Positions 1 through 64,000 of a DNA stretch of 64,000 nucleotides are shown one piece after another. The DNA lies in assembly GCF_035917675.1 (NCBI RefSeq), contig NZ_CP109104.1, positions 8,997,595 through 9,061,594 of the forward strand, read 5' to 3'. Under the pieces are notes generated by a model. That model searched no databases. It had not been told where the DNA came from and saw nothing but the letters and a program-made list of their open reading frames with translations. Position 1 is the stretch's first letter. Each line of letters begins with the position of its first letter. This stretch comes from Streptomyces sp. NBC_01775. GTDB taxonomy: Bacteria > Actinomycetota > Actinomycetes > Streptomycetales > Streptomycetaceae. A program made the position numbers and the translations under genes.

Positions 1-384
1 CTTCGAGCATGGATGCTCGTTCAGGCCGGGCCACTTATAGGTCAGCGTGTAGAGCGTGTTGTGGTAGATCAGGTTCGTGAACCAGATCGGGTACTGCGGG
101 CCTCCCGCGACCATTTGGCTGTCGCCGTTTCTCCCCTGCCAGGTGAACGGGACCGTGATACCCAGATCCCGGACGACCCACTTGCCCTTCCCGTGGAAAT
201 CTCGCGGGAGGCGAGGTGGCCGTGGTGTCGGCGGGCCGAGCCGCTCCGCAGCCGCGGCCTCGAACGACGGTGTGGTCCCAGTCCGCTTTCCGGCGCCCTC
301 CGGTGGCAGCACCGCCGGGACGACAGCGATTACTCCGACGAGAGCGGTCAACGCGGCTGCCCGACGTGTGCGTGTCCGACCCAT
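1..384 (-). CDS. secreted protein, 3' end outside window
   Basis: The ATG at 384 opens a frame without stop to the window edge (128 codons seen). The N-terminus MGRTRTRRAAALTALVGVIA has twin arginines, then a hydrophobic stretch and small residues, so it reads as a signal peptide for export. The mature part visible here is rich in Trp, Tyr and Gly (for example WFTNLIYHNTLYTLTYKWPG). I do not recognise the family. It is transcribed in the same direction as the transporter gene ending at 639, with a 254-bp gap between them, so it may have its own promoter. Confidence 0.6.
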   Translation of the reverse strand, partial: MGRTRTRRAAALTALVGVIAVVPAVLPPEGAGKRTGTTPSFEAAAAERLGPPTPRPPRLPRDFHGKGKWVVRDLGITVPFTWQGRNGDSQMVAGGPQYPIWFTNLIYHNTLYTLTYKWPGLNEHPCSK

Positions 385-638
385 GATCTCCCTCGGCTGC
401 CGCATCGCGCCGTCATGGCGCAGGGTTCAAACGCAATGAATACTTGCACACCGTACCCAGAGTGACGCGGATTGTGGCTTCGGCAAGCTTCCGCCGCCGA
501 AAGAAATAGGGTTTACACACGGTCGGCGTATGCGGTGGTAAATACCCGGGCCCGCTATGAAGGGATCGGCGTTTCCCGCAGCTCCGGAATTCCGGGGCGT
601 CGGTGCCCCCAGCCGTGGGGCGCCGCCGTTGCGCCCCG

Positions 639-2036
639 TCATTTCGCCGGCTTCGGCTCCGGCAGGCGCTCGACGCGGTCGATCAGCAGCAGGTAGCAGA
701 GCAGGCCGGCCATGGCGAGGCCCGCGATGAAGGTCAGGGCGACCGCGAAGGAGCCGGTGCGGTCCAGGATGACCCCGACGATGAGCGGACTGATCGCTCC
801 GCCCAGGTTGGTGAAGAAGTTGAACACGCCGCCGGCCAGGCCCAGGCTCCGTACTGGTGCGACCTCGGAGCAGATGGTCCAGCCGAGAGCGCTCGTGCCC
901 TGCCCGAAGAAGGCGATGGACATGATGAGGATGACCAGGCCGGTGCTGTCCGTGAAGTTCGCGGTGACGATGCAGCCGGACAGGACGAATCCGCAGACCA
1001 GGGGGATCTTGCGGGCCGCGGTGCGGGACAGGCCGCGCCGCAGGAGCCGGTCGGATATGTAGCCGCTGGACAGGACGCCGACGAGCGCGGCGACGTACGG
1101 CACGGAGCCGATGGAGCCGCCGGTGATGCCCGTGATGCCCTTCTCGTCGGTCAGATAGGTGGGGAACCAGCTCAGGAAGAACCACATCACGCCGTTGGCC
1201 GCGAAGTTGCCGATGTACATGCCCCACAGCCGGCGGTGGGACAGCAGGTGGCGTATCTCCGGCCAGCTGGCCTTCACACGGGCCGGGGCGGTCTCGGTCT
1301 CCTTGGTCAGGGCCAGTTCGGCCTCGTTGATCCTGGGGTGTTCGGCAGGCAGGGAGTGGGCCTTCCAGAACCAGAAGACGGCGAGCACCAGTCCTACCGC
1401 GCCGGTGATGACGAACATCTCCCGCCACCCCGAACCGGCGATGATCCAGGAGAGCAGGGGCAGGGCGAGCGCCAGGCCGAGGTACTGGCCGGCGCTGTAG
1501 ACGCCGGTGGCGCGGGCGCGTTCGGAGGAGGGGAACCACGTCGAGACGAACTTGTTGTTGGCGGGGAAGGTGGGGGCCTCGCTCAGGCCGAGGGCGATCC
1601 GCAGGCCGAGGAGCGTGTTCAGGCTGCGGGCGAACCCGGTGGCGACGGTGACCAGCGACCAGCCCACCAGGGCGTACCCGTAGGCCAGTTTGGGCCCGAG
1701 GCGGTCGAGCAGCCAGCCGCCCGGGATCTGCACCAGTACGTAGGACCAGGAGAACAGTGAGAAGAGCAGCCCCAGTTCCGTGGCCGAGAGGTCGAACTCG
1801 TCCTTGAGGTGCGGGGCGGCGACCGAGAGGTTCGAGCGGTCGAGATAGTTCAGCGCGGTCACCAGAAAGAGGAGGCCGAGCAGGCCGTAGCGCACCCGGG
1901 TGGGGCGGGCGCCCGCTGCTGCGGCGCCGCCCCCGGCTCGGGCCCCGGTGCCGGTTCCGGTCTCGGCGACGGCCTCGGGGCCGGTGTCCGCGGCCGGTTG
2001 CCGGCCATCTCGCTCGGCGTGATCTGGTGTGTGCAC
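639..2036 (-). CDS. MFS transporter, ACS (anion:cation symporter) type, probably for sugar acids
   Basis: A 465-aa protein with about 12 hydrophobic segments. After a 50-residue Ala/Gly-rich tail, the first helix contains YLDRSNLSVAAP, the signature of the ACS family that includes the glucarate, galactonate and hexuronate symporters. DRLGPK follows helix 2 in the usual MFS loop position. The GTG start at 2036 fits the family length. It lies 129 bp downstream of the GlcD-like dehydrogenase on the same strand and is most likely the last gene of that transcript. The substrate cannot be read from sequence; the neighbours (KGSA dehydrogenase, DHDPS-family enzyme) point to an aldonate or aldarate. 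Confidence 0.85.
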   Translation of the reverse strand: MHTPDHAERDGRQPAADTGPEAVAETGTGTGARAGGGAAAAGARPTRVRYGLLGLLFLVTALNYLDRSNLSVAAPHLKDEFDLSATELGLLFSLFSWSYVLVQIPGGWLLDRLGPKLAYGYALVGWSLVTVATGFARSLNTLLGLRIALGLSEAPTFPANNKFVSTWFPSSERARATGVYSAGQYLGLALALPLLSWIIAGSGWREMFVITGAVGLVLAVFWFWKAHSLPAEHPRINEAELALTKETETAPARVKASWPEIRHLLSHRRLWGMYIGNFAANGVMWFFLSWFPTYLTDEKGITGITGGSIGSVPYVAALVGVLSSGYISDRLLRRGLSRTAARKIPLVCGFVLSGCIVTANFTDSTGLVILIMSIAFFGQGTSALGWTICSEVAPVRSLGLAGGVFNFFTNLGGAISPLIVGVILDRTGSFAVALTFIAGLAMAGLLCYLLLIDRVERLPEPKPAK

Positions 2037-2165
2037 GAGGGCTTCATCCTGTCGCGGGTGTCCGGGGGCGGGGGCAGAGGCGGGCGCGGTGAGCGCGGGT
2101 CGCGCGCACGAGAGCGAGCACGAGAGCGCGAACGAGAGGGGGGATCCCCGCGGAGCCGCGCGGAT

Positions 2166-3620
2166 TCAGCGGGCGAGTACTTTGCCCGGGTTGATCAGGT
2201 TCTTCGGGTCGAAGAGCCGCTTCACGTCGCGCTGGACCCGCAGGCCGACGGGCCCGAGTTCGCGCTCCAGCCAGGGGGCTTTGAGGGTGCCCACTCCGTG
2301 TTCACCCGTGATGGTGCCGCCCAGCTCCAGGCCGAGCGACATGATCTCCTCGAAGGCCGTCTGGGCCCGTTCGACCTGTTCGGGGATGTTCCGGTCGAAG
2401 ACGACGGTGGGGTGCATGTTGCCGTCACCGGCGTGCCCGGAGCAGGTGATGAGCAGCCGGTGCCGCTCGGCGATCCCGGCCACCCCGGAGACCAGATCGG
2501 TCAGCGCGGAGCGGGGCACGCAGACGTCGTCGGACAGGAAGGCGCCGAGTCTCTCCAGTGCGGGGGCGAGCAGCCGCCTTGCGGCGAGCAGCATTTCACC
2601 CTCGGCGGGGTCGGCGGCGATCATGACCTCGCCGCCATGGCGGGCGGCCACCTCTTCGAAGTGCCGCAGGTCGTCGGGGGCGAGCGGGCCGCGGTCCGAC
2701 TGGGTCATGAGCACCGCTTGGGCGTCCGCGGGGAAGCCGAGGTCGCGGTAGGAGCCGACGGCGTCCACCGAAGGGCGGTCCATGATCTCCAGCAGGGACG
2801 GCCGGACCGGTCCGCGCATCAGTTCCGTGACCGTGTCGCAGGCGGGCTCCATGGCCGGGAAGAAGGCCACAGCGGTGAGCGGGACCTGGGCCGGCGGGAC
2901 CAGCCGCAGAGTGATCTCGGTGACGACGCCCAAGGTGCCCTCGGAGCCGACGAAGAGCCGGGTGAGGTCGTACCCGGCGACGCCCTTGACCGTACGGCGT
3001 CCAGTGCGCAGCACGTCGCCGTCGGGCAGGACCACTTCGAGGCCGAGCACGAAGTCGGTGGTGACGCCGTACTTGACGCAGCACAGGCCGCCCGCGTTGG
3101 TGGCCACGTTGCCGCCGAGGGTGGAGGACTCCCAGGAGGCCGGGTCGGGCGGGTAGTGGAGTCCCTGCTCGGCAACCGCGCGGGAGAAGTCGGCGTTGAC
3201 GACGCCGGGCTGGACCACCGCGGTCTGGTTGACGGGGTCGATGGAGACGATGGCGTTCATCCGCTCCAGGCTGAGCAGTACGCAGCCCTCGACCGCGTTG
3301 GCACCGCCGGCCAGGCCGGTCCGGGCACCCTGGGGCACCACGGGCACGGCGTACCGGTCGGCCAGGCGCATCACCTTTACGACGTCTTCGGTGCTGCGGG
3401 GGCGTACGAGTGCCAGGGGGGTGCCGCTGGCGCAGAGGGGGGCGCTGTCGGTTCGGTAGGTCTCCAGGACATCGGCGTCGACGGTGGTCAGGCCCGGACC
3501 GAGGGCTTCCTGGAGTGCCCCGAGGAAGGCGTCGGCGGGACCGGGTTCGGGTGCGGGCCGGTCCGGTGCGGGGTGGGGGTCCGTGGGGCCTGGGGGAGGG
3601 GGTTCCGCTGGTTCGTACAT
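2166..3620 (-). CDS. FAD-binding oxidoreductase, GlcD / D-2-hydroxyacid dehydrogenase family
   Basis: A 484-aa protein. The N-terminal FAD_binding_4 domain shows VVPQGARTGLAGG, TLGGNVATNAGG, GLEVVLPDGDVLRTG and LFVGSEGTLGVVTEI, which form the FAD pyrophosphate pocket. The C-terminal FAD-oxidase domain has CSGHAGDGNMHP with the metal/substrate histidines and GTITGEHGVGTLK. The family oxidises D-2-hydroxy acids such as glycolate, D-lactate or D-2-hydroxyglutarate and passes electrons to an acceptor other than oxygen. The ATG at 3620 is preceded by GGAG at 7-nt spacing. It has its own promoter and operator (3705-3746) and lies upstream of the ACS transporter. Unlike E. coli glcDEF, no GlcE or GlcF neighbour is present. 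Confidence 0.85.
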   Translation of the reverse strand: MYEPAEPPPPGPTDPHPAPDRPAPEPGPADAFLGALQEALGPGLTTVDADVLETYRTDSAPLCASGTPLALVRPRSTEDVVKVMRLADRYAVPVVPQGARTGLAGGANAVEGCVLLSLERMNAIVSIDPVNQTAVVQPGVVNADFSRAVAEQGLHYPPDPASWESSTLGGNVATNAGGLCCVKYGVTTDFVLGLEVVLPDGDVLRTGRRTVKGVAGYDLTRLFVGSEGTLGVVTEITLRLVPPAQVPLTAVAFFPAMEPACDTVTELMRGPVRPSLLEIMDRPSVDAVGSYRDLGFPADAQAVLMTQSDRGPLAPDDLRHFEEVAARHGGEVMIAADPAEGEMLLAARRLLAPALERLGAFLSDDVCVPRSALTDLVSGVAGIAERHRLLITCSGHAGDGNMHPTVVFDRNIPEQVERAQTAFEEIMSLGLELGGTITGEHGVGTLKAPWLERELGPVGLRVQRDVKRLFDPKNLINPGKVLAR

Positions 3621-3704
3621 GGAAACGCTCCATCAAGGAGAGGGATCCGCCGGTGCTCCGGCTGCGAGGACGGCGGCTCACACGGCGTCCGCATGGCGAC
3701 CCGA

Positions 3705-3746
3705 TCTGATGCATTAGACATTACATATGGCCAAGGTGGCGGACAA
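3705..3746 (-). promoter_or_regulatory. promoter with overlapping GntR-type operator upstream of the GlcD-like gene
   Basis: On the minus strand: -35 TTGTCC (3746-3741), 17-nt spacer, -10 TAATGT (3723-3718). This is followed by the near-palindrome TCTAATGCATCAGA (3718-3705), which overlaps the expected transcription start. On the minus strand the 22 nt from TAATGT's flank through the palindrome match + strand 6998-7019 with one mismatch. A repressor bound here would block initiation. This site serves the gene starting at 3620. Confidence 0.7.
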
Positions 3747-3850
3747 GGGGCCGCACCCGATCGGGTCGCGAGGTGCCGACGACGGCAGCACGAGCACCCC
3801 CACTGGCCGTCCGGCGGACGAGCGCAGAGGGGGCTTCGCGGCGGGGCGGG

Positions 3851-5275
3851 CTACCGGTCCCGGATCTCGGGCGGCAGTGCGGGCCCGGGAACGTTCTGGA
3901 ACGCCACCGGACGCCGGAACCGGTCGATCGCAGCGGTCCCGACGGAGGTCGTGCCGGGCGCGGTCGAGGCGGGCCAGGGTCCGCCGTGCTGCTGCGCGTC
4001 GCTGACGGTGACGCCGGTGGGCCACTGGTTCCAGATGACCCGTCCGACGCGTCCGGCGAGCACGTCGAGCAGGCGCCGCCCGTCGGCGTCGAGGGCGTCG
4101 CCGCCCTGGACCGTGCCGGTCAGGGCGCCCTCGAAACCGGCGAGCACGGCCTCGACCTCGGCCAGGTCTCCGTACTCGACGAAGATCGAGGCGGGGCCGA
4201 AGACCTCCGTGGCGATGAGCGAGGGATCGTCGAGGACCGCGTCGGTGGTGGTGCGCAGCAGGGCGATGTCCGGGTGCCCGTCGTCGCTCGCCCTGCGCAG
4301 CGCCGTGCACACTCTGTCCCGGGCGGCGAGGTCGTCGAGCGCGGAGGCGTACGCGGCGGCGATGCGCTCGCCCAGCATCGGCCCGGCCGTGAGCGGCGGC
4401 AGGGCCCCGAAGAAAGCGTCGGCGTCGGGGACGAACACCACACCCGGCTGCGTACAGAACTGGCCGGAGCCAAGAGTGCAGGACGCGGCGAATCCGGCGG
4501 CGATGTCCCCGGGCCGCTCGGCCCACCCGGCAGGTGTGACGACGACGGGGTTGGTGGAGCCGAGTTCCCCGTAGAAGGGGATGGGATCGGGGCGGCCCAT
4601 GGCCAGGTCGAAGAGGTACCGGCCGCCGCGGGTGGAACCGGTGAAGCCGACGGCCTTGACGCGGTGGTCCCGCACAGCGTCCGCGCCGCCCTGCTCGCCT
4701 TCGACGAGTTGCAGCAGATGGGGCGGGGCACCGGCCGCCTCCAGCGCCTCCGTGGCGATGGCAGCGGTGAGCCGGGACAGCTCGGGATGTCCCGGGTGCG
4801 CCTTGACGACCACGGGGCAGCCGGCCGCCAGAGCGCTGACGGTGTCCCCTCCCATGACGCTGAAGGCGAAGGGGAAGTTGCTCGCGGCGAAGACCAGCAC
4901 GGGCCCCAGCGGAACGGTCGTACGGCGGATGTCGGGGCGGGCGCCCATCGGCCAGTCCGCGTCCGCGTGGTCGACGCGGACGTCGTCCAAGGCGCCGGAG
5001 CCCAGGCGTTCCGCGAACAGCCGGCACTGGAAGGTGGTGCGGCCCAGTTCGCCGGACAGACGGCCCTCGGGCAGGTGCGACTCGCCGTGGGCGAGCGGTA
5101 CCAGGCGCGCGGCGGCGGCGTCGAGCGCGGCGGCCACGGCCTCCAGCCAGCGGGCGCGTTCGGCCGGGACGGACCTGCGGGCCGGTTCCGCGGCGGTCGC
5201 GGCCCGGGCCAGGACGGTGTCGAGCGGGTCGGTGCCGGGACCGGCGGGGGTGGTGCGGGACGAAGCGGTACTCAC
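3851..5275 (-). CDS. aldehyde dehydrogenase, alpha-ketoglutaric semialdehyde (2,5-dioxovalerate) dehydrogenase type
   Basis: About 474 aa. It shows the ALDH catalytic set in order: Asn in ASNFPFAF (~N132), Lys in VVVKAHPG (~K158), Glu in YGELGSTNP (~E237) and Cys in GQFCTQPG (~C274). The FTGSTRGGR and FCTQPG variants are typical of the KGSADH branch, which oxidises alpha-ketoglutarate semialdehyde to 2-oxoglutarate, the last step of non-phosphorylating pentose, glucarate or hydroxyproline routes. I chose the GTG at 5275 because GAGG lies 6 nt upstream and the start then falls just after the regulator stop; an ATG at 5335 would overlap the regulator. It is co-transcribed with the GntR gene (17-bp gap). 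Confidence 0.88.
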   Translation of the reverse strand: MSTASSRTTPAGPGTDPLDTVLARAATAAEPARRSVPAERARWLEAVAAALDAAAARLVPLAHGESHLPEGRLSGELGRTTFQCRLFAERLGSGALDDVRVDHADADWPMGARPDIRRTTVPLGPVLVFAASNFPFAFSVMGGDTVSALAAGCPVVVKAHPGHPELSRLTAAIATEALEAAGAPPHLLQLVEGEQGGADAVRDHRVKAVGFTGSTRGGRYLFDLAMGRPDPIPFYGELGSTNPVVVTPAGWAERPGDIAAGFAASCTLGSGQFCTQPGVVFVPDADAFFGALPPLTAGPMLGERIAAAYASALDDLAARDRVCTALRRASDDGHPDIALLRTTTDAVLDDPSLIATEVFGPASIFVEYGDLAEVEAVLAGFEGALTGTVQGGDALDADGRRLLDVLAGRVGRVIWNQWPTGVTVSDAQQHGGPWPASTAPGTTSVGTAAIDRFRRPVAFQNVPGPALPPEIRDR

Positions 5276-5292
5276 AGTGGACCTCGGAGGAG

Positions 5293-5991
5293 TCAGGTGA
5301 CGATGTCGTGGGAGGCCATGTCGGCCAGCGTCCACTCCTCGACTTCGGCGAGATGGACGGCGGCTGCCTCCTGGGCGGCGGCGACGTCACGGACCGCCAT
5401 GGCGTCCAGGATTTCCAGGTGCCGCTGGGTGGATCCCGCGAGCCGGTGCGGGCCGGTGGCGCCCAGGACGCGCAGCCAGTGGACGAAGGGCTCGACCGAC
5501 CCGCGGGCGGTGATCAGCCGGCTGTTGCCGGTACTCGCGGTGATCTCGTTGTGGATACGCGTGTCGCTCGCGAAGAACGGTTCGTAGTCGCCCTGTTCGG
5601 CGGAGCGCAGCGCGGAGACGGCCTCGTCGCGCAGGTCGGCGATCTGCTCCAGCGGCATCTCCGCTGCTGCGACCCCCGTGGCGAGCCACTCCAGCCCCTT
5701 GCGCAGCTGGCACACCTCGTGGACGTCCTGACGGGACGGCCGGGTGACGAAAGTGCCCGATCGCGGACGGGTCTCGACGAGCCGGTCGTGTTCCAGGCGC
5801 ACCAGCGTGTCACGCACCGGAGTGCGGGAGACGCCGAACTCCTTCGCGATGGACTGCGGATCGAGCCGTGACCCGGGAGCGTAGTCACCGCTGGTGATCC
5901 GCTCGCACAGGATCGAGTAGAGCTGCTCGGAGATCGGTTCCACGGCCAGCGAGGTGGCGCCGCGACGGTTAGGGGCAGAGGGGGTGGCCAT
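5293..5991 (-). CDS. GntR-family regulator, FadR subfamily (FCD domain)
   Basis: About 232 aa. The N-terminal winged helix runs from EQLYSILCERITSGDY through PGSRLDPQSIAKEFGVSRTPVRDTLVRLE to RSGTFVTRP. The C-terminal all-helical FCD domain has the metal/ligand pattern D..IHNEI and a later H in QRHLEILDAM. FadR-type regulators usually bind an acid metabolite and repress neighbouring catabolic genes. The ATG at 5991 has AAGG upstream; an ATG at 6009 is an alternative. The gene lies between the KGSADH and DHDPS-family genes. Its likely operator, TCT(G/A)AT-NN-AT(C/T)AGA, occurs at 3705, 6073 and 7006. Confidence 0.88.
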   Translation of the reverse strand: MATPSAPNRRGATSLAVEPISEQLYSILCERITSGDYAPGSRLDPQSIAKEFGVSRTPVRDTLVRLEHDRLVETRPRSGTFVTRPSRQDVHEVCQLRKGLEWLATGVAAAEMPLEQIADLRDEAVSALRSAEQGDYEPFFASDTRIHNEITASTGNSRLITARGSVEPFVHWLRVLGATGPHRLAGSTQRHLEILDAMAVRDVAAAQEAAAVHLAEVEEWTLADMASHDIVT

Positions 5992-6072
5992 GAGACCTTC
6001 ATTCTCCAACGGCCGCTAAGGCGCCGTTGGTCGGCGCCGGGGCGGACACGGTAGCCAGACGTGAACACTGCA

Positions 6073-6086
6073 TCTAATCGATCAGA
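6073..6086. promoter_or_regulatory. third copy of the GntR-type operator
   Basis: TCTAATCGATCAGA matches the 7006-7019 palindrome in flanks and spacing, with a CG rather than GC centre and one changed base. It overlaps the stop codon of the DHDPS-family gene, 82 bp upstream of the GntR start, where it could autoregulate the regulator and KGSADH genes. A -10-like TAATCT overlaps it on the minus strand but I see no good -35. Confidence 0.5.
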
Positions 6087-6961
6087 TTAGCCGTTCGCAG
6101 GGCCGCCTTGATGCGCTCGCGTTCGGCTTCACCGGCGGGCTTGAAGGGGCGGCGCGGCAGGCCGGGGGAGCGGCCCTGGAGTTCCAGTGCGGCCTTCAGC
6201 GTCGCGGGCAGGTTGGGCGCGTCGATGGCGCGCCAGACCGTGAGGATCCGCTCGTGCAAGGAGAGCGCCTTCGCGTGGTCGCCGGCCTGGACGGCGTCCC
6301 ACAACTCGACGCTGAGGCGCGGGGTGACGGTCGGGATGGCGGCCAGCGCGCCGTGGGCGCCCATGACGAATGCCGGGTAGTGCAGGTCGTCGAGCGCGGC
6401 GAGCACGGTGAACCGGTCGCGCATGCGGTGCAGCAGGTCGGCGAGCAGATGGATGTCACCGCCGGACTGCTTGATGGCGACGACCTGCGGCACGTCGCGC
6501 AGCAGCTCGATGGTGTCCACCGGGACCAGCGCCCACGGCACCACGTTGTAGAGCACGATCGGCAGATCCGTGGCCTCGCCTATCTCGCGGTAGTGCGCGA
6601 CGGTCTCCTCCGGCGCGGGTGCGAAGACGTAGTGCACGGGCGTGACCTGGAGGGCGTCGACACCGGCCTCCTTCAGCGCGAGCGAGTAGCGCTTGGCCTG
6701 GGCGGTGGAGTTCTGGATGACGCCGCCGATCACCGGGACGCGCCCGGCGACCTCCTCGACGACGGTGGCGCAGATCGCGGCGCTCTCCTCCAGGGAGAGG
6801 GTCTGGCCCTCGCCGGTGCTGCCACAGGCGCAGATCGCCGTCACTCCCTGTTCGAGGAGGTACTTGACCTCGCCGCGCAGCAGGTCGAAGTCGACCTCGT
6901 CGTTCGCGTCGAACGGCGTGACGACGGTGGAAATCATCCCGCCGAGCTGGATGTCCTTCAC
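6074..6961 (-). CDS. DHDPS (DapA/N-acetylneuraminate lyase) superfamily lyase or dehydratase
   Basis: About 295 aa, the usual length for this class I aldolase superfamily. It shows GSTGEG in the substrate loop (~48-52), the proton-relay Tyr in VLYNVVP (~Y138) and the Schiff-base Lys in VVAIKQSGGD (~K164). Beside a KGSA dehydrogenase, members of this family act as 2-keto-3-deoxy sugar acid dehydratase or 5-dehydro-4-deoxyglucarate dehydratase, both yielding alpha-ketoglutarate semialdehyde. An aldolase role is also possible. I prefer the GTG at 6961, with GGGAG six nt upstream, over the ATG at 6967 that abuts it; an ATG at 7015 would lie inside the operator. It is not the housekeeping dapA, given its context. 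Confidence 0.85.
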   Translation of the reverse strand: MKDIQLGGMISTVVTPFDANDEVDFDLLRGEVKYLLEQGVTAICACGSTGEGQTLSLEESAAICATVVEEVAGRVPVIGGVIQNSTAQAKRYSLALKEAGVDALQVTPVHYVFAPAPEETVAHYREIGEATDLPIVLYNVVPWALVPVDTIELLRDVPQVVAIKQSGGDIHLLADLLHRMRDRFTVLAALDDLHYPAFVMGAHGALAAIPTVTPRLSVELWDAVQAGDHAKALSLHERILTVWRAIDAPNLPATLKAALELQGRSPGLPRRPFKPAGEAERERIKAALRTANLID

Positions 6962-6977
6962 GCGCATCTCCCGGGTA

Positions 6978-7019
6978 TTGCCGCAAACAAAATGCGGATG
7001 TAATGTCTGATGCATCAGA
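6978..7019 (+). promoter_or_regulatory. promoter and perfect 14-bp operator palindrome between the divergent catabolic operons
   Basis: -35 TTGCCG (6978-6983), 17-nt spacer and -10 TAATGT (7001-7006) point toward the MHS-DhaK-DhaL operon. The perfect palindrome TCTGATGCATCAGA (7006-7019) starts at the last -10 base. It also lies 45 bp upstream of the minus-strand DHDPS-family start, so one bound dimer could control both directions. Confidence 0.7.
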
Positions 7020-7137
7020 TGCTAGCACGTGGTTCTCGTCAGGAGAACCGCCGCTTTCCGGACGCGGTCGGCATCCGTGCAGCATGAAACGACAGCACCG
7101 ACCCCGCCCTCCGAGCCGCCATCGCAATGGAGCGAGC

Positions 7138-8556
7138 ATGCCCGTACCGGCCCCGCCTTCCGACTCACGGGCGTCCCTGCGCAAGGTCGTCACCGCCAGC
7201 GCTCTGGGCACCACCGTCGAGTACTACGACTTCACCCTCTACGCGACCACCGCGGCGCTGGTCTTCGACAAGGTCTTCTTCCCCGACGCCTCACCCCTGA
7301 TAGGCACCCTGGCCGCGTTCGCCACCTACTTCGTCGGATACGCGGCCCGGCCGCTCGGCGGCATCGTCTTCGGCCACTTCGGAGACCGCCTCGGACGCAA
7401 GAACATCCTCGTCATCACGATGCTCATGATGGGCCTCGGCACCTTCGCGATCGGCCTGCTGCCCTCCTACGACAGCATCGGCATCGCCGCGCCCGTCCTG
7501 CTCGTCCTCATCCGCCTCATCCAGGGGCTCGGCATGGGCGGCGAATACGGCGGCGGGGTGCTCATGGCCCTGGAATACAGCCCCTCCTCCCGGCAGGGCT
7601 TCTTCACCTCGCTGGTGCACATCGGCACCCCCGCCGGCGTCCTGATACCGGTCGGCCTGGTCAGCGCCCTCGACGGTGTACTGCCGGCGGGCGCCTACGA
7701 CTCCTGGGCCTGGCGCCTCCCCTTCCTGGCCAGCATCCTCCTGGTCGGCGTCGGCATCTGGATGCGGCTGAACATCACCGAGAGCCCCGAGTTCGTCAAG
7801 ATGCGCAAGGAGCGCGAGGTACAGAGCCTGCCGGTGCGGGAGGTCCTCACCCGGCAGCCCGGCACGGTCGCCTACTCCATCCTCGCCAAGATCGCCGAGA
7901 GCGGACTGTTCAACATCTACTACGTGGTGGCCATCACCTACGTCACCACCGAACTCGACCTGCCCAAGGGCCCCGTGCTCCTCGCCGTGCTGATCGCATG
8001 TGCCGTCGAGTGCTGCACGCTCCCCCTGTTCGGCGCCCTCTCGGACCGCGTCGGCAGACGCCGGGTGTACATCGCCGGCGCCGCCTTCCAGGCCCTTCTC
8101 GCCGTACCGTTCTTCCTCCTGCTCCAGACCGGACAGTTCTGGGCCTACGTCCTGGGAATGACCCTCGGACTCGGCATCGGGCACGGCGCCATGTACGGCG
8201 CGCAGGGCGCGCTGTTCTCCAACCTCTACCCGGTCAACGTCCGCTACACGGGCCTGTCCGTCACCCAGCAGATCGGCGCCACGCTCGGCGGGGGCCTCTC
8301 CCCGCTCATCGGCACGGCCCTGCTGTCCGCGAGCGGCGGCCACTGGTCCTGGCTGATCGTCTACTGCGTCGGCGTGGCCGTCGTCTCCGGCCTGGCCGCC
8401 ACCCGGCTGCGCTCGGGAGAGGCCCCCGCCCCTGACCCCCGAACGGTGGCACCGCACCTCCCCGCGGCACCGGACGGCACCGCTGCACCGACCGTCCCCG
8501 CAGCATCGACCGGCACCGCTGCACCTACCGTCACCGAAAGGACCCAGGCTCCGTGA
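7138..8556 (+). CDS. MFS transporter, MHS (metabolite:H+ symporter) family
   Basis: About 472 aa with 12 hydrophobic segments. The start of helix 1 reads ALGTTVEYYDFTLYATTAALVF. GHFGDRLGRKN follows helix 2, and LIQGLGMGGEYGGGVL marks helix 4; these are hallmarks of the MHS group (shikimate, alpha-ketoglutarate, citrate and proline/betaine symporters). The ATG at 7138 follows GGAG with 5-nt spacing. The C-terminal tail is a short Thr/Ala/Pro repeat (GTAAPTV occurs twice) not seen in the core family. The stop overlaps the DhaK start by 4 nt, so transporter and kinase are translationally coupled. Together with the ACS transporter, this cluster has two importers of different families. Confidence 0.85.
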   Translation: MPVPAPPSDSRASLRKVVTASALGTTVEYYDFTLYATTAALVFDKVFFPDASPLIGTLAAFATYFVGYAARPLGGIVFGHFGDRLGRKNILVITMLMMGLGTFAIGLLPSYDSIGIAAPVLLVLIRLIQGLGMGGEYGGGVLMALEYSPSSRQGFFTSLVHIGTPAGVLIPVGLVSALDGVLPAGAYDSWAWRLPFLASILLVGVGIWMRLNITESPEFVKMRKEREVQSLPVREVLTRQPGTVAYSILAKIAESGLFNIYYVVAITYVTTELDLPKGPVLLAVLIACAVECCTLPLFGALSDRVGRRRVYIAGAAFQALLAVPFFLLLQTGQFWAYVLGMTLGLGIGHGAMYGAQGALFSNLYPVNVRYTGLSVTQQIGATLGGGLSPLIGTALLSASGGHWSWLIVYCVGVAVVSGLAATRLRSGEAPAPDPRTVAPHLPAAPDGTAAPTVPAASTGTAAPTVTERTQAP

Positions 8557-9578
8557 ACCATCTGTTCCTGCCCGCGCACAGCCCCGTGCCGCAGGCCCTG
8601 CGCGGCCTCGCCCTCGCCCACCCCGGGCTGCTCCGGCTCCACGAGGACCCACTGTATGTCACTGCCCGGGAGCGGCATCCCGCCCGGCGCGTGGGCATCG
8701 TCTCGGGCGGCGGCTCCGGCCACGAGCCCCTGCACACCGGGTTCGTGGGCCCCGGCATGCTGGACGCGGCCGTCCCCGGCAGCGTCTTCGCCTCCCCCCA
8801 CAACCGGCAGGTCCACGAGGCGTCCCGCACCGTCGCAGGGCCGGACGGAGTCCTGCACGTGGTGAAGAACTACACCGGCGACCGCATCAACTTCGGCATA
8901 GCGGCCGAGCGGCTGCGCGCCGACGGCATTCCGGTCCGCCGGGTCCTCGTCGACGACGACCTCGCCACCGAGAGCACCGAGACCGCGACGGGCCGCCGCG
9001 GCACGGGAGCCACCGTCATCGTGGAGAAACTCCTCGGCGGGGCCGCCGACTCCGGCCTGGGGCTCGACCGACTCGCCGACCTGGGCGCCGACTTCGCCGC
9101 CGCCTCCCGCAGCATCGCGGTCGCAGCGCGCGCCCAGACGTCCCCCTCCCGTGGCGGCGAAGCCTTCGAACTCCCCGACCAGACGCTCGAATACGGTGTC
9201 GGAATCCACGGCGAGCGCGCTGCCTCGACGCTGGAGCATCCCGGGTTCGAGCCGTTGGTCGACCGTATGGCCGAGCAGGTGCTCAACGCATTTCCCACCA
9301 CGCCCCGCTCCGTCGTCCTGCTGGTGGGCGGGCTCGGCTCGACCACGCTGCTGGAACTGCACGCGGTCCACGCCCGGGTGTCGGAGCTGCTGGACAAGCG
9401 CGGCTTGGACGTGGCCGGCAGGCTCGTCGGGACCTTCGTCCCGGCCCTGGACATGAGCGGCTTCTCCCTCACGCTCACCGCGCTGCGCGACGACTGGGCC
9501 CCCTACTGGCATGCCCCCTCCCGTACCCCCGCCTTCCCCGCCCTCCCTGCCTTCCCCGCCCTGGAGTCCGCCCGATGA
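8553..9578 (+). CDS. dhaK: DhaK-domain kinase subunit (dihydroxyacetone/ketose kinase type)
   Basis: 341 aa. The DAK1 fold is shown by GIVSGGGSGHEPLH (~49-61), NYTGDRINFG (~106-115), DDLATES and the substrate-binding histidine in GVGIHGE (~H219), the residue that forms a hemiaminal with the ketone. The C-terminal LVGTFVPALDMSGFSLTL is typical. The start is a GTG overlapping the transporter stop (GTGA). The natural substrate may be a ketotriose or ketotetrose such as dihydroxyacetone or erythrulose. No PTS DhaM gene is adjacent, so an ATP-dependent DhaK/DhaL pair is likely. Confidence 0.88.
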   Translation: MNHLFLPAHSPVPQALRGLALAHPGLLRLHEDPLYVTARERHPARRVGIVSGGGSGHEPLHTGFVGPGMLDAAVPGSVFASPHNRQVHEASRTVAGPDGVLHVVKNYTGDRINFGIAAERLRADGIPVRRVLVDDDLATESTETATGRRGTGATVIVEKLLGGAADSGLGLDRLADLGADFAAASRSIAVAARAQTSPSRGGEAFELPDQTLEYGVGIHGERAASTLEHPGFEPLVDRMAEQVLNAFPTTPRSVVLLVGGLGSTTLLELHAVHARVSELLDKRGLDVAGRLVGTFVPALDMSGFSLTLTALRDDWAPYWHAPSRTPAFPALPAFPALESAR

Positions 9579-10264
9579 CCAGCGACCAACAGCTCGTCCT
9601 GCGTGTCTACGCGCGGACTGCGCACACCGCTCACGACACCCTCACCACCCTCGACCAGCTCTCCGGGGACGGCGACTTCGGCGACAATCTGCGCGAAGGA
9701 CTCGGCCGGGTCGTCTCGGCGCTGGACGCCCGCCCCGGCGAACCTCCCTTCGCGGTCGCCGCCGCGGTCTTCCTCGACGAGGTCGGCGGAACCAGCGGCC
9801 CACTTATCGGGCTGCTGTTCCAGGAGATCGCCCGTGCCTTCGCCGACCATGACGGCGACGAAGGCGACGAAGGCGACGAAGGCGACGACGGCGGCGACGC
9901 GGCCTGGCGGTCCGGTGTCCGCGAGGGCCTGGCCGCGATCCAACGTGTGGGGGAGGCGGAGCCCGGGGACCGCACCATGGTGGACGCCCTGGTCCCGGCG
10001 CAGGACGCCCTGGAGGCGGGCGCCGGCGTACGGGACGTCGCCCTGGCCGCCTTGGAGGGCGCACAGTCGACCTCCGCTCTGCGCGCCCGCCGGGGCCGCG
10101 CCTCCTATGTCGGACAGCGCGCCCTGGGCTCCCCCGACCCCGGGGCCTTGGGCGTCGCCCTGCTGTTCTGGTCCCGCGCGCAGGCGGAGGGCCGGCCGGC
10201 CGGTGAGCTGACGGACCACCTGGCATCCGCACACGCCCCGCAGGGCCCGCCCGCACGGAATTGA
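9575..10264 (+). CDS. dhaL: DhaL-domain kinase subunit (ATP-binding)
   Basis: 229 aa, a DAK2 domain: DQLSGDGDFGDNL carries the aspartates that chelate Mg-ADP/ATP; GGTSGPL and GDRTMVDAL follow; GRASYVGQRALGSPDPGA is the conserved C-terminal loop. The ATG overlaps the DhaK stop (ATGA). An unusual acidic insertion of Gly-Asp-Glu repeats (~residues 92-106) sits where most DhaL proteins have a short loop; it is encoded by a 9-bp tandem repeat. DhaL phosphorylates the substrate held covalently by DhaK. Confidence 0.88.
   Translation: MTSDQQLVLRVYARTAHTAHDTLTTLDQLSGDGDFGDNLREGLGRVVSALDARPGEPPFAVAAAVFLDEVGGTSGPLIGLLFQEIARAFADHDGDEGDEGDEGDDGGDAAWRSGVREGLAAIQRVGEAEPGDRTMVDALVPAQDALEAGAGVRDVALAALEGAQSTSALRARRGRASYVGQRALGSPDPGALGVALLFWSRAQAEGRPAGELTDHLASAHAPQGPPARN
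9854..9889 (+). repeat. 9-bp tandem repeat coding an acidic loop in DhaL
   Basis: GGCGACGAA occurs three times (9854, 9863, 9872), followed by a one-base variant at 9881. It encodes repeated Gly-Asp-Glu and can change copy number in frame. Confidence 0.8.
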
Positions 10265-10382
10265 CGGCGGGCGATGGCGTCGCCCAACCCCGCAGCCACT
10301 GATGGCGTTGCGGGCCTTCGCGCCGTCGCCGTCGATCCGGCTGCCCCGTGGCGTTGTCAGAACCTCATGTCATCCTCGGATC

Positions 10383-10955
10383 ATGACCAATGGCCACACG
10401 GTCGAGGACCGATACGACGACGATGAGCCGTCCCCCACCCCGGCGCCCACCAACCCTGCCGAGTGGGACGGCCTGATCGGTGAGTGGGACGAGATGCGGC
10501 ACGGCTACTACCTCGGCAATGCGCCGGGCACGGTGCTGGAGTGCGCGAAGAACCTTGAAGCGAGCGTGGCGGCCGGCGGCCCGGACACGGCGCTGTGGAC
10601 GCTCGGGATGGTGCTGATAGGCCCTTACGTGATCCACGCCCGTCCGGACGCGGCGGCCGAGGCCCGGGTGCTGGAGGCGATGGCCGCCGTCGAGCGAGCC
10701 CTGGGGCAGACATCCTGTGGGCATGAGGCGCACCCGTGTGACGACATGCCGCTCGATGCCGAGCTGGACAACTTCCGGCATGTCCTGAAGATGCTGGCCC
10801 ATCCGGAGCGGGACGCCACCAGTCAGGCGGACCCGGCCGATGAGGAGGACTGGCCCGACGAGATGGCGCAGTCCTGGTACGACGGCCGGATGACGCGGGA
10901 GATATGGGCCTGCCCGCGGAATCTGGCCGGGTTCGCCCGCGCCTTCTCCGACTGA
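10383..10955 (+). CDS. hypothetical protein, acidic
   Basis: 190 aa from the ATG at 10383; an in-frame ATG at 10302 would add an Arg-rich tail unlike the rest. The protein is acidic with a proline-rich start (DDDEPSPTPAPTNPAEWDGL) and helical middle; it contains two Cys in SCGHEAHPCDD. Codon bias is strongly GC3, so it is probably real. I do not recognise the family. It follows DhaL by 118 bp and may have its own transcript. Confidence 0.6.
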   Translation: MTNGHTVEDRYDDDEPSPTPAPTNPAEWDGLIGEWDEMRHGYYLGNAPGTVLECAKNLEASVAAGGPDTALWTLGMVLIGPYVIHARPDAAAEARVLEAMAAVERALGQTSCGHEAHPCDDMPLDAELDNFRHVLKMLAHPERDATSQADPADEEDWPDEMAQSWYDGRMTREIWACPRNLAGFARAFSD

Positions 10956-11448
10956 GGCCGCGCATCTCACGGCCTGGGCGGTCCCGCGCCGCCGTGCCCG
11001 TGCCTCTGCGGCCGTGTCCGACAGGTCGGGTGAGAGGCCCCACCCGGTCCGGTCACAGCACTCCACCCGGAGAGCAATTGCGGGAAGAAAGAAGGGACGC
11101 GGCACAACAGATGGTCTGGCAGCGGTCCGCCCGGGCCGCACGTCCAAGGCGGTGATGGAGGCGACGCTCGCCTCCATCACCCGGACCGGCACCATTCACC
11201 CGGCCGGCACCATCGACGGACACGTCGAAGGTCACCAGTCGTGAGGGCCGCCGGATATCCAGCCCTCTTCCCAGCTCACACTTTCGGCCTGTTGCGGTGG
11301 CGGGTTACTCAGGATGCTGCTCAGCGCCGGTGTGGTTGCGCTTGTCCGCCGCAACAGGTGTGGTGCTGTCGCTGGTGAGCGAGTTGATCTCTGTTCGGCG
11401 ACGGTAGCTGCGGATGTCGTCGCAGAGCGGGCGCATAGGATCGCCGGC
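10956..11448. other. 493-bp stretch without a convincing gene
   Basis: Short frames exist on both strands but none has a good start, ribosome site or family resemblance. It holds the hairpin at 11151-11181 and presumably the promoter for the gene at 11449. Confidence 0.5.
11151..11181. terminator. strong hairpin, 14-bp perfect stem
   Basis: GGTGATGGAGGCGA, loop CGC, TCGCCTCCATCACC. There is no T-tract, as is usual for actinobacterial terminators. It lies 196 bp after the hypothetical gene ending at 10955. Confidence 0.6.
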
Positions 11449-12189
11449 ATGGCACTGCGACCTGTTCAGGTGAACATGAAGGCTGTTGACGGCTCGGCGG
11501 TCGGCCGGTTCTGGGCGGAGGCGCTCGGCTGGTGTGCTTACAGCCCCGGCGTAACCACCTATGTCGGGCCCGTCGGCGGCCCCGTTTGGCCGGACCCGGT
11601 CGCCGTCTGCGTCGACATCGTTCCTGTCCCGGAGCCCAAGACAACAACAAAGAACCGTGTGCACCTCGATCTCGCCACCACCTCCGTGGCCCACCAGGCG
11701 GAGTTGGTCGCGCGCCTCCAGGCTCTCGGTGCGACGCCCGCCGACGTGGGCCAGGGCGCGGTGCCGTGGACGGTCCTCGCCGACCCGGAGGGCAACGAGT
11801 TCTGCGTGCTGGAGCCTCGGGAGATCTACCGGGACACCGGGCCGATCGCCGCGATGGTGGTCGACTGTGCGGATCCGCGGGCCATGGCCCGGTTCTGGGG
11901 TGAGGCGATGGACTGGACCCTGCACGAGGTGACTGACGATCGTGCGGTGTTGCGCTCCGCCAAGGGTGTCGGCTCGTATCTCGAGTTCCTCCGCACGCCC
12001 GGCGTGAAGACCGTGCCGGACCGGGTCCATCTTGACCTGCTGCCGTATCCCGGTGACGACAAAGCAGCGGAGGTGGCCCGGTTGCGGGCCCTCGGCGCCA
12101 CCGACCTCGACCTCGGCCAGGGCGACGTCCCGTGGACATGTCTGGCCGACCCGGAGGGCCACGAGTTCTGCGTCCTCGCCCCGTCCTGA
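11449..12189 (+). CDS. two-domain VOC (glyoxalase-like) protein
   Basis: 246 aa made of two VOC modules in tandem (~residues 1-125 and ~126-246). Each ends in the same signature, DPEGNEFCVLEP and DPEGHEFCVLAP, and each has the preceding QGDVPWT/QGAVPWT segment. The duplicated architecture (HLDL motif in each, at VHLDLATTS and VHLDLLPYP) is that of Glyoxalase_6-type proteins common in Streptomyces, often annotated as resistance or dioxygenase-like proteins without known substrate. The ATG at 11449 has AGGA upstream; the frame stays open further upstream but that part lacks homology. It stands alone, with a convergent gene beyond the terminator at 12573. Confidence 0.75.
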   Translation: MALRPVQVNMKAVDGSAVGRFWAEALGWCAYSPGVTTYVGPVGGPVWPDPVAVCVDIVPVPEPKTTTKNRVHLDLATTSVAHQAELVARLQALGATPADVGQGAVPWTVLADPEGNEFCVLEPREIYRDTGPIAAMVVDCADPRAMARFWGEAMDWTLHEVTDDRAVLRSAKGVGSYLEFLRTPGVKTVPDRVHLDLLPYPGDDKAAEVARLRALGATDLDLGQGDVPWTCLADPEGHEFCVLAPS

Positions 12190-12231
12190 CGCGGAGCCTT
12201 GACGACACCCCGGCATGTGAGCCCTGTGTGC

Positions 12232-12402
12232 TCATGCGCCATGACCCCGGGTGGGTTGGGCTGCGGCGTCTCGGCTGATTCGGGCTCGCAGGAAGCGGTC
12301 GGCGTCCTCGACCGCCCCCAACTCGTCGCCCACCACGGTCCAGTACCGGATGCCCGACGCAGCTGTACAGGGAATGCACGCGCTGATGTACCTGTACTCC
12401 AT
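12232..12402 (-). pseudogene. N-terminal fragment resembling a tyrosine-recombinase/integrase
   Basis: The minus-strand segment reads IRYWTVVGDELGAVEDADRF, a pattern I associate with the N-terminus of actinobacterial site-specific integrases (YWTVVD...V..AD.FLR). The frame ends after 56 codons with unrelated sequence and no catalytic domain follows. Identification rests on one short motif. Confidence 0.35.
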
Positions 12403-12572
12403 GAACCGGTCGCAACGATCCGGCCGGATCGTGGAGTCCGGCACATTCGGCTCCAGCGCTCGACGCCGGCGGATTGTTCGCCGTGCGGTACGAGCTCGCC
12501 CAGGACCGGTGCTCGTGCGGCCGGGTTGCGGGCCGCCGAGCCCGGTCGTTTCTCTCCTGGGCCCCACTCGCC

Positions 12573-12612
12573 AATGACTTCCGGACCGCGGTAACGCGGT
12601 CCGGAAGTCATT
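12573..12612. terminator. bidirectional hairpin terminator, 18-bp perfect stem
   Basis: AATGACTTCCGGACCGCG, loop GTAA, then the exact reverse complement. It sits between the plus-strand VOC gene and the minus-strand gene ending at 12647, serving both directions. Confidence 0.8.
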
Positions 12613-12646
12613 ACCAGTGCCCGTCTGCCGGGTGCGCCGGTCCTTC

Positions 12647-12847
12647 TCAGTCCGAGCGTGTCCGGCGGGCACGTATCCACGTCACTACCACCAAGGCCGC
12701 GGCGATGTATATCGCGCCGGCGGCGGTGGAAACGGACGTGACGTACCGCTCATAGCCATCTGCGCGCAACTCGACCGCGAGGAAAATCAGCGCGGTCCCG
12801 AGCGCCGCGAGTGCACCGGACAAGGCGCCAAAGGGGGGCTTTGCCAT
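12647..12847 (-). CDS. small membrane protein, two transmembrane helices
   Basis: 66 aa from the ATG at 12847, chosen because GGAGGA lies 6 nt upstream. Two hydrophobic segments (GALSGALAALGTALIFLAVE and VSTAAGAIYIAAALVVVTWI) are separated by a short charged loop, and the C-terminus is Arg-rich (IRARRTRSD). No known family. It is close to a strong terminator and stands alone. Confidence 0.65.
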   Translation of the reverse strand: MAKPPFGALSGALAALGTALIFLAVELRADGYERYVTSVSTAAGAIYIAAALVVVTWIRARRTRSD

Positions 12848-13068
12848 TCCATCTCCTCCAAACAACGAGCCGACCTGGTCGGCCGCGGAGTCTACGTAAT
12901 GCCCTGTCAGCTACCCCCACCGACTGCCCGGAACGGTGCAGCTCAAGCACGGTGGTGAGGGACGCGATGGCCGGTCCGGGAGAAACACTCCGAGCGCCTG
13001 GTGCGGATTGCGGGGCCGGGTGCCGCGCGTAGCGGACAGGCGTGAGGATCGAACCTCCTCGGGAGCTG

Positions 13069-13800
13069 TCACAGCTTCTCGTAGACCGATACGTGCCTGC
13101 GACTGGCTGCGGTGAATGGGGTGCGGTCCCAGTCGGTGTGGCGCTCGCGCAGGCGCATACCGGCGAGCTGGGCCATCAGGTCCAGCTCGCTCGGCCAGCA
13201 GTAGCGGAGCCGAAGGGGCCGCAGCGTGGTGCCCTGCGCGTCGAAGGTCACGCGCTGGTAGGTGACGGCCTGTTCCACGGGATCGTGGAGCAGGAATTCC
13301 ATGTTCACCGCATCCTCGGAGAGGGTGCGGGTGGCGACCCGCTGATGGCGGTCGAACTCGGTCACGTCCTGGATGAAGCACTCGATGACGAACAGTCCGC
13401 CGGGTTCGAGGACCGTGGCGACGTTGCGGAAGCAGTCGACCTGGCGGGCTTGGCCGGGCAGGTTGAACAGCGTGTTGAAGACCAGGTAGGCCATCTGGAA
13501 CGGGCCGTCCACTGCCACGTCGGCCATGTCGCCGATCGTCACGGGGATCTCCGAGCCGCCGGGTTTCGCGCGCAGCTGCTCGACCATGGCGGGTGAGCCG
13601 TCGATACCTTCGAGGGAGATCCCGCGTGCGGCCAGGGGACATGCCACTCGGCCCGTGCCGATCGCGAGTTCCAGGACGCGCCCGTCCGCTGGGACCAGTC
13701 CGGCCAGGAAGTCGACGGTCTGCGTCGGTTCGTAGGCGTCCCGCTCGTCGTATTCGTGGGCGTAACGGTCGAAGAACGCGGGATCGTTGAGTCCAGTCAC
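13069..13800 (-). CDS. SAM-dependent class I methyltransferase
   Basis: 243 aa. Motif I is RVLELAIGTGRVA (~41-53), followed by an acidic residue in GIDGSPAMV and motif II-like DMADVAVDGPFQMAYLVFNT. The N-terminus AFFDRYAHEYDERD is the usual lead-in of small-molecule methyltransferases. The GTG at 13800 gives the standard domain length; the frame is open far upstream only because it lies antisense-frame to the neighbouring transporter. The acceptor substrate is unknown. It lies 326 bp downstream of the DHA2 exporter on the same strand. Confidence 0.8.
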   Translation of the reverse strand: MTGLNDPAFFDRYAHEYDERDAYEPTQTVDFLAGLVPADGRVLELAIGTGRVACPLAARGISLEGIDGSPAMVEQLRAKPGGSEIPVTIGDMADVAVDGPFQMAYLVFNTLFNLPGQARQVDCFRNVATVLEPGGLFVIECFIQDVTEFDRHQRVATRTLSEDAVNMEFLLHDPVEQAVTYQRVTFDAQGTTLRPLRLRYCWPSELDLMAQLAGMRLRERHTDWDRTPFTAASRRHVSVYEKL

Positions 13801-14126
13801 GGCGCAGGAGTCAACCACCACGCTGCGAGCCGCACCAGCGAATAGCTGAGACGCCGTACTACTTTCCCGGGTAGGACCGAGACGCAGCCACCCATGCCCC
13901 AAGACTGGGGCCGGCCCAGGTCCGCCGAGACAGACACTCCAAGATCTGTGACGAGCCCCGCAACTCGGGTTGAGCAGGAGTACGGCTCGGGTGCCTACAG
14001 CGGAAGCGCTGCTGTTGGCAGGTTCTGCATGCCGATCTCCGTATACGCCCTCGCTCACCGGCCGTTCACGGCTGTGGTCGTCGCCGAAGCCGTGGGGCTG
14101 CCGTGTGCCGGAGAGCCGACCTGCTG
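13801..14126. other. 326-bp intergenic stretch
   Basis: No convincing gene, hairpin or repeat seen. It must contain the 3' region of the exporter and the promoter of the methyltransferase. Confidence 0.4.
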
Positions 14127-15647
14127 TCAGCGCGGCCTGTTCTCGCCCGGTTCCAGCGGTGGGGCCGAGACGCCCAGGCTGGTGGTGCACTCGGGGCGGG
14201 CGATTTCGCGATCGGGGGTGGGTTCGAGGGCTGATCGCGGGACCAGGAACCAGGCCAGGGCCGCCGAGGCGACACAGAGCGCCGCGCAGATCAGCATCGC
14301 GGAGCCGAAGGCGTCGTCGACCGCGTGGGGGGAGGTGTAGCCGTGCGCGGAGAGCCCGACAGCAAGAGGCAGTACGGCGACGATCAGGAGCTGGGCCGCG
14401 CGGGCCGCCGCGTTGTTGACGCCGCTGGCGATGCCGGAGCGGGAGACGTCGACGGAGGCGAGGACCGTGGCCGTCAGCGGAGCGACGAAAAGGCTCATGC
14501 CCAGCCCCTGGACCACCACGGCGGGCAGGACATCCAGGACGTACGACGTTCCCCCGAGGCTGACCCGGCGCAGCAGGAGCAAGCCGGCGGCCGTGATCAG
14601 CGGGCCCAGCGTCAGCGGGAGGCGGGGGCCGATGCGCTGGGCCAGAGCGCCCGCAGGGGCGGAGAGTACGAGCATCAGGACGGTGACCGGCAGCGTGGAG
14701 ACACCCGCTTGGAACGCGCTGTATCCCGCGGTGGTCTGGAGCTGGATGGGGAGGAGGAAGAAGACCCCGCCGATCGCGGCGTAGAGGAACAGCGTCACGA
14801 TGTTGACAGCCGAGAAGAGCCGGACGGAGAAGATCCCGAGCGGCAGCATCGGGCGCGTGTGGCGGCGCTCCACCTGGACGAAGACCGCGCCGCACACCAC
14901 CCCGACGGCCGCCGTGATCCCGATCGCGAGGGCGGGCTTGTGGCCGGAGGCCGCGATCAGCGCATACGTCACCCCCGCGAGGCTCAGCGCGGCGAGCGCC
15001 GCGCCGATCACGTCGAAGTCGCCCCCGGCGTCGGGGTCGCGGCTCTCGGGGACGTGCCGGAGGGCCACGAGGATCACGACGGCTGCCGGCGGCAGATTGA
15101 TGAGGAAGATCCAGCGCCAGCCGGGGCCGTCCACCAGCCAGCCGCCGAGGAACGGGCCGACGGCGCCCGCGACGCTGCCGAGCCCCGACCAGGCGCCGAT
15201 GGCTTTGGCCCGGTCCTCCTGGCGGAACGTCGATTGCACCAGGGCCAGCGAGCCCGGTGTGAGCAGTGCGCCGCCCACGCCCTGAAGCGCGCGGGCGGCG
15301 ATCAGCACCTCGCTGTTCGGGGCGACGCCGCACAGCGCGGAGGCGAGTGCGAACCACACGACGCCGATGAGGAAGATCCGTCGCCGACCGTAGCGGTCGC
15401 CGAGCCCGCCGCCCAGGAGGATCAGCCCGGTGAGGGTGAGCATGTACGCGTTGACGGTCCACTGGAGGACATCGAGCGTGGCGCCCAGGTCGCGGCCGAG
15501 GCGGGGCAGCGCGATGTTCACGATCGTGCCGTCCAGCAGTGCCATCCCGGAGGCCAGCACCGAGCAGCTCAGTACCCATCTGCCCGTCCGCGACGACAGA
15601 TGTACGGCCCCGGCGGCCCCGTCTGCCTTCCCCTGCGTGTCCCTCAT
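14127..15647 (-). CDS. DHA2-family (14-TM) MFS drug exporter
   Basis: 506 aa with 14 hydrophobic segments. It contains the DHA2/EmrB-type motif LDGTIVNIALPRLGRDLG in helix 1, LGDRYGRRR after helix 2 and ARALQGVGGALLTPGSLAL in helix 4, and GPFLGGWLVDGPGWRWIFLI as motif C, which marks antiporters. It probably exports drugs or a metabolite by proton antiport across the cytoplasmic membrane. The ATG at 15647 gives the family's usual length. No regulator is adjacent; the downstream methyltransferase could be functionally linked but there is no overlap. Confidence 0.85.
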   Translation of the reverse strand: MRDTQGKADGAAGAVHLSSRTGRWVLSCSVLASGMALLDGTIVNIALPRLGRDLGATLDVLQWTVNAYMLTLTGLILLGGGLGDRYGRRRIFLIGVVWFALASALCGVAPNSEVLIAARALQGVGGALLTPGSLALVQSTFRQEDRAKAIGAWSGLGSVAGAVGPFLGGWLVDGPGWRWIFLINLPPAAVVILVALRHVPESRDPDAGGDFDVIGAALAALSLAGVTYALIAASGHKPALAIGITAAVGVVCGAVFVQVERRHTRPMLPLGIFSVRLFSAVNIVTLFLYAAIGGVFFLLPIQLQTTAGYSAFQAGVSTLPVTVLMLVLSAPAGALAQRIGPRLPLTLGPLITAAGLLLLRRVSLGGTSYVLDVLPAVVVQGLGMSLFVAPLTATVLASVDVSRSGIASGVNNAAARAAQLLIVAVLPLAVGLSAHGYTSPHAVDDAFGSAMLICAALCVASAALAWFLVPRSALEPTPDREIARPECTTSLGVSAPPLEPGENRPR

Positions 15648-15861
15648 GGGGTGACCCTAGGTGACCGCTTTCGTGAGAGCCGGTCACCTCGCCCTGCCAT
15701 CCCGCCCCGTTCACCCCTGCTCAGCGCGGTCAGCCGGGAATACGGGGCCTTCCGGATACTCCGGTGCCAGAAGGCGGCGTTTTCCCGGACGATCTCGTGC
15801 GGCGGGCCCGGTTACCGGTACGGTCGAGGGTGACCGACGTGAGGCCGCGAAGGAGGTGCGG

Positions 15862-16131
15862 GTGAGCGCGCAGCCAGAAGACCACTCCGATCCGCGGGTC
15901 CGGGGAATGCCGTGCACTATCGACGCAGTCGCCGGGGCTCTTTCCGCGCCGAAGCGTATGGCGTTCTACCGCGAGGTCGGTCCGGCCGAAGTCGGTGAGG
16001 ACCTCGACAGCACGCTCCGGAAATGGTGGATGGAAGCCTTGTTCGACGGCAGGCCGGGCCGCACACAGCGCCTCGCGGACGCCGATGAGGGGCGTCGTCT
16101 GGTAGCCCTGCCCGAACTGGCCGGGGAGTGA
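15862..16131 (+). CDS. antitoxin-like protein, probably DUF6247 family
   Basis: 89 aa from the GTG at 15862, with an excellent AGGAGG 5 nt upstream. The body has the pattern of Streptomyces DUF6247 proteins: ALSAPKRMAFYREVG, a short acidic helix, then LRKWWMEALF near the C-terminus. It overlaps by 4 nt (GTGA) a RelE/ParE-like gene, the classic arrangement of antitoxin before toxin. The family name is from memory of the motif pattern, not from a search. Confidence 0.65.
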   Translation: MSAQPEDHSDPRVRGMPCTIDAVAGALSAPKRMAFYREVGPAEVGEDLDSTLRKWWMEALFDGRPGRTQRLADADEGRRLVALPELAGE

Positions 16132-16421
16132 GTTCACCTCGGCGTGGCTGGACGGCGCAGCTGTCCGAGGACGCCGCGCACACCTTGAAGGCGATGCGCG
16201 CCGGCGGCGAGGCGGAGCTGCACGACCAACTGGTGCGCTTCATCCGGGCCCTGGCCATCGAGGCGGGCGCCGCAACGGAGGCGCAAAAGCCGCTGCCGGG
16301 CCTGCCGATGGGCGATGGCCGCTACAACTGCGACGTGCGCGGCATGCCGGTCCTGATCAGCTACAGCCGCTATCCCGGGTTGCGAGAGATCCGCGTGACA
16401 GACCTGCTGTGGCTGGGCTGA
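16128..16421 (+). CDS. RelE/ParE-like toxin candidate
   Basis: 97 aa. GWTAQLSEDAAHTLKAM at the start, GDGRYNCDVRGMPVLISYSR in the middle and LREIRVTDLLWLG at the end follow the beta-strand layout of RelE/ParE toxins (short W...L start, central R in the strand, IRV near the end). The family's ribosome-dependent mRNA cleavage or gyrase poisoning cannot be told apart by sequence, and catalytic residues in RelE are poorly conserved. The GTG start overlaps the upstream stop, so expression is coupled to the antitoxin-like gene. Confidence 0.6.
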   Translation: MSSPRRGWTAQLSEDAAHTLKAMRAGGEAELHDQLVRFIRALAIEAGAATEAQKPLPGLPMGDGRYNCDVRGMPVLISYSRYPGLREIRVTDLLWLG

Positions 16422-16703
16422 GATCCCCCCCGTCGCAGCGGTGGGCGGATCGGAGCGGGGCGGGTGGGACGACCGTCCCCTCGGGCCACTTCAAGTGCGA
16501 GCCGCTGGCCGCCGGGCCGGGAGCCGGCCGCTCAAGCCCAGCGCATGTGAATCGCCGCTCGCAGAACCCGAAGTCCGCGCGCCTGCTGTCCCGATGGTCC
16601 GCGTCCGATGCGGCGTGGGCGTACGCGGCGAGGGGCTGGGTGCGTGGAGTGGGGCCGTCGAATATTGCGCACGTACGGGTCGGTGGGGGTACAGACTCGC
16701 TGC

Positions 16704-17321
16704 ATGGCGGACATGGAGGTGTTCCGGGGCGCGGTCTGTGGGTGGGCGGCCGGTGGTCCCGGCGAGGCGGTGGGTGATCTGGCTGTGCGCTTGGGGGTGC
16801 GGACCGCGGTGCTGTTGGAAGGGCTGAGTGATCTCGCAGCCGTTGAGGCGCTGGCTGCACGGCGTGGCCGGGATCTGGCCGCTGAAGGGGTGTGCGTGGT
16901 GCCGATGGGCGGGGCGATGAGCGTCGGCCGCTACGCCGGTCTGCTCGGGCCGCCCGGTCTCGGGCTGCGCCTGGCAGGGCTGTGCGACGAGGGCGAGCAG
17001 CGCTTCTACGACCGCGGCTGGGAGCGGGCCCGGGTGCCGCATCGGGGCTTCTTCGTGTGCGTGGCGGATCTGGAGGACGAGCTGATCCGCGCGCTGGGAA
17101 CGGCACGGGTCGAGGAGGTCGTCCGGGACGGGGGCGATCTGCGAGCCTGGCAGACGTTCGTGCGCCAGCCGGCACACCACGGCCGGTCCCGGCAGCAGCA
17201 GCTGCGGCGCTTCCTCGGCACGAAGAAGGGCCGGAAGATCCGCTACGGCCGTCTCCTCGTCGAGGCTCTCGGCCCCGGGCAGGTACCGGTTCCGCTCGAC
17301 GGCCTCCTCGCGAGCCTGTGA
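16704..17321 (+). CDS. TOPRIM-domain protein (OLD-nuclease-like)
   Basis: About 205 aa. The segment VLLEGLSDLAAVEALAARRG has the TOPRIM glutamate and GxSD loop, VCVVPMGGAMSVGRYAG follows, and the second acidic motif of TOPRIM is likely in CDEGEQ or FFVCVADLEDELI. Stand-alone TOPRIM/OLD-like proteins bind divalent metal and cleave or bind nucleic acid, and some take part in phage defence, but no ATPase partner is adjacent. The C-terminus has a helical, Arg/Gln-rich region. ATGs at 16704 and 16713 are both possible; the frame upstream of them lacks homology. Confidence 0.7.
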   Translation: MADMEVFRGAVCGWAAGGPGEAVGDLAVRLGVRTAVLLEGLSDLAAVEALAARRGRDLAAEGVCVVPMGGAMSVGRYAGLLGPPGLGLRLAGLCDEGEQRFYDRGWERARVPHRGFFVCVADLEDELIRALGTARVEEVVRDGGDLRAWQTFVRQPAHHGRSRQQQLRRFLGTKKGRKIRYGRLLVEALGPGQVPVPLDGLLASL

Positions 17322-17382
17322 CCGGCGCGGGAAAGCGCGGCCACGGCCACTCCGGGCGCTGAAGGTCCCGGAGCGGGCGAAA

Positions 17383-17419
17383 GGGGCCGCGTCCGCCGGA
17401 TGGTGGCGGACGCGGCCCC
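17383..17419. terminator. bidirectional hairpin terminator, 15-bp perfect stem
   Basis: GGGGCCGCGTCCGCC, 7-nt loop, exact reverse complement. It is placed between the convergent TOPRIM and PepSY genes. Confidence 0.8.
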
Positions 17420-17486
17420 TGCGGGCTCTCTCTCGGGGGCTTCAGGCGCGTGGCCCGGTGCCTGGTGCCTGGTGTCTGGTGCCTGG

Positions 17487-18170
17487 TCAGTCGTCGTCGC
17501 CGTCGTTGTCGTCCTGGTCGTCGTGGTCGATGTGCTGGCTCTGGACCTTGCCGTTGGCGGCGTCGATGGTGATGTCGTGGTTCTTGTGGTCCTTGCCGAG
17601 GACGTCGACCTCCCAGACGGTGGAGCCGTCGCGGTCGTTGTCGTCGAGGCTGTAGGCGGTGACGGTGCCGGGGACGGTCTTGAGGGCCTTGGCGGTGGCC
17701 TTGTCGTGGCCGGTCTTGTCGGCCTTGAGGTGGGCCTGGGTCTCGGCGGCGTCCTGGGCGGCGTCGTCGTCGCGGTCGGTGTGCTTGTTGAGGACCTTGC
17801 CGTTGCCGGCGTCGATGGTGATGTCGTGGTTCTTGTGGTCCTTGCCCAGGACGTCGACCTCCCAGATGAGGGAGCCGTTGCGGTCGGCGTTGTCGAGCTC
17901 GGCGGAGGTGGCGGTGCCGGGGGCGGCCTTGAGGGCCTTGGTGGTGGCCTCGGACTGGCTGATCTTGTCGGCCTTGACCTGGGCGCGGTCCTTGGCGGTG
18001 TCGTCGAGGTGGCGCTGGTTCTGGGGGAGCTGGACCGAGGAGTGCGGGGCGGGGGCGTCGTCGTCCGCGAAGGCGGTCGCGGCACCGGTGCTGCCGATCA
18101 GTGCGACGGCGGCGGCTGTGGCGAGGACGGCGGCGCGGGGGGTGAGCGTGCGCTTGGCGGTGGCCTTCAT
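17487..18170 (-). CDS. secreted protein with two PepSY domains
   Basis: 227 aa. The signal peptide (MKATAKRTLTPRAAVLATAA, then a hydrophobic run ending in TAFADDD) is followed by two PepSY repeats. Each contains KALK..PGT, a D/N-rich turn, WEVDVLGKDHKNHDITIDA and NGKV. PepSY domains bind or inhibit peptidases, or act as ligand sensors outside the membrane. The tail is nearly all Asp/His/Asn (HDDQDDNDGDDD), suggesting metal binding. The two repeats are almost identical at DNA level (17552 and 17801 regions, 249 bp apart), so the duplication is recent. GGAGG lies 8 nt before the ATG. Confidence 0.85.
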   Translation of the reverse strand: MKATAKRTLTPRAAVLATAAAVALIGSTGAATAFADDDAPAPHSSVQLPQNQRHLDDTAKDRAQVKADKISQSEATTKALKAAPGTATSAELDNADRNGSLIWEVDVLGKDHKNHDITIDAGNGKVLNKHTDRDDDAAQDAAETQAHLKADKTGHDKATAKALKTVPGTVTAYSLDDNDRDGSTVWEVDVLGKDHKNHDITIDAANGKVQSQHIDHDDQDDNDGDDD

Positions 18171-18261
18171 GGGGACGTTCCTCCGGGTGGTGTTGCGGCT
18201 TCCGTTCTGCCGGCGGGGGCCTGTCGTGCCCTTCCGACATGCACCACAGTGCGGAACGGAT

Positions 18262-18297
18262 CCTGAACACAGCCTGAAGTCCTGAAGCCCTCTTCAG
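18262..18297. promoter_or_regulatory. CCTGAA direct repeats upstream of the PepSY gene
   Basis: CCTGAA occurs at 18262, 18273 and 18281, and the last copy pairs with CTTCAGG at 18291-18297. Direct repeats at 11-bp spacing are typical of OmpR/PhoB-type response-regulator sites, which often control PepSY genes. No two-component genes are in the window. Confidence 0.4.
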
Positions 18298-18324
18298 GTT
18301 CCGGCCCCGGGAACGGGCGAAGGA

Positions 18325-18355
18325 GCCGGGCCCGCCGGTCGGTGGCGGGCCCGGC
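18325..18355. terminator. hairpin, 12-bp perfect stem
   Basis: GCCGGGCCCGCC, 7-nt loop, GGCGGGCCCGGC. It is downstream of the minus-strand LysR remnant. Confidence 0.65.
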
Positions 18356-18444
18356 CCCCGGCCGGAGAGTGGCGAGCGCGGCCCTTTCGGGCCGATGAGT
18401 CGCGCCGTCCGTGCGAGGTGGCCAATTGGCGCCGCGAAGGCCGC

Positions 18445-19218
18445 CTATGGGTGATGTGGCAGGTGCCACGCGTGCTCTGGGGGAGGGGGAGGCGCTCGCC
18501 CGTACCGGCCGGCGCGTTGTGCTCCCGGGCGCGGATGCGCGGTGAGTGCCCCCGCCGCGTAGTGCTGCGGAGTCCAGCAGACGTGCAGTTGCAGGCTCAA
18601 GGTGGTCCGCTCGACGGTGTCGATCAGCAGGGGACAGCCGCCGAACCGGGGCAGGTCAGTGGTGATGCCGACGCCGAAATCGCCTACCGCGAGCGCCTCG
18701 CTCATCAGGGCGTTGCTGCTTTCCGTCACATGGGCGTAGGTCAGGTCGGCCTGGGACACCGCCTGGTCGAGGACGGCTCGCGCCGGGTGCTCCCGGGTCA
18801 GCAGCAGCAGGTGTTCGGTGACCAACTCGGCGATCGTGATGCTGCGCCGCCCGTGGGTGGCCCACCGGTGGGTGGGGGCGACGTAGGCGCGCAGGGGTAC
18901 GTCCGTCAGTGGACGCCATGCCAGCGTCGGGTCGTCGGCCGGACCCGCGCCGAGACCGAGGTCGGCGTCATCGCTCACAGTGGCGCGGATCCGGTCCGCG
19001 GGTACCTCGCGCACCGAGACGAAGGGATCGTCGGGGCCCAGCGTCGCGACGAACGGCGCGACCACCTCGGTGATGGTGGTCTGGGCCGCGGCCACGACCA
19101 CACGGGACAGCCCGCCGCCTGCCATGTACTGTGCCGCGGCTTCGATCTGGTCGGCCCGGCTGACCCGGCTCCCGGCGACCAGTGTTGATCGTGCCCGTCG
19201 TACAGCGGCGCCGGCCCT
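18445..19218 (-). pseudogene. LysR-type regulator lacking its DNA-binding domain
   Basis: About 258 codons correspond to the LysR effector domain (TTITEVVAPFVATLGPDDPF, DADLGLGAGPADDP, LRAYVAPTHRWA, ESSNALMSEALAVGDFGVGI). The expected helix-turn-helix of ~60 residues before it is absent; upstream sequence in the same frame is Arg-rich and not LysR-like. Minus-strand sequence at 19220-19510 shows other coding-like pieces ([36 protein letters not shown]) in two frames, so the upstream part was replaced by debris of another gene. It cannot be a functional activator. Confidence 0.6.
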
Positions 19219-19494
19219 GGCCGGCGAGGTGCGCGAGGCGTTTCGCGAACGCGTCTTCCGCGGCCTGGGTCGAGACATCCTCCCCGGCCGGCGGGATCCT
19301 GCCGGCGCCGCTGGGCCACGAAGGCGAAGAACGCGGCGTGTTCGGCGGAGCCGACCATCGTCGTGCCGAAGTCGCAGGCGACGGCATTGAGGGCCGTCTC
19401 CGACCTGCGGGACGCTGGTGCTGATCACATCATCGGTGAGGAGTGCGTCGAGGACTTCGCGCGCGGATGCGTCGAGCGATTCGGATGCGTCCGA

Positions 19495-20421
19495 CAGGAT
19501 GCGAAGCGGCCATCGCAAGCGGGCTCTCGCCTCTCGGCATCGGGAGCGATGTCGCCATCTCCGTGCGCGGGCCCGCCGCCGACACCGGGATCGCCTCGAT
19601 CAAGTCCGCCCCATGGCAGGGTGCCGATGACCGGCCACTTCCCTGCGTACCGCGCCGTTGGTGGCACGCCGGCCCCATGGTCCGCAGCGTGCGCGACCTG
19701 CGCCTGGCGCTGTCCCTCATGGAAGGAGCCGACGGCTTTGACCCCTACACCGTGGTACCGCCCGCCGCGCAGCCCACCCGCGGCGCGGGGCGGCTGCGGA
19801 TCGGCTGGACCACCGGGGCATTCGGCACCGTCGACCAGGAGGTCGCCGCCACGGTCGCCGCGGCGGCCACGACTCTGGCCGACCTCGGGCACGATGTCCA
19901 AGAGAGTGACTTTCCATGGCTCTCCGACCGGGACTGCACGCTGCTGTCGGCGACACTGTTCCCCGCCCGAGGTACGGCCTGCCCTGCGCGCCGCCACCTC
20001 CGGCCGCGAGACGGAGGTGCATCCGGTCATCACGGCAGCCCTGGAGTCCGCCGAGACCACGGTGGCTGACTACGTCGCCGCCGAACACGAAGTGGAGCGA
20101 TTGCGCGCGCGATGCGCCGGGTGGTTCGCGGACCACGACATCCTGCTGTGCCCCGTGACACCCTTCCCCGCACCACCCCACGGCCTCAGCCGACTCGAGG
20201 TGAACGGCGTAACCCTGCCCGCGCGCGCGGTGATGCGTGCGACCGTGCCGTTCAACCTGACCGGCCTGCCCGCCCTCGCCCTCCCCTTCGGTGCCACGAG
20301 TGACGGCCTGCCCCTCGGCGTGCAGTTGGTGAGCCGCTGGTGGACCGACTCCCTCCTCCTCGACCTCGCGGAACGGCTGGAAGAGGTCAGCCCCGTCCGT
20401 GGCCGCCGGCCCGTCTTCTGA
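19495..20421 (+). pseudogene. amidase-signature enzyme, 5'-truncated and frameshifted
   Basis: The recognisable amidase-signature order is present across several frames: [20 protein letters not shown] with the cis-Ser region degraded, [19 protein letters not shown] and [17 protein letters not shown] in one frame, then [36 protein letters not shown] and [20 protein letters not shown] in another. At least two frame changes (near 19650 and 19960) and a missing N-terminal third, including the catalytic Lys, make it non-functional. Confidence 0.7.
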
Positions 20422-20661
20422 CCACCGTCAGGTGACAGCGGGCACCCACCCCCTCAACTGCGGCCGGATGACTCTGACCTTCACCGGCCTTGGGCGGCAC
20501 CGCGCTGTTGCCGGTGTTGGCGGCGGTAGAAGAGCCGGGCGGCCGGTGAAACTGCGCCCGTCGGCAGAAAGACGTGCATTCCAGGGTGGGGAGCGGGGAG
20601 ATGGTGGGAAACTGCCCGTTGCACGTCGGCCGCGTGAACGTCGTCCACGGAGATGGTGCAG
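20422..20661. other. short region with no gene seen
   Basis: Between the amidase remnant and the next frame nothing coding-like with a start was found. Confidence 0.4.
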
Positions 20662-20918
20662 ATGAGCAGGAGCCCTCAGAACAGGGCTGATCCGGCGGGA
20701 GGCGGCGCGGTCCTGCCCTCTGCACCAGGCCTGGTACTGGCCTTGATGCTTGCTCTGTTGTGGGGGCCGGCCCCGCCGCCGCATCGGCGCCGCGCGGCCC
20801 GTCCGAACCGCAACCCGGCTTGGGGCAGATGAGGGCCGCCGAGGACTTCGCCGGGAAGCACGGGGCGGTCACCAGGAGCGATGTCCCTGGTCGACCATCC
20901 GGGCGGGCACCAACTTGA
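20662..20918 (+). pseudogene. small secreted protein with a frameshift inside the signal peptide
   Basis: The ATG at 20662 has GGAG upstream and begins a hydrophobic segment GLVLALMLALL. The frame then becomes Arg/Pro-rich, whereas a one-base shift in the G5 run at 20762-20766 gives a normal signal-peptide end (VGAGPAAASAPRG) and a hydrophilic tail ending at 20918. Either a decayed gene or a sequence error. Confidence 0.3.
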
Positions 20919-21056
20919 GCGGCTCATCCGGTGCGTAGGGCGGAAATCCGATGGAACCACCGCGCCGGCCGACAGCGACGGCAAGTCCTACGAGGGCGGA
21001 ACCGACGACTTCCGGGCGCACAACAACCGGGGTGCTGCGAGAGGAAGGGGTAGCCG

Positions 21057-21257
21057 ATGATGTGGAAGGTCGGAGCGGGGGCGCTGTTCCTGTTCTGCTA
21101 TGTCGATGTCCTTGCGGTTCTCGCAATCGGAGACTGGATTTCGAGTGTCCGTCTCCCTCTGCTCTACGGCGGCCCAATCGCTTTCGTCGCCGGGCTCTTC
21201 GCCCCCGCTGTGCACGACGCCTACCTGCGGATCGAGAAGCGCAACGCGGGCCAATAG
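21057..21257 (+). CDS. small membrane protein
   Basis: 66 aa, starting MMWKVGAGALFLFCYVDVLA, with two hydrophobic segments and a charged C-terminus (RIEKRNAGQ). GGAAGGGG lies 6 nt upstream of the ATG. No family is recognised. The opposite strand also has a partial hydrophobic frame (21250-21455), so the true gene here is uncertain. Confidence 0.4.
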   Translation: MMWKVGAGALFLFCYVDVLAVLAIGDWISSVRLPLLYGGPIAFVAGLFAPAVHDAYLRIEKRNAGQ

Positions 21258-21455
21258 GTACTTCCCGAATCCCCGCGAGGTGGTGTGCACCCCGCCGTGG
21301 CAGAAGTGCGCACCACCAGGCAGGGCGCACTGCTCCCCGATCGCGGTGAGCACAGCCGGGCCGGCGGCCGGGTGCTGGTGGACGAGGTAGGCCGCGAGGA
21401 CACAGCCCAGCAGGACGGTGAGCAGGAGGGCCAGGACGTCGAATCTGATGTGCAT
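21250..21455 (-). pseudogene. N-terminal piece of a small membrane protein
   Basis: The ATG at 21455 starts MHIRFDVLALLLTVLLGCVL, followed by AAYLVHQHPAAGPAVLTAIG, a pattern of small Streptomyces membrane proteins. The frame then runs into non-hydrophobic sequence that is antisense to the 21057 gene. Probably a truncated remnant. Confidence 0.25.
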
Positions 21456-21639
21456 GAGGTGAACTCTCCACACGGTGAAGGTGGTTGATGGGGCGTGGTT
21501 TCCGGAAGCCGTGAGAAGAGTGGGGGAGCGCGGGGTTAGCGGCGCAACTCTCGCGAAAATCCGCTCGCCCTCCTGAATACCGCTGGTCAGACAGCCTGAT
21601 GCCGCTTTTCACGAGAACTTGCCCGCACGGGGTGCGAGA

Positions 21640-22330
21640 AGTTACGGCCCTCGGCGTGGTCGAGACGGCAGGGGCAGGACGACGGGCTGGCCGCGGGGCG
21701 CCGGCAGTGCCCGGCCGGGTCGGAGCACGTCGCACATCCGCGCCGCGTCCAACGCCGTCAGCACCTCCGAGGCGTCCTGGACGATGACCAGGCGTCGGCT
21801 TCCGTCCGCCGCGGGCTTGCCGGCAGTCCCGCCGGTGTACGTACTACTGGGGCGCCTCATCCCACGCCCCACGTCCACACGGCCGGCCTGGCGGGCGGCG
21901 ACCTCGCCCTCAGTCGGGACGGCGCTGTAGTTCGGGCCGTCGAGCGGCGTGATGTCGGCAGCAGCGACGGTGATGCCCAGCCCAGTTCGTAGCCGGCACC
22001 GAGCAGCACAGCGCCGTACACGCGTCCGGATCCGTCCCCCACGGCGCGTCCGCGCCGGGTCCATCCCGCACGGCGCACATGCCAGGACCGTGCCTGTGCT
22101 CCACATTCCGATTCAAGGTCTGCTGCAGGTTCTTCCCAATCCCACTTCGGCACGGTGAGAACACGCCGTCCAGGCGGAACGAAGGGGGAGGGTATGAGCA
22201 CCTTGAGCGGACAGCCACGGGCCAGGAGACCAGGTGAGATCTCCCCGGTGCAGCCCTCGGCGCTCCAGGAGAGGCCGCTTGCGGGGACCACGGTGCCGTC
22301 GTGGTGCAGCTCGGCGAGGACAACCCTCCA
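21640..22330 (-). pseudogene. decayed copy of an uncharacterised Streptomyces protein; relative at 59082
   Basis: Coding-like pieces lie in two or three frames in order: RVVLAELHHDGTVVPASGL, ECGAQARSWHVRRAGWTRRG, GRVYGAVLLGAGYELG, then ITVAAADITPLDGPNYSAVP, and finally TALDAARMCDVLRPGR. The 59082-59579 gene has the matching blocks EAILPTRYEHAD, RITVAADSITPIPGERYDAVP and ADMSAARVCDVCRPDRKP. At least two frameshifts are needed to join the pieces, and no start is visible. Function unknown. Confidence 0.5.
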
Positions 22331-22776
22331 GTCGAGCAGCCGCGGCCGGCGCGATCACCGGACAGCGCCAGGTCCGGTCCAGACAGCTCCGAGCACCCGG
22401 GGCTTGGCCCGTCGGCTTGCATACCTCCACCCGCGGCCTGGCAAGGCCGGTGACCGGACTCCTCACTCTCATCTGACGCGTGAGTTGTCCCGGACAGGAG
22501 CTGAGCAAGGCCGGGACAAACTTGTGAGCAGCTCGGACGACGGCGTGCTGTCCGGGACAGCCCCACGTCATTGCGCAGGTCGAACACGTGCCAGGACGCT
22601 GTGTTCCGACCCGGGGCCCGAATGGCCGCCGGCTTCCCGAAGCCAGGCGCGGTCCCGGCGCGTCACCCTGCACCGGCGTTCGCACCGGCAGCCTCCGGCA
22701 GCCGTTGATCGGCCTGCCGGCGCACAGCCACGCACAGCCACGCACAGCCACTCTCACTCTGTATGAGGAGGAAGTA
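22331..22776. other. 446-bp non-coding stretch before the secreted-protein pair
   Basis: No gene with start and ribosome site was found. It ends in a 10-bp tandem repeat (22721-22750) and the GAGGAGG ribosome site of the gene at 22777. Confidence 0.4.
22721..22750 (+). repeat. 10-bp tandem repeat, three copies
   Basis: CGCACAGCCA occurs three times exactly, 27 bp before the start of the first secreted gene, within its promoter/leader region. Confidence 0.8.
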
Positions 22777-23301
22777 ATGGGCAGCAGATGCCTTCCGCCG
22801 CTCCTTGCCGCGCTCATAGCGCTCGGGGTGGGCGGGACCACGGCGCTTCCGGCCGCCGCCGCCTCACCCGCCGCGGTGACGAAGACGCCATGCAAGGCCG
22901 AACACCTCAAGCGTTACCCGGGGGACTCAACCCCTCCCCACTGGCGGTATGGCGAGCTTGACTACAGCGTCACCGCCTGCCTGTCACAAGACCCCGCCGA
23001 CTGGTCAACGGTGGCGAAGTGGGAGACGAACAAGGTCGGTCAGTCCAACGGGATCTTCATCGACTCGGCCAAGGTGCAGGCCCTGCAGACGGACGAGGAC
23101 GCGCAGACCAAGTCCGCGACCTATGACGGCGACTTCGTGGTGAAGACCTGCATCCCGTTCGTGGAGTGGCCCTGCGGCCGGACGTACCGGGAGCACCTCT
23201 TCTTCACCGTGACGGTCACCAAGGCCACGGGGGCCGTGCAGATAAACCGGGTCTCTCACTCGATGCTGCCGCCCGGCCTCTCCCTGCACAGCACGCCGTA
23301 G
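22777..23301 (+). CDS. secreted four-cysteine protein, first of a tandem pair
   Basis: 174 aa. It has a signal peptide of ~30 residues ending in an Ala-rich site (LPAAAASPAAV). The mature part has four cysteines: PCKAEHL, TACLSQD, KTCIPFVEWPCGR. The last two sit in C-x5-WPC, followed by a strand FFTVTVTKATGAV. GAGGAGG 5-6 nt before the ATG makes the start secure. The next gene encodes a paralogue with the same Cys and Trp layout. Two disulfides are likely outside the cell. The family is unknown to me. Confidence 0.75.
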   Translation: MGSRCLPPLLAALIALGVGGTTALPAAAASPAAVTKTPCKAEHLKRYPGDSTPPHWRYGELDYSVTACLSQDPADWSTVAKWETNKVGQSNGIFIDSAKVQALQTDEDAQTKSATYDGDFVVKTCIPFVEWPCGRTYREHLFFTVTVTKATGAVQINRVSHSMLPPGLSLHSTP

Positions 23302-23335
23302 CACCGTCCTCGCCCCAGCCACAGAAAGGACGCTC

Positions 23336-23857
23336 ATGAGAACCATCCGATTGGCCACCTTGGGTGCGGCCTTGTGCGCCCTGCTTGCCGCCGGGACCGC
23401 CACCAGCCAGGCATCGGCATCCACGACGGGAGCGGCGGCTCCACGTTGTGAGCGCGAACAGGTCACGTGGTACCCGGGATCACTCGTCGGACGTTACCGG
23501 ATCGCGCAGTGGGACATGAATGTCCTGGTCTGCCCCGACAAGGCGCCGGAGGACTGGAAGACCAACTCCGACGTCGAGATCAACGCCACCGGGAGCAACC
23601 TCGGCGTCACCCTCAAGCAGAACTCGCTGACCACCACCGAGACCGGTGAGAACCAGTGGAACCGCTACGCCCGCTATGAGGGGCATCTCCAGACCCGGTC
23701 GTGTTTGCCGAAGGTGGGGTGGCCGTGCGACGAGTCGGAGAACTGGAAAGCGTGGTTCACCATCACCGTTGACAAGCGCACCGGAGAGGTCAACACCCAT
23801 CTGCAAGGCGCCCGGACACCACCCGGCGCCACCTGGGCACTGTTCCGCACACCGTGA
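23336..23857 (+). CDS. secreted four-cysteine protein, second of a tandem pair
   Basis: 173 aa. Signal peptide MRTIRLATLGAALCALLAAG plus an Ala/Ser-rich cleavage region (TSQASAS). Mature Cys layout matches the upstream gene: PRCEREQ, LVCPDKAPEDW, RSCLPKVGWPCDE, then WFTITVDKRTGEV. It begins 34 bp after the upstream stop, with GAAAGGA before the ATG, so the two are probably one operon. Sequence identity to the neighbour is modest, implying an old duplication with different fine specificity. Possible roles (inhibitor, toxin, coat protein) cannot be decided from sequence. Confidence 0.75.
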   Translation: MRTIRLATLGAALCALLAAGTATSQASASTTGAAAPRCEREQVTWYPGSLVGRYRIAQWDMNVLVCPDKAPEDWKTNSDVEINATGSNLGVTLKQNSLTTTETGENQWNRYARYEGHLQTRSCLPKVGWPCDESENWKAWFTITVDKRTGEVNTHLQGARTPPGATWALFRTP

Positions 23858-23873
23858 ACTGGGCCGACGGTGC

Positions 23874-24190
23874 ATGGCCGGCGCGACCGCGGCCCCGCAG
23901 CACGACCAAGTGCGGGCGGCCGGCATCGACTGCCCGAACGGATACGTCTGCATCTGCCCAGAGGCCAACTTCGGCGGGCAGCCGTGGGCGCAGCGGGCTG
24001 ACGGCAGCGTCAAGGACCTTCCCTCCGCGATCCGGGACCGCGGCAGCTCCATCCGCAACATCAGCGAACGAACCGCCCGCGTCTACGAGAAGAGGAATTT
24101 CGCGGGCCGGTGTGTCTCACCCGCAGCGGCGGCTCTGTCCACGACCTGCGCGGCTACCACCTCAACGACCGGACTCACTCAGGATCAACC
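23874..24190 (+). pseudogene. peptidase inhibitor family I36 protein, remnant
   Basis: Residues CPNGYVCICPEANFGGQPW, VKDLPSAIRDRGSSIRNIS and RVYEKRNFAGRC follow the I36 (streptomyces metalloproteinase inhibitor-like, crystallin-fold) pattern. After FAGRC the frame is lost, and the expected continuation TRSGGSVHDLRGYHLNDRT is in another frame. There is no signal peptide before it, so both ends are damaged. It directly follows the secreted pair. Confidence 0.6.
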
Positions 24191-24426
24191 GCAACGACCG
24201 CGGCTGACCCCGAGGGGCAGGCCGCCGCGAGCGGTCTCCCCCTCGGGGTCGTCCGGTTCCCCTTCGAGTACCGTACTGCCGCGAGGTTGCGACCGCCCGG
24301 CGGGCCCGACAAGTGCACGGACACCCCCGCTGGACCTCCTTCCGGACCCGACGACGACAGCCACCCTGCGCTCGCGAAGCACGCCGACACCCATGTCGTC
24401 ATCGGCTGTAACCGTGGGAGACGCAG

Positions 24427-24594
24427 GTGCCGGCACAACACCCCCTTCGCGGCGCAGTGCCCCAGCAGAACACCGATGCCCGCGCGTTCTACCAGCTCCA
24501 CGGCTTCACGGTCCTCGACACCAGCGACGGTCACCGGAACATGGAGCGCCTGCCCGACATGACCCTGCGCTGGACACCGGACGGTGCACGGTGA
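24427..24594 (+). pseudogene. C-terminal fragment of a GNAT acetyltransferase
   Basis: The 55-codon end NTDARAFYQLHGFTVLDTSD and ERLPDMTLRWTPDGAR is the typical final strand-helix of GNAT enzymes (N..A..FY...GF). The acetyl-CoA binding core is missing upstream. Confidence 0.55.
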
Positions 24595-24675
24595 ACCGCG
24601 TCCCGGCAGGCCGGAGACTCCACTGGTCCGGTGCTGGGCCGGGTCCGCGACCACGGTCTTCGTTGGTGTTGGGTG

Positions 24676-25416
24676 TCAGAGCTGAGTGCCACCGCCGTCC
24701 ACGGCGAGTTCGGTGCCGGTGGTGTAGGTGGCGTCAAACGCGAGAAAGAGCGCAGCCTTGGTCACTTCGGACGGGGTCCCCAGTCGCAGCATGGGGATCT
24801 GCGCGACAAGCTCCTTCGTCTCCTCGGCCGGCTGCCGGAGCATTGACTTGTCCATGATCCTGGTGTCGATCGGGCCGGGGCTGACCGCGTTGACACGAAT
24901 TTTTCGCGGGAGAAGTTCACGGGCCAGGCTGCGGGTCATCGAGCGTAGTGCCGCCTTGCTGGCCGCGTACGCGCTGAGCATCGGCAGGCCCAGCACGTTG
25001 ACGGCCGAGGTCGTGAGCACCACCCCGCTGCCCTCTGCCAGCAGCGGAGCGAGCTTCTGCACGGTGAAGTACGGTCCCTTGGCGTTAGTGGTCAGCAGTT
25101 GGTCGTACAACTCCTCACTCGTTGCCTCGAACGGTGCGGAGCCGGTGACACCGGCATTGGCGAACAGGGCGTCGACCGTGCCGAACTCGGCCTTTATCCG
25201 GTCGGCCAGCGCATCGATGTGAGGCAGTGACGCCGCGTCGCTGCGGACCGCGATCGCGTTCTCGCCGAGTTGGCCACGGGCGGCACTCAGCTTGTCCTGG
25301 TCGCGCCCGGTGATCAGGACGCGCGCGCCTTCGTCCACGAGTGACCGGGCGGTGGCCAGGCCCAAGCCACTGCTGCCTCCTGTGATGACGACCTTCTTGC
25401 CTTCATATCTGTCCAT
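24676..25416 (-). CDS. short-chain dehydrogenase/reductase (SDR)
   Basis: 246 aa, classical SDR: TGGSSGLG cofactor loop (~12-19), NAG at ~87-89, catalytic Ser in LTTSAVN (~S137) and YAASK (Y150, K154), then SPGPIDTR. ITGRDQDK after strand 2 (Arg at the end) suggests NADP preference. It probably reduces or oxidises a carbonyl/alcohol. It lies downstream of the quinone-oxidoreductase gene on the same strand with a 172-bp gap, so it may be part of the TetR-controlled unit. Confidence 0.87.
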   Translation of the reverse strand: MDRYEGKKVVITGGSSGLGLATARSLVDEGARVLITGRDQDKLSAARGQLGENAIAVRSDAASLPHIDALADRIKAEFGTVDALFANAGVTGSAPFEATSEELYDQLLTTNAKGPYFTVQKLAPLLAEGSGVVLTTSAVNVLGLPMLSAYAASKAALRSMTRSLARELLPRKIRVNAVSPGPIDTRIMDKSMLRQPAEETKELVAQIPMLRLGTPSEVTKAALFLAFDATYTTGTELAVDGGGTQL

Positions 25417-25588
25417 GTCGAATATCTCCTGTCTGTGGAATAGCGTGATGGTTCTCGCCCCGGCGGGCCGCCCTTGGCCGGACGGCGTCGAGTGCGACGT
25501 GCGAGCACGGCGCCGGCAGGTCCCGCCGAAGAGGGCGGCGAACGTGTTGCGGGCACTCGCTCCCGGCGGGTGGAGCGTGGCGTGGTGT

Positions 25589-26533
25589 TCAGTGAAGACC
25601 TGGCCGCAGCCTGATCACGACCTTGCCGTGGACGTGACGTCCGGCTTGCAGTGTCACGGCATCGCGGATCTGCCCGATCGGGAAGGTCGCGGCGATCGGT
25701 ACGGTGATTGCGCCGGCGAGGATCGCGTCGCTGATCCGCTCCATGGCGTCCAGGCTCGCGTCGAAACCACCGGTCGCGCGAACGCCGCCGGGAGGATTGG
25801 GCCCCGCGGCGATCGTGGAGATCCGCTCGGGCGGCACGCCGAGCGCGAGCGCGGCCTCGGCCGTTTCGATGCCGAACAGGTCGGTTGCCGCGGTCACGCC
25901 CTCCGGAGCCAGGGTCCGTACCCGGTCTGCCAGTCCGGGGCCGTAGGCCACGGGCTCGGCACCGAACTGGCGCAGGAACTCGAACGTGCCCTGCGCGGCG
26001 GTCCCGATCACTCTGGCGCCGGCGAGCTTCGCGAGCTGTATGGCGAACACGCCCACGCCGCCCGCGGCGCCGCCGACCAGGACGGTGTCGCCGGATCGCA
26101 GGTCGATCGCGGCCAACGCGGCGGCGGCGGTCATGCCGGCTACCGGAAGCGTGGCCGCCACCTCGTCGCTGATGCCCTCCGGCGTGCGCCAGAGCGGCTC
26201 GGTCGCCTCGGTGGGCGTCTTGACCACCACGAAATCGGCAGCGGCCCTGCCCTGCGCGCCGCCGTAGACACGGTCACCTACAGCGAAACCCGTGGCGTGG
26301 GCGCCGACCTCGTCGATGATCCCGGCAAAGTCGTACCCGAAGCCGGACGGCAGGCTGATGCCGAACCGGGCCGCGACCTCGGGCTGCGAGGCAATGCCCC
26401 AGTCCATGGGATTCAGACCGGCGGCCGTGACATGGACGCGGACCTCGCCCGGCCCGGCATGGGGTTCCGGAACCTCCCGCAGCTCCAGTACTTCGGGATC
26501 ACCGAATGTCTCGTAGACAACAGCCCGGCTCAT
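25589..26533 (-). CDS. zinc-independent MDR alcohol dehydrogenase / quinone oxidoreductase
   Basis: 314 aa. GroES-like N-terminus with HAGPGEVRVHVTAAGLNPMD, and the Rossmann motif VLVGGAAGGVGVFAIQLAKL (~150-169). No catalytic zinc Cys/His set is present, as in the QOR branch that uses NADPH. The ATG at 26533 has GGAGG 5 nt upstream. It is transcribed divergently from a TetR gene 84 bp away, with two operator copies between, a common oxidative or electrophile-response module. Confidence 0.87.
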   Translation of the reverse strand: MSRAVVYETFGDPEVLELREVPEPHAGPGEVRVHVTAAGLNPMDWGIASQPEVAARFGISLPSGFGYDFAGIIDEVGAHATGFAVGDRVYGGAQGRAAADFVVVKTPTEATEPLWRTPEGISDEVAATLPVAGMTAAAALAAIDLRSGDTVLVGGAAGGVGVFAIQLAKLAGARVIGTAAQGTFEFLRQFGAEPVAYGPGLADRVRTLAPEGVTAATDLFGIETAEAALALGVPPERISTIAAGPNPPGGVRATGGFDASLDAMERISDAILAGAITVPIAATFPIGQIRDAVTLQAGRHVHGKVVIRLRPGLH

Positions 26534-26556
26534 GAGTACCTCCAGCAGACGAAGTG

Positions 26557-26605
26557 ACGGGACTTGGTCCCATCACCGTACATGAGTGACGGCACCAAGT
26601 CCCGT
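26557..26605. promoter_or_regulatory. two opposed TetR operator copies in the divergent promoter
   Basis: ACGGGACTTGGT (26557-26568) and its exact reverse complement ACCAAGTCCCGT (26594-26605), centres 37 bp apart. The left copy extends to the near-palindrome GGGACTTGGTCCC (26559-26571). This is a likely autorepression site for the TetR gene and control site for the oxidoreductase. Confidence 0.7.
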
Positions 26606-26617
26606 AAGATGTCCCCC

Positions 26618-27187
26618 ATGGCCCGCTGGCAACCCCACGCACCCGAGCGACTGCTCGTCGCCGCCCTTGAACTGTTCGAGGAACGGGGCTACGAGAACAC
26701 GACGGTCATCGAGATCACAGAGCGCGCCGGGCTGACGAAGAGCACCTTCTTCCGGCACTTCCCGGACAAGCGAGAGGTGCTCTTCGGCGGGGGTGCGATG
26801 ACCGGACTGCTCGTCGACGGGATCGACACGGCACCAGCCGGGGCCAGCCCTCTCGAAGCAGTAGCGCATGCCCTGGACGCGATCGGCAGAGAAGCCTTCA
26901 CCTCCGATCGTCGCGAATTCAGCGCCCGGAGGTCGGCAGTGATCGCCGCCAACCCGGAATTGCGTGAACGCGAGGCACTGAAGGAACTCGGCCTCATCGC
27001 ATCGATGATCGACGCACTCAAGCGCCGCGGCGTTCCCGACCTGACCTCACGCGTAGCCGCCGAACTGGGCGCGCTCGCCTGGAAGATCGCCTACGAGCGC
27101 TGGAGGGACACGGCCAACCGCGACGACTTCGCTGAACTCGCGCGGCGGACACTCACCGAAGTGCAAGCGGCCAGCGCCTTGTGCTGA
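26618..27187 (+). CDS. TetR-family repressor
   Basis: 189 aa from the ATG at 26618. HTH: ALELFEERGYENTTVIEITERAGLTKSTFFRHFPDKREVLF. The second domain is helical and ligand-binding. In-frame ATGs upstream (26564, 26582, 26609) would place the operator within coding sequence, so I prefer 26618. It sits divergent from the QOR gene and almost surely regulates it. The stop is followed within 100 bp by the tap fragment, so the junction to telomere genes lies here. Confidence 0.85.
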   Translation: MARWQPHAPERLLVAALELFEERGYENTTVIEITERAGLTKSTFFRHFPDKREVLFGGGAMTGLLVDGIDTAPAGASPLEAVAHALDAIGREAFTSDRREFSARRSAVIAANPELREREALKELGLIASMIDALKRRGVPDLTSRVAAELGALAWKIAYERWRDTANRDDFAELARRTLTEVQAASALC

Positions 27188-27284
27188 CGGCAGGCTCTCG
27201 GCACAGACCCGCTCCCGCTGCCCGCACCCGCGGAGCCCACAATCAGTCGGAGCGAAGGGGCGCTCCTCGCTGCACCACCGCCCG

Positions 27285-27576
27285 GATGTGGATGCACCGC
27301 CGTCTGACGGCCATGGCCAAGCTCGGCCACTACCCGCTCGGCATCCTCAACGACTGCGTCGTCTACCCCTCCCCGGGCCCGTCCCCGCTGGATCTGCTGC
27401 CCCTGGTCGACGGGAAGCCCGCCCGGGGCACCTTCCCTCTCGGCCCGGTTCCCGGCCAGGTCAAGCACGAGGGCACCCGCCCCTTCCTGTGGGCGGCCGA
27501 GTTGCTGGATTCCGGCGGGAACCCGGCCAACTACATCAAGGGCGACGGGAACGACGCCGTCGCGGAAGGGGAGTGA
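27285..27576 (+). pseudogene. tap: C-terminal fragment of telomere-associated protein Tap
   Basis: The last ~85 codons (AKLGHYPLGILNDCVVYPSP, DLLPLVDGKPARGTFPLG, PGQVKHEGTRPFLW, NYIKGDGND) match what I recall of the C-terminus of Streptomyces Tap. Full Tap has about 700 residues; here everything upstream is gone and sequence before ~27285 is unrelated. The stop overlaps the tpg start by 4 nt (GTGA), preserving the normal tap-tpg coupling. Confidence 0.7.
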
Positions 27577-28142
27577 GGGCCCGTGGCCGACCCGATCACC
27601 GAGGCCTCAACCGGGCCGCCCAGCACGCGGCCACCCAGCCCCTGCCCAAGGGCGCCCCGGTCCGCATGCGGCACCTGGTCGAACACCTGGGCGGCAGTAC
27701 CCGCGCCGCCGCCGGCCTGCTCGGCATCGCGCGGCGCACCGTGGAGCGCTACACGAAGGGCGAGATCAAAACCCCCCGCAAACCCGGCCTCGCCGCCCGC
27801 CTGGAGGACGAGCTGCGCGCCCGCTGGCAGCCCGGCCTCCAACGCCGGGCAATCGACCACGCCAAGAACAACGGCTTCACCATCGAGTCCTATGCCAGCT
27901 TCGGCTACGACGCCCCCGGCGGCACCACCGACGAGGCCCGGATGTGCCTGATCACCCAGCACATCCCGCCCGCCACCGCCCGAGGAATCCTCGACGCCTA
28001 CCAGAGCGGCGCCACCGCACAGCAGATGGAGGACAGGCTCTCCGAGGCCCTCACCTACCACTACTTCCGCGACAACGGCCGCCGCGCCCATGGCCTGGAC
28101 GCCACCATCAAAGACATCGACTACATGGACATCGACTTCTGA
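27573..28142 (+). CDS. tpg: Tpg, telomere terminal protein homologue
   Basis: 189 aa, against ~185 for known Tpg. Features in order: PLPKGAPVRMRHLVEHLGGS, HTH GIARRTVERYTKGEIKTPRK, basic region LEDELRARWQPGLQRRAI, GYDAPGGTTDEAR, then YHYFRDNGRRAHGLDA and the acidic end IKDIDYMDIDF. Tpg is covalently attached to the 5' ends of linear replicons and primes end patching. I place the start at the GTG at 27573 overlapping tap. The N-terminal ~12 residues differ from the usual MSLFGDGLDAAL, so the start region may be altered. With tap truncated, Tpg function would need Tap from elsewhere. Confidence 0.8.
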   Translation: MRARGRPDHRGLNRAAQHAATQPLPKGAPVRMRHLVEHLGGSTRAAAGLLGIARRTVERYTKGEIKTPRKPGLAARLEDELRARWQPGLQRRAIDHAKNNGFTIESYASFGYDAPGGTTDEARMCLITQHIPPATARGILDAYQSGATAQQMEDRLSEALTYHYFRDNGRRAHGLDATIKDIDYMDIDF

Positions 28143-28401
28143 AAGGGGGCGAGGTGCCCAGCACCGGCCAGCCCGTGAGACTTGGCGCCTCATCAGGTGG
28201 CGGCTGAGCGGAGGACTTGGCGGGGCTGAGCGTGTGAACTGGCGGACAGGGTAGCGGCCGGCTCTCTCACCTGCCGAGTTCCACGGAAAGTGTCCGTGGG
28301 AGGGGAAGTGTCCGTGGGGCAGCCCGGATGTCCTGGTGGCATGAAGGCCTTGATCCCTGCACCAGCTGTCGTGCAGGAGACGGTGTGGCCGGCCGTGAAG
28401 C

Positions 28402-29244
28402 TCAGATCGTGCGGCGTAGCGAGGTCTCAACGGCGTCGATCAGCGGATCACCTTCGGATCGTGGGTGCCGTGCGAGGCCGAGCTCGACGTCCGGCAGGGC
28501 GGGCAGGGCGTCCGCGGCGTGGCACACCATGGCCGGTTCGAGGTTCGTGGGCATGAGCGCCGCGACGCCGAGTCCGGCCCGTACCGCGGCGAGCACACCG
28601 GCCAGGCTGTTGCTTTCGAAGGCCACCCGCCAGGCCCGGTCTGTGCGTTCCAGGGTTTCCAGCACCGACGTACGCCAGGAGCAGGTGTTCGAGAACAGCA
28701 CCACCGGCAGCGGATCGGCAGTCACGTCCACACCCTGGCCGATCGCCCAGACCAGCGGGCGGCGTACCTTCCAGCGCGGCGGTCCGGGAAGGGCCGGCGC
28801 CTCGTTGAGCACGAGTTGGACGCGGCCTGTGTCGTAGGCCTCCCGCATCGCGGCGTTGGACATGCTGAGCACCTCCAGGGTTGCGCCGGGGTGCAGCCGG
28901 GCGAGGTCGGCGAGGGCCTGCGGAAGCTGGGACGCGGCGAGGTCTTCGAGCAGCCCGACGCCGCAGCGGCCGGTGAGCGTGCGCCCGGTTTCGGTGAGTG
29001 CCTGTGCGGAGAGCGAGAGAATGCGTTCGGCGTACGGCAGGAGCTCCTCGCCCGCCCGGGTCAGCGAAACACCCGATGGTGACCGGTAGAGCAGCGGACG
29101 GCCGATGACCCTCTCGAGCTTGCGCACCTGCTGGCTGAGCGCCGGCTGGGTATGTCCGAGCGTGGTCGCGGCGCGGCTGATGCTGCCCGCCCGCACGATG
29201 GCGACGAAGGACCGCAGCCACGCGGTTTCAAGATCCCTGGCCAT
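28402..29244 (-). CDS. LysR-family transcriptional regulator
   Basis: 280 aa. N-terminal HTH: LRSFVAIVRAGSISRAATTLGHTQPALSQQVRKLE; the effector domain follows from ~90. The start ATG at 29244 has no ribosome site but CATAAT, a good -10, lies 8 nt before it (29253-29258 on the minus strand), so the mRNA may be leaderless. The motif ATAA-N7-TTAT (29243-29257) overlaps start and -10, a plausible autoregulation site. It is divergent from an MFS gene, the likely target. Confidence 0.85.
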   Translation of the reverse strand: MARDLETAWLRSFVAIVRAGSISRAATTLGHTQPALSQQVRKLERVIGRPLLYRSPSGVSLTRAGEELLPYAERILSLSAQALTETGRTLTGRCGVGLLEDLAASQLPQALADLARLHPGATLEVLSMSNAAMREAYDTGRVQLVLNEAPALPGPPRWKVRRPLVWAIGQGVDVTADPLPVVLFSNTCSWRTSVLETLERTDRAWRVAFESNSLAGVLAAVRAGLGVAALMPTNLEPAMVCHAADALPALPDVELGLARHPRSEGDPLIDAVETSLRRTI

Positions 29245-29316
29245 AACGATTCATTATGCCGGCCCCAGCAAACGAACCACTACCTATGGCATGGCAGAGG
29301 ATCTAGCGTCACGAGA

Positions 29317-30540
29317 GTGACCGGATACCGGCAGATACTCGCCGTGCCAGGAATGGCATCACTGTTGGGCGTCTCCTTTCTCGCCCGTACCGCCATCACG
29401 GCTGTCGTGATGGCACTGACGATGCATGTCGTGCTGGGCCTGAACATGAGCTACGCGGCAGCCGGCGGTGTCGCGGCGGCTTTGACCACCGGGCTGGCGC
29501 TGGGCGGACCGCTGCTTGGCCGCATGATCGACCGGCGGGGTCTGCGTACGGTGCTGCTGGTAACTGCCGTAGTGCAGGCCGTGTTCTGGCTGAGCGTGCC
29601 GATCCTGCCCTACAGGGCCCTCTTGGGCGCCGCCTTCGCGGCGGGTCTGCTGATGGTGCCGGCCCAGCCGGTGACCAGGCAGGCGATCGCCGCGACGACG
29701 ACGCCGCAACAGCGCCGGGCCGCGTTCGCGCTGGAATCGGTGCAAGGCGAGCTGTCGTACATGGTGGGCCCGGCGGTCGTGATCCTCTGCGCCGCGAAGG
29801 TGTCTCCCGGTGTGGTGGCGTGGGGGCTCGGCGCCGCGATCGCGGTCGGCGGAACCGGGATCGCCTTGCTCAACCCGCCGCTGCGTGCCGCGGACGAGGC
29901 GGATGCCGGCGCGGCCGGACGGCCCCCGCGACGGGAATGGCTGGGCGTCGGCATGATTGCCGTACTGACCATGGCGTTCGGTACCACGACGCTGCTCAGC
30001 GGCGTCGACCTCGCCATCGTCGCCACGCTCGAAGAAGCAGGCCAGGTGTCCTGGGCCGCTGTGATCGTGGCCGTGCTCGGCGTGACCTCTGTCGCCGGCG
30101 GGCTGATCTACGGCGGGCTGTCCCGGTCGCTGCCCACATGGCTGCTGCTCGGCTTGCTCGGGCTCGTGACGATCCCCGCAGGGCTTGCCCACGACTGGCC
30201 CTGGTTGTGCGTGGCCGTTGTCGGCACCGGTTTTCTCGCCGCGCCGACCCTTTCCGCGGTGGCCGACGCGGTGAGCCGACGGGCGCCGGCCGGCGTGCGG
30301 GGTGAGGCGACAGGCCTGCAATCCTCGGCGCAGAGCGCGGGATTCGCGCTCGGATCCCCGATCGTCGGGGTGGCGATCGACACCTCCGTGCCGGCGGGCG
30401 GCTTCGCGGCGGCCGGGCTGGCCGGCCTCGCCGCCGCGCTGACTGGATGCCTGCTGTCCCGCCGCTGTCCGTCGCCCCGCCCGCCCACTTCAGCTCGTCG
30501 CGAGCCGGCGAGAAGAACAGACGCAACTCATGCTCAGTGA
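29317..30540 (+). CDS. MFS transporter, 12 TM
   Basis: About 407 aa from the GTG at 29317. Hydrophobic segments begin with MASLLGVSFLARTAITAVVMALT; GRMIDRRGLR is the loop 2-3 motif. EATGLQSSAQSAGFALGSPI in the C-half is typical of DHA1-like exporters. The final ~25 residues (SPRPPTSARREPARRTDATH) are hydrophilic and overlap coding-like sequence on the other strand, so the natural C-terminus may have been cut. Divergent from the LysR gene, which probably controls it. The upstream ribosome site is weak. Confidence 0.75.
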   Translation: MTGYRQILAVPGMASLLGVSFLARTAITAVVMALTMHVVLGLNMSYAAAGGVAAALTTGLALGGPLLGRMIDRRGLRTVLLVTAVVQAVFWLSVPILPYRALLGAAFAAGLLMVPAQPVTRQAIAATTTPQQRRAAFALESVQGELSYMVGPAVVILCAAKVSPGVVAWGLGAAIAVGGTGIALLNPPLRAADEADAGAAGRPPRREWLGVGMIAVLTMAFGTTTLLSGVDLAIVATLEEAGQVSWAAVIVAVLGVTSVAGGLIYGGLSRSLPTWLLLGLLGLVTIPAGLAHDWPWLCVAVVGTGFLAAPTLSAVADAVSRRAPAGVRGEATGLQSSAQSAGFALGSPIVGVAIDTSVPAGGFAAAGLAGLAAALTGCLLSRRCPSPRPPTSARREPARRTDATHAQ

Positions 30541-30765
30541 TCAGCCGCTTGAACCGCGTGGCACCGGGCCATGCGGGCGACGGCACCGGTCACCTCCCGG
30601 CCCGCACCCCCCCTGGACCCGCCGGTCGACGGCCCCGGTCCGGGAACACGCACACCTTCCCCCTGGTTTCCAGGTCCAGATCGATGGCCAGCGCGTCGCG
30701 TCAAGACGTGACTTCTACGCCGGTACCGGGCCCGTTGTCAGCGGCCCGGACCAGATCCGGCGCCA
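30470..30765 (-). pseudogene. coding-like fragment of unknown protein
   Basis: Minus-strand pieces RDALAIDLDLETRGKVCVFP and RFKRLITEHELRLFFSPARD read like real protein but are separated by a stop and lack a start. The fragment overlaps the tail of the MFS gene. Family not recognised. Confidence 0.25.
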
Positions 30766-31235
30766 GGCCGGCCACTCGCACCGACACCACGCCGCCCCAC
30801 GAACACCCGCGTTCGTCTCCCGGCGCGCCACGCATCCTCCAGGAGCAACTCGTAACGCCGGGCACAACGAACCCTTGCACACCCGCGTTACGAGTTACCT
30901 CCCACCACCTTGCCCAGCAGGGATGAGCGTCCGCACAGCGTGGACAACGCAACCCTCAGCCCGCCATCGACGCAGGTCAGCGAGTTCCGCCGGTGCCCCG
31001 CGCCGCTGTCAACAGCCCGCTGTCAGCGTGGCGTTGGCGACAACTGTCCGCTCGCACCGAACCTTGAGCGAATCCCACCGAAGACCGACGGACTGCACTT
31101 CGTCTCATCGAAGATCAAGTACGCAGATCAGGGCGTTGCATCCACGACCGCGTGACCGCGGCCGGCACTTCACAGGTACGGGCTGGACGGTGGCCCGGAG
31201 CAGCAGATCCAAAGAGCAACCCCCGTCGCGACGGT
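30541..31235. other. 695-bp stretch without an intact gene
   Basis: It contains the fragment above and an inverted repeat, AACTCGTAACG at 30847-30857 and CGTTACGAGTT at 30886-30896 (11 bp perfect, 28-bp spacer). Otherwise nothing was recognised. Confidence 0.4.
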
Positions 31236-32087
31236 TCAGCGAAGCAGCGCCGCACGCAGGGAGATGCCGTGCCGCGTACGCAGCCGCCGCAGCTCCCACA
31301 TCGCCACGGCAGTGACGGTCAGCGGGGCTCCCAGGAGGAAGGCCACCCGCACCCCGAACGGCACACCGTCGTAGGCACCCCGGAACACGTCGAAGAGAGC
31401 GACCTCCCAAACGAGCAGCGTTGCGAGCAGCGGTGGAACCGTCTCGTGGAGGTCTGCTGTCCGGAAGACGTGCACGAGTGACTGCGCGATGCCGTAGAGA
31501 CCAAAGGGGGCGAGCCACAACCCGAAGGCGCCCAGGGCGAACAGCAGCACCACCCGCCCTGGCGACGCCGTCCAGTTCGTGTCCTCGCGCACGTACCCCA
31601 GCCCCGTCATCAGTCTTGGCACGGCGAGCGTGACGACCAACGCGAGCAGCGCCCCGGCGGGCTTACCCGCGCGGCGCAGGAACAGGCGCCGGTTGGGTGG
31701 GCGGGCCGCCGCGATGAAGGCGGCGACGGCAACCGGGAACGTCACCCCCAGCACAATAAGGGTGGTACGGATCTGGCCGAAGCGGTCGTCCAACACGGAG
31801 TCGGCGTCCGACGCCAGCCCGTAGGACAACAGCATCCACGTGACGGCGACCAGGCCGACGACCGTCCGCAAAACCTGCACCTTCTTCACCACGGGGTCGT
31901 TCACGCGGCCCGGCCGGGACGGCGTGAACACCGCACGCCCCACAGCGATCGGATTGAAGAGACGTCCGAAGGTCAGCCGACGCGCCGGACCGGGCGGCCA
32001 CGGGCCCGCTGGCGGCACGGGTGGCGAACCCGGTCCCGGCGATCGTCCTCCTCCGTATGGATTCCACGGCGCTCCGCCCCCGCTCAT
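31236..32087 (-). CDS. membrane protein with about six TM helices, unknown function
   Basis: 283 aa. The N-terminal ~40 residues are Gly/Pro-rich (GGGAPWNPYGGGRSPGPGSP) and lie in the cytoplasm. Hydrophobic segments start at VLRTVVGLVAVTWMLLSYGL, TTLIVLGVTFPVAVAAFIAA, LLALVVTLAVPRLMTGLGYV, VVLLFALGAFGLWLAPFGLY and further on. No catalytic motif. The C-terminal RRLRTRHGISLRAALLR is basic. Proline-rich N-terminal tails are frequent in actinobacterial integral membrane proteins of unknown role. It appears intact amid debris. Confidence 0.7.
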   Translation of the reverse strand: MSGGGAPWNPYGGGRSPGPGSPPVPPAGPWPPGPARRLTFGRLFNPIAVGRAVFTPSRPGRVNDPVVKKVQVLRTVVGLVAVTWMLLSYGLASDADSVLDDRFGQIRTTLIVLGVTFPVAVAAFIAAARPPNRRLFLRRAGKPAGALLALVVTLAVPRLMTGLGYVREDTNWTASPGRVVLLFALGAFGLWLAPFGLYGIAQSLVHVFRTADLHETVPPLLATLLVWEVALFDVFRGAYDGVPFGVRVAFLLGAPLTVTAVAMWELRRLRTRHGISLRAALLR

Positions 32088-32198
32088 CCCGGCATCCTTC
32101 CTGTCGTCGTTTCAAGAGGTCACGAAAAGAATCGCAGACGCCTAGTTCCCACTGCAGTTGCGCTGCAGTTATATACCGACCGCCACCACGCCACCAGC

Positions 32199-32234
32199 GC
32201 GAGCAGCTCGAAGTCGAGCCGGCTCTGCTCCCCC
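32199..32234 (-). pseudogene. tiny ATP-dependent DNA ligase fragment duplicated from the 40.6-kb remnant
   Basis: The stretch encoding GEQSRLDFELLA on the minus strand recurs at ~40619-40654 with near-identical DNA. The flanks differ. Confidence 0.45.
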
Positions 32235-32295
32235 GGCGCACCCCCGGCCGGGGCGCTGTGCAGCAGCCCGGCCCGGCGCGGACACATGACGAAAC

Positions 32296-32332
32296 GCCCC
32301 GCCCCCCCAGAGCGAAGAGGGAAGGGCGGGGC
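32296..32332. terminator. GC-rich hairpin
   Basis: GCCCCGCCC and GGGCGGGGC (9-bp perfect stem, 19-nt loop containing GAAGAGGGAA). Confidence 0.45.
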
Positions 32333-32459
32333 TCGGGCTTCGCCGCTCGCGGCCGGGAACCGCGTCCCCACGGCGCGGACGAGAGATCCGTTCCCCTTTC
32401 CGGGGCGCCGGGCCCCATGATCACCCGGCGATCTCGGTACTCACCCTCGTAGCCGGGCG

Positions 32460-32705
32460 CTGGGACGCGTGCTGCTGGAGCGCAGCCCGCTCCCCTCTGA
32501 TCGATCGCGAGCTTCCAGCGGGTCTTGGCGGCGACCCAGCCGGACAGGTACGTGCACGACGCGCCGGGGGAAGGCACCCACCACTCGCTGGGGTCCTTGT
32601 CGGCGTTCTGCCTGTGGTACTTCGCCGTCACCGCGACCAGCGACCGATCCGAGCCAAGGTCGTTGGCATAAGCCTCGCGTCGCTTCGCATCCCAGCTCGA
32701 AGCCC
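32460..32705 (-). pseudogene. C-terminal part of an HNH endonuclease (DUF1524/GmrSD-like)
   Basis: Reads WDAKRREAYANDLGSDRSLV, AVTAKYHRQNADKDPSEWWV and CTYLSGWVAAKTRWKLAIDQ, the conserved end of secreted HNH nucleases (N..K..KDP..W.P, C.Y...W...K..W.L.. DQ). The catalytic His region upstream and the last ~20 residues are missing. Confidence 0.65.
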
Positions 32706-32883
32706 CAACTGGCGGGGAGCGTCATTCGTTCCGTGTTGTATCCCCCCTGACAAGGGCTTCCAGGTGTTGCCCGGACGAGGGGCGTCGAGCGCTCCTTGAG
32801 CTGAATCATGGACGTCCACCGCGGCTCGCGACTACGAGGCCCTGCCCGCTGGGCGTGGGCTTCCCAAGGGGTGGCACGGACAG

Positions 32884-34005
32884 TCAGCGGAACAGGCGGA
32901 AGAACCCGCGCACCTGCTTGACCAGCGACTCCGGCTGCTCCAACGCGGCGAAGTGGCCGCCGTGCGGCAGTTCCTCGAACCAGCGCAGGTCGGTGAACCG
33001 CAGCTCGGCCTCCCGCCTCGACGGGCGGGTTATGTCGCGCGGGTAGACCGACAGCCCGGATGGCGCGGTCACCTTGTCCCGGAAGTTGGCGAAGCTCTCC
33101 CAGTACAGGCGCGCCGACGACGTGGCCGACGCGGTGAACCAATAGACCGAGATCTCGTCGAGGATCGTCTGCCGCGACAACGCGTCCTCGGGATGGCCGT
33201 CGTTGTCCGTCCACGCCCAGAACTTCTCGGCGATCCAGGCGGCCTGCCCCGCCGGGGAGTCGGTGAGGCCGTAGCCGAGCGTCTGCGGCCGGGTCGCCTG
33301 GATCGCCGAGTACCCCCGGCCGGTGCGCTGCATCTCCTTCTCGGCCTTGAGATTCGCCAGCTCCGCGGGCGTCGGGTCGTTGAACGTGCCCGCCGCCACG
33401 GATCCCAGGTTCAGGTGGACGCCGGTGACCCGCTCGGGCGCCACCTCGCCCAGCAGCGCGGACACCGCCGAACCCCAGTCACCGCCCTGCGCGCCGTACC
33501 GTTCGTAACCCAGCGAGACCATCAATGTGTCCCAGGCGCGCGCGGTGCGAGTGATGCCCCACCCGGTCGTCGACGGTTTGTCGCTCCAGCCGTACCCGGG
33601 CAATGACGGCGCGACCACGTGGAACGCGTCCGCCGGGTCACCGCCGTGCGCGCGCGGGTCGGTCAGCGGGCCGAGGACCTCCAGGAATTCGAGCACCGAA
33701 CCCGGCCACCCGTGCGTGAGCACGAGCGGGAACGCGTCCGGCTCCGGCGAGCGGACGTGCAGGAAGTGGATGCCCAGCCCGTCGATGGTCTCGCGGTACT
33801 GCGGGAAGACGTTCAGCCGCTCGGCGAACCCGAAGTCGTAGTCCTCGGCCCAGCTGCGGCAAAGCTCCTGCGTATACGCCAGCGGCAGCCCCTGTGACCA
33901 GTCGTCCACCGGCTCGCGCTCGGGCCACCGTGTCCGTCGCAATCGTTCACGCAGGTCCGCGATCTCGGCTTCGGTGACGCTGACCTCGAACGGCTCGGCG
34001 GACAT
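32884..34005 (-). CDS. epoxide hydrolase (EHN domain, alpha/beta hydrolase)
   Basis: 373 aa. The N-terminal EHN segment begins EPFEVSVTEAEIADLRERLR with RTRWPE. The hydrolase core shows the oxyanion motif HGWPGS (~98-103), nucleophile Asp in GAQGGDWGSAV (~D176), and the catalytic His in ELPHGGHFAALEQ near the end. Tyr residues in the cap (for example EISVYWFT) supply epoxide protonation. Acts on epoxides to diols, like microsomal epoxide hydrolase. It lies 64 bp downstream of the MFS gene on the same strand and probably shares its transcript, which would also be under control of the CGNR-linked promoter region. Confidence 0.88.
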   Translation of the reverse strand: MSAEPFEVSVTEAEIADLRERLRRTRWPEREPVDDWSQGLPLAYTQELCRSWAEDYDFGFAERLNVFPQYRETIDGLGIHFLHVRSPEPDAFPLVLTHGWPGSVLEFLEVLGPLTDPRAHGGDPADAFHVVAPSLPGYGWSDKPSTTGWGITRTARAWDTLMVSLGYERYGAQGGDWGSAVSALLGEVAPERVTGVHLNLGSVAAGTFNDPTPAELANLKAEKEMQRTGRGYSAIQATRPQTLGYGLTDSPAGQAAWIAEKFWAWTDNDGHPEDALSRQTILDEISVYWFTASATSSARLYWESFANFRDKVTAPSGLSVYPRDITRPSRREAELRFTDLRWFEELPHGGHFAALEQPESLVKQVRGFFRLFR

Positions 34006-34069
34006 GGCAAGGCTCCTTACGGGTCGAGTTGCTGGTCAAGGCGTTGTCGGATCAGACGCAGGCGGACCG

Positions 34070-35515
34070 TCAGCGCGGGCTCCCACGCGTGGCGTCGGGT
34101 TCGGGGCGGCGGTCGGCGGTTGGGCGCCGGGTCAGGCTGAGGACGAGTCCGGCCAGGGGGAGTGCCGCGAGCACAGCGAGGGCCATTGGCGCGGGCACGA
34201 TGCCGGACAGACCTGCGACAGCGGCCGGACCGATCCCGCCGCCCAGGGCGTTCATGAAGTTGAGCAGGGCCTGTGCGGTGTTGCGGTCGTCCGCGGCGAC
34301 CAGGTCCGGCGCGAGGCTCACCACTACGGCTTGGGCGCCGGCGAACCCGCACACGGTCAACGCCGTGCCGATGACGATCGGGATCGGCCCGGTGGAGATC
34401 GCGACCACGAGCACGCCGATGACGGCGAGTGCCGCGAGCCCGGCCGACATCTGCCAGCCGGTGAACCGGTCGGTCAAGGTGCCGACCAGCCGCCCGGCCA
34501 GCACCGAGCAGGCGGCGGCCGGGGCCAAGAGCACGCCGGCTTCCAGGGGGCCACCGCCCGTGGCCTGCTCGATCAGGGACGGGGCGCGGAACAGCACCCC
34601 GTAGTAGCCGGCGAAGACGGTCCCGCCGATGAGCCCGGCCGCCAGGAAGCCGCGGGATGCGATCACCCGCCGAGGCACGAACCCGTCGGGCGTGCTTCGC
34701 ACGCGCCACCACAGTCCCACGGCGGCGAGCGTCCCGGCGGCGGCCACGACGAGCGTGACCGGAGCGGGCAGGCCGACCGAGTGTGCCTGCAACAACGTGA
34801 TCAAGGAGCCGGCGAGTACCGACAGCACGGTCGCGCCGACGATGTCGAGTCGCCCGGTCGAGCCGTTTCGCTCGCCGCTACCGCTCCGCGCCAGCGCGCG
34901 CCTGCTCGGCAACGCGGCCAGCAGGAGGGGCAGCGCGAGGACCGGGACCGCCAGCACGGCACGCCACCCGAGCCATGCGGTCACCGCCCCGCCCAACAGC
35001 GTCCCGCACCCCGACGCCGTCGCGCTGGCGGCCGCGATGATTCCCAGGGCGCGGATCCGTTGCCGCCCGGGAAGAGCCGTGGCCGCGGCAAAGACGGCGA
35101 TCACGGTCGCGCCCGCCCCGGCACCGCCGATCAGTCGGCCGACGATCACGACGGACAGTGTCGGCCCGGCCCCGGCGAGCGCGGAGCCCGCGGCGAGCGC
35201 CACGACCCCGGTGACGAGGACCTGGAAGGGGCTCCAGCGGACCAGCAGCCGGCCCGCGACCGGCATCGCGAGCGCGGAGGTCAGCGACCACGCGGCGAGA
35301 ATCCACGCGGTGGCCCCGAACGGCACCGCGAGTGCGCGGCCGATGGCCGGCAGGGCCACCGACGGCGCCCCCAGTGCCACGTACATCGGCAGCACCAGCA
35401 TCCCCAAAGTCAGCCCCAGCCGACGCCCGTCCGGGGCGTTCGTTCGCTCCGGTGCCGGGGTCCCTGCAGACGGGATGGCCTGCGGCGTCGTCCCCTGTCG
35501 AGTACGTTGTGACAT
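34070..35515 (-). CDS. MFS transporter, DHA2-like multidrug exporter
   Basis: 481 aa with about 14 hydrophobic segments; LVLPMYVALGAPSVALPAIG opens helix 1, GRLLVRWSPFQVLVTG is the loop after helix 2, VIVGRLIGGAGAGATVIAVF helix 4. AAAGGAG lies 7 nt before the ATG. It is divergent from a CGNR zinc-finger regulator with a GTAACGTTAC palindrome between them. Likely exports a toxic compound; the co-directional epoxide hydrolase downstream suggests a detoxification unit. Confidence 0.82.
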   Translation of the reverse strand: MSQRTRQGTTPQAIPSAGTPAPERTNAPDGRRLGLTLGMLVLPMYVALGAPSVALPAIGRALAVPFGATAWILAAWSLTSALAMPVAGRLLVRWSPFQVLVTGVVALAAGSALAGAGPTLSVVIVGRLIGGAGAGATVIAVFAAATALPGRQRIRALGIIAAASATASGCGTLLGGAVTAWLGWRAVLAVPVLALPLLLAALPSRRALARSGSGERNGSTGRLDIVGATVLSVLAGSLITLLQAHSVGLPAPVTLVVAAAGTLAAVGLWWRVRSTPDGFVPRRVIASRGFLAAGLIGGTVFAGYYGVLFRAPSLIEQATGGGPLEAGVLLAPAAACSVLAGRLVGTLTDRFTGWQMSAGLAALAVIGVLVVAISTGPIPIVIGTALTVCGFAGAQAVVVSLAPDLVAADDRNTAQALLNFMNALGGGIGPAAVAGLSGIVPAPMALAVLAALPLAGLVLSLTRRPTADRRPEPDATRGSPR

Positions 35516-35533
35516 GTTAAAGCTCCTTTGAGT

Positions 35534-35543
35534 GTAACGTTAC
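35534..35543. promoter_or_regulatory. GTAACGTTAC palindrome in the MFS/CGNR divergent promoter
   Basis: A perfect 10-bp palindrome 19 bp from the MFS start and 24 bp from the CGNR start: a candidate operator for the CGNR protein. Confidence 0.5.
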
Positions 35544-35566
35544 GGAGCAGTGAGGAGACACGTCAA

Positions 35567-36151
35567 ATGCAGAATGCGTGTTACAGTCCAGGGGTGGTCC
35601 AGACGGCCGTCGACCTGGCCAACACCCTGATGCCGATCAAGGAAGAGGACGCGCTCGAGACCGTGGAGCAGCTCCGGGACTTCCTCGACGACCATCCCGC
35701 AGCGGCGCCTCCGAGTCCGGCCGCGAACCAAGGGACCGGTCCACGGCATCTCACCCGCGCCGACCTGGCGGAAGTCCGCGCGCTGCGCGAGACGGTGCGT
35801 GAGGTGCTCGAACGGGCGAACACGGACGTGGTCGAAGCCACGGCTCTGATCAACGACGGTCTGCGCCGCAGCCGCGCCACCCCGGTACTGCGCCACGAGG
35901 ACGGCCGCTGGTGGACCGAGGTGGTGTCCGACACCGACCGCTGGCCGGCGCACCTCGCCGCGACCACGCTCAGCGCACTGGCCTCCGTGATCGCCACGCT
36001 CGGTCCCGCTCGTCTCGGCGTATGTGCCGGGTCGGCCTGCCGGGCCACCTTCGTGGACCTCTCGCGCAACGGCTCGAAGCAGTACTGCACCCGAACCTGC
36101 GCACACCGGGCCAGCGTCGCGGCCTACCGGAGCCGGCGCAGCCCGCGTTAA
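35567..36151 (+). CDS. CGNR zinc-finger regulator (ABATE domain)
   Basis: 194 aa from the ATG at 35567 (GAGGAG upstream). N-terminal ABATE domain (AVDLANTLMPIKEEDALETV and on), C-terminal CGNR finger: VCAGSACRATFVDLSRNGSK then YCTRTCAHRASVAAYRSR, with four cysteines. Such proteins bind DNA and often regulate an adjacent transporter or are linked to antibiotic stress. Divergent from the MFS/epoxide hydrolase operon. Confidence 0.82.
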   Translation: MQNACYSPGVVQTAVDLANTLMPIKEEDALETVEQLRDFLDDHPAAAPPSPAANQGTGPRHLTRADLAEVRALRETVREVLERANTDVVEATALINDGLRRSRATPVLRHEDGRWWTEVVSDTDRWPAHLAATTLSALASVIATLGPARLGVCAGSACRATFVDLSRNGSKQYCTRTCAHRASVAAYRSRRSPR

Positions 36152-36200
36152 TACTCCAGTCCGAGAACGGGGTTGACATGCCGCGTAGGCGCGGGCGGCG

Positions 36201-37562
36201 GTGCCGTGGTGGTACGCCGTGACGGCGCTGGTGAGCCACTCGCGGGGCGGTATTCAGCCGCTCACACGGGGCCGAGCGGCCAGTGCGCGCAGACCGGGGC
36301 ATGTGCGGTGCACAGCGCGCATGATGCTGGCCCGAGGCCTCCCGGACGCGGCCGACGAACTCCGCGCGGCCGGCCGCTTTCCCGGCCAGGTGTGGGGGGA
36401 GTGGCTGTGCGGCCTCCACCCGGCAGCCCACCAGCGCGCCGTCCTCGCCCAGATCGCCAATGGTGTCGACGCCGAAGGGCATAAGACGGAGTTCCGCATC
36501 CTGTCCACCTGCCGCCTGCTGGGGGAGGGCACCGACATCACCGGACGCTGCGGCCTGGACGGCGTCCTGTTCGCCGACGTACGCAGCAGCCCTGTCGGCA
36601 TCGTCCAGTCCGTCGGCCGCGCCCTGTGCCAGGCCCCCCACGAGGGGAAAGTGGCGCGCCTGGTCGTGCCCGTCCTCCTGGCCGAGGAGGACGAGGGCCG
36701 GGACATGGCCGCCACGGCCGCCTTCGAGCCCCTGGTGAAGGTCCTTCGCGCACTGCGCTCCTTCGACCCGCGCATTGTTGAGGAACTGTCGCTGCGCCCG
36801 GCCGGCCGCGCCAGCGGCACCCCGGAGGACATCGTTGCCGCCGACCCCGACGGCCCCCAACCGGCCACCGGAACCGCCGAAGCGGCCAAGGGTGCAGAGC
36901 AGGCCGACGACGACCAGGACCAGGAGGAGCAGGCCGACAGCGGTGCCAGCGCGGCCGGTGTCGAGTTGGCGCTGCTGCGCTTCTCCCGCCGGGGCCGCGA
37001 CGCACAGGAGATCGCCCGCCTGGTGCGCACCCGTGTCCTGCGCCCGGAGTCCACCACCTGGCTCACCGGCCTGGAAGCCGTCCGCGCCTACGCCGGCGAG
37101 CACGGGCACGCCAACATCCCCTACACCGCCACCGTTCACCTCGGCGACCACGCCGTGGACTACCCGGTGGGCCAGTGGGCGTCCGGACAGCGCCGCGCCT
37201 GGCGTCACGGCGATCTGGCCGACTGGCGCACCGAGCTGCTGGCCGAAGCCGGGTTCCTCTTCGACCCCCGCGACCAGGCGTTCACCGAATTCCTGGACGT
37301 GTGCGCCCTCTATTTCGCCGAACACCACACCCTCGCCGCCCCGCGCGATGCGGTGCTGGCCGGAGTGGCGGTAGGGGAGCGGCTGCACCAGGCCCGTAGG
37401 CCCGGCGGCCTGGTCAAGAAGCGCGCCAAGGCCCGGCGCGAGCGGCTGGAGGCCATCGACCCGGACTGGAATCCGGCCTGGTCCATCGCCTGGCAGCGGC
37501 ACTGCGCGAAGGCCCGCTGCCTCATCGTCTGGCGAGCAGCCGAACCCCAGCACCGACGCTGA
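36201..37562 (+). pseudogene. helicase-associated-domain DEAD/DEAH helicase, 5'-truncated
   Basis: The frame begins in noise, then from ~36310 shows the C-terminal helicase domain: EFRILSTCRLLGEGTDI (motif V), VRSSPVGIVQSVGRAL (motif VI with Gln and Arg), followed by an acidic linker and a helicase-associated repeat (WLTGLEAVRAYAGEHGHANI, YPVGQWASGQRRAWR). Walker A and DEAH motifs are absent, so about 350 residues are missing. Related large helicases are common in Streptomyces chromosome arms and plasmids. The remaining half is in one good frame, so truncation may be fairly recent. Confidence 0.7.
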
Positions 37563-37782
37563 CGACAATGGCAAACACGAGGGGCAGTTCGAGGCGTGGC
37601 GCAGCGCGCTGCGCGTGCAGCTCACCGGCGGCCCGGAGGAGACCGCGCCTGCACGCGCCGCCCGCGCGCTCGCCGAGGACCTGCCCGCCCCGGCCGGTCA
37701 GGCGCCCGCAGAATGAACGACGCCCGCGCCCGCACCCGGTTCCGCCCCGCGTGCCATGGAGCCTGGAGATACGGTGGCGAGC

Positions 37783-38028
37783 ATGGCAATAGGAGACATG
37801 CGGCGTGGCCGTTGCGCGGTGTGTGGTGGCGGCGAGGTCTATCACGCTGAGGTGTCCGGGCATTTGACCCTTTGCAAGCCGGACGGGTTTTTCGCCAATC
37901 AGGAGGTCTTCGCGGTCCTGGTCTGTGCCGGGTGCGGCTATACCCAGTGGTATACGCACTTGGATGAGGGCTGGCGTGACTGGCTGCAACGGAAGGCGCG
38001 CCGGGTTCCTCCGCCGCCGCCAGAGTGA
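37783..38028 (+). CDS. small zinc-ribbon protein
   Basis: 81 aa. Two CxxC pairs: RGRCAVCGGGEVYHAEV and VLVCAGCGYTQWYTHLDEGW make a zinc ribbon; proline-rich end. ATG at 37783 with GGTGG upstream. Function unknown. A preceding coding-like tail (ending at 37714, HEGQFEAWRSALRVQLTGGP) lacks a start. Confidence 0.55.
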   Translation: MAIGDMRRGRCAVCGGGEVYHAEVSGHLTLCKPDGFFANQEVFAVLVCAGCGYTQWYTHLDEGWRDWLQRKARRVPPPPPE

Positions 38029-38210
38029 CCTAACGAGCTCCTACCCGGTCGCATGTTCGGTGCTCAGTACTCAGGCCGGCATCTGAATGCCTCTCAACAC
38101 ACGTGCAAGGGTGCGTGCCCGGCACCGGATGCAACCCCAGCCCGCCTTCGTCGGTCTGTTTATCCGCACAAGCCCACACGGGGCGACCTACCTCACTCAC
38201 GGGAGTCCAC

Positions 38211-38636
38211 ATGCGAACCCGGCTCGTCACCGCCCTCGCCGCCACCGCGATCTCCACCACCTTGCTCACTGCCCCCGCAGCCCACGCCCAGACCCAGGCT
38301 GCCTCTATCCACTACCGACTGGAATACGGCAACACCTGGAGCGACGGCACTATCACCTTCTACAACCGGGCGGTGACCATCGCAGGCGTCCACCGGTCGG
38401 TCAGCGCCGCGAACGTCGCAGCCTTCCGGAACACCGAAGGGGAAACCCGTGACGCTGCCGGGAAGTGGATGGAAGCGAACGGCAACCCCCTGTCCCAAGA
38501 AGCCAGTGCCGCCACCAAGAGCTTCCGCTTTTCGATTCCCGCCAACGCCCCGGGCGGTGCCGCCAAAGTGCGCGTATGCCTTACAGACGGCTACCACAAG
38601 CGCCTGAAATGCCAACTCGTCAGCCGACCCAGCTAA
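38211..38636 (+). CDS. secreted protein of unknown function
   Basis: 141 aa. Signal peptide MRTRLVTALAATAISTTLLT with AHAQ cleavage site. The mature domain contains SIHYRLEYGNTWSDGTITFY, VHRSVSAANVAAF and two cysteines (RVCLTDGYHKRLKCQ), likely one disulfide. GGGAG lies 5 nt before the ATG. Beta-rich, no known family. Upstream 38030-38210 is probably its promoter. Confidence 0.7.
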   Translation: MRTRLVTALAATAISTTLLTAPAAHAQTQAASIHYRLEYGNTWSDGTITFYNRAVTIAGVHRSVSAANVAAFRNTEGETRDAAGKWMEANGNPLSQEASAATKSFRFSIPANAPGGAAKVRVCLTDGYHKRLKCQLVSRPS

Positions 38637-38688
38637 AACAGCCTGCACGGCACCCGCGTCGAACGGCCCGACGACTGAGCCTACGGTC

Positions 38689-39216
38689 ATGCCCGCCAAC
38701 CCGCGCAACGACCGGCCCTACCGCCGCCCGGTACGGTCCTCCGGGAGCCGTGCCGCCGACCTCGACGTCTCCCTCTCGCCCCTCTCGGCCTTGGCGTTGA
38801 TCGGCGGCCCGTTCTTCTTCCGGGCGTTCGTCGGTCTGGGCCATGGGATGACCGGCATGGGATGGGTGGCCGGCTGCACCTTCACCGGCGGCCTGGCCCT
38901 TCTCACTTTCCATGCGCTTGCCGCCGTGTCGGCGGGGACCGGATTCATGTGCCGGCTGTTCCTCACCGTCCTGCTCTACTGCGTGCGAGCAGGGTGTCGG
39001 CGCTGCGCAGGCACCCGGGTGCTGGCGCCGGGTGTCTCGGCGCTGGCCGGCAGGTCCCGGAGGCCCGTACGGCGGCCGAGCGGCGCCTGTACCAGCCGGT
39101 GGCGGGCCGCGCACCGCGTGGACCCGCGGTTTGCGCCGGCGCTGGAGATGCTGCTGGTCGTGCCGGAGGGCAGGCGGGTCTCGGAGTCGGAGCGCGGCTG
39201 CGTACCCCGCCGGTGA
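38689..39216 (+). CDS. possible membrane protein
   Basis: 175 codons from ATG with hydrophobic segments ALALIGGPFFFRAFVGLG and VAGCTFTGGLALLTFHALAA, then Arg-rich sequence. The C-terminal part also shows coding-like character in a second frame, so a frameshift is possible near 39060. No family recognised. Confidence 0.35.
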   Translation: MPANPRNDRPYRRPVRSSGSRAADLDVSLSPLSALALIGGPFFFRAFVGLGHGMTGMGWVAGCTFTGGLALLTFHALAAVSAGTGFMCRLFLTVLLYCVRAGCRRCAGTRVLAPGVSALAGRSRRPVRRPSGACTSRWRAAHRVDPRFAPALEMLLVVPEGRRVSESERGCVPRR

Positions 39217-39237
39217 AGGCGAGCTGGGGCACGAGTG

Positions 39238-39639
39238 TCATCCAGCGTCGTAGCGGTGGCGCGCGCTCTCGATCTCTCCATGGTGGTCCGTGACCCACTG
39301 GGCGAGCGCGTGGACGATGGTGCGCAGGCTCTCGCCCAGTGGCGTCAGTTGGTACTCGACGCGCGGGGGCACCTCGGCGTAGACGGTGCGGGAGACGACC
39401 CCGTCGCGTTCCAGGTGGCGCAGAGTGAGGGTGAGCATGCGCTGGGAGACGCCCGGAACCCGCTGGTGCAGGGCGCCGAACCGCAAGGGACCGCGGCTGA
39501 GGATGCCGATGACCAGGACCGACCACTTGTCGCCGATCCGGTCGAGGGTCTCCCGGAAACTTCGGCCGTTGTCCGGCCAGCTCTCGCACGGGTGGGGGGC
39601 GGCGGCACGGTCAGGGTCAGTGGTGTGCTTTGCGTACAT
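39238..39639 (-). CDS. HxlR-family winged-helix regulator
   Basis: 133 aa. The HxlR pattern is clear: CESWPDNGRSFRETLDRIGDKWS, GPLRFGALHQRVPGVSQRML, LRHLERDGVVSRTVYAEVPP, VEYQLTPLGESL. One Cys (C19 region) sits where redox-sensing Cys occurs in HxlR/HypR regulators. ATG at 39639 with AAAGG upstream. Divergent from a VOC gene, which it probably represses. Confidence 0.87.
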   Translation of the reverse strand: MYAKHTTDPDRAAAPHPCESWPDNGRSFRETLDRIGDKWSVLVIGILSRGPLRFGALHQRVPGVSQRMLTLTLRHLERDGVVSRTVYAEVPPRVEYQLTPLGESLRTIVHALAQWVTDHHGEIESARHRYDAG

Positions 39640-39682
39640 CAATGTGCCTTTTGTGAGGTCCTCGCTGCATCCCTATGGTGGG

Positions 39683-39706
39683 GCTACGTACTAATCGTAA
39701 CTAAGC
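39683..39706. promoter_or_regulatory. candidate HxlR operator
   Basis: TACGTACTAATCGTAACTAA contains half-sites of the HxlR type (GTAC/GTAA flanking an A/T centre) just upstream of the VOC gene's AGGAG ribosome site. Confidence 0.4.
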
Positions 39707-39716
39707 CAGGAGTGAC

Positions 39717-40241
39717 ATGCCAGTCCAGCGTCTCAACCACGCCGTGCTCTACGTCCGCGACGTCGAACGCAGCGTCGCCTTCTACACCGACCTGCTGAAC
39801 TTCCGCATCGACCACCGCCTCCACGCCGACGGCGGCAAGGTGCCCGAGGCCGCGTTCCTGAAGGCCGAGGCGTCGACCAACGACCACGACCTGGCCTTCA
39901 TGCAGATCGAGGGCCCGGCTGCCCCGCAGAGCCCGGACCGACGTCCCGGGCTCGCGCACCTGGCGTGGGAGGTGGACACCCTGGCCGAGCTCCAGCAGAT
40001 CCGCGGCAAGCTGCTGCAGGCAGGTGCGCTGACCCACGAGATCGAACACGGCACCACCAAGTCGCTGTACGCCAGCGACCCGGACGGCCTGCAGTTCGAA
40101 GTGTGCTGGCTGGTGCCCGCCGACAGGACCAACGAGGTGACCCGCGAGGCCTTCGCACCGCTCGACCTGGACGCGGTCATCGCACAATTCGGCGCCGACC
40201 TCCCAGGCGGGACCGGCATCTCCGCTCCGGCCCGCCACTGA
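39717..40241 (+). CDS. VOC/glyoxalase-like dioxygenase-type protein
   Basis: 174 aa. MPVQRLNHAVLYVRDVERSV AF-type start gives the first metal His (H8), GLAHLAWEVDTL gives the second and SLYASDPDGLQFEVCW the Glu (~E127). This is a single chain with two VOC repeats, as in extradiol-like catechol dioxygenases and glyoxalase I. Substrate unknown; divergent from the HxlR gene and thus probably induced by an aldehyde or quinone. AGGAG lies 4 nt before the ATG. Confidence 0.83.
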   Translation: MPVQRLNHAVLYVRDVERSVAFYTDLLNFRIDHRLHADGGKVPEAAFLKAEASTNDHDLAFMQIEGPAAPQSPDRRPGLAHLAWEVDTLAELQQIRGKLLQAGALTHEIEHGTTKSLYASDPDGLQFEVCWLVPADRTNEVTREAFAPLDLDAVIAQFGADLPGGTGISAPARH

Positions 40242-40260
40242 ACCAGCAAACGCCGTCTTT

Positions 40261-40288
40261 CCCCGGCGGGCCATCCGGCCCGCCGGGG
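40261..40288 (+). terminator. hairpin terminator, 12-bp perfect stem
   Basis: CCCCGGCGGGCC, loop ATCC, GGCCCGCCGGGG, 19 bp after the VOC stop. Confidence 0.85.
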
Positions 40289-40454
40289 CCCCTCTCAAGG
40301 GCCTGCCCGACCCACTGGAGGCCAGTCACCATGCAATCCACAGGAGTCCCCGCCATTTCGTCGTAACGGCACCAGCCAGCCGACCATGCCCACGTCGTAC
40401 GCTGCTGCGAGCCGTTACGGCCCTGGCGAGACCACCAGGTCACCACCATCGGGT

Positions 40455-40900
40455 TTCACGACAACAAAACAGGTCCTCCAGCAGCTCGCGGCGTCGGCGG
40501 TGGGGCAACCGCATCGTCACCTCCTCGCCGAGCTGGAGGATGTCGAAGGCCACGAAATGCGCCGGGGTCTGCGCGGCCGACTCGGCGGCCCGCCGTCCGG
40601 TCCGGCGGGCGCGGGCAGCGAGCAGCTCGAAGTCGAGCCGGCTCTGCTCCCCGGCGACCATCAGTTCGCCGTCGAGTCGCACGGCTTCACCGCGGCCAGG
40701 TCCCCGGCGGCGCGGGCGATTTCGGGGAAGGCACCGCTCAGGTCGGATCCGCGCCGGGTCTGGAGGTAGAGGTGGCCGGCCACGGCGAAACACACGGCGC
40801 GGAAGCAGCCCCACTTCGCCTCATGGCACAGACCGGGCCGGCGGGGCAGCCGCTCGGCCGGGCGGGCGAGCATCGGCTCGACCGGAGGAGTGAGCACCAC
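40455..40900 (-). pseudogene. ATP-dependent DNA ligase, N-terminal half, frameshifted
   Basis: VEPMLARPAERLPRRPGLCH then EAKWGCFRAVCFAVAGHLYL (active-site KxDG changed to KWGC) and LQTRRGSDLSGAFPEIARAA in one frame, continuing as RLDGELMVAGEQSRLDFELL and TPAHFVAFDILQLGEEVTMR in another (shift near 40690). Only the adenylation domain start is left. The Asp after the catalytic Lys is lost, so it was inactive even before truncation. Confidence 0.7.
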
Positions 40901-40912
40901 CGCCGGAGGCCG

Positions 40913-41110
40913 CTACTGCTGGTGCGTCTTGGTCCGGAGGCGCCAGGTGCTGCCGGAGCACGGCAGCGGCGGGAAGGTGGGGCCGGCCACGTCCGTGCTC
41001 CATTGGTGGCCGCCCTCGGCGCAGTCGCACTGGTAGATGCCGCTCGCGGGTACCTGCTGCCCCGGCCGGTAACGCTCCGAATCGCCCCATAGGCCACGTA
41101 TGGTGGTTTG
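40913..41110 (-). pseudogene. small Cys-containing protein, start lost
   Basis: The end of a minus-strand frame, YRPGQQVPASGIYQCDCAEG, HQWSTDVAGPTFPPLPCSGS, WRLRTKT, resembles small zinc-ribbon proteins (YxPG..VP.SGIYxC..C). No start with ribosome site is seen upstream. Confidence 0.4.
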
Positions 41111-41379
41111 TTTGTCGGGGGTTGGCTTGGTGAGGGTGCTCGGTAGCCTGGCTGGCTGTTTCGATGCCGTGGGAACATTGGAGGAGCCGGGTCTTCGAGG
41201 GGCTCTTGTCGTGTTGGCTCCCGCTTTCGTCAGGGGGGTCGCTACGGCGTGCAGTTGCCGGTCGGGCTTCAGCCTCGGCGTCCGGCTTGCGAACGCACGG
41301 CAACTGGGGGTCGAGGTGGCATCTCGTGTCACCGTCTTATGCCACCAGCCTCCGGTGTCCGGTGGTTGCTCTGGTGCCA

Positions 41380-41585
41380 TGACGGTGGGAATGACCCTGC
41401 GGCTCCCCGGTGATCTGGCCTCCTCCATCCGCGCGGCGGCGGAGTCGGCCGGTCTTGAGTATGAATGCCTACGCAGTTGGCCGAAGCGGACCGCGAAAGC
41501 CGACTCTCCAAAAGCCGCCGCGACATTCTGGCGGAGCCCTCCTGGGCCGCCAGCACCGCATCGCCGGCCTGGAGTGCGCCTCATC
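41380..41585 (+). pseudogene. ribbon-helix-helix protein with two frameshifts
   Basis: MTLRLPGDLASSIRAAAESA is the strand-helix start of an RHH (Arc/MetJ) DNA-binding protein, then NAYAV and LAEADRESRLSKSRRDILAE continue in two other frames. Typical of antitoxins; no toxin recognised. Confidence 0.5.
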
Positions 41586-41869
41586 CAGCTCGGAGCCGGC
41601 TGGGGAGCCGTACGCGCCCGCGCCGACGCCCTGGCCGATGCCACCCCGACATCGAAGGGCTCCTGCGTGAACGGGACGAATTCAGTGAAAAGTCCTCAGA
41701 CTCAAGTCCAAGGCACGCGAGACTGAGCTGCGCCGCGCGCAGGCCGAGAAGGCGGTGCGCGCTGCTGAAACGGCAGCTGCGCAGTCTGGAAGAGACCGCG
41801 GAAGCCGATGAATCAGCGGAAGTGTTTCCTCACTCTGTCCCCGGCCCGGGGCGCGGGACCAGGCAGATG

Positions 41870-41985
41870 CCGCGGGTCCTGCTCGTGGACGAGCACCTCA
41901 ACAGCCGCATGGTGATGAAAGCCGTTCTCGACCCCCTCGACCAGGAAATCGTCGCCGTCTCCTCCGGCCGGGAAGCGCGACGAGT
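41870..41985 (+). pseudogene. response-regulator receiver domain, first ~38 residues
   Basis: MPRVLLVDEHLNSRMVMKAV then LDPLDQEIVAVSSGREARR is the beginning of a CheY-like receiver. It stops where the NucA/NucB fragment starts (~41970). Confidence 0.5.
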
Positions 41986-42149
41986 ACCCCTTCGCCTCGA
42001 CGAACCAGGGCGCGGCGAAGACCACCAGCCGCGACTGGGGGTGGGCTTGGGTGCCCGAGGGGGAGAATGACGAACAGGGCGACCTGATCGCCCGTTTCTG
42101 CGAGGGCCAGCGGGTCCTGAACGGCGACGCCTTCTGGGTCGAGATGTAG
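41970..42149 (+). pseudogene. NucA/NucB deoxyribonuclease domain, C-terminal ~59 residues
   Basis: KRDEYPFASTNQGAAKTTSR, VPEGENDEQGDLIARFCEGQ and GDAFWVEM match the conserved end of NucA/NucB secreted nucleases (CDEYPFAST...N..QG......F). The Cys before DEYP is Arg here and the N-terminus is replaced by the receiver fragment. Confidence 0.6.
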
Positions 42150-42704
42150 GAGGGGTTATGCCCCGGGGGGAACGGAGCGGGTGTTCGTCGCTGAGGGGCG
42201 GTACTGCATCCGTGGGGAGGTCTTCGGAGCCCTGGAGCGGCCCGCCGCTTCCAACGGACTGGTGGACTCCGTCCCCGGGGCAGGCTCGCCGGCCCCGGCG
42301 GCTTCGCGATCGTGCGGACGGGGACGGACACCGGCGACATCCTGCTGACCGTGGACGTCCGCGACACCACCCCCGAACCCCCTGAACTGGCGGGGTGGGA
42401 GGAAGTCGTCGACGTCAGCCTGACCCTTCCTGGCGATGATCCCGGCGTAGCGACAGCAGGAGAGGAGGACGAAGAGCGGGAAGACAGCAGACTTCCCGAC
42501 TTCACCCACGCCCGGCCCGGCCCGTTCCGGGTGCGTGTCCATGCCCGCGGCCGTGACGACGGCGACCGCCTCGACCCGCAGGACGACGACGAACCCGTCG
42601 AAGAGCACTACATCCTGGCGTGGCCCGCCCCGCCAAGTCCTTCATACGTGCACAAACGGACAGACCTCTTTGGTGCTGAAATCCGGTCTGCCGGGACCGT
42701 TTGA
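42150..42704 (+). pseudogene. Streptomyces conserved protein with frameshift near 42300
   Basis: First frame: FVAEGRYCIRGEVFGALERP and GLVDSVPGAGSPAPA; second frame: RTGTDTGDILLTVDVRDTTP, GWEEVVDVSLTLPGDDP, RVRVHARGRDDGDRLDPQDD and EEHYILAWPAPP. The order fits one beta-rich conserved hypothetical protein. No start is preserved. Family function unknown to me. Confidence 0.5.
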
Positions 42705-43439
42705 CCTTCTTGCCAAGCAGGAGGCGGCCGTGCGCAGGGACCGGCCGTGCGTCGTCCGCCCATGGAGATGGCAGGGCGGACACCGCGCACCCCGTTCAGC
42801 CAGCCATAGCGTTTCGGGGGCCCATACCGAGCATGGGCGTCAAGGGGGCGATGCTTGGGGGGGGCGGTCGTCCAGGACGGTGGTGATCTCGCTTCCTTCC
42901 GGGCGGGTGAGCGTGGCGGTGCCGACGGCCCTGGCGGGTGCGGCGGTAGATGGCGCTCGCCGGGGGCCCAGGCTGCCAGGCCCCCGCTCGGGGGAGGCGG
43001 TGTCCAGGATCGTGCGCATGGTGACCAGGACCGCCAGGAGCGACCGGCCGGAGAGCCGGGTCTCGATCTGCCGGTCGTCTGTCTCCCGGACGCTGTCGGG
43101 GCTTCCCGCCCGCAGCTCACGCCCACTCAGAGGTCGGCGAGCGCTGCCGCCCGTTCAGCCACCGGCTTGGTGCGGCGGGTGCGCTGGTTGGCCAGCCACA
43201 CCCCGAGCTTGACGTCGCACCCCTGGCCGCCGTCGCTGGGGAGGTCTTCACGTGCCTCGGGGCACCGTCAGATCCCCGTTACGCGCCCAGTACCGCTCGG
43301 CGCGCCCCGCAGGCCCACAGCACGCCCTCCAGACTGCCTGGGACGGCGCGACGGGAAGGTGCCGCCCCAAGCATCGCGAGGCGTTCTCACCGCCCAGGAA
43401 CGGGCGCCGTGACCGGGGCACGGTCCTGCCCCTCGCCTC
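42705..43439. other. 735-bp debris region
   Basis: A minus-strand piece at ~42870-43140 reads like protein (RETDDRQIETRLSGRSLLAV, LVTMRTILDTASPERGPG) but has no start and a stop mid-way. Nothing else was recognised. Confidence 0.3.
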
Positions 43440-43690
43440 CCCGCACCCGGAAGACCCTGATTCGACCTCCTCGGACGTCTCCTGAGCCACTTCGCGAAGG
43501 CCGAGGGGCCACCGGGTGTTGGCGCTCCAGCGCACACCGGCCAGAACCCTCAGCTCCAAGTTCCGCAACGTCGGTAAGGTCGGCGCCGATCAGGCAGGCG
43601 TCGATGAAGCGGGTGCCGGCGAGGTCGGCACGGGCGAGGTCGGCACCGGTGAGGTCGACGCGGATGAGGTCGGTGTTGGCGGGGTGGCGG
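43440..43690 (-). pseudogene. pentapeptide-repeat protein fragment
   Basis: LIRVDLTGADLARADLAGTR then FIDACLIGADLTDVAEL shows A(D/N)LxxADL repeats, the right-handed beta helix family. The frame changes near 43565 (continuing as RNLELRVLAGVRWSANTRWP). It is fused in frame to the end of the transposase remnant. Confidence 0.5.
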
Positions 43691-45090
43691 GTGCGGCGCA
43701 GGAGCTGGTCGAGGGCGTCGGCGAGGCCGGCCTCATGCTGCTCGCGATCCCCTGCGTTGTTCGACCTCGTCCTGGACGTGGCGCCGGATGGCGTCGTCGA
43801 AGGGCTGGTGGATGTGGCCGCGGTGGATCCACGGGATTTCGTGGAGCTTTCCGTCGGTGAGGCGGACGAGGATCTGGCGGGCGTCGTGGGGGCTGTGGTG
43901 GGTGGACCTCCCACTTGCCGTCCCTGGCCGTGACCGGGGGAGCGCTGGCTGCGGTGGGGGCCGAGGATGTCGTGGTTGTAGGTGCGGTAGCCGAGGCTCG
44001 CGTCCGGTGATGGGCTGCCGGCGCACCGGCAGCAGTTCGAGGTCAGTCGGCCCCGCTCAGCGGGACGGGTACGTATCCGCTGATGGTGATCAGCGCGGCC
44101 CACATGGCGACGTCGACGGCGATCGTCAGCTCCGGCCGGCCCAGGCTGCCGTCCTCCAGGACGGCCATGATGTCCAGACGGGCGGTGCCGATCTGCACCT
44201 GCTCCCCGGGCCGCTGCACCACCGGCGCCGACGATGAGGCGCGGGCGGGTGCGGTGCCGGGTGCGCGCCGGGCGTCCCGGACGGCCGGCCGGGTCGGCCG
44301 GCACACTCACCAGCCGGTAGAACGTCGAGCGTGACGGCACTCCACCACCCCGCGCCCATGGGTGTCCTCCAGGACCTGCCCGACCAGTACCTGCAGTCCC
44401 TTCACCGTCCCCTTCGACCGGCCCCGCTGGCGCCGCAGCGCCTCCAGCACCGCGGCCACGACCCGCTCGTCGGCATACCCCGCCGGACGACGCCCACGGG
44501 CCGGCACCACGCGCTTGTCGGCCAGCCCCCACAACCCCTGCTTCCGGCAGGCGTACCGCATCCGCTCCACCGTCGTACGCGTCACCCGCGCGAAGCCCGG
44601 CGCCGCCAGCTCCTGCGCCTTGGCCGCGTCCCGCTGCGCCGGCGTCCACCGCTCGGGGTCGTACTGCGGCCGCATCGTCTGGCTGTCACGGCCACCCTCA
44701 GGGTGGCCATCCGGTCCCGCCTCCCGGATAGGGGGCAGCCAGGCTCCCGGATAGGGGCAGCCGGGCCGGCGCCCGCTGCTGGGCTGCCACCGGAACGGTC
44801 TCGAACAGCCCCCACCGCGGCACTGTGTCCGGTGCCCGCGCGCCCACCACTTCGAAGCCCGGGTCGGCGAACAACCGCCCCAGCAGGAGGCTCACTTCGG
44901 CGCCAGTCTCCTGCAGCAGGTGGACCCGCGGCCCTTGCAGGACGGCGACCTGCCAGGTCCGTCCCCGGCAGGTGAGGTGCGCGCCGGCCTCCACCACCGG
45001 CCGCTGGCTCCTACCGTGTGTGCCGCCCACCGCACTCGCCCCTTCCCCGACCGCCCCCGGCGCCCAGCCGCTTTCCGACATCCCCACCAC
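43690..45090 (-). pseudogene. TnsB/Mu-like transposase of a Tn7-like element, degenerate
   Basis: Pieces in order on the minus strand: GRTWQVAVLQGPRVHLLQET and FEVVGARAPDTVPRWGLFET (N-terminal domain); AAKAQELAAPGFARVTRTTV and RMRYACRKQGLWGLADKRVV (HTH); SRSTFYRLV; PGEQVQIGTARLDIMAVLED and GRPELTIAVDVAMWAA (rve core start, first Asp altered); then LGYRTYNHDILGPHRSQRSP and ARQILVRLTDGKLHEIPWIH (Mu C-terminal barrel). At least three frameshifts and an internal deletion of much of the catalytic core. It follows the TnsA-like gene, with overlapping ends. Confidence 0.7.
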
Positions 45091-45937
45091 TGCGTTCTGC
45101 GTCAGCGCAGACCAGCGCCCCCCTCGCGCAGCGGCTCATCAAGAGACGCGTCAGATGCCCGCACCACAGCGCGTGACAGACAGCCGGCAGCACTTGCAGA
45201 GGCTCACCCACCGCGGCTGCGCCGCCGGCCGGCGGGCAGGACACGGCGAATACTTCGGCCGGCGCGGCCCGCAGCCTGGGCGGGCCCTGACCGCGTGGGT
45301 GGCGGTAGCCGGCCGGCCACCGCAGATTCGCCGCCACCACCGCCGGGGGCGGCTCGAGGCGCCGGCAAGCCCGGCCCACACGCGCGCGCACGCTGCTTCC
45401 AGGACCATCCGCGCCCGCTGCGCCCTGTCCTCCGCCGGCGGCCGGGCTGGAGGGGCAGCCGGCGAGCAGGCCGGTGCCGTCCGCGTACAGGGCGAAGAGC
45501 TGCGGCACCCAGGAGCGCACCCGCCCGTCGGGTTCCCGCCACAGCAGCCGTACCGGACGTGCGGCCAGGCCGGTCACGTCCGGATTCCGGTCCAGGACCA
45601 TCAGCTGGGTGCGCATCGCTGCCGAACCGTGTACGACGTGCCGTCCGGTGGTCGCCGACCACCACCAGTCCGGCCCCCACCACCAGTCCGGCCCCCACCG
45701 GCGGCCCGGAACGACCGGAAACGCGGATACCGGCGCCAGGTTCTCGAACCGCACCGCCGCCGCCTGATCCCACGGCAACTGCGTCAGCCGCCCGGCGGCC
45801 GTGACGAACGCGGCCTCGATTCCCGCACCCTCGGCCCCTGCGGCAGCCTGCTGCACCCGCCTGCCGTGCTCGTGCCCCTCCACGCTCAACAGCCAAGTCA
45901 TGGCGGGCTGCTGAACGCCGTGATCCGGATCCGCCAC
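45011..45937 (-). CDS. TnsA-like transposon endonuclease subunit, probably inactive
   Basis: 308 aa in a single frame. Pattern: FVTAAGRLTQLPWDQAAAVR, ENLAPVSAFPVVPGRRW, WWSATTGRHVVHGSAAMRTQ, LMVLDRNPDVTGLAARPVRL, RSWVPQLFALYADGTGLLAG and VVAANLRWPAGYRHPR match actinobacterial TnsA-like proteins as I remember them. In those, SxLERD, HxPDYF and VVDVR carry the catalytic Glu, Asp and base; here they read SAAMRT, VPQLF and LLAGC, so the nuclease centre appears lost. A repeated WGPDWW (15-18-bp tandem duplication near 45660) is also unusual. It precedes the TnsB remnant. Confidence 0.6.
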   Translation of the reverse strand: MADPDHGVQQPAMTWLLSVEGHEHGRRVQQAAAGAEGAGIEAAFVTAAGRLTQLPWDQAAAVRFENLAPVSAFPVVPGRRWGPDWWWGPDWWWSATTGRHVVHGSAAMRTQLMVLDRNPDVTGLAARPVRLLWREPDGRVRSWVPQLFALYADGTGLLAGCPSSPAAGGGQGAAGADGPGSSVRARVGRACRRLEPPPAVVAANLRWPAGYRHPRGQGPPRLRAAPAEVFAVSCPPAGGAAAVGEPLQVLPAVCHALWCGHLTRLLMSRCARGALVCADAERSGGDVGKRLGAGGGRGRGECGGRHTR

Positions 45938-45944
45938 CCGACGG

Positions 45945-46238
45945 GTGAACGGCGCCCGCGATGCCGAGTTCCTGTACCCGTGGTCAGACCGGGAAGGTTC
46001 TCAGTTCCTGCAGGAGCCGCTGCCGGCCGGGCAACAGGCGGGGCGGTGCTGACCGGCCCGCTCCGATTCCACGGCACACAACGCCGAGACCAACCGCTAC
46101 CGGGGATTGCCGAAGGCCGACCGCGCCGCCCTTCTCGTTCGCGTACGCGAGATGCCACCCTTCAATCCCGTCGCGATATCAGCGATTCAAGCTCAAAAAG
46201 AGCAAATAATTGCTAGAATCGGCCGTCATGATGAGTAG
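45945..46238 (+). pseudogene. ORF with one in-frame TGA overlapping the tap-like start
   Basis: Frame from GTG 45945: NGARDAEFLYPWSDREGSQF, a TGA at 46050-46052, then HNAETNRYRGLPKADRAALL, VRVREMPPFNPVAISAIQAQ, KEQIIARIGRHDE, ending at 46238, 11 nt inside the tap-like gene. The second half reads as a real helical protein. It may be a decayed upstream partner of the tap operon. Confidence 0.3.
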
Positions 46239-47940
46239 TGAGGAGATGTTGCGGGCGACGGTGGCCGCGCTGTTGTCGCGTACGGGTGAGCGGCAGGCCG
46301 AGCTGGCCGCCGGAATCGGGCTGAGCCCGACGGGGCTCTCGCGTCGTCAGTCCGGCCGCGCGACATGGTCGCTGGAGGACGTGGACCGGCTCTCAGCGCA
46401 CTGGGGCATCGCGGTGCCGGATCTGCTGGGGGGCATCTCGCACGCGGTCGAGTGCCTGCCCGCCGACCGCCTCCCCACCAGCGCCCAGGCCACCACCTCC
46501 GCGCCCAAGGCGTCGGCCGCCGGTCAACTCCCTCTTCCTGCCGGGCCGGAGGAGTCACCAAAGGTGTCACCCGCCCCTCCCGACACCGAGCCGGACACTC
46601 CGCCCGCTCCGGCCCCCGAGCAGCAGCCGGCCACCGCCCCGGCCACTGCCACTGCCACTGCCCCGGCCCCGGCCCCGGCCCCGGCCCCGGTGCCGGTCGC
46701 TGCCCTGCCGGCTGCGCCGGTGGGTGCGCCTGTTGTGGCGGCGCCGGATCCGGGGCAGGCCGGCACCCCGGAGCCGTGTGTGCTGTGCGGCAAGGGCACC
46801 ACCGCCCGCGCCGCCGGACAGCCGCAGCACATGTACGGCCTGTGCGTCGGAGGCCAACTCCCCACCACCCTCGCCCCGCAGACGCCCCCCGCCCCGGCAC
46901 CAGCCCCCGCCGCGTCGGCCGTCACTGACGCCGGAACGCCGCCGGCGCCTTCGCCGTCTCCTCCGCGCCGCACAGCCGGCTACGCCGAAGGCGATCTGGG
47001 CACCACCATCACGGCAACGGTCGCGCGGGTGCTGCGCGAGCACGACGGCGACACCGACGCCGCCCGGGCCGCGCTCGTCAAACGCGCGATCCCCGACGTG
47101 ATGGCCCTGTTCGCACAGTCTCGCGCCACCGGCCGCTACGAGCACAAGGACTTCCCCCCGACCGAGGACATCCTCAAGAAGCGGACCCAGAAGGGCGCCG
47201 ACGCGATCTGGGAGGGCCGCCCCAAGTGGCACAACACCACCCTGGTGGCCGCCGTGAAAGCGGGCGACCACGCCGCCCTCGACATCACCGCCCTGGACGC
47301 CAACGCCGCCTACCTGTCCGCATGGAAGACCCGCCTCCCACTCGGGCGCCTCGTCCACGACACCAGCGGCCTCCACGACCCGAAGAAGGCCGGAGTGCAC
47401 CTGATCATCCCACCCGCCTGGGACCACACCGACCTCCCCTCACCCCTGGGAGCACGGATGGAACCCGGCGACCTGTGGGTGACCGAACCGACCCTGCGCC
47501 TTCTCCAACGCTGCGCGAAGGACGGCCTGTGCGAGGCCCCGGTCATCCGCGAGTCCTACGTGTCCGGCAGCACCGAGGGACTGCTGGAGAAACTGCGCCG
47601 GACCCTCGCGGAAGCCCGCGCCACCGCCATCGCCACAGATGACACACTCACGGTCGAGTACATCAAGGCGATGTACTCCAAGTTCGTCTCCACCATCGGC
47701 GAATCCTCCACGAACCGGGAGATCCGCCGCCCGGACTGGATGCACATCATCCGCTCCCAGGCATTCGCCAACCTCTGGCTGAAAGCCCACAAGGCCCGCA
47801 CCGGCGGGCTGACGGTGGTGCAGATGTCGGGCACCGACGAACTCCACATCGCAGGCGACTGGAAAACGGTATTCGCCGAGGGCCGGGGACTCGCGGACAT
47901 GAAGACCAAAGAGACCTACACCCTGGGGGGTAAGCCGTGA
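46228..47940 (+). CDS. Tap-like telomere-associated protein
   Basis: About 570 aa. N-terminal XRE-type HTH (~5-62: RTGERQAELAAGIGLSPTGL SRRQS). Then an Ala/Pro-rich linker (~85-175), a zinc-binding knot (C184, C187, H201, C206), a second linker, and the C-terminal Tap core: VKRAIPDVMALFAQSRATGR, ITALDANAAYLSAWKTRLPL, HLIIPPAWDHTDLPSPLGAR, LWVTEPTLRLLQRC, EYIKAMYSKFVSTIGES, RPDWMHIIRSQAFANLWLKA and MSGTDELHIAGD. In Streptomyces, Tap binds telomere DNA and recruits Tpg for end patching. The core motifs resemble family-B polymerase motifs A (D357), B (K480) and C (T536-D537). Start could be the ATG at 46228 or 46231; no clear ribosome site, so coupling or leaderless translation is possible. Ends overlapping the next gene (GTGA). 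Confidence 0.8.
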   Translation: MMSSEEMLRATVAALLSRTGERQAELAAGIGLSPTGLSRRQSGRATWSLEDVDRLSAHWGIAVPDLLGGISHAVECLPADRLPTSAQATTSAPKASAAGQLPLPAGPEESPKVSPAPPDTEPDTPPAPAPEQQPATAPATATATAPAPAPAPAPVPVAALPAAPVGAPVVAAPDPGQAGTPEPCVLCGKGTTARAAGQPQHMYGLCVGGQLPTTLAPQTPPAPAPAPAASAVTDAGTPPAPSPSPPRRTAGYAEGDLGTTITATVARVLREHDGDTDAARAALVKRAIPDVMALFAQSRATGRYEHKDFPPTEDILKKRTQKGADAIWEGRPKWHNTTLVAAVKAGDHAALDITALDANAAYLSAWKTRLPLGRLVHDTSGLHDPKKAGVHLIIPPAWDHTDLPSPLGARMEPGDLWVTEPTLRLLQRCAKDGLCEAPVIRESYVSGSTEGLLEKLRRTLAEARATAIATDDTLTVEYIKAMYSKFVSTIGESSTNREIRRPDWMHIIRSQAFANLWLKAHKARTGGLTVVQMSGTDELHIAGDWKTVFAEGRGLADMKTKETYTLGGKP

Positions 47941-48527
47941 ACCAGTCAGAGCGCGAGTGGGGGATCTGGCGCAAGTACGGGGCCCGGGGCATGCGGGGCG
48001 GGGACGCGCTCGCCCACGAACTGGAGCGCATCGTGCGCGCCCACGGCATCGCCTCCCTGGTCACCTCCCGGCGTGGCCTCAACGCCCGGCTGCGGTACCT
48101 GGACAGCCCGGCCGGTGCCGCCGCGCTGCGTGAGGCCGGGGTCCGGCCGCGCACCCTGCGCGACTGGCGGGCGGGCCGTACGACTCCGTCCCGGGCGAGC
48201 CGGGAGAAGATCGAGGCCGCCTACCTCGACCGCCGCCGCGACAACCTGATCCGCTCGGGCTGGATGAAGCGGCACCTCAACAACCAGGGCCGCGGCTCCC
48301 GTATGGAGATCTACCCCGTGGACCAGTCCGCCGTCCCGGAGAAGTACCGGCGCCCCAACGTCCAGGACCGCACCATCCAGGTCCGCTACATCTGGGACGA
48401 CGCCGTGGACGCCTGGCAGGCCGGGGACGCGGACACCCTCGGCGAGATCTGGGACGACGTCATCGCCGACCTCGACTCCGACTGGGTCGCCTACGCCTAC
48501 GTATCCGGCATCGGCATCAACGCCTGA
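47937..48527 (+). CDS. putative atypical terminal protein, partner of the Tap-like protein
   Basis: 196 aa, GTG start overlapping tap by 4 nt, just as tpg does at 27573. It does not look like Tpg, but has a comparable plan: helical N-terminus (GGDALAHELERIVRAHGIAS), HTH-like VRPRTLRDWRAGRTTPSRAS, basic region YLDRRRDNLIRSGWMKRHLN, then RGSRMEIYPVDQSAV and an acidic C-terminal domain (IQVRYIWDDAVDAWQAGDAD, IWDDVIADLDSDW). Several Tyr, Ser and Thr could serve as DNA attachment residue. Its position makes a terminal-protein or telomere-binding role the simplest idea; that is inference. A plain DNA-binding regulator is the alternative. Confidence 0.6.
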   Translation: MNQSEREWGIWRKYGARGMRGGDALAHELERIVRAHGIASLVTSRRGLNARLRYLDSPAGAAALREAGVRPRTLRDWRAGRTTPSRASREKIEAAYLDRRRDNLIRSGWMKRHLNNQGRGSRMEIYPVDQSAVPEKYRRPNVQDRTIQVRYIWDDAVDAWQAGDADTLGEIWDDVIADLDSDWVAYAYVSGIGINA

Positions 48528-48646
48528 AACATCCTGACGCTCTCCAGCAACTGCGCTCCGCCGCGCTGACGATGCACGACGGCCCGGTGGATGCCGCCGA
48601 CCGAACAGACACAAACGCTGCGGCGCCAGGTATGGCGGCCGGCGGA

Positions 48647-48665
48647 ACGAAGGATGTTCCTTCGT
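48647..48665. terminator. hairpin between convergent genes
   Basis: ACGAAGGA, loop TGT, TCCTTCGT, between the tap operon end and the epimerase gene end. Confidence 0.5.
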
Positions 48666-48745
48666 AGGCCGCTCCGGAGCTGAGCAAACTCATCTTGCGC
48701 CGTCGACCAAGGCGGGCTCGATTTCCGTTCCTCGTCAAGACCTGC

Positions 48746-49624
48746 TCAGGGCCGGGCGGCCGACCACTGCCTGAACGAAGCAGGCAGTGCCGCCAGGACA
48801 TCACTCTCCTGCGGGGTCCACGCCAACGCGCCCCTCGCAGCGGCGGAGTCGATGACCTCGTCACGGTCGAAAATCCGGTACACCGGCTTCTCGTCCTCAA
48901 CCGGGGCGAAGGCCAGGGCGTCGGCGCTGCCGGCCGCCCGGGCAGCGGCTTCGGCGACAGCCAGCGGGGCCGCGGGATGGGCGTCGGCCAGCAGGTAGGT
49001 GCGCCCGTCGTGCTCCTCGGGCGCACGCAGTACCGCCGTGTACGCCCGCGCCAGGTCCTCGACGTGAATCCAGGACCACACCTTGTCCCGCCGTCCCCGG
49101 TGCACCGGCCCGGAGGATCGGGCCTGGCGGAACCAGTCCCCGACGATCGAACCGCGTGCATCACCGCCGTGCACCATCCCCGGCCGCAGCACGGTGTGCG
49201 GCAGCCCGGCACTCCGCAGTTCGGCTTCCAGCCGAGCACGGAGATTGCCGTTGTCGACGGGGGTCTGAGGCGTCAGCACCGCATGGGCGTGCTCACCGTA
49301 GACCGAGCAGCCGGTCGTATACACCAGGTGCTGGCGGCGACCGGCGTCGGCGAGAGCGCCGAACAGAGCACGATCGGCGCCGACGGGATCATCCGGGTCG
49401 AAGGCGGTGTGGACCACGGCGTCCGCACCGGCGAGCATCCCGCTGAGCACGGCACGGTCCGCGAGACGTCCACGCAGCGGCCGGACACCAAAGTCCCGCA
49501 GCGCCCTCGCCCTGTCCGAGCCCGGATCCCGCGTGAGGGCAAACACCTCATGCCCCGCCTCGGCCAGAGCAACCGCAACCGCATTCCCGACATAACCGGT
49601 TGCCCCTGTGATCAGTACACGCAT
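48746..49624 (-). CDS. NAD-dependent epimerase/dehydratase family protein (extended SDR)
   Basis: 292 aa. MRVLITGATGYVGNAVAVAL is the NAD(P)-binding GxxGxxG start; YTTGCSVYGEH replaces the usual YxxxK region (no Lys four residues after this Tyr, so it may be an atypical or NmrA-like member); VLRPGMVHGGDAR and WIHVEDLARAYTAVL are typical of the family. The ATG at 49624 has GGG close to it but no clear ribosome site. Convergent to the tap operon, and followed upstream by a TetR gene on the same strand. Confidence 0.8.
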   Translation of the reverse strand: MRVLITGATGYVGNAVAVALAEAGHEVFALTRDPGSDRARALRDFGVRPLRGRLADRAVLSGMLAGADAVVHTAFDPDDPVGADRALFGALADAGRRQHLVYTTGCSVYGEHAHAVLTPQTPVDNGNLRARLEAELRSAGLPHTVLRPGMVHGGDARGSIVGDWFRQARSSGPVHRGRRDKVWSWIHVEDLARAYTAVLRAPEEHDGRTYLLADAHPAAPLAVAEAAARAAGSADALAFAPVEDEKPVYRIFDRDEVIDSAAARGALAWTPQESDVLAALPASFRQWSAARP

Positions 49625-49692
49625 CCCAAGAGACTAACTGTTGCGGGCCAGGAGGTTGTTGACGTGAGAGCGACTACACAGCTTCGAGTCCT

Positions 49693-50271
49693 TCAGCCAG
49701 AGCAGTTGACAAGGCTGAGCAGCACGGTGGTGATGGCCGATCGGGCGCTTTCAGGACTGATCGTCCCGCGAGCGGCCGCATGGCCAAGTGCGTCCGCGGC
49801 GCCTATGAATGCGATCGCTGCTTCCTCGTCGAGGTCCGCGGCACCGTCGGCGCTTCGCATCCCTTGTCGGCAGATGTCCACGTAGCGGCGTTCAGATTCC
49901 CGCCTAGCCTTCTCGAGGTCTGGTGTGCCGACCAGCGCGGCCACCACTCCACCGAGTTCGGCGCCTTGGGAGACCATGCACGCAACATGAGCCGTCGCGA
50001 TCGCTTCGACCCGCTGCCGTAGATCCGGCGGAGTGTGCGCAATCGCAGCACGCAGGTCAGCGAGGTGTCGATGGTCGAAGTCCTCATACAGCGAGAGGAG
50101 AAGCGCCGAGCGCGAGGAGAAGTGATCGTAGACGACGGGTTTGGAGATCCCTGCCCTGCCGGCCAGGTAAGCGAGCGTGAGCGCGTCTGTACCCTCAGTG
50201 GCGATGACGTCACGGGCAATGCCGACGAGCTGGGCTCGCCGGTCGGCGCTGGAGAGTCTTCGCCCGGTCAT
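49693..50271 (-). CDS. TetR-family repressor
   Basis: 192 aa. HTH IARDVIATEGTDALTLAYLA GRAGISKPVVYDHF followed by a helical ligand domain. Divergent from an NAD(P)H quinone reductase 68 bp away with a 39-bp near-perfect palindrome between them, so it most likely represses itself and that gene. The epimerase gene 69 bp downstream on the same strand may be co-transcribed. Confidence 0.87.
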   Translation of the reverse strand: MTGRRLSSADRRAQLVGIARDVIATEGTDALTLAYLAGRAGISKPVVYDHFSSRSALLLSLYEDFDHRHLADLRAAIAHTPPDLRQRVEAIATAHVACMVSQGAELGGVVAALVGTPDLEKARRESERRYVDICRQGMRSADGAADLDEEAAIAFIGAADALGHAAARGTISPESARSAITTVLLSLVNCSG

Positions 50272-50286
50272 GGCCAGCAGTCTCTC

Positions 50287-50325
50287 ACCCGCATGTAACC
50301 TACTAGTAGTAGGTTACATGCGGGT
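50287..50325. promoter_or_regulatory. 39-bp TetR operator palindrome
   Basis: Left arm ACCCGCATGTAACCTACT (50287-50304), centre AGT, right arm the exact reverse complement (50308-50325). It lies 16 bp from the TetR start and 14 bp from the reductase start. GTAACCTACTAGTAGTAGGT would bind one or two dimers. Confidence 0.8.
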
Positions 50326-50339
50326 CAAAGGAACTCTCG

Positions 50340-50942
50340 ATGCACACATTGCTGGTCGCCACGAACCCAGACCCCCAGTCCCTGACGCATCACGTACTCG
50401 GAAGAACCGAGGCAGCACTCCACCCCGCGTCAGTTGAGGTCGCCGACCTGTCCAAGGAACGGTTCGACCCCAAGTTCACCCTGGCGGACCGCCGGGCATA
50501 TCACGAGGGGGACAACTATCCAGCCGACATCGCCAGTGAGCACCATCGCCTCGAACGCGCCACCGACCTCGTATTGATCTTCCCCGTGTACTGGTGGTCA
50601 ATGCCTGCACTGCTGAAGGGGTGGATTGACCGTGTCTTTATCAACGGCTGGGCCTTCGAGTACTCCCCGACTTCGGGTCTGCGACCGAAACTTCAGACAC
50701 TCACCACGCACCTTCTGCCCATCGCCGGCGACGACTCGGGCGCATACGAGCGCCATGGGTACGAGAAGGCAATACGGACACAGATCGAGCACGGAATCAT
50801 CGACTACTGCGGCAGCCGGCGCGGCGCCACAGCATTCATCCACGAGTCCGAGCAGGATTCCCCTGAGGCCACAGCGCAGAGCGTCGACCAGGCGGTGCGG
50901 ACCATCAGTGGAGCCATCCATGCCCGCTCGACGCGAGCATGA
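50340..50942 (+). CDS. NAD(P)H dehydrogenase (quinone), flavodoxin-like fold
   Basis: 200 aa. MHTLLVATNPDPQSLTHHVL is the flavodoxin P-loop start, LVLIFPVYWWSMPALLKGWI DRVF is the hallmark helix of the MdaB/KefF/NQO family, and HLLPIAGDDSGAYERHGY forms part of the FMN/FAD site. Reduces quinones by two electrons, a detoxification role. AAAGGA lies before the ATG. Controlled by the divergent TetR gene. Its stop overlaps the start of an IS481 transposase remnant (ATGA), so the insertion junction is right at the gene end. Confidence 0.86.
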   Translation: MHTLLVATNPDPQSLTHHVLGRTEAALHPASVEVADLSKERFDPKFTLADRRAYHEGDNYPADIASEHHRLERATDLVLIFPVYWWSMPALLKGWIDRVFINGWAFEYSPTSGLRPKLQTLTTHLLPIAGDDSGAYERHGYEKAIRTQIEHGIIDYCGSRRGATAFIHESEQDSPEATAQSVDQAVRTISGAIHARSTRA

Positions 50943-51345
50943 CCACGCATCCGAACGCACCTTTGCCTGCCGAGGGACGTCGACGGCTGATCGAGCACTG
51001 TCGGACCCCTCCGATCACCCCTTGTCGCCGCCGAGATGGGAATCTCCCGGGCATGCGCGTCGAAGTGGGTGAACCGGTGGCGCCGTCACGGAGACCTCGA
51101 CCTGCTCGACCGCCCCTCGACCCCGCACCGCAGTCCGCGTGCGACACCGGCGTGGGTGATCGAGAAGACCGAACCCTGACGGCGGAACGAGAAGTGATCC
51201 GCGCAGCGGATCACTCACGAGCTCGCCGCACCCGGGCACACGCCCAACCGCCGTACAATCACGCGGCACTTGACCAAGCCGGGTCTGGGACACCGCCGGT
51301 TCCTCGGTCCCTGCGGTGACAGCAACCGGGAACCGGGCAAGACCA
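50939..51345 (+). pseudogene. IS481-family transposase, N-terminal part, frameshifted
   Basis: THPNAPLPAEGRRRLIEHCR starts in one frame; MGISRACASKWVNRWRRHGD and LLDRPSTPHRSPRATPAWVI follow in another; GLGHRRFLGPCGDSNRE in a third. This is the HTH half of IS481 transposases. The catalytic rve core is absent; the sequence passes into an IS5 fragment at ~51350. Confidence 0.6.
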
Positions 51346-51349
51346 CCGC

Positions 51350-51722
51350 TCGCTGGCCCGGGCACATGGCGCATCTGGATGCGAAGAAAGCCGGCCGGAT
51401 TCCCAAGCGCGGCCGGCCCCGGCGCCGCCCCGACACCGTGCTCGGTGACCGCGGCTACGACCACGAGAAGTACCGCAGCCTCGTCCGCGTACTCGGCGTG
51501 AAGCCACTGATCGCGCGACGCGATACCGAACACGGCTCCGGACTTGGCACCCAACGCCGGGTTGTCGAACGCGCCTTCGCCCACCTGCACTGGTACCGCC
51601 GTCTGCGGATCCGCTGGGAGATCCGCGACGACATCCACGAAGCCTTCCTCATGCTGGGATGCGCACTCATCTGCTGGCGACGCCTGTCACAGTCGACCCG
51701 AGTCCTTGTCCTCCTGCAGTAG
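51350..51722 (+). pseudogene. IS5-family transposase, C-terminal part
   Basis: RGRPRRRPDTVLGDRGYDHE KYRSLV (second Asp), HGSGLGTQRRVVERAFAHLH WYRRLRIRWE (catalytic Glu) and HEAFLMLGCALICWRRL are the end of an IS5-group transposase. The first Asp and N-terminus are missing. Confidence 0.7.
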
Positions 51723-52085
51723 CCATTCCCTGACCGAAGGAACCCGGTCGAGCAGCTGACTGACCTGCATGCCTTCTTCGCGCGAGGTCACCCTCGGCAG
51801 CAGGGCGAAGTCTTCGGGAAGCACGTCCAGATAGCTCACCACGCGGTCTCCCGCACGCAGAGTGGTCAACAGCTCGCACCGCAGCTGACGCGGAACGTCC
51901 GGCAAGCTGTTCCACAAGACCGGCCACAGGTAGTGGGCTCCGTCATGCGCCGCATTCGCTTGCACCCACGCCGGGTCCAACCGCGAGTTCAGGCTGAGGG
52001 CACACGCGCGCTCCTCCAGCCTGAACAGCGAGGCCGAATCGATGACTTTCACCTCGCGAGGCAGCGGCGGATCAAAGTGCATCAC
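51687..52085 (-). CDS. hypothetical protein
   Basis: 132 aa, acidic: FDPPLPREVKVIDSASLFRL EERACALSLNSRLDPAWVQA and LLTTLRAGDRVVSYLDVLPE. It has good codon bias. It shares its last 12 codons with the antisense end of the IS5 fragment, so its natural C-terminus may have been lost. Family unknown. Confidence 0.5.
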   Translation of the reverse strand: MMHFDPPLPREVKVIDSASLFRLEERACALSLNSRLDPAWVQANAAHDGAHYLWPVLWNSLPDVPRQLRCELLTTLRAGDRVVSYLDVLPEDFALLPRVTSREEGMQVSQLLDRVPSVREWLLQEDKDSGRL

Positions 52086-52759
52086 CCCATGCTGCCCGAC
52101 GACACCTCACACCGGGCAGTCGACCCCAGAAAGTCATTCCGTTAGGAGTTCTAAGGCACAGCGCCCAAACGAGTGAACCTCCGGGTAGTGCAGGCGTGAA
52201 GTACGCACATCTCGAGCCCCCAGCGCACAACCCGAGCCGGGCCACTCCGTGGCAGGCCGAAGTGCGGCGGCTCCCTTGTCGTTTCGGCAGCAAGCTGGGC
52301 GGCCCCGTACTGCCGTTGAGGGTGCAGTGCCTCGACCAGGTTCGCGACGTCCTCGCCCGTGCGCGTGGTGAACAGGCCGCCGGGCGGGAGGAGCGGGGCA
52401 CCTTGGACGGTTCTCATCGGCCGAGAGACCTGCGTCCTGGTAGTCGTCCGCGAAGCGGCAACACGCGGCAACCGTCCGCAGAAGCGGTGGTTGCCGTGGT
52501 GGTCCAGCACCGTCGCGCCGACCTGTTCGAGCTCGGCCAGCCAGCGGGCCCTGTCTTCGTCCGTGCGGCGGGGCCGGGCGCCGAAGGCGACCAGTCTGCG
52601 CCCCGCTCCGAGGTGTCCGGCTTCGTCGGCGCGGATCTTCGACTGTGCCCGGTCCGAAGCGCGCGGGTTCCAGGAATCTTGATAGGCCAAGCCCTGGAAC
52701 CCGCTCGTGAGTCGCGACAGCCGCGCCAGTTGGCAGGCGGGTTCTCGGCTGCACGCGCC
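52086..52759. other. degenerate region, minus-strand coding traces
   Basis: Pieces such as DEDRARWLAELEQVGATVLD HHGNHRF are coding-like on the minus strand but frames break repeatedly. No gene can be defined. Confidence 0.3.
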
Positions 52760-53500
52760 CCCGAACTTGCCTGCTCGTGGTTCACAGGAGCACTGCGCCG
52801 AGTGTCCTCCAGAACCACCGTGTCCTGGACATCGATGCGGAGCGGCACAGTGCCATCGGGACGGACGAGCTGTGCTTCCGTCGTGTCCAGATCCACGGAC
52901 ACCCCGACAGCGCCCGTGTCGGGGTCCAGATAGGTGAACACCGTCACGCCAGCGACCTCGATGCAGGGCAGGTCATCGTTGCCGGCCATCGGATGGAAGA
53001 CGGCCTTGAAGTTGGCTTCCTCGCACCCCTTGGCGTCACAGGAGTTGCCGGGCGGCACGATGCGCGTCCCGGCACGGCTATCGATCTCTTCTTCAGGCGG
53101 TAACCCTCATACCGGCTGTTCCCGCGGTTGGGGCTGTAGTAGAGCTGAACGGCTTCGCCGAAGCGGGCGAGCCGTTGTGCGAGCTGTACGGCGGCCGTCT
53201 CGCGGTCGTGATCTGTGGCGTGGTTCGCCGCGGGATCCCACTGGGCGGCAGCGTGCAGCAGCTCGGGCAGTCCGGCGTCGAGCAGCGTCTTCAGGGCGTC
53301 GGGGGCGGCGACCAGGGCGGCGACGGCCGCACGGGCGTCGGTGACCGCCTCGGCGGCATCCTGCTGAGAGTCGACGTCGGTCGGGCTGTGCGGGACGGGG
53401 AGACCGGCGATGAGTGCGTGGCGGTCGTAGATTGGAAGTCGGTGTGCGTCCAGGTTGCGTGCAGGGTGGGCTCTCCTGGTGTCACGCCAAGGGGTTCGTA
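52760..53500 (-). pseudogene. conserved hypothetical protein with a frameshift near 53095
   Basis: First frame: DAAEAVTDARAAVAALVAAP, DALKTLLDAGLPELLHAAAQ, LAQRLARFGEAVQLYYSPNR, YEGYRLKK. After a one-base shift: EEIDSRAGTRIVPPGNSCDA, FKAVFHPMAGNDDLPCIEVA GVTVFTYLDPDTGAVGVSVD. One original protein of at least 240 residues; function unknown. Confidence 0.45.
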
Positions 53501-53805
53501 GGTGACCGGCAGGTCCGGGCTGTCCCCGAAAGCACGGCCCGCCGCACCTCATCACGAACGAGTGTTCTCCGGCTGGCGGAGCGCATCAGGCGCGGCGGCG
53601 AGGGAGGCGGAGATCGTCCGACGGAAGCGAAGATTCTCCTTCCGTCTTTTCCCGCAAACTTAGAATTCCCTAAACCGTATTGCCTTTTCGCAGAGCAACG
53701 GGAACCCTTTCGAAGTGAGGCAATCGCGCCTCGGGCGGCCCTGGGGGCACGGCTGTCACGCGTGCTTTTCGACTAGGAGTCGCAAATTCGACTCAGGGGG
53801 AAACC

Positions 53806-54312
53806 ATGAGGATCGGAAAATGCGGCAACATTGGTGCCGGCGTTTTGCTGTTAGCGGCACTGGGCGTCCTCGGGGTGCCTACCGCGCAGGCTGATGACCG
53901 CGTGACGGCAAGTGAAGGTTCGCCGGCCATAGCAGCGGACTGGCACTACATCTACACTGCGGACGAGGGGGACACGGGAGGACAAGCTTCAATCCAGTTC
54001 GACGGCGACAAAGTCAAAATATGGGATCGCCAGGACGACGGGAAGGATGTGCAGTTGGACGTCTGGAACGTCAGCAACGATCCCGACACTCACGAGTACC
54101 GGCTGCGAACCGAGACCGGCTACGGAGGCACAGGGTCCGTGGACGCCGGTGATGGTCAGCCATGGAACCTGGCCGAAGGGGACTGCTTCCGCTTCCGCAT
54201 TCGGCTGGTGGAGCCTGAGACCAAGGACGACGTAGTCCCAGGCTCGACATATTCCGAGCAGGTGCGGAACCACAACTCAGGCGGGGCGCGCCAGTGCAGC
54301 GGTGTCGAGTGA
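53806..54312 (+). CDS. secreted protein of unknown function
   Basis: 168 aa. Signal peptide MRIGKCGNIGAGVLLLAALG followed by VPTAQA cleavage site. The mature part is acidic and beta-rich (ASIQFDGDKVKIWDRQDDGK, DVQLDVWNVSNDPDTHEYRL) with two Cys (GDCFRFRI, RQCSGVE). AGGGGGA 5 nt before the ATG. The upstream 150 bp are less GC-rich than the surroundings, suiting a promoter. No family recognised. Confidence 0.72.
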   Translation: MRIGKCGNIGAGVLLLAALGVLGVPTAQADDRVTASEGSPAIAADWHYIYTADEGDTGGQASIQFDGDKVKIWDRQDDGKDVQLDVWNVSNDPDTHEYRLRTETGYGGTGSVDAGDGQPWNLAEGDCFRFRIRLVEPETKDDVVPGSTYSEQVRNHNSGGARQCSGVE

Positions 54313-54328
54313 AGCTCGCGCCAGATGA

Positions 54329-54369
54329 CTGATCACCGGTGAGTGCATTCTCCGGCCACGGGTGATCAG
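54329..54369 (+). terminator. hairpin after the secreted gene
   Basis: CTGATCACC and GGTGATCAG, 9-bp perfect stem, 23-nt loop, 17 bp after the stop codon. Confidence 0.5.
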
Positions 54370-54539
54370 CCACCGGCTCAGCCTGGGGTGCTCCGGGAAC
54401 CGAGGGCAGGACCCCGGGCTGGCCGGCTACGCGATCTGTGCACGGGTGTCCCACCGCAACCTGGCACGCCATCACCGACACCCACCAACCCACCAACACC
54501 GAACCAGCACACCGCAGGTGGGCTGTTACGGTGACCGCA

Positions 54540-54665
54540 TGACGACGGACGCCGTCTCACCGGCGATCTCGCATCGGTACCCAGGGCCGAGTTCGCCTTC
54601 CCCGGCCCGCTGCGCGACCAACTCGTTGCGGCGATCCTCAACGGTTCCAAGACTTCCACGACACA
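54540..54665 (+). pseudogene. ASCH-domain protein, N-terminal fragment
   Basis: From ATG 54540, TTDAVSPAISHR, then in a second frame VPRAEFAFPGPLRDQLVAAI LNGSKTST, the start of ASCH-domain (RNA-binding) proteins. Cut off at ~54665 by the IstB fragment. Confidence 0.5.
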
Positions 54666-55010
54666 CTCGTCCAGACAGAGCAGGTCAACGCGTCCCTAGC
54701 GGGCGATGGTGCGGGCGAGGTTTCCTCTCGTCCGCGGCCTCGGCGAGTTCGTTCACCAGGTTGACGGTGGTGGTGTAGCAGACACGGAATCCCGCTTCGG
54801 CGATCGCGGTTCCGATGCCGATCAGCAGGTGGGACTTGCCGGTGCCGCTGTCACCGATCAGGCAGAGCGGCTGGTTGGCCTTCGCCCAGGCCGGATCGGC
54901 CAGCGTGCCCACCAGTTCCGGGGTGACGTTCGGGTTCTCCGCGAAGACGAAGTCCTCCAGCCGCTTGGGCCTGGGGAAGTTCGCTTCCCTGACCAGCCGC
55001 TCCTTGCTCG
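54650..55010 (-). pseudogene. IstB-like ATPase of an IS21-family element, fragment
   Basis: ERLVREANFPRPKRLEDFVF, LADPAWAKANQPLCLIGDSG TGKSHL (Walker A), FRVCYTTTVNLVNELAEAAD. The frame then shifts, giving ARTIAR, stop, GRVDLLCLDE (Walker B) before ending. Both ends are lost. Confidence 0.7.
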
Positions 55011-55645
55011 GGCGCCGTGAGGTCGAGCGCCAGACGGGCCAGAGCCATGGAGCCGTGCACGCAGCCGCCCGAGCAGGAGACCAGGGCGCTGCGCGGGCCT
55101 CCGCGCCGCGCATACAGGGCGTGCCGGGTGGGCGAGGCGAACTCCTTGGTATGGACGGCGGCTTGCTCCGCGTCCGGGCGGTCACGTAGAAGCCAGAAGC
55201 CGGTCGCCTCCCCCTCGTCGAAGGCCCGGCCCATCGAGACCCCAGGAGCGTTGCGCACCTCGCGAAAAGAGACAATGACTGGTTCAGCACCCCACAGGGG
55301 TGTCAGGAACAGTCGTTCGTGTCCGGCCGCCGGGTCGCTGAAGACATGCCTCGGGTCCGGCTGGAGGGGGACGGAGCGGGCCCGCAGGACGGGGGTCCCC
55401 CGCGGCCACTCCAGTTCGGCTCCCTGCAAGTGCTCTCGCTGGACCGGGCAGGAAGAACAGGCACCTTCCATCGTGCACCGCCCGTACCCGCCCCACCGCT
55501 GACGGCCGGTCATGCTCTCGTACAGCGTGACGTACTTGGTCGGGAGCAGCCCGCACTGGTCGCGAGGACGGCCCACGTGTGCGTTCAGGGAAAGCCGGTT
55601 CCCCCCGTGGTCGGGGCGGTCCGGTTCAGGCAGATAGACAGGCAT
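55011..55645 (-). CDS. conserved Cys-rich hypothetical protein, 3' end replaced
   Basis: Starts at ATG 55645 (GGAGG 5 nt upstream): MPVYLPEPDRPDHGGNRLSL NAHVG, YESMTGRQRWGGYGRCTMEG ACSSCPVQREH (three Cys), VIVSFREVRNAPGVSMGRAF, LDLTAPE. After ~55011 the frame enters IstB sequence out of frame, so the natural C-terminus is gone. It directly follows a DUF6349-like gene. Function unknown. Confidence 0.5.
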
Positions 55646-55679
55646 GTAGTCCTCCGGTCGTGACGGGACGGGCCGCCCC

Positions 55680-56090
55680 GGCGCCGTGGCGCAGCCCGCC
55701 GCTGATGGGCAGCGAGCCTGGGAGCGCGCCCCGGCGAAAGCGTTCAGAAGAGGGCAGGTGGACTCGGGAACGGGGGGGCGGGTGCGGGCGGGTGGGGGCA
55801 TGTGGAGCCGGTAGCGCGGGCTGGCGGTGGCACGGCGCACGAGCTGGGGGGCTCCGGCGTCGAGCCAGCGGGGCGGGTAGAGGGCGCGGACGAGGGCCCA
55901 TACGCGGGCGCTTTCCTGGCCGGCGGGACCGAGCAGGGGCAGGAGGGTGCGCCACCCGGGAAACGCGTGGTCGTGGGTGTCCTCGACGGCGGCGCGGTCT
56001 GCGGTGCGACCGGTGCGCTCCTCGTCCTCCCAGGTGCAGGCGAGGCAGGCCCCGCGGTACTCCTCGGCGTCGTCGCTGGTGCGGCGAGTA
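55680..56090 (-). pseudogene. DUF6349-like protein, 3' part, cut by IS insertion
   Basis: Minus strand, in several frames: DDAEEYRGACLACTWEDEER, HDHAFPGWRTL, LLGPAGQESARVWALVRALY PPRWLDAGAP. This resembles Streptomyces DUF6349 proteins (CLAC.WE, DHAFPGWR). The preceding residues (RAPHVCGHPALT) continue beyond the IS at 56957-57000, so the IS sits inside the gene. Frameshifts downstream show further decay. Confidence 0.5.
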
Positions 56091-56956
56091 AGACCGTGTC
56101 CTATGTGGTGAGGCGGACGTTGGTCTGTGTATGGGGCGGGGAACGTGGAGTTGGATTGTTCCGGACGGGTTGTGGGAGGTCGCGAAGCCGCTGATCCCGG
56201 CGTCGAGAGTCCGGCCGCAGGGTGGCGGGACGCAGGACACGCCTGATGAGACGGTGTTCGCGGCGATCGTCTATGTACTGGTCAGTGGCTGTGCCTGGCG
56301 GTCGTTGCCGCCGTGCTTCGGGATATCGAAGTCGACGGCCCATCGTCGGTTCGTGATCTGGTCGAGAGCGGGCGTCTGGGGCCGGCTACATGAGACTGTG
56401 CTGCACCGGCTCGATGACGCCGGCCTCATCGACGTCACCCGTGTCGTTCTCGACTCCGCCCACGTGAGGGCGAAAAAGGGGCGAACACACAGGCCCGTCG
56501 CCTGTGGACCGGGGCAAGCCGGGTTCGAAGATGCACGTTCTGTCGGACGCGAACGGACTGCCCCTCCTCGTCGGCGTCTCCGCCGCCAACGTCCACGACA
56601 GCGAAGGGCTGAAGCCGATGGTGGCCGGTCACCAAACGAGACACGACCCTGATCGAGGCCGGTACTTCAAACCTCAGCGGCTGCACGCCGACAAAGCCTA
56701 CGACCGGCCAGACCTGCGCAGATGGCTGCGCGGCAAGCGCATCGGCGTCCGCATCGCCCGCAAAGGCATCGAGTCCAGCGAGCGGTTAGGGCGCCGCGGA
56801 TGGGTCATTGAACGCGCCATGTCATGGCTGACCGGCTACCGACGCCTCAACCACCGCTACGAATGCGACCCGGGCAACTACCTGGCCTTCCTCGGCCTCG
56901 CAGCCGCCCTGTGCTGCTACAAACGACTCATCCGCCTCACCACATAGGACACGGTC
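56091..56956 (+). mobile_element. IS5-family insertion sequence, complete ends, TAA target duplication
   Basis: 866 bp. The left end (56090-56116) and right end (56931-56957) are exact reverse complements over 27 bp, beginning GACCGTGTCCTATG. TAA occurs on both sides (56088-56090 and 56957-56959), a 3-bp TNA duplication typical of the IS5 family. One transposase in two frames. Confidence 0.88.
56131..56947 (+). CDS. IS5-family transposase split by a frame change at A5G4
   Basis: Frame 1 (56131-56652): VPDGLWEVAKPLIPASRVRP, AIVYVLVSGCAWRSLPPCFG, LIDVTRVVLDSAHVRAKK (first Asp). Frame 2 (to 56947): EHTGPSPVDRGKPGSKMHVL, LHADKAYDRPDLRRWL (second Asp), RRGWVIERAMSWLTGYRRL (Glu). The switch is at GCGAAAAAGGGGCGAA (~56469): reading +1 there, or restoring one lost G, gives a normal full-length DDE transposase. 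Either a simple 1-base deletion or programmed frameshifting as used by some IS5 relatives. Confidence 0.8.
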
Positions 56957-57015
56957 TAAGGGCCGGGTGCCCGCACACATGCGGTGCCCGAGACCGCGAA
57001 CCGGGAGGGGATTCG

Positions 57016-57447
57016 ATGGAGACGCTGACAACCGTGACGGGTGTGCTGGGGTTAGTGGGCGTGGCGGGGGTGCGCGCGGCCCGCGCGTGGATGTGCGCGC
57101 GCACCCGTCTGACCGCCCTCCGTCTGGACCCGGCGCACGTCGCCGCCCGCCAGGACGCCACGCTGTCGGGCAGGCTCGTCACCTACGAGCGCGACTGGCG
57201 TGCCGCCGCCACCGACCCGAACCAGAACATGGCCTCCTGGACGCGCCACGTCCAGGAGGCAGCGGAGGAAGCCATCGAGCGCCTGCCCTCCCGCCGCCCC
57301 AGCGACCGATTCGAGATCCTCAACAGTGTTCTCTCCCACCTCGCCACCTGCACCCGCGCGGCACGGGAGGCCGCCGCCGCAGCACCCGCCGAGCGCCCCC
57401 ACTCTCCCGTGGACCGAGAACCGGTCCAATCGCTGTCAAATCAGTGA
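57016..57447 (+). CDS. hypothetical protein with N-terminal hydrophobic segment
   Basis: 143 aa from the ATG at 57016 (GGGAGGGG 5 nt upstream). METLTTVTGVLGLVGVAGVR forms one membrane helix, then a helical domain (WTRHVQEAAEEAIERLPSRR, FEILNSVLSHLATCTRAARE). Probably membrane-anchored with a cytoplasmic domain. Family unknown. Confidence 0.65.
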   Translation: METLTTVTGVLGLVGVAGVRAARAWMCARTRLTALRLDPAHVAARQDATLSGRLVTYERDWRAAATDPNQNMASWTRHVQEAAEEAIERLPSRRPSDRFEILNSVLSHLATCTRAAREAAAAAPAERPHSPVDREPVQSLSNQ

Positions 57448-57748
57448 GCCACTCCGTTGGCCTGGCAGGATCGCACACGGGGGGATCCTGAACGACAGCA
57501 CTGGGTGAACGCGCAGCCGACTGCAACGATCACTGAGGATGTACGGTCGTGCCGAGGCTGCGCTGAAGCCCGAGTCGCAGAAGCTGTTCACCGAGCCGTG
57601 CCTGCACGGGCTGCGCGCCAAGTTGTGCGATGGCGCGCAAGGGGGGCCGGCGCTCCCGAAGTGCCGGAGCGAGTCGCCGCATGATGCGGCGGTCGCTGCT
57701 GGGTGGCACGAGGCGGCGTCCTGGGCCGGGCAGTGGGAAGGGCATAGA
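57448..57748. other. convergent intergenic region
   Basis: About 300 bp between converging genes, with no gene or clear hairpin recognised. Confidence 0.4.
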
Positions 57749-58858
57749 TCACGGCAGAGACTTTTTGAGCTCATTGACGAGCAGTCCTCGTTGATGCGTC
57801 GACAGAGCTCCTCTTTTGATCCGGGTGGTCCCAGGCTCGCAGAAGGGGGTGAAGCCTGCGATGAGAAGATCCAACTGCTGTGGGTATCGACGGCCCAGCT
57901 CTTGGCGAGCGGCATGCTCCGCCTCATGCCAGGGCTTCGCGACGTCTTCTTTCCGCTGCGCGGCAACCCGGCCCAGCTGCCGGACGTGCATCTGGCACTC
58001 GCGCCACCGCTGGCCCAGGGCACGGATGAACCTGCGCCGGTTGATGAGCGCCCAGGCGTCCTCCTCCTTCAACGAACGCACAGCCTTCATGTCGAGAGAC
58101 GTGAGTTCAGTGGTGAACACTGGCTCAAGTCCGGCCAGTTCACAGTGCCGGTCGCGGAGGTGTTCCAAGGCTCCGGCCCATCGGCGCAGGAGCAGCGGGT
58201 GCCGAAGCTCGTCACAGCGGTCCTGCTGGTGGGTGGTGTCGCCGGCCGCCAGGGAAGTGAGCTCGTCCGGCGGCGCGGACAGCAGAGCCTGTATTCTCCC
58301 GCTGTCGGACGGCGCGTCGATCAGACCTTTTGTGACGGCATCCTCGATGGCGTCAAAAACGTCACGGTAGGACACGTGGTAGAACGGATGATCCGAAGGC
58401 AGGCCGCGCCGGGCCAGTTCCTGTGCTCGTAGTTCTAAGTATTCCTCACGGTAGTGCTTGGCCAAGATCGCCAGGGCTGCGAGCCGGGCATCCTTGAGAT
58501 GCTCACCCAGCATCTCCCAGCCCTGATCTGCGCGCCTTGCTTTCAGAAGCCCGTTGACCTGTCCCATCCGCTGGAGAACGACGCCCCCACGGCGTTTCAC
58601 TTTCGTCAAGCGCGGATCACCGGTAAATGCCATGCGCTCGATACTCGACGCAAGTTCTCCTGCGCCCGCGTACAGGGCGTCAGCCCACTGCTCAATCCAG
58701 TCGTCGCTGTTCAGAGCCTCGGAAACAGTGGAGTCGACGCGACCGTCAGCCTCGGCAACGGCCGTTGAGACCAGGACATCGAAGTCGACCTCCCACCAGC
58801 GCTTGAGTTCGAGGTAGGTCATCGCGCGGATCTCGTGGATCTTCAGGTATCGCGGCAT
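57749..58858 (-). CDS. orphan 369-aa helical protein, unknown
   Basis: An intact, long, predominantly helical protein: MPRYLKIHEIRAMTYLELKR, DDWIEQWADALYAGAGELAS, RRADQGWEMLGEHLKDARLA ALAILAKHYREEYLELRAQE, SDHPFYHVSYRDVFDAIEDA, LLLRRWAGALEHLRDRHCEL, WHEAEHAARQELGRRYPQQL. No signal peptide, membrane segment or catalytic motif; rich in Glu, Arg and Trp. Codon use includes more A/T-ending codons than neighbours, suggesting transfer. I do not recognise it; a phage/plasmid or defence-related origin is possible but not shown. Confidence 0.7.
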   Translation of the reverse strand: MPRYLKIHEIRAMTYLELKRWWEVDFDVLVSTAVAEADGRVDSTVSEALNSDDWIEQWADALYAGAGELASSIERMAFTGDPRLTKVKRRGGVVLQRMGQVNGLLKARRADQGWEMLGEHLKDARLAALAILAKHYREEYLELRAQELARRGLPSDHPFYHVSYRDVFDAIEDAVTKGLIDAPSDSGRIQALLSAPPDELTSLAAGDTTHQQDRCDELRHPLLLRRWAGALEHLRDRHCELAGLEPVFTTELTSLDMKAVRSLKEEDAWALINRRRFIRALGQRWRECQMHVRQLGRVAAQRKEDVAKPWHEAEHAARQELGRRYPQQLDLLIAGFTPFCEPGTTRIKRGALSTHQRGLLVNELKKSLP

Positions 58859-59081
58859 GCTGGGCTCTCTTTGATGAGCGCTCCCGGTTCAGGACCATGA
58901 TGCGGGAACGCGTTCGGAGGCGGACTCGTACGGCCAACCACTACCCTCCCGACGGCCCCTTTCCTCACCTGAGCGGGGAGACCCGCGCCGCTGCCCTCGG
59001 CGGTCGCCGAAGTCCAGGTCGGGCGGATCATCATCGACCCAGCCGGGCACTTTGACCAATATCGAACTAAGATTCGATCTA

Positions 59082-59579
59082 TGAGTGGGTGGCGTGCCCG
59101 TGCGGGGCCGTGGGCGACCCTGCCCGACGGCCAGCAGCTTGACGTCATCGTCACCGCCCGCGAGCGCACCTCGGACGGCCGGGTGGTTCGCCTGTGAGGC
59201 CATCCTGCCCACCCGCTACGAGCACGCCGACCGGCAGAGAGAGGCGAAGGCCGCACCGACCCGGATCACCGTGGCGGCAGACTCCATCACCCCGATTCCC
59301 GGCGAGCGCTACGACGCGGTGCCGACGAAGGGTGCGGACGGCAGTGGTTGGCGGTGCGTACTCGGGGTGTGCGGAATGAGGCGCCGCAGTGGTACGTGCA
59401 CCGGAAGGACTGCTGGCAGGCCCGGGGCGACTGGAAGAGGCGGCTGGTGACGGCGGCGAAGGCGCCGGCCCTGCTGGCGGACATGAGCGCGGCCCGGGTG
59501 TGCGACGTATGCCGCCCCGACCGGAAGCCGCGGACCTGGTCGGCCTCCGCCGAGTATGAAGACCGCCGGGATGGATAGC
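59082..59579 (+). pseudogene. uncharacterised Streptomyces protein with two compensating frameshifts
   Basis: ATG 59082: GPWATLPDGQQLDVIVTARE RTSDGR, then by removing one G at ~59181 (GGG run) WFACEAILPTRYEHADRQRE, RITVAADSITPIPGERYDAV PTKGADG, then by adding one base at ~59341 WLAVRTRGVRNEAPQWYVHR KDCW, ADMSAARVCDVCRPDRKPRT. The corrected product (~165 aa) is smooth and ends normally at 59579. It contains C-x2-C and HRKDC elements, perhaps zinc-binding. A relative lies at 21640-22330. Confidence 0.6.
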
Positions 59580-59589
59580 GCAGGCTCTC

Positions 59590-59889
59590 TGTCTCAGGCT
59601 CTGGCGAGTGCTTGGCGCAGGTCGCGGGCGGCGGATTCCTGACGGTTCCGGGCAGGGATGCTGCGGTAGAGGTCGGCTGCGCGGGTGTGGGGTGAGGCCC
59701 TTTCGCCATCCGGAGAGGAATTCGGCAAGCGCCGTCGTGGCAGTGCTACAGGCCCGCGCGGCGTCGCCTTCCCGTAGCCAGCAGGCTGCCGCGTCGATGT
59801 GCAGCAGGCCGCGCGTCATGCTGCTGGTCGGAGCGGAGAGCTCAAGGGCACGGTCCTGGCTTGCGCGTGTGGCTCTATCGACGTCACAC
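59590..59889 (-). pseudogene. C-terminal part of a TPR-containing regulator
   Basis: RATRASQDRALELSAPTSSM TRGLLHIDAAACWLREGDAA RACSTATTALAEFLSGWR then, after a frameshift near 59705, RAADLYRSIPARNRQESAAR DLRQAL. This is the TPR tail of Streptomyces XRE/TPR regulators. It is cut at 59890 by the ISL3 element; the N-terminal part is not found beyond the element. Confidence 0.55.
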
Positions 59890-61651
59890 GGTTCTGGCTC
59901 AACTTCCGTGCAAGGGCAACTCTGAGTGACGGTTGGCGGCTGCCGGGTGGCGCGAGAAGCAGACCGAAAATAGATCGTGATCGTCGCGGTGGGGCTGACA
60001 GTCTCGCCCGTGAGAGAAGTTGTACTCCGGTTGCAGGAGCTGTTGTTACCGGCGATCGCGGACGTCGCGGTGCTGTCGGTAGACGTCGATATCGCGATAG
60101 TCCGTGTTGACGCGCAAGGCACTTCGCCGGGCGCCGCCTGCCCGCAGTGCGGCATCTCGTCGGCTCGGGTTCACAGCTCCTACCTGCGGTTTCCTGCCGA
60201 TGTCCCGAGCGGTGGGCGAAGAGTCGTACTCCGCCTGCACGTCCGGCGCTTCCGGTGTCTGGACAGGGTGTGTCCGCGCCGGACCTTCGTCGAGCAGATA
60301 CCCGGCCTGACCCGGAAGCACGGCCAGCGCACCGAGCGGCTGCGCTCCACGCTCGCTTCGGTAGGTCTCGCCCTGGCGGGCCGGGCCGGTGCCCGACTGT
60401 CCGCGGTTCTGGGCATCTCCGTCAGCCGAAGCACGGTCCTGCGCCTGGTCCAAGCCCTGCCAGAACCGGATATCCCGTCTCCTCGGGTGGTCGGCGTCGA
60501 TGAGTACGCCACCCGCAAAGGCCATGCGTACGGCACCGTGCTGGTCGATGTCGAGACCCGGCGACCGGTGGACCTGCTGCCCGACCGGGAGGCGTCCAGC
60601 GTGGCCGGGTGGCTCTCCGCCCGTCCCGGGATCGAGGTCGTATGCCGCGACCGTGCGCCCTTCTTCGCGGAAGGCGCCAGGGCCGGGGCGCCACAAGCCA
60701 TCCAGGTCGCTGACCAGTGGCACTTGTGGAGCAACCTCGGTGATGCTGCCGAGCGTGCTGTCGCCCGCCATCGCCAGTGTCTGCGCGTCCTCCTGCCCGA
60801 ATCGGTCGGGAAGGAGGACACGGACGAGCCTGTGCTGTCAGGGGAGACTCCGGCCTCGCCGTGGAAGAGTGAGCGGTTCGCCAACCGCATCCGGGCTAGA
60901 CACGTCACCGTCCACGCAATGCTCGAAGCTGGCCACAGCCGCCGTTCCATCGGTTGTCAGCTCCATATGACACACCGAACAGTCAAGAGCCTGGCTGACG
61001 CCGCCAGACCGGAAGACCTGTTCACTGGCCAGTACCGGTTCAATCGAGCCACGGCCGTTGACGAGTACAAGCCCTACCTCGACAAACGCTGGGATGAGGG
61101 ATGCACGAACGCCTGGACGCTGTGGGAGGAGATCATCCTGCTCGGCTACAACGGCAGCTACGGCATCGTCAGCGCCTACATCAGGAAGAAGCGCACTTCA
61201 CCCCGCCCTGTCACCGCCCAGCCGCCAACACCTCGCGCTGTCACCCGGTGGATTCTCAGCCGACCAGAGGCCCTCACCGACACCGAACACACCCGGCTGA
61301 AGGAAGTCCTGGCCGACTGCCCTGAACTCGAAGCCCTCACCGGCCACGTTCGGTCCTTCGCCGAGATGCTCACCGAGCGCCAAGGCCACCGTCTCCCGCA
61401 ATGGCTCGACGCCGTCCGCAGCGACAACCTGCCCAGCCTTCACACCCTCGCGGCCGGCATTGACCGCGATCGCGACGCCGTCATCGCCGGACTCACCTTG
61501 CCCTGGAGCTCTGGCGCAGTCGAAGGCCATGTCAACCGGATCAAGATGCTCAAGCGTCAGATGTTCGGACGGGCAGGCTTCCAACTTCTTCGCAAACGCG
61601 TCCTATTTGCGTGACAGAGAGTGGCCACGTCACGGAAGTTGAGCCAGAACC
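59890..61651 (+). mobile_element. ISL3-family insertion sequence
   Basis: 1762 bp with 21-bp perfect terminal inverted repeats (59890-59910 and 61631-61651, starting GGTTCTGGCTCAACTTCCGT). One intact transposase. The flanking 8 bp (CGTCACAC and ACTGGTGG) do not match, so the usual 8-bp duplication is missing. Confidence 0.88.
59977..61614 (+). CDS. ISL3-family transposase, intact
   Basis: 545 aa. N-terminal zinc-finger-like CPQCGISSARVHSSYLRFPA and FRCLDRVCPRRTFVEQIPGL; DDE core: VVGVDEYATRKGHAYGTVLV D (first Asp), VVCRDRAPFFAEGARAGAPQ AIQVADQWHLWSNL (second Asp), and PWSSGAVEGHVNRIKMLKRQ MFGRAGFQLLRKRVL (Glu). Full length and in one frame, so the element may still be active. GTG at 60001 is a possible alternative start to ATG 59977. 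Confidence 0.9.
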   Translation: MIVAVGLTVSPVREVVLRLQELLLPAIADVAVLSVDVDIAIVRVDAQGTSPGAACPQCGISSARVHSSYLRFPADVPSGGRRVVLRLHVRRFRCLDRVCPRRTFVEQIPGLTRKHGQRTERLRSTLASVGLALAGRAGARLSAVLGISVSRSTVLRLVQALPEPDIPSPRVVGVDEYATRKGHAYGTVLVDVETRRPVDLLPDREASSVAGWLSARPGIEVVCRDRAPFFAEGARAGAPQAIQVADQWHLWSNLGDAAERAVARHRQCLRVLLPESVGKEDTDEPVLSGETPASPWKSERFANRIRARHVTVHAMLEAGHSRRSIGCQLHMTHRTVKSLADAARPEDLFTGQYRFNRATAVDEYKPYLDKRWDEGCTNAWTLWEEIILLGYNGSYGIVSAYIRKKRTSPRPVTAQPPTPRAVTRWILSRPEALTDTEHTRLKEVLADCPELEALTGHVRSFAEMLTERQGHRLPQWLDAVRSDNLPSLHTLAAGIDRDRDAVIAGLTLPWSSGAVEGHVNRIKMLKRQMFGRAGFQLLRKRVLFA

Positions 61652-62633
61652 ACTGGTGGTCGATAAAGCCAGCATCAACGCCTGAAAGCCAGCGGTGCTC
61701 TCCGGCTGCTGCTTTCCACCGGTGTTCATCGCCTTCGGGCTGGTGTACTTCATCCTGCTGAAGATTGACCAGCCCTCGGGCCTGGTGCTGCCCCCTGAGT
61801 GGCGATTCCGGCCCGGGACCTTGCGGGGCGCATGGTAGTCACGAGCCCAGTTGGTAATCGGCCGCAGTCGTTGCTTGGGCAAGGTCTGAGAGACGCCGTC
61901 GCCCTACGCCGACCGGGGTTGTGTCTGGTGGGGTTGTCGTGTGTGGCGTATTCCTGGAAGGCCGCACTGGTACAGGGTGCCGAATGCTCGTTCGAGTCTG
62001 GGGGGTTGCGCGCAACGTGCTGTCGGTGGGGTGCAGCACAATGATCCCGGCCCGTCGGGGCTGCTGCTGAACATGGCGGTGGCCCCCTGTGTGCGAGACA
62101 GAGGGCCACCTTCATGAAGCACCTCACGATGACCTTGGGAGGCCACCATCAGAGCTACTCCTGAGCCTACGGGCTCGCAGTGTCAGTGCAGTAACTGTCA
62201 TCGGCTGGACAAGCCGCCCTTCGAGCTGGAGATACCGGGACCTCTTCGCCAGGGCAGGGGGCGTGGGCTGCGTGGAATCGCGGCAACCGCAGCTGACGAA
62301 GCGACCCGCGTCGCGGTCAAACTCCTGGGGAACGGGGCACTGCTGGCGCTTGGGTACTGGTACAGCCAGCGCTGAACCTCATCGTCGCCGGAGCGCCCTG
62401 TCTCTACTTCTTGGGCTCTCCGGCATGGCGGTCCGCATCTGGTCGTTGAGTTCACCGTCGACTTCGTTGCAGGACGACCGCGACATCGTTTTCGTCAAGG
62501 AGCACGCCGGCGGCAAGATCCTGAGTCTGAGGAGTGGCGGGCCTTCGTGAACGAGGTGATCATGATGCTGAAGTTCGACTTGATGCCTCTGTGGCGTGTG
62601 CTCGGGCCGCTGTGGTCGGGGCTGGCCGGCTGC
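61652..62633. other. 982-bp region with mainly non-coding or decayed sequence
   Basis: Contains an imperfect 13-bp stem (62079-62091 with 62098-62110), the possible small gene at 62148 and coding-like traces (for example SEEWRAFVNEV at ~62530). No intact gene apart from these. Confidence 0.4.
62148..62375 (+). CDS. possible 75-aa Cys-rich small protein with ATC start
   Basis: GGGAGG lies 5 nt before an AT-C codon; the frame then reads RATPEPTGSQCQCSNCHRLD (CxCxxC), KPPFELEIPGP and EATRVAVKLLGNGALLALGY WYSQR (a membrane-like helix), ending at 62375. Either a rare ATC start or an ATG lost by mutation. Confidence 0.3.
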   Translation: MRATPEPTGSQCQCSNCHRLDKPPFELEIPGPLRQGRGRGLRGIAATAADEATRVAVKLLGNGALLALGYWYSQR

Positions 62634-63299
62634 TCATCCAGCGTCGGGCAGAGAGGTGGGTGGTGAGCGTTGTCCGCGCGGTGTGGCCCTCACAGCGCTC
62701 CAGTTGATGTCGTGGCGCTCCTGGAGCGCGGTCAGGTCTGCGGCGCGGTAGAGGGGCACGCAGGGTGCTGCGCTGCGCCGCTGGTGCCAGGAGCGGACCC
62801 ACCGCACTGGGGTGAGGAGGCCGGCCCGGACGAGGTGCTGGACGTCGACCTCGCGCACCCCGAGCCGTTCGGCTACCTCGTCGCGGAGCAGCTGCTCGCC
62901 GTCGTGGCCGGCGCGTTCGACGGCCACGCGGTCGGTGAGCGCTTCGAGGTCCTGGCCGTCGTAGGCGTTGTTGCCCTTGTAGGGCTCCACGGTGCGCAGG
63001 AGCCCCTGCCGGGCCAGCTCGGCCACGGCATCTGGCGTCACGTCCATCCCGAGGCGTTGGGTGAGGTGTTCAGCGGCGCGGACGGCCCCCATGTCCGGCA
63101 CCGAGCCGGCCGCTTCGACAACCTCGTCCAGGCGCGGGGCGATGTCCTCGACGGTCGCCCTCGACCATCGGCCACGGGCTCGGTCGGGCGCCGGCACCCG
63201 GTCGAGTCGGCGGGCGCGGTCGAATTGCCACTCCGGGATCCCGAGGTGCTCAGCTAACTGACGGGGCCCCAAACTGCTGGGCGTCTTATGGTGCGCCAT
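62634..63299 (-). CDS. DNA-binding-like protein with repeated helix-turn-helix units
   Basis: 221 aa. The N-terminal unit LGPRQLAEHLGIPEWQFDRA RRLDRVPAPD looks like a MerR/excisionase-type wHTH; a second appears at MDVTPDAVAELARQGLLRTV EPYKGNNAYDGQDLEALTD and a third at LLRDEVAERLGVREVDVQHL VRAGLLTPVRW. Such three-unit proteins are found on Streptomyces plasmids and integrative elements. The ATG at 63299 has AAGGGA upstream, as does the small gene before it. Role may be replication or transfer control. Confidence 0.6.
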   Translation of the reverse strand: MAHHKTPSSLGPRQLAEHLGIPEWQFDRARRLDRVPAPDRARGRWSRATVEDIAPRLDEVVEAAGSVPDMGAVRAAEHLTQRLGMDVTPDAVAELARQGLLRTVEPYKGNNAYDGQDLEALTDRVAVERAGHDGEQLLRDEVAERLGVREVDVQHLVRAGLLTPVRWVRSWHQRRSAAPCVPLYRAADLTALQERHDINWSAVRATPRGQRSPPTSLPDAG

Positions 63300-63332
63300 T
63301 TCTGTTTCCCTTCCGTCGTGTTGCGGAATTCG

Positions 63333-63494
63333 CTACCAGTCGAGCGAGGGGCCTGCCATTCGACCGTCGTAGGAACTCGGCCCTTCTCCTCGTACAGAGG
63401 CGCTGTCGTATTCGCGGGTGCGGAATTCGCAAGAGCAGGGCGCATCCTCATACATGCTCTTTTCGCAATCCTCGTTCAGGTTGTCGTGTGCCAT
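63333..63494 (-). CDS. 53-aa acidic Cys-containing small protein
   Basis: MAHDNLNEDCEKSMYEDAPC SCEFRTREYDSASV and a Ser/Gly end. AAGGGAAACAA precedes the ATG, nearly identical to the ribosome site of the next gene (63299), and both start MAH. The two are probably one transcript. Function unknown. Confidence 0.5.
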   Translation of the reverse strand: MAHDNLNEDCEKSMYEDAPCSCEFRTREYDSASVRGEGPSSYDGRMAGPSLDW

Positions 63495-64000
63495 TTGTTT
63501 CCCTTTCCACGGCTCGCCTACAGCGCTTTCCTGTCTCCCTTGGCACTGGATGGCAACCCACTGGCAAAGAAGTCGCTTCTTACGCGTTTTTGAGGCCGTT
63601 GAGACCCCTGTTCCGGGGCCTGACTGAGGTGTTTTCCAGTGGCGGAGCCACTGAGTGGTGTAGACCTCTCTGCAAGGGATCCGGAAACGGTTCCGGTGAC
63701 GTGTCGTCAGGTTTCGGGGGTTGTGGACCATCGTCGGGCGGGTACATACTGTAGCGGTACGGGAGCGTGAGCGGCCACCGGTTCGTCCAGGCCGGCACCG
63801 CGCACCGGGGGTGGGGACCGGACCCCCGACCAGTCCCCTCCCCACCAAAACCCCACACCACATGCACAAACAGGCAAGGCCAACCCTCACCCTCCAGCCC
63901 GCGTCTTTTGCCTGAACCCGCACACCGCCAACCACCGCACCACCCCGCCGTCACCGAAGGTGGCAGCCCCACCAGACACCCGACTCAGCGGCGCGGAGCG
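63495..64000. other. 506-bp upstream region to window end
   Basis: No gene recognised. GTACATACTGTAGCGGTAC (63741-63759) holds GTAC half-sites and, on the minus strand, a TACAGT -10-like box, suitable as promoter/operator for the minus-strand pair at 63494. A run of CACCGCGCAC-type sequence follows without structure I can name. Confidence 0.35.

Follow-up and report, generated by a model that had tools for sequence, protein, structure and literature searches.

Two overlapping genes near the ends of a Streptomyces chromosome probably encode a non-archetypal telomere end-patching system with a polymerase-like Tap-like protein

The main finding in this study is that two overlapping genes in a 64-kb window of Streptomyces sp. 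NBC_01775 (the window being the whole stretch of DNA that was analysed) encode, as we propose with good confidence, proteins that together patch telomere ends and form a non-archetypal system, probably of the GtpB/GtpA type. The pair is conserved, lies in a terminal inverted repeat, and is enriched both near the ends of plasmid records and in genomes without a full archetypal Tap; it appears to be a second type of system for copying telomeres, and a widespread one. Furthermore, the larger of the two proteins, the Tap-like P0001, appears from its predicted fold to contain a stripped-down viral-type protein-primed DNA polymerase. As far as the open literature that we searched shows, three things are new: the polymerase fold, how widespread the family is, and its connection with Sg2247-class ends.

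An earlier note, made from the letters of the window, had read this locus (Table 1) as a non-archetypal terminal-protein/Tap pair, in which a Tap-like gene shares a 4-nt GTGA overlap with the gene for a 196-aa partner (P0002) containing YPVDQ and YIWDD motifs. Both open reading frames (ORFs) and both motifs are present as described, and the shared bases suggest that translation of the two genes is coupled.

Table 1. Features of the locus and of its surroundings, in window coordinates
Feature	Position	Strand	Details
Archetypal Tap C-terminal fragment	27274-27543		model positions 604-695
Lone archetypal Tpg	27603-28139		model positions 5-183, 203 bits
Terminal inverted repeat, right copy	44998..63996	.	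at least 19 kb, 99.98% to left end; holds the pair
Tap-like gene P0001	46228..47940	+	ATG start, 570 aa; N-terminal HTH, Ala/Pro-rich linker, C-terminal polymerase-like domain
HTH of P0001	46258..46398	+	about residues 11-57; weak Pfam HTH matches, E 0.06-0.24
Possible zinc knuckle CxxC-x13-H-x4-C of P0001	46777..46845	+	residues 184-206
C-terminal domain of P0001	46903..47937	+	residues 226-570; predicted to fold like a protein-primed B-family DNA polymerase
Asp357 codon	47296..47298	+	motif A-like LDxNAAY; D in 47/47; aligned to phi29-family motif A (weak statistics)
Lys480 codon	47665..47667	+	motif B-like YxKAMYSKF; K in 47/47; correspondence to phi29 motif B lysine uncertain
Asp537 codon	47836..47838	+	motif C-like GTDELH; D in 47/47; aligned to phi29 motif C (weak statistics)
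GTGA overlap of the two genes	47937..47940	+	4 shared bases
Partner gene P0002	47937..48527	+	GTG start, TGA stop, 196 aa; candidate terminal protein
HTH domain of P0002	48045..48260	+	residues 37-108
YPVDQ of P0002	48312-48326	+	residues 126-130
YIWDD of P0002	48387-48401	+	residues 151-155
Ser181 of P0002	48477..48479	+	putative site of DNA attachment; Ser in 62 and Thr in 7 of 69; in a coil that precedes a short helix
Telomere-like C1 end	63873..64000	.	similar to end of plasmid NZ_CP108555; contig stops inside apparent CGC-GGA-GCG hairpin

That the pair is more than a chance arrangement follows from 256 relatives of P0002 at E<=0.01 (120 of them listed), from 1872 relatives of the P0001 C-terminal region, scored among the 8000 candidates sharing most words, and from their conserved adjacency. 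Of 119 relatives found, 80 genome loci were retained; a Tap-like ORF directly precedes the partner in 69 of these and is absent there in 11, which supports the reading as a terminal-protein/Tap pair and, together with the end enrichment described below, speaks against the possibility raised earlier that the homologues occur widely without tap. In 52 loci the nearest in-frame start of the partner overlaps the Tap-like ORF by 1 nt. One partner ORF among the 69 pairs (L060) was unusable, and 68 Tap-like and 68 partner ORFs were used onward. P0002 matches 151 plasmid records, from Streptomycetaceae genera without exception, and P0001 matches 150. The pair lies within 5 kb of a record end in 26 of the 60 plasmid rows listed for the 151 matched records, against 5.7 expected and a maximum of 14 over 10,000 simulations, and the same holds for 13 of the 16 closest relatives; the ends counted are those of sequence records, whatever their topology. 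Among single-contig chromosomes, the partner is found at 549-1115 in G015 and near both ends of G049 (3096-3707 and 10673431-10674042 of 10,677,137).

The other 34 of the 60 listed plasmid rows have the pair more than 5 kb from an end, a dnaB gene lies directly upstream of the pair on the plasmid pRLB1-9.2, and three family members are DnaB_C fusions, all of which would suit a pair that, with DnaB-type helicases, starts internal replication of linear plasmids by protein priming or via a primosome, its location at ends reflecting plasmid-derived chromosome arms. We consider this unlikely because partner and archetypal Tap complement each other in their distribution over genomes, because single chromosomes (our own C1 and G049) carry a copy of the partner near each end, and because a terminal box accompanies it.

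The end-patching reading draws further on the setting of the pair in its own genome. The assembly consists of two contigs, C1 (9,061,594 bp) and C2 (275,123 bp), and the window is the right end of C1 (window base 64000 is C1 base 9,061,594). Window positions 63996-44998 match the opening 19,000 bp of C1 at 99.98%, so the pair sits in a terminal inverted repeat that is 19 kb long or longer. The partner gene, which is intact in both copies, is at C1 positions 15474-16061 (-) and 9045531-9046118 (+), hence 15.5 kb from each end. A further pair is carried by C2 (Tap-like gene at 259267-261552, partner at 261559-262146). In this pair (L008, C2:259267-262146), the Tap-like protein combines a Phd/YefM-like stretch, a DnaB_C helicase domain and the polymerase-like domain. 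The left end of C2 is a copy of the C1 end (99.97% over the first 3 kb), while the telomere at its right end is of another, Sg2247-like kind; C2 is apparently a hybrid replicon. The tap fragment and lone tpg at 27274-28139 of the window are the remains of an older telomere system, and a search of the whole genome with the archetypal Tap model found fragments alone, with no full Tap. It is conceivable that the pair is idle and that this lone Tpg, which matches model positions 5-183, caps the chromosome with a Tap-like function from C2 or elsewhere, since a functional lone Tpg is described for SLP2 in the relevant part of PMC3572947. However, according to the same account the SLP2 Tpg needed the chromosomal tap, of which our genome has only fragments, and both copies of the partner gene are intact, which makes an idle pair very unlikely.

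Comparison across genomes points to an end-patching function as well. We sampled 60 Streptomyces genomes, or 61 with our own. A full Tap, scoring above the curated cut-off, is found in 41 of the 61, our own genome being outside these 41, and a full partner, defined by our threshold of over 200 bits, in 22 of the 60 (28 at E<=0.001), with G050 counted despite one internal stop. The full partner is present in 14 of the 19 genomes without a full Tap versus 8 of the 41 with one (Fisher P 1e-4); these 8 have both systems, and 5 of the 19 Tap-less genomes are also without a full partner. The five genomes with neither (G001, G011, G012, G024 and G040) possibly have further telomere systems or assembly gaps; G001 is 79% complete and G012 has a partial Tap match.

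The structural analysis of the Tap-like protein, whose polymerase-like domain was missed in the earlier note, is another important part of this study. The P0001 C-terminal domain is predicted to fold like a phi29-type polymerase domain, the part that connects motifs A and B included. When the Tap-like domain (alignment A2, made up of the domain from the window plus 46 of the 47 dereplicated loci of 430-800 aa, L086 being left out by choice) was compared by hhalign with a phi29-family alignment (Prob 1.7%, P 0.03), Asp357 and Asp537 were set on motifs A and C, a placement that comes from sequence alignment and not from residue-level structural superposition. The likeness to phi29 thus lies in the predicted fold and in a partner that would act as primer, and there are clear differences: the motif B lysine is shifted, a Gly stands at the first Asp of phi29 motif C (one Asp fewer), and no exonuclease domain was found. 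A Pfam search for an exonuclease in P0001 residues 1-225, which comprise the HTH and the Ala/Pro-rich linker and lie outside the model, gave no match, and the phi29 structural alignments to the modelled C-terminal domain begin at residue 122-189; this is apparently a polymerase domain without a 3'-5' exonuclease domain. Since P0001 and the relatives searched match no polymerase family in Pfam, we describe P0001 as working like a protein-primed B-family polymerase (PolB) rather than file it as a member. The HTH is clearer in the Tap-like relatives P0124 and P0126 (Pfam E about 1e-7), and a pattern similar to the possible zinc knuckle occurs in 38 of the 68 Tap-like ORFs. Of the 68, 15 are at least 700 aa long. 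Two family ORFs of 1,099 and 1,674 aa (L061 and L076) contain DnaB_C domains.

The model of the partner P0002 (pLDDT 94.7, pTM 0.85) has structural matches that are weak or HTH-type. In alignment A3 (P0002, 23 database proteins and 45 loci), residue 181 is the most constant hydroxyl within coil of the C-terminal half, and its exchange between Ser and Thr resembles that reported for T114 of Tpg in the account given by PMC3572947. Ser181 is our guess for the DNA-attachment residue of this candidate terminal protein; residue 40 is as constant (S 65, T 4 in 69 sequences), and Tyr54, Tyr96 and Tyr186 are invariant in the same 69 sequences. Family members are named "hypothetical protein," "transcriptional regulator," "helix-turn-helix" or "acyltransferase" in databases; the second and third of these names, like the HTH domains in both proteins, suggest a pair of transcription regulators. 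This we find hardly credible because the partner matches no known regulator family in Pfam or NCBIfam, an outcome the earlier note had wished to see checked and which is the same for three relatives, because the larger protein has a polymerase-like predicted fold, and because the genes are located near ends.

How the pair relates to archetypal Tap/Tpg, with which it shares its operon plan and an HTH in both proteins, depends on the method. P0001 and P0002 do not match the NCBIfam models for archetypal Tap (NF047542, cut-off 600 bits) and Tpg (NF047541, cut-off 90 bits) even at E<=10, and P0002 is just 17-24% identical to 15 Tpgs. By profile-profile comparison with hhalign, the Tap-like domain matches archetypal Tap (Prob 71%, P 3.8e-5) over 218 columns including the D-x-N motif, so the designation "Tap-like" holds at this level but not by the curated model. 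Likewise, the profile search against Tpg that had been proposed earlier gave a match in the N-terminal (HTH) half of the partner (72 columns, Prob 23%, P 9e-4), with the curated Tpg model unmatched. Ten archetypal Taps have invariant DxN, K...GK and SDC in the same order, by-eye counterparts of the three polymerase motifs; hhalign of archetypal Tap against the phi29 family found nothing. Tac/Tpc of SCP1 is, by description only, a similar non-archetypal pair in the same gene order (in the sections of PMC3572947 and PMC4513846 concerned), with a Tpc of 259 aa (PMC3572947, same section) compared with the 196 aa of P0002.

The closest known system is probably GtpB/GtpA of Streptomyces griseus IFO 13350 (Suzuki et al. 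2008, as cited in a passage of PMC7205883), in which a Tap-like gene is also followed by a small terminal-protein gene; PMC7205883 quotes the GtpB/GtpA entries as SGR_RS00475 and SGR_RS00470. In NCTC13033, the S. griseus type strain, a single full family pair (564 + 191 aa) occurs with archetypal tap/tpg as fragments only, and its partner is 17-25% identical to 15 archetypal Tpgs, to be compared with the 18% quoted for GtpA versus Tpg in that passage (PMC7205883). On these grounds our pair probably belongs to the GtpB/GtpA family and is, in principle, already reported. P0002 is about 46% identical to the type-strain partner. S. rimosus NRRL WC-3904 (L044) has one family pair and no Tpg match. 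A sentence of PMC7205883 reports no Tap or Tpg homologue for a plasmid of strain RLB1-9, named pRLB1-9.1 there; the record of pRLB1-9.2, the linear plasmid of this strain, holds a pair of the P0001/P0002 family.

Telomere sequences link the family to Sg2247-class ends, to which pSGZL and pSCAT belong according to the part of PMC8743542 that deals with them; both plasmids carry the pair. We folded 26 replicon ends, chosen for the presence of the pair on the replicon or in its genome. An exact GCGTCGTGTC box occurs in the last 30 nt of our C2 (right end), G051 (both ends), pSCAT (left), pRLB1-9.2 (right), NBC_01207, NBC_01157 and S. albidoflavus NBC_01331, where it adjoins hairpins with GGA, GTA or GCA loops, and a two-mismatch form is found in pSGZL, G025 C2 and G023 C3. 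The right end of C2 has a box and GGA/GTA hairpins that resemble those of pSCAT and pSGZL; the ends of C1 lack the box. No box was found at the right end of pSCAT, or in the last 60 nt of G010 C1, G015, G049, G052, G055 C1, NBC_00105, S. mobaraensis and pshk1, all of which carry the pair. At both ends of G049 C1, which has a family pair nearby, a very long palindrome (stem about 23 bp) replaces the short GNA hairpins, and the left end of G052 C1 has 4-nt (GTCA, GCCA) rather than 3-nt hairpin loops. A search for the pattern GCGTCGTGTCTSC in the 61 genomes, not selected by the pair, gave matches in 22, which lie no more than 20 nt from a contig end in 5 (G000, G021, G023, G037 and G051), end distances being checked for 15 contigs and otherwise taken from known lengths or other matches, except for G038 C1; all 5 are among the 23 genomes with a full partner (P 0.006).

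The C1 ends align to those of NBC_01207 (score 55, against 32 for the best of 100 shuffles) and NBC_01157 (score 43, against 30). The NBC_01207 record runs on for about 46 nt beyond the point where the C1 ends stop, which falls within the apparent CGC-GGA-GCG hairpin; the C1 ends appear to be cut short. By folding, the right end is no better than shuffles (z -0.2) and the left end has a z of -2.7. Over the stretch present, our chromosome ends match the fetched Sg2247 ends of pSGZL and pSCAT no better than shuffles, which, like the inferred nature of the tie to GtpA/GtpB, would fit the earlier proposal of a further telomere type, distinct from the GtpB/GtpA and Sg2247 systems. We think a separate type improbable: the pairs on pSGZL, on pSCAT and in S. 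griseus belong to the same protein family, and the C1 ends are similar to the ends of NZ_CP108555 and NZ_CP108620, where GCGTCGTGTC lies further out. Instead, the family is widespread, probably GtpB/GtpA, and found on replicons of the Sg2247 class.

For this GtpB/GtpA-like system we propose the following mechanism. The folded 3' overhang left by internally initiated replication would be recognised by the HTH and linker of the Tap-like protein, while the stretch that separates polymerase motifs A and B would hold the partner, which would serve as the terminal protein. By means of Asp357 and Asp537, the polymerase domain would couple the initial nucleotide to a partner hydroxyl, our best guess being that of Ser181, and would then make a short DNA primer, which a host polymerase would extend, filling the rest; the partner would remain on the 5' end as a cap. 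Unlike phi29, the pair would act on 3' overhangs and would not copy a whole genome. In the sections of PMC4513846 concerned, Tap with Tpg and Tac with Tpc are reported to add nucleotides to the terminal protein with no other polymerase, Tap and Tac are said to polymerise without a polymerase motif, and Streptomyces is said to encode no B-family polymerase. A cryptic protein-primed PolB domain, as we propose, gives a simple account of nucleotide addition by Tap-like proteins. We also lean, with less assurance, towards a broader reading in which the telomere-associated proteins of Streptomyces are a host-encoded, exonuclease-less branch of protein-primed PolB, coming from a phi29-like phage or linear-plasmid replicator, with the terminal protein as dedicated primer; its basis is the present analysis for the GtpB type and remote homology for archetypal Tap, some members being fused to a DnaB-type helicase.

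If this is true, the "new class of DNA polymerases" of 2015, without polymerase motifs, would be a PolB in cryptic form, and a pair of the P0001/P0002 type would supply the end-patching proteins still missing for Sg2247-class telomeres. Several printed claims become testable, namely the absence of a B-family polymerase and the motif-less polymerisation by Tap and Tac (both as worded in those sections of PMC4513846), and the missing pair of S. albus J1074, where a Tpg/Tap pair was assumed, yet unidentified, in the relevant lines of PMC3937824. A named pair with a predicted active site offers direct candidates, and would tie the telomeres of bacterial chromosomes to phage-type protein-primed replication.
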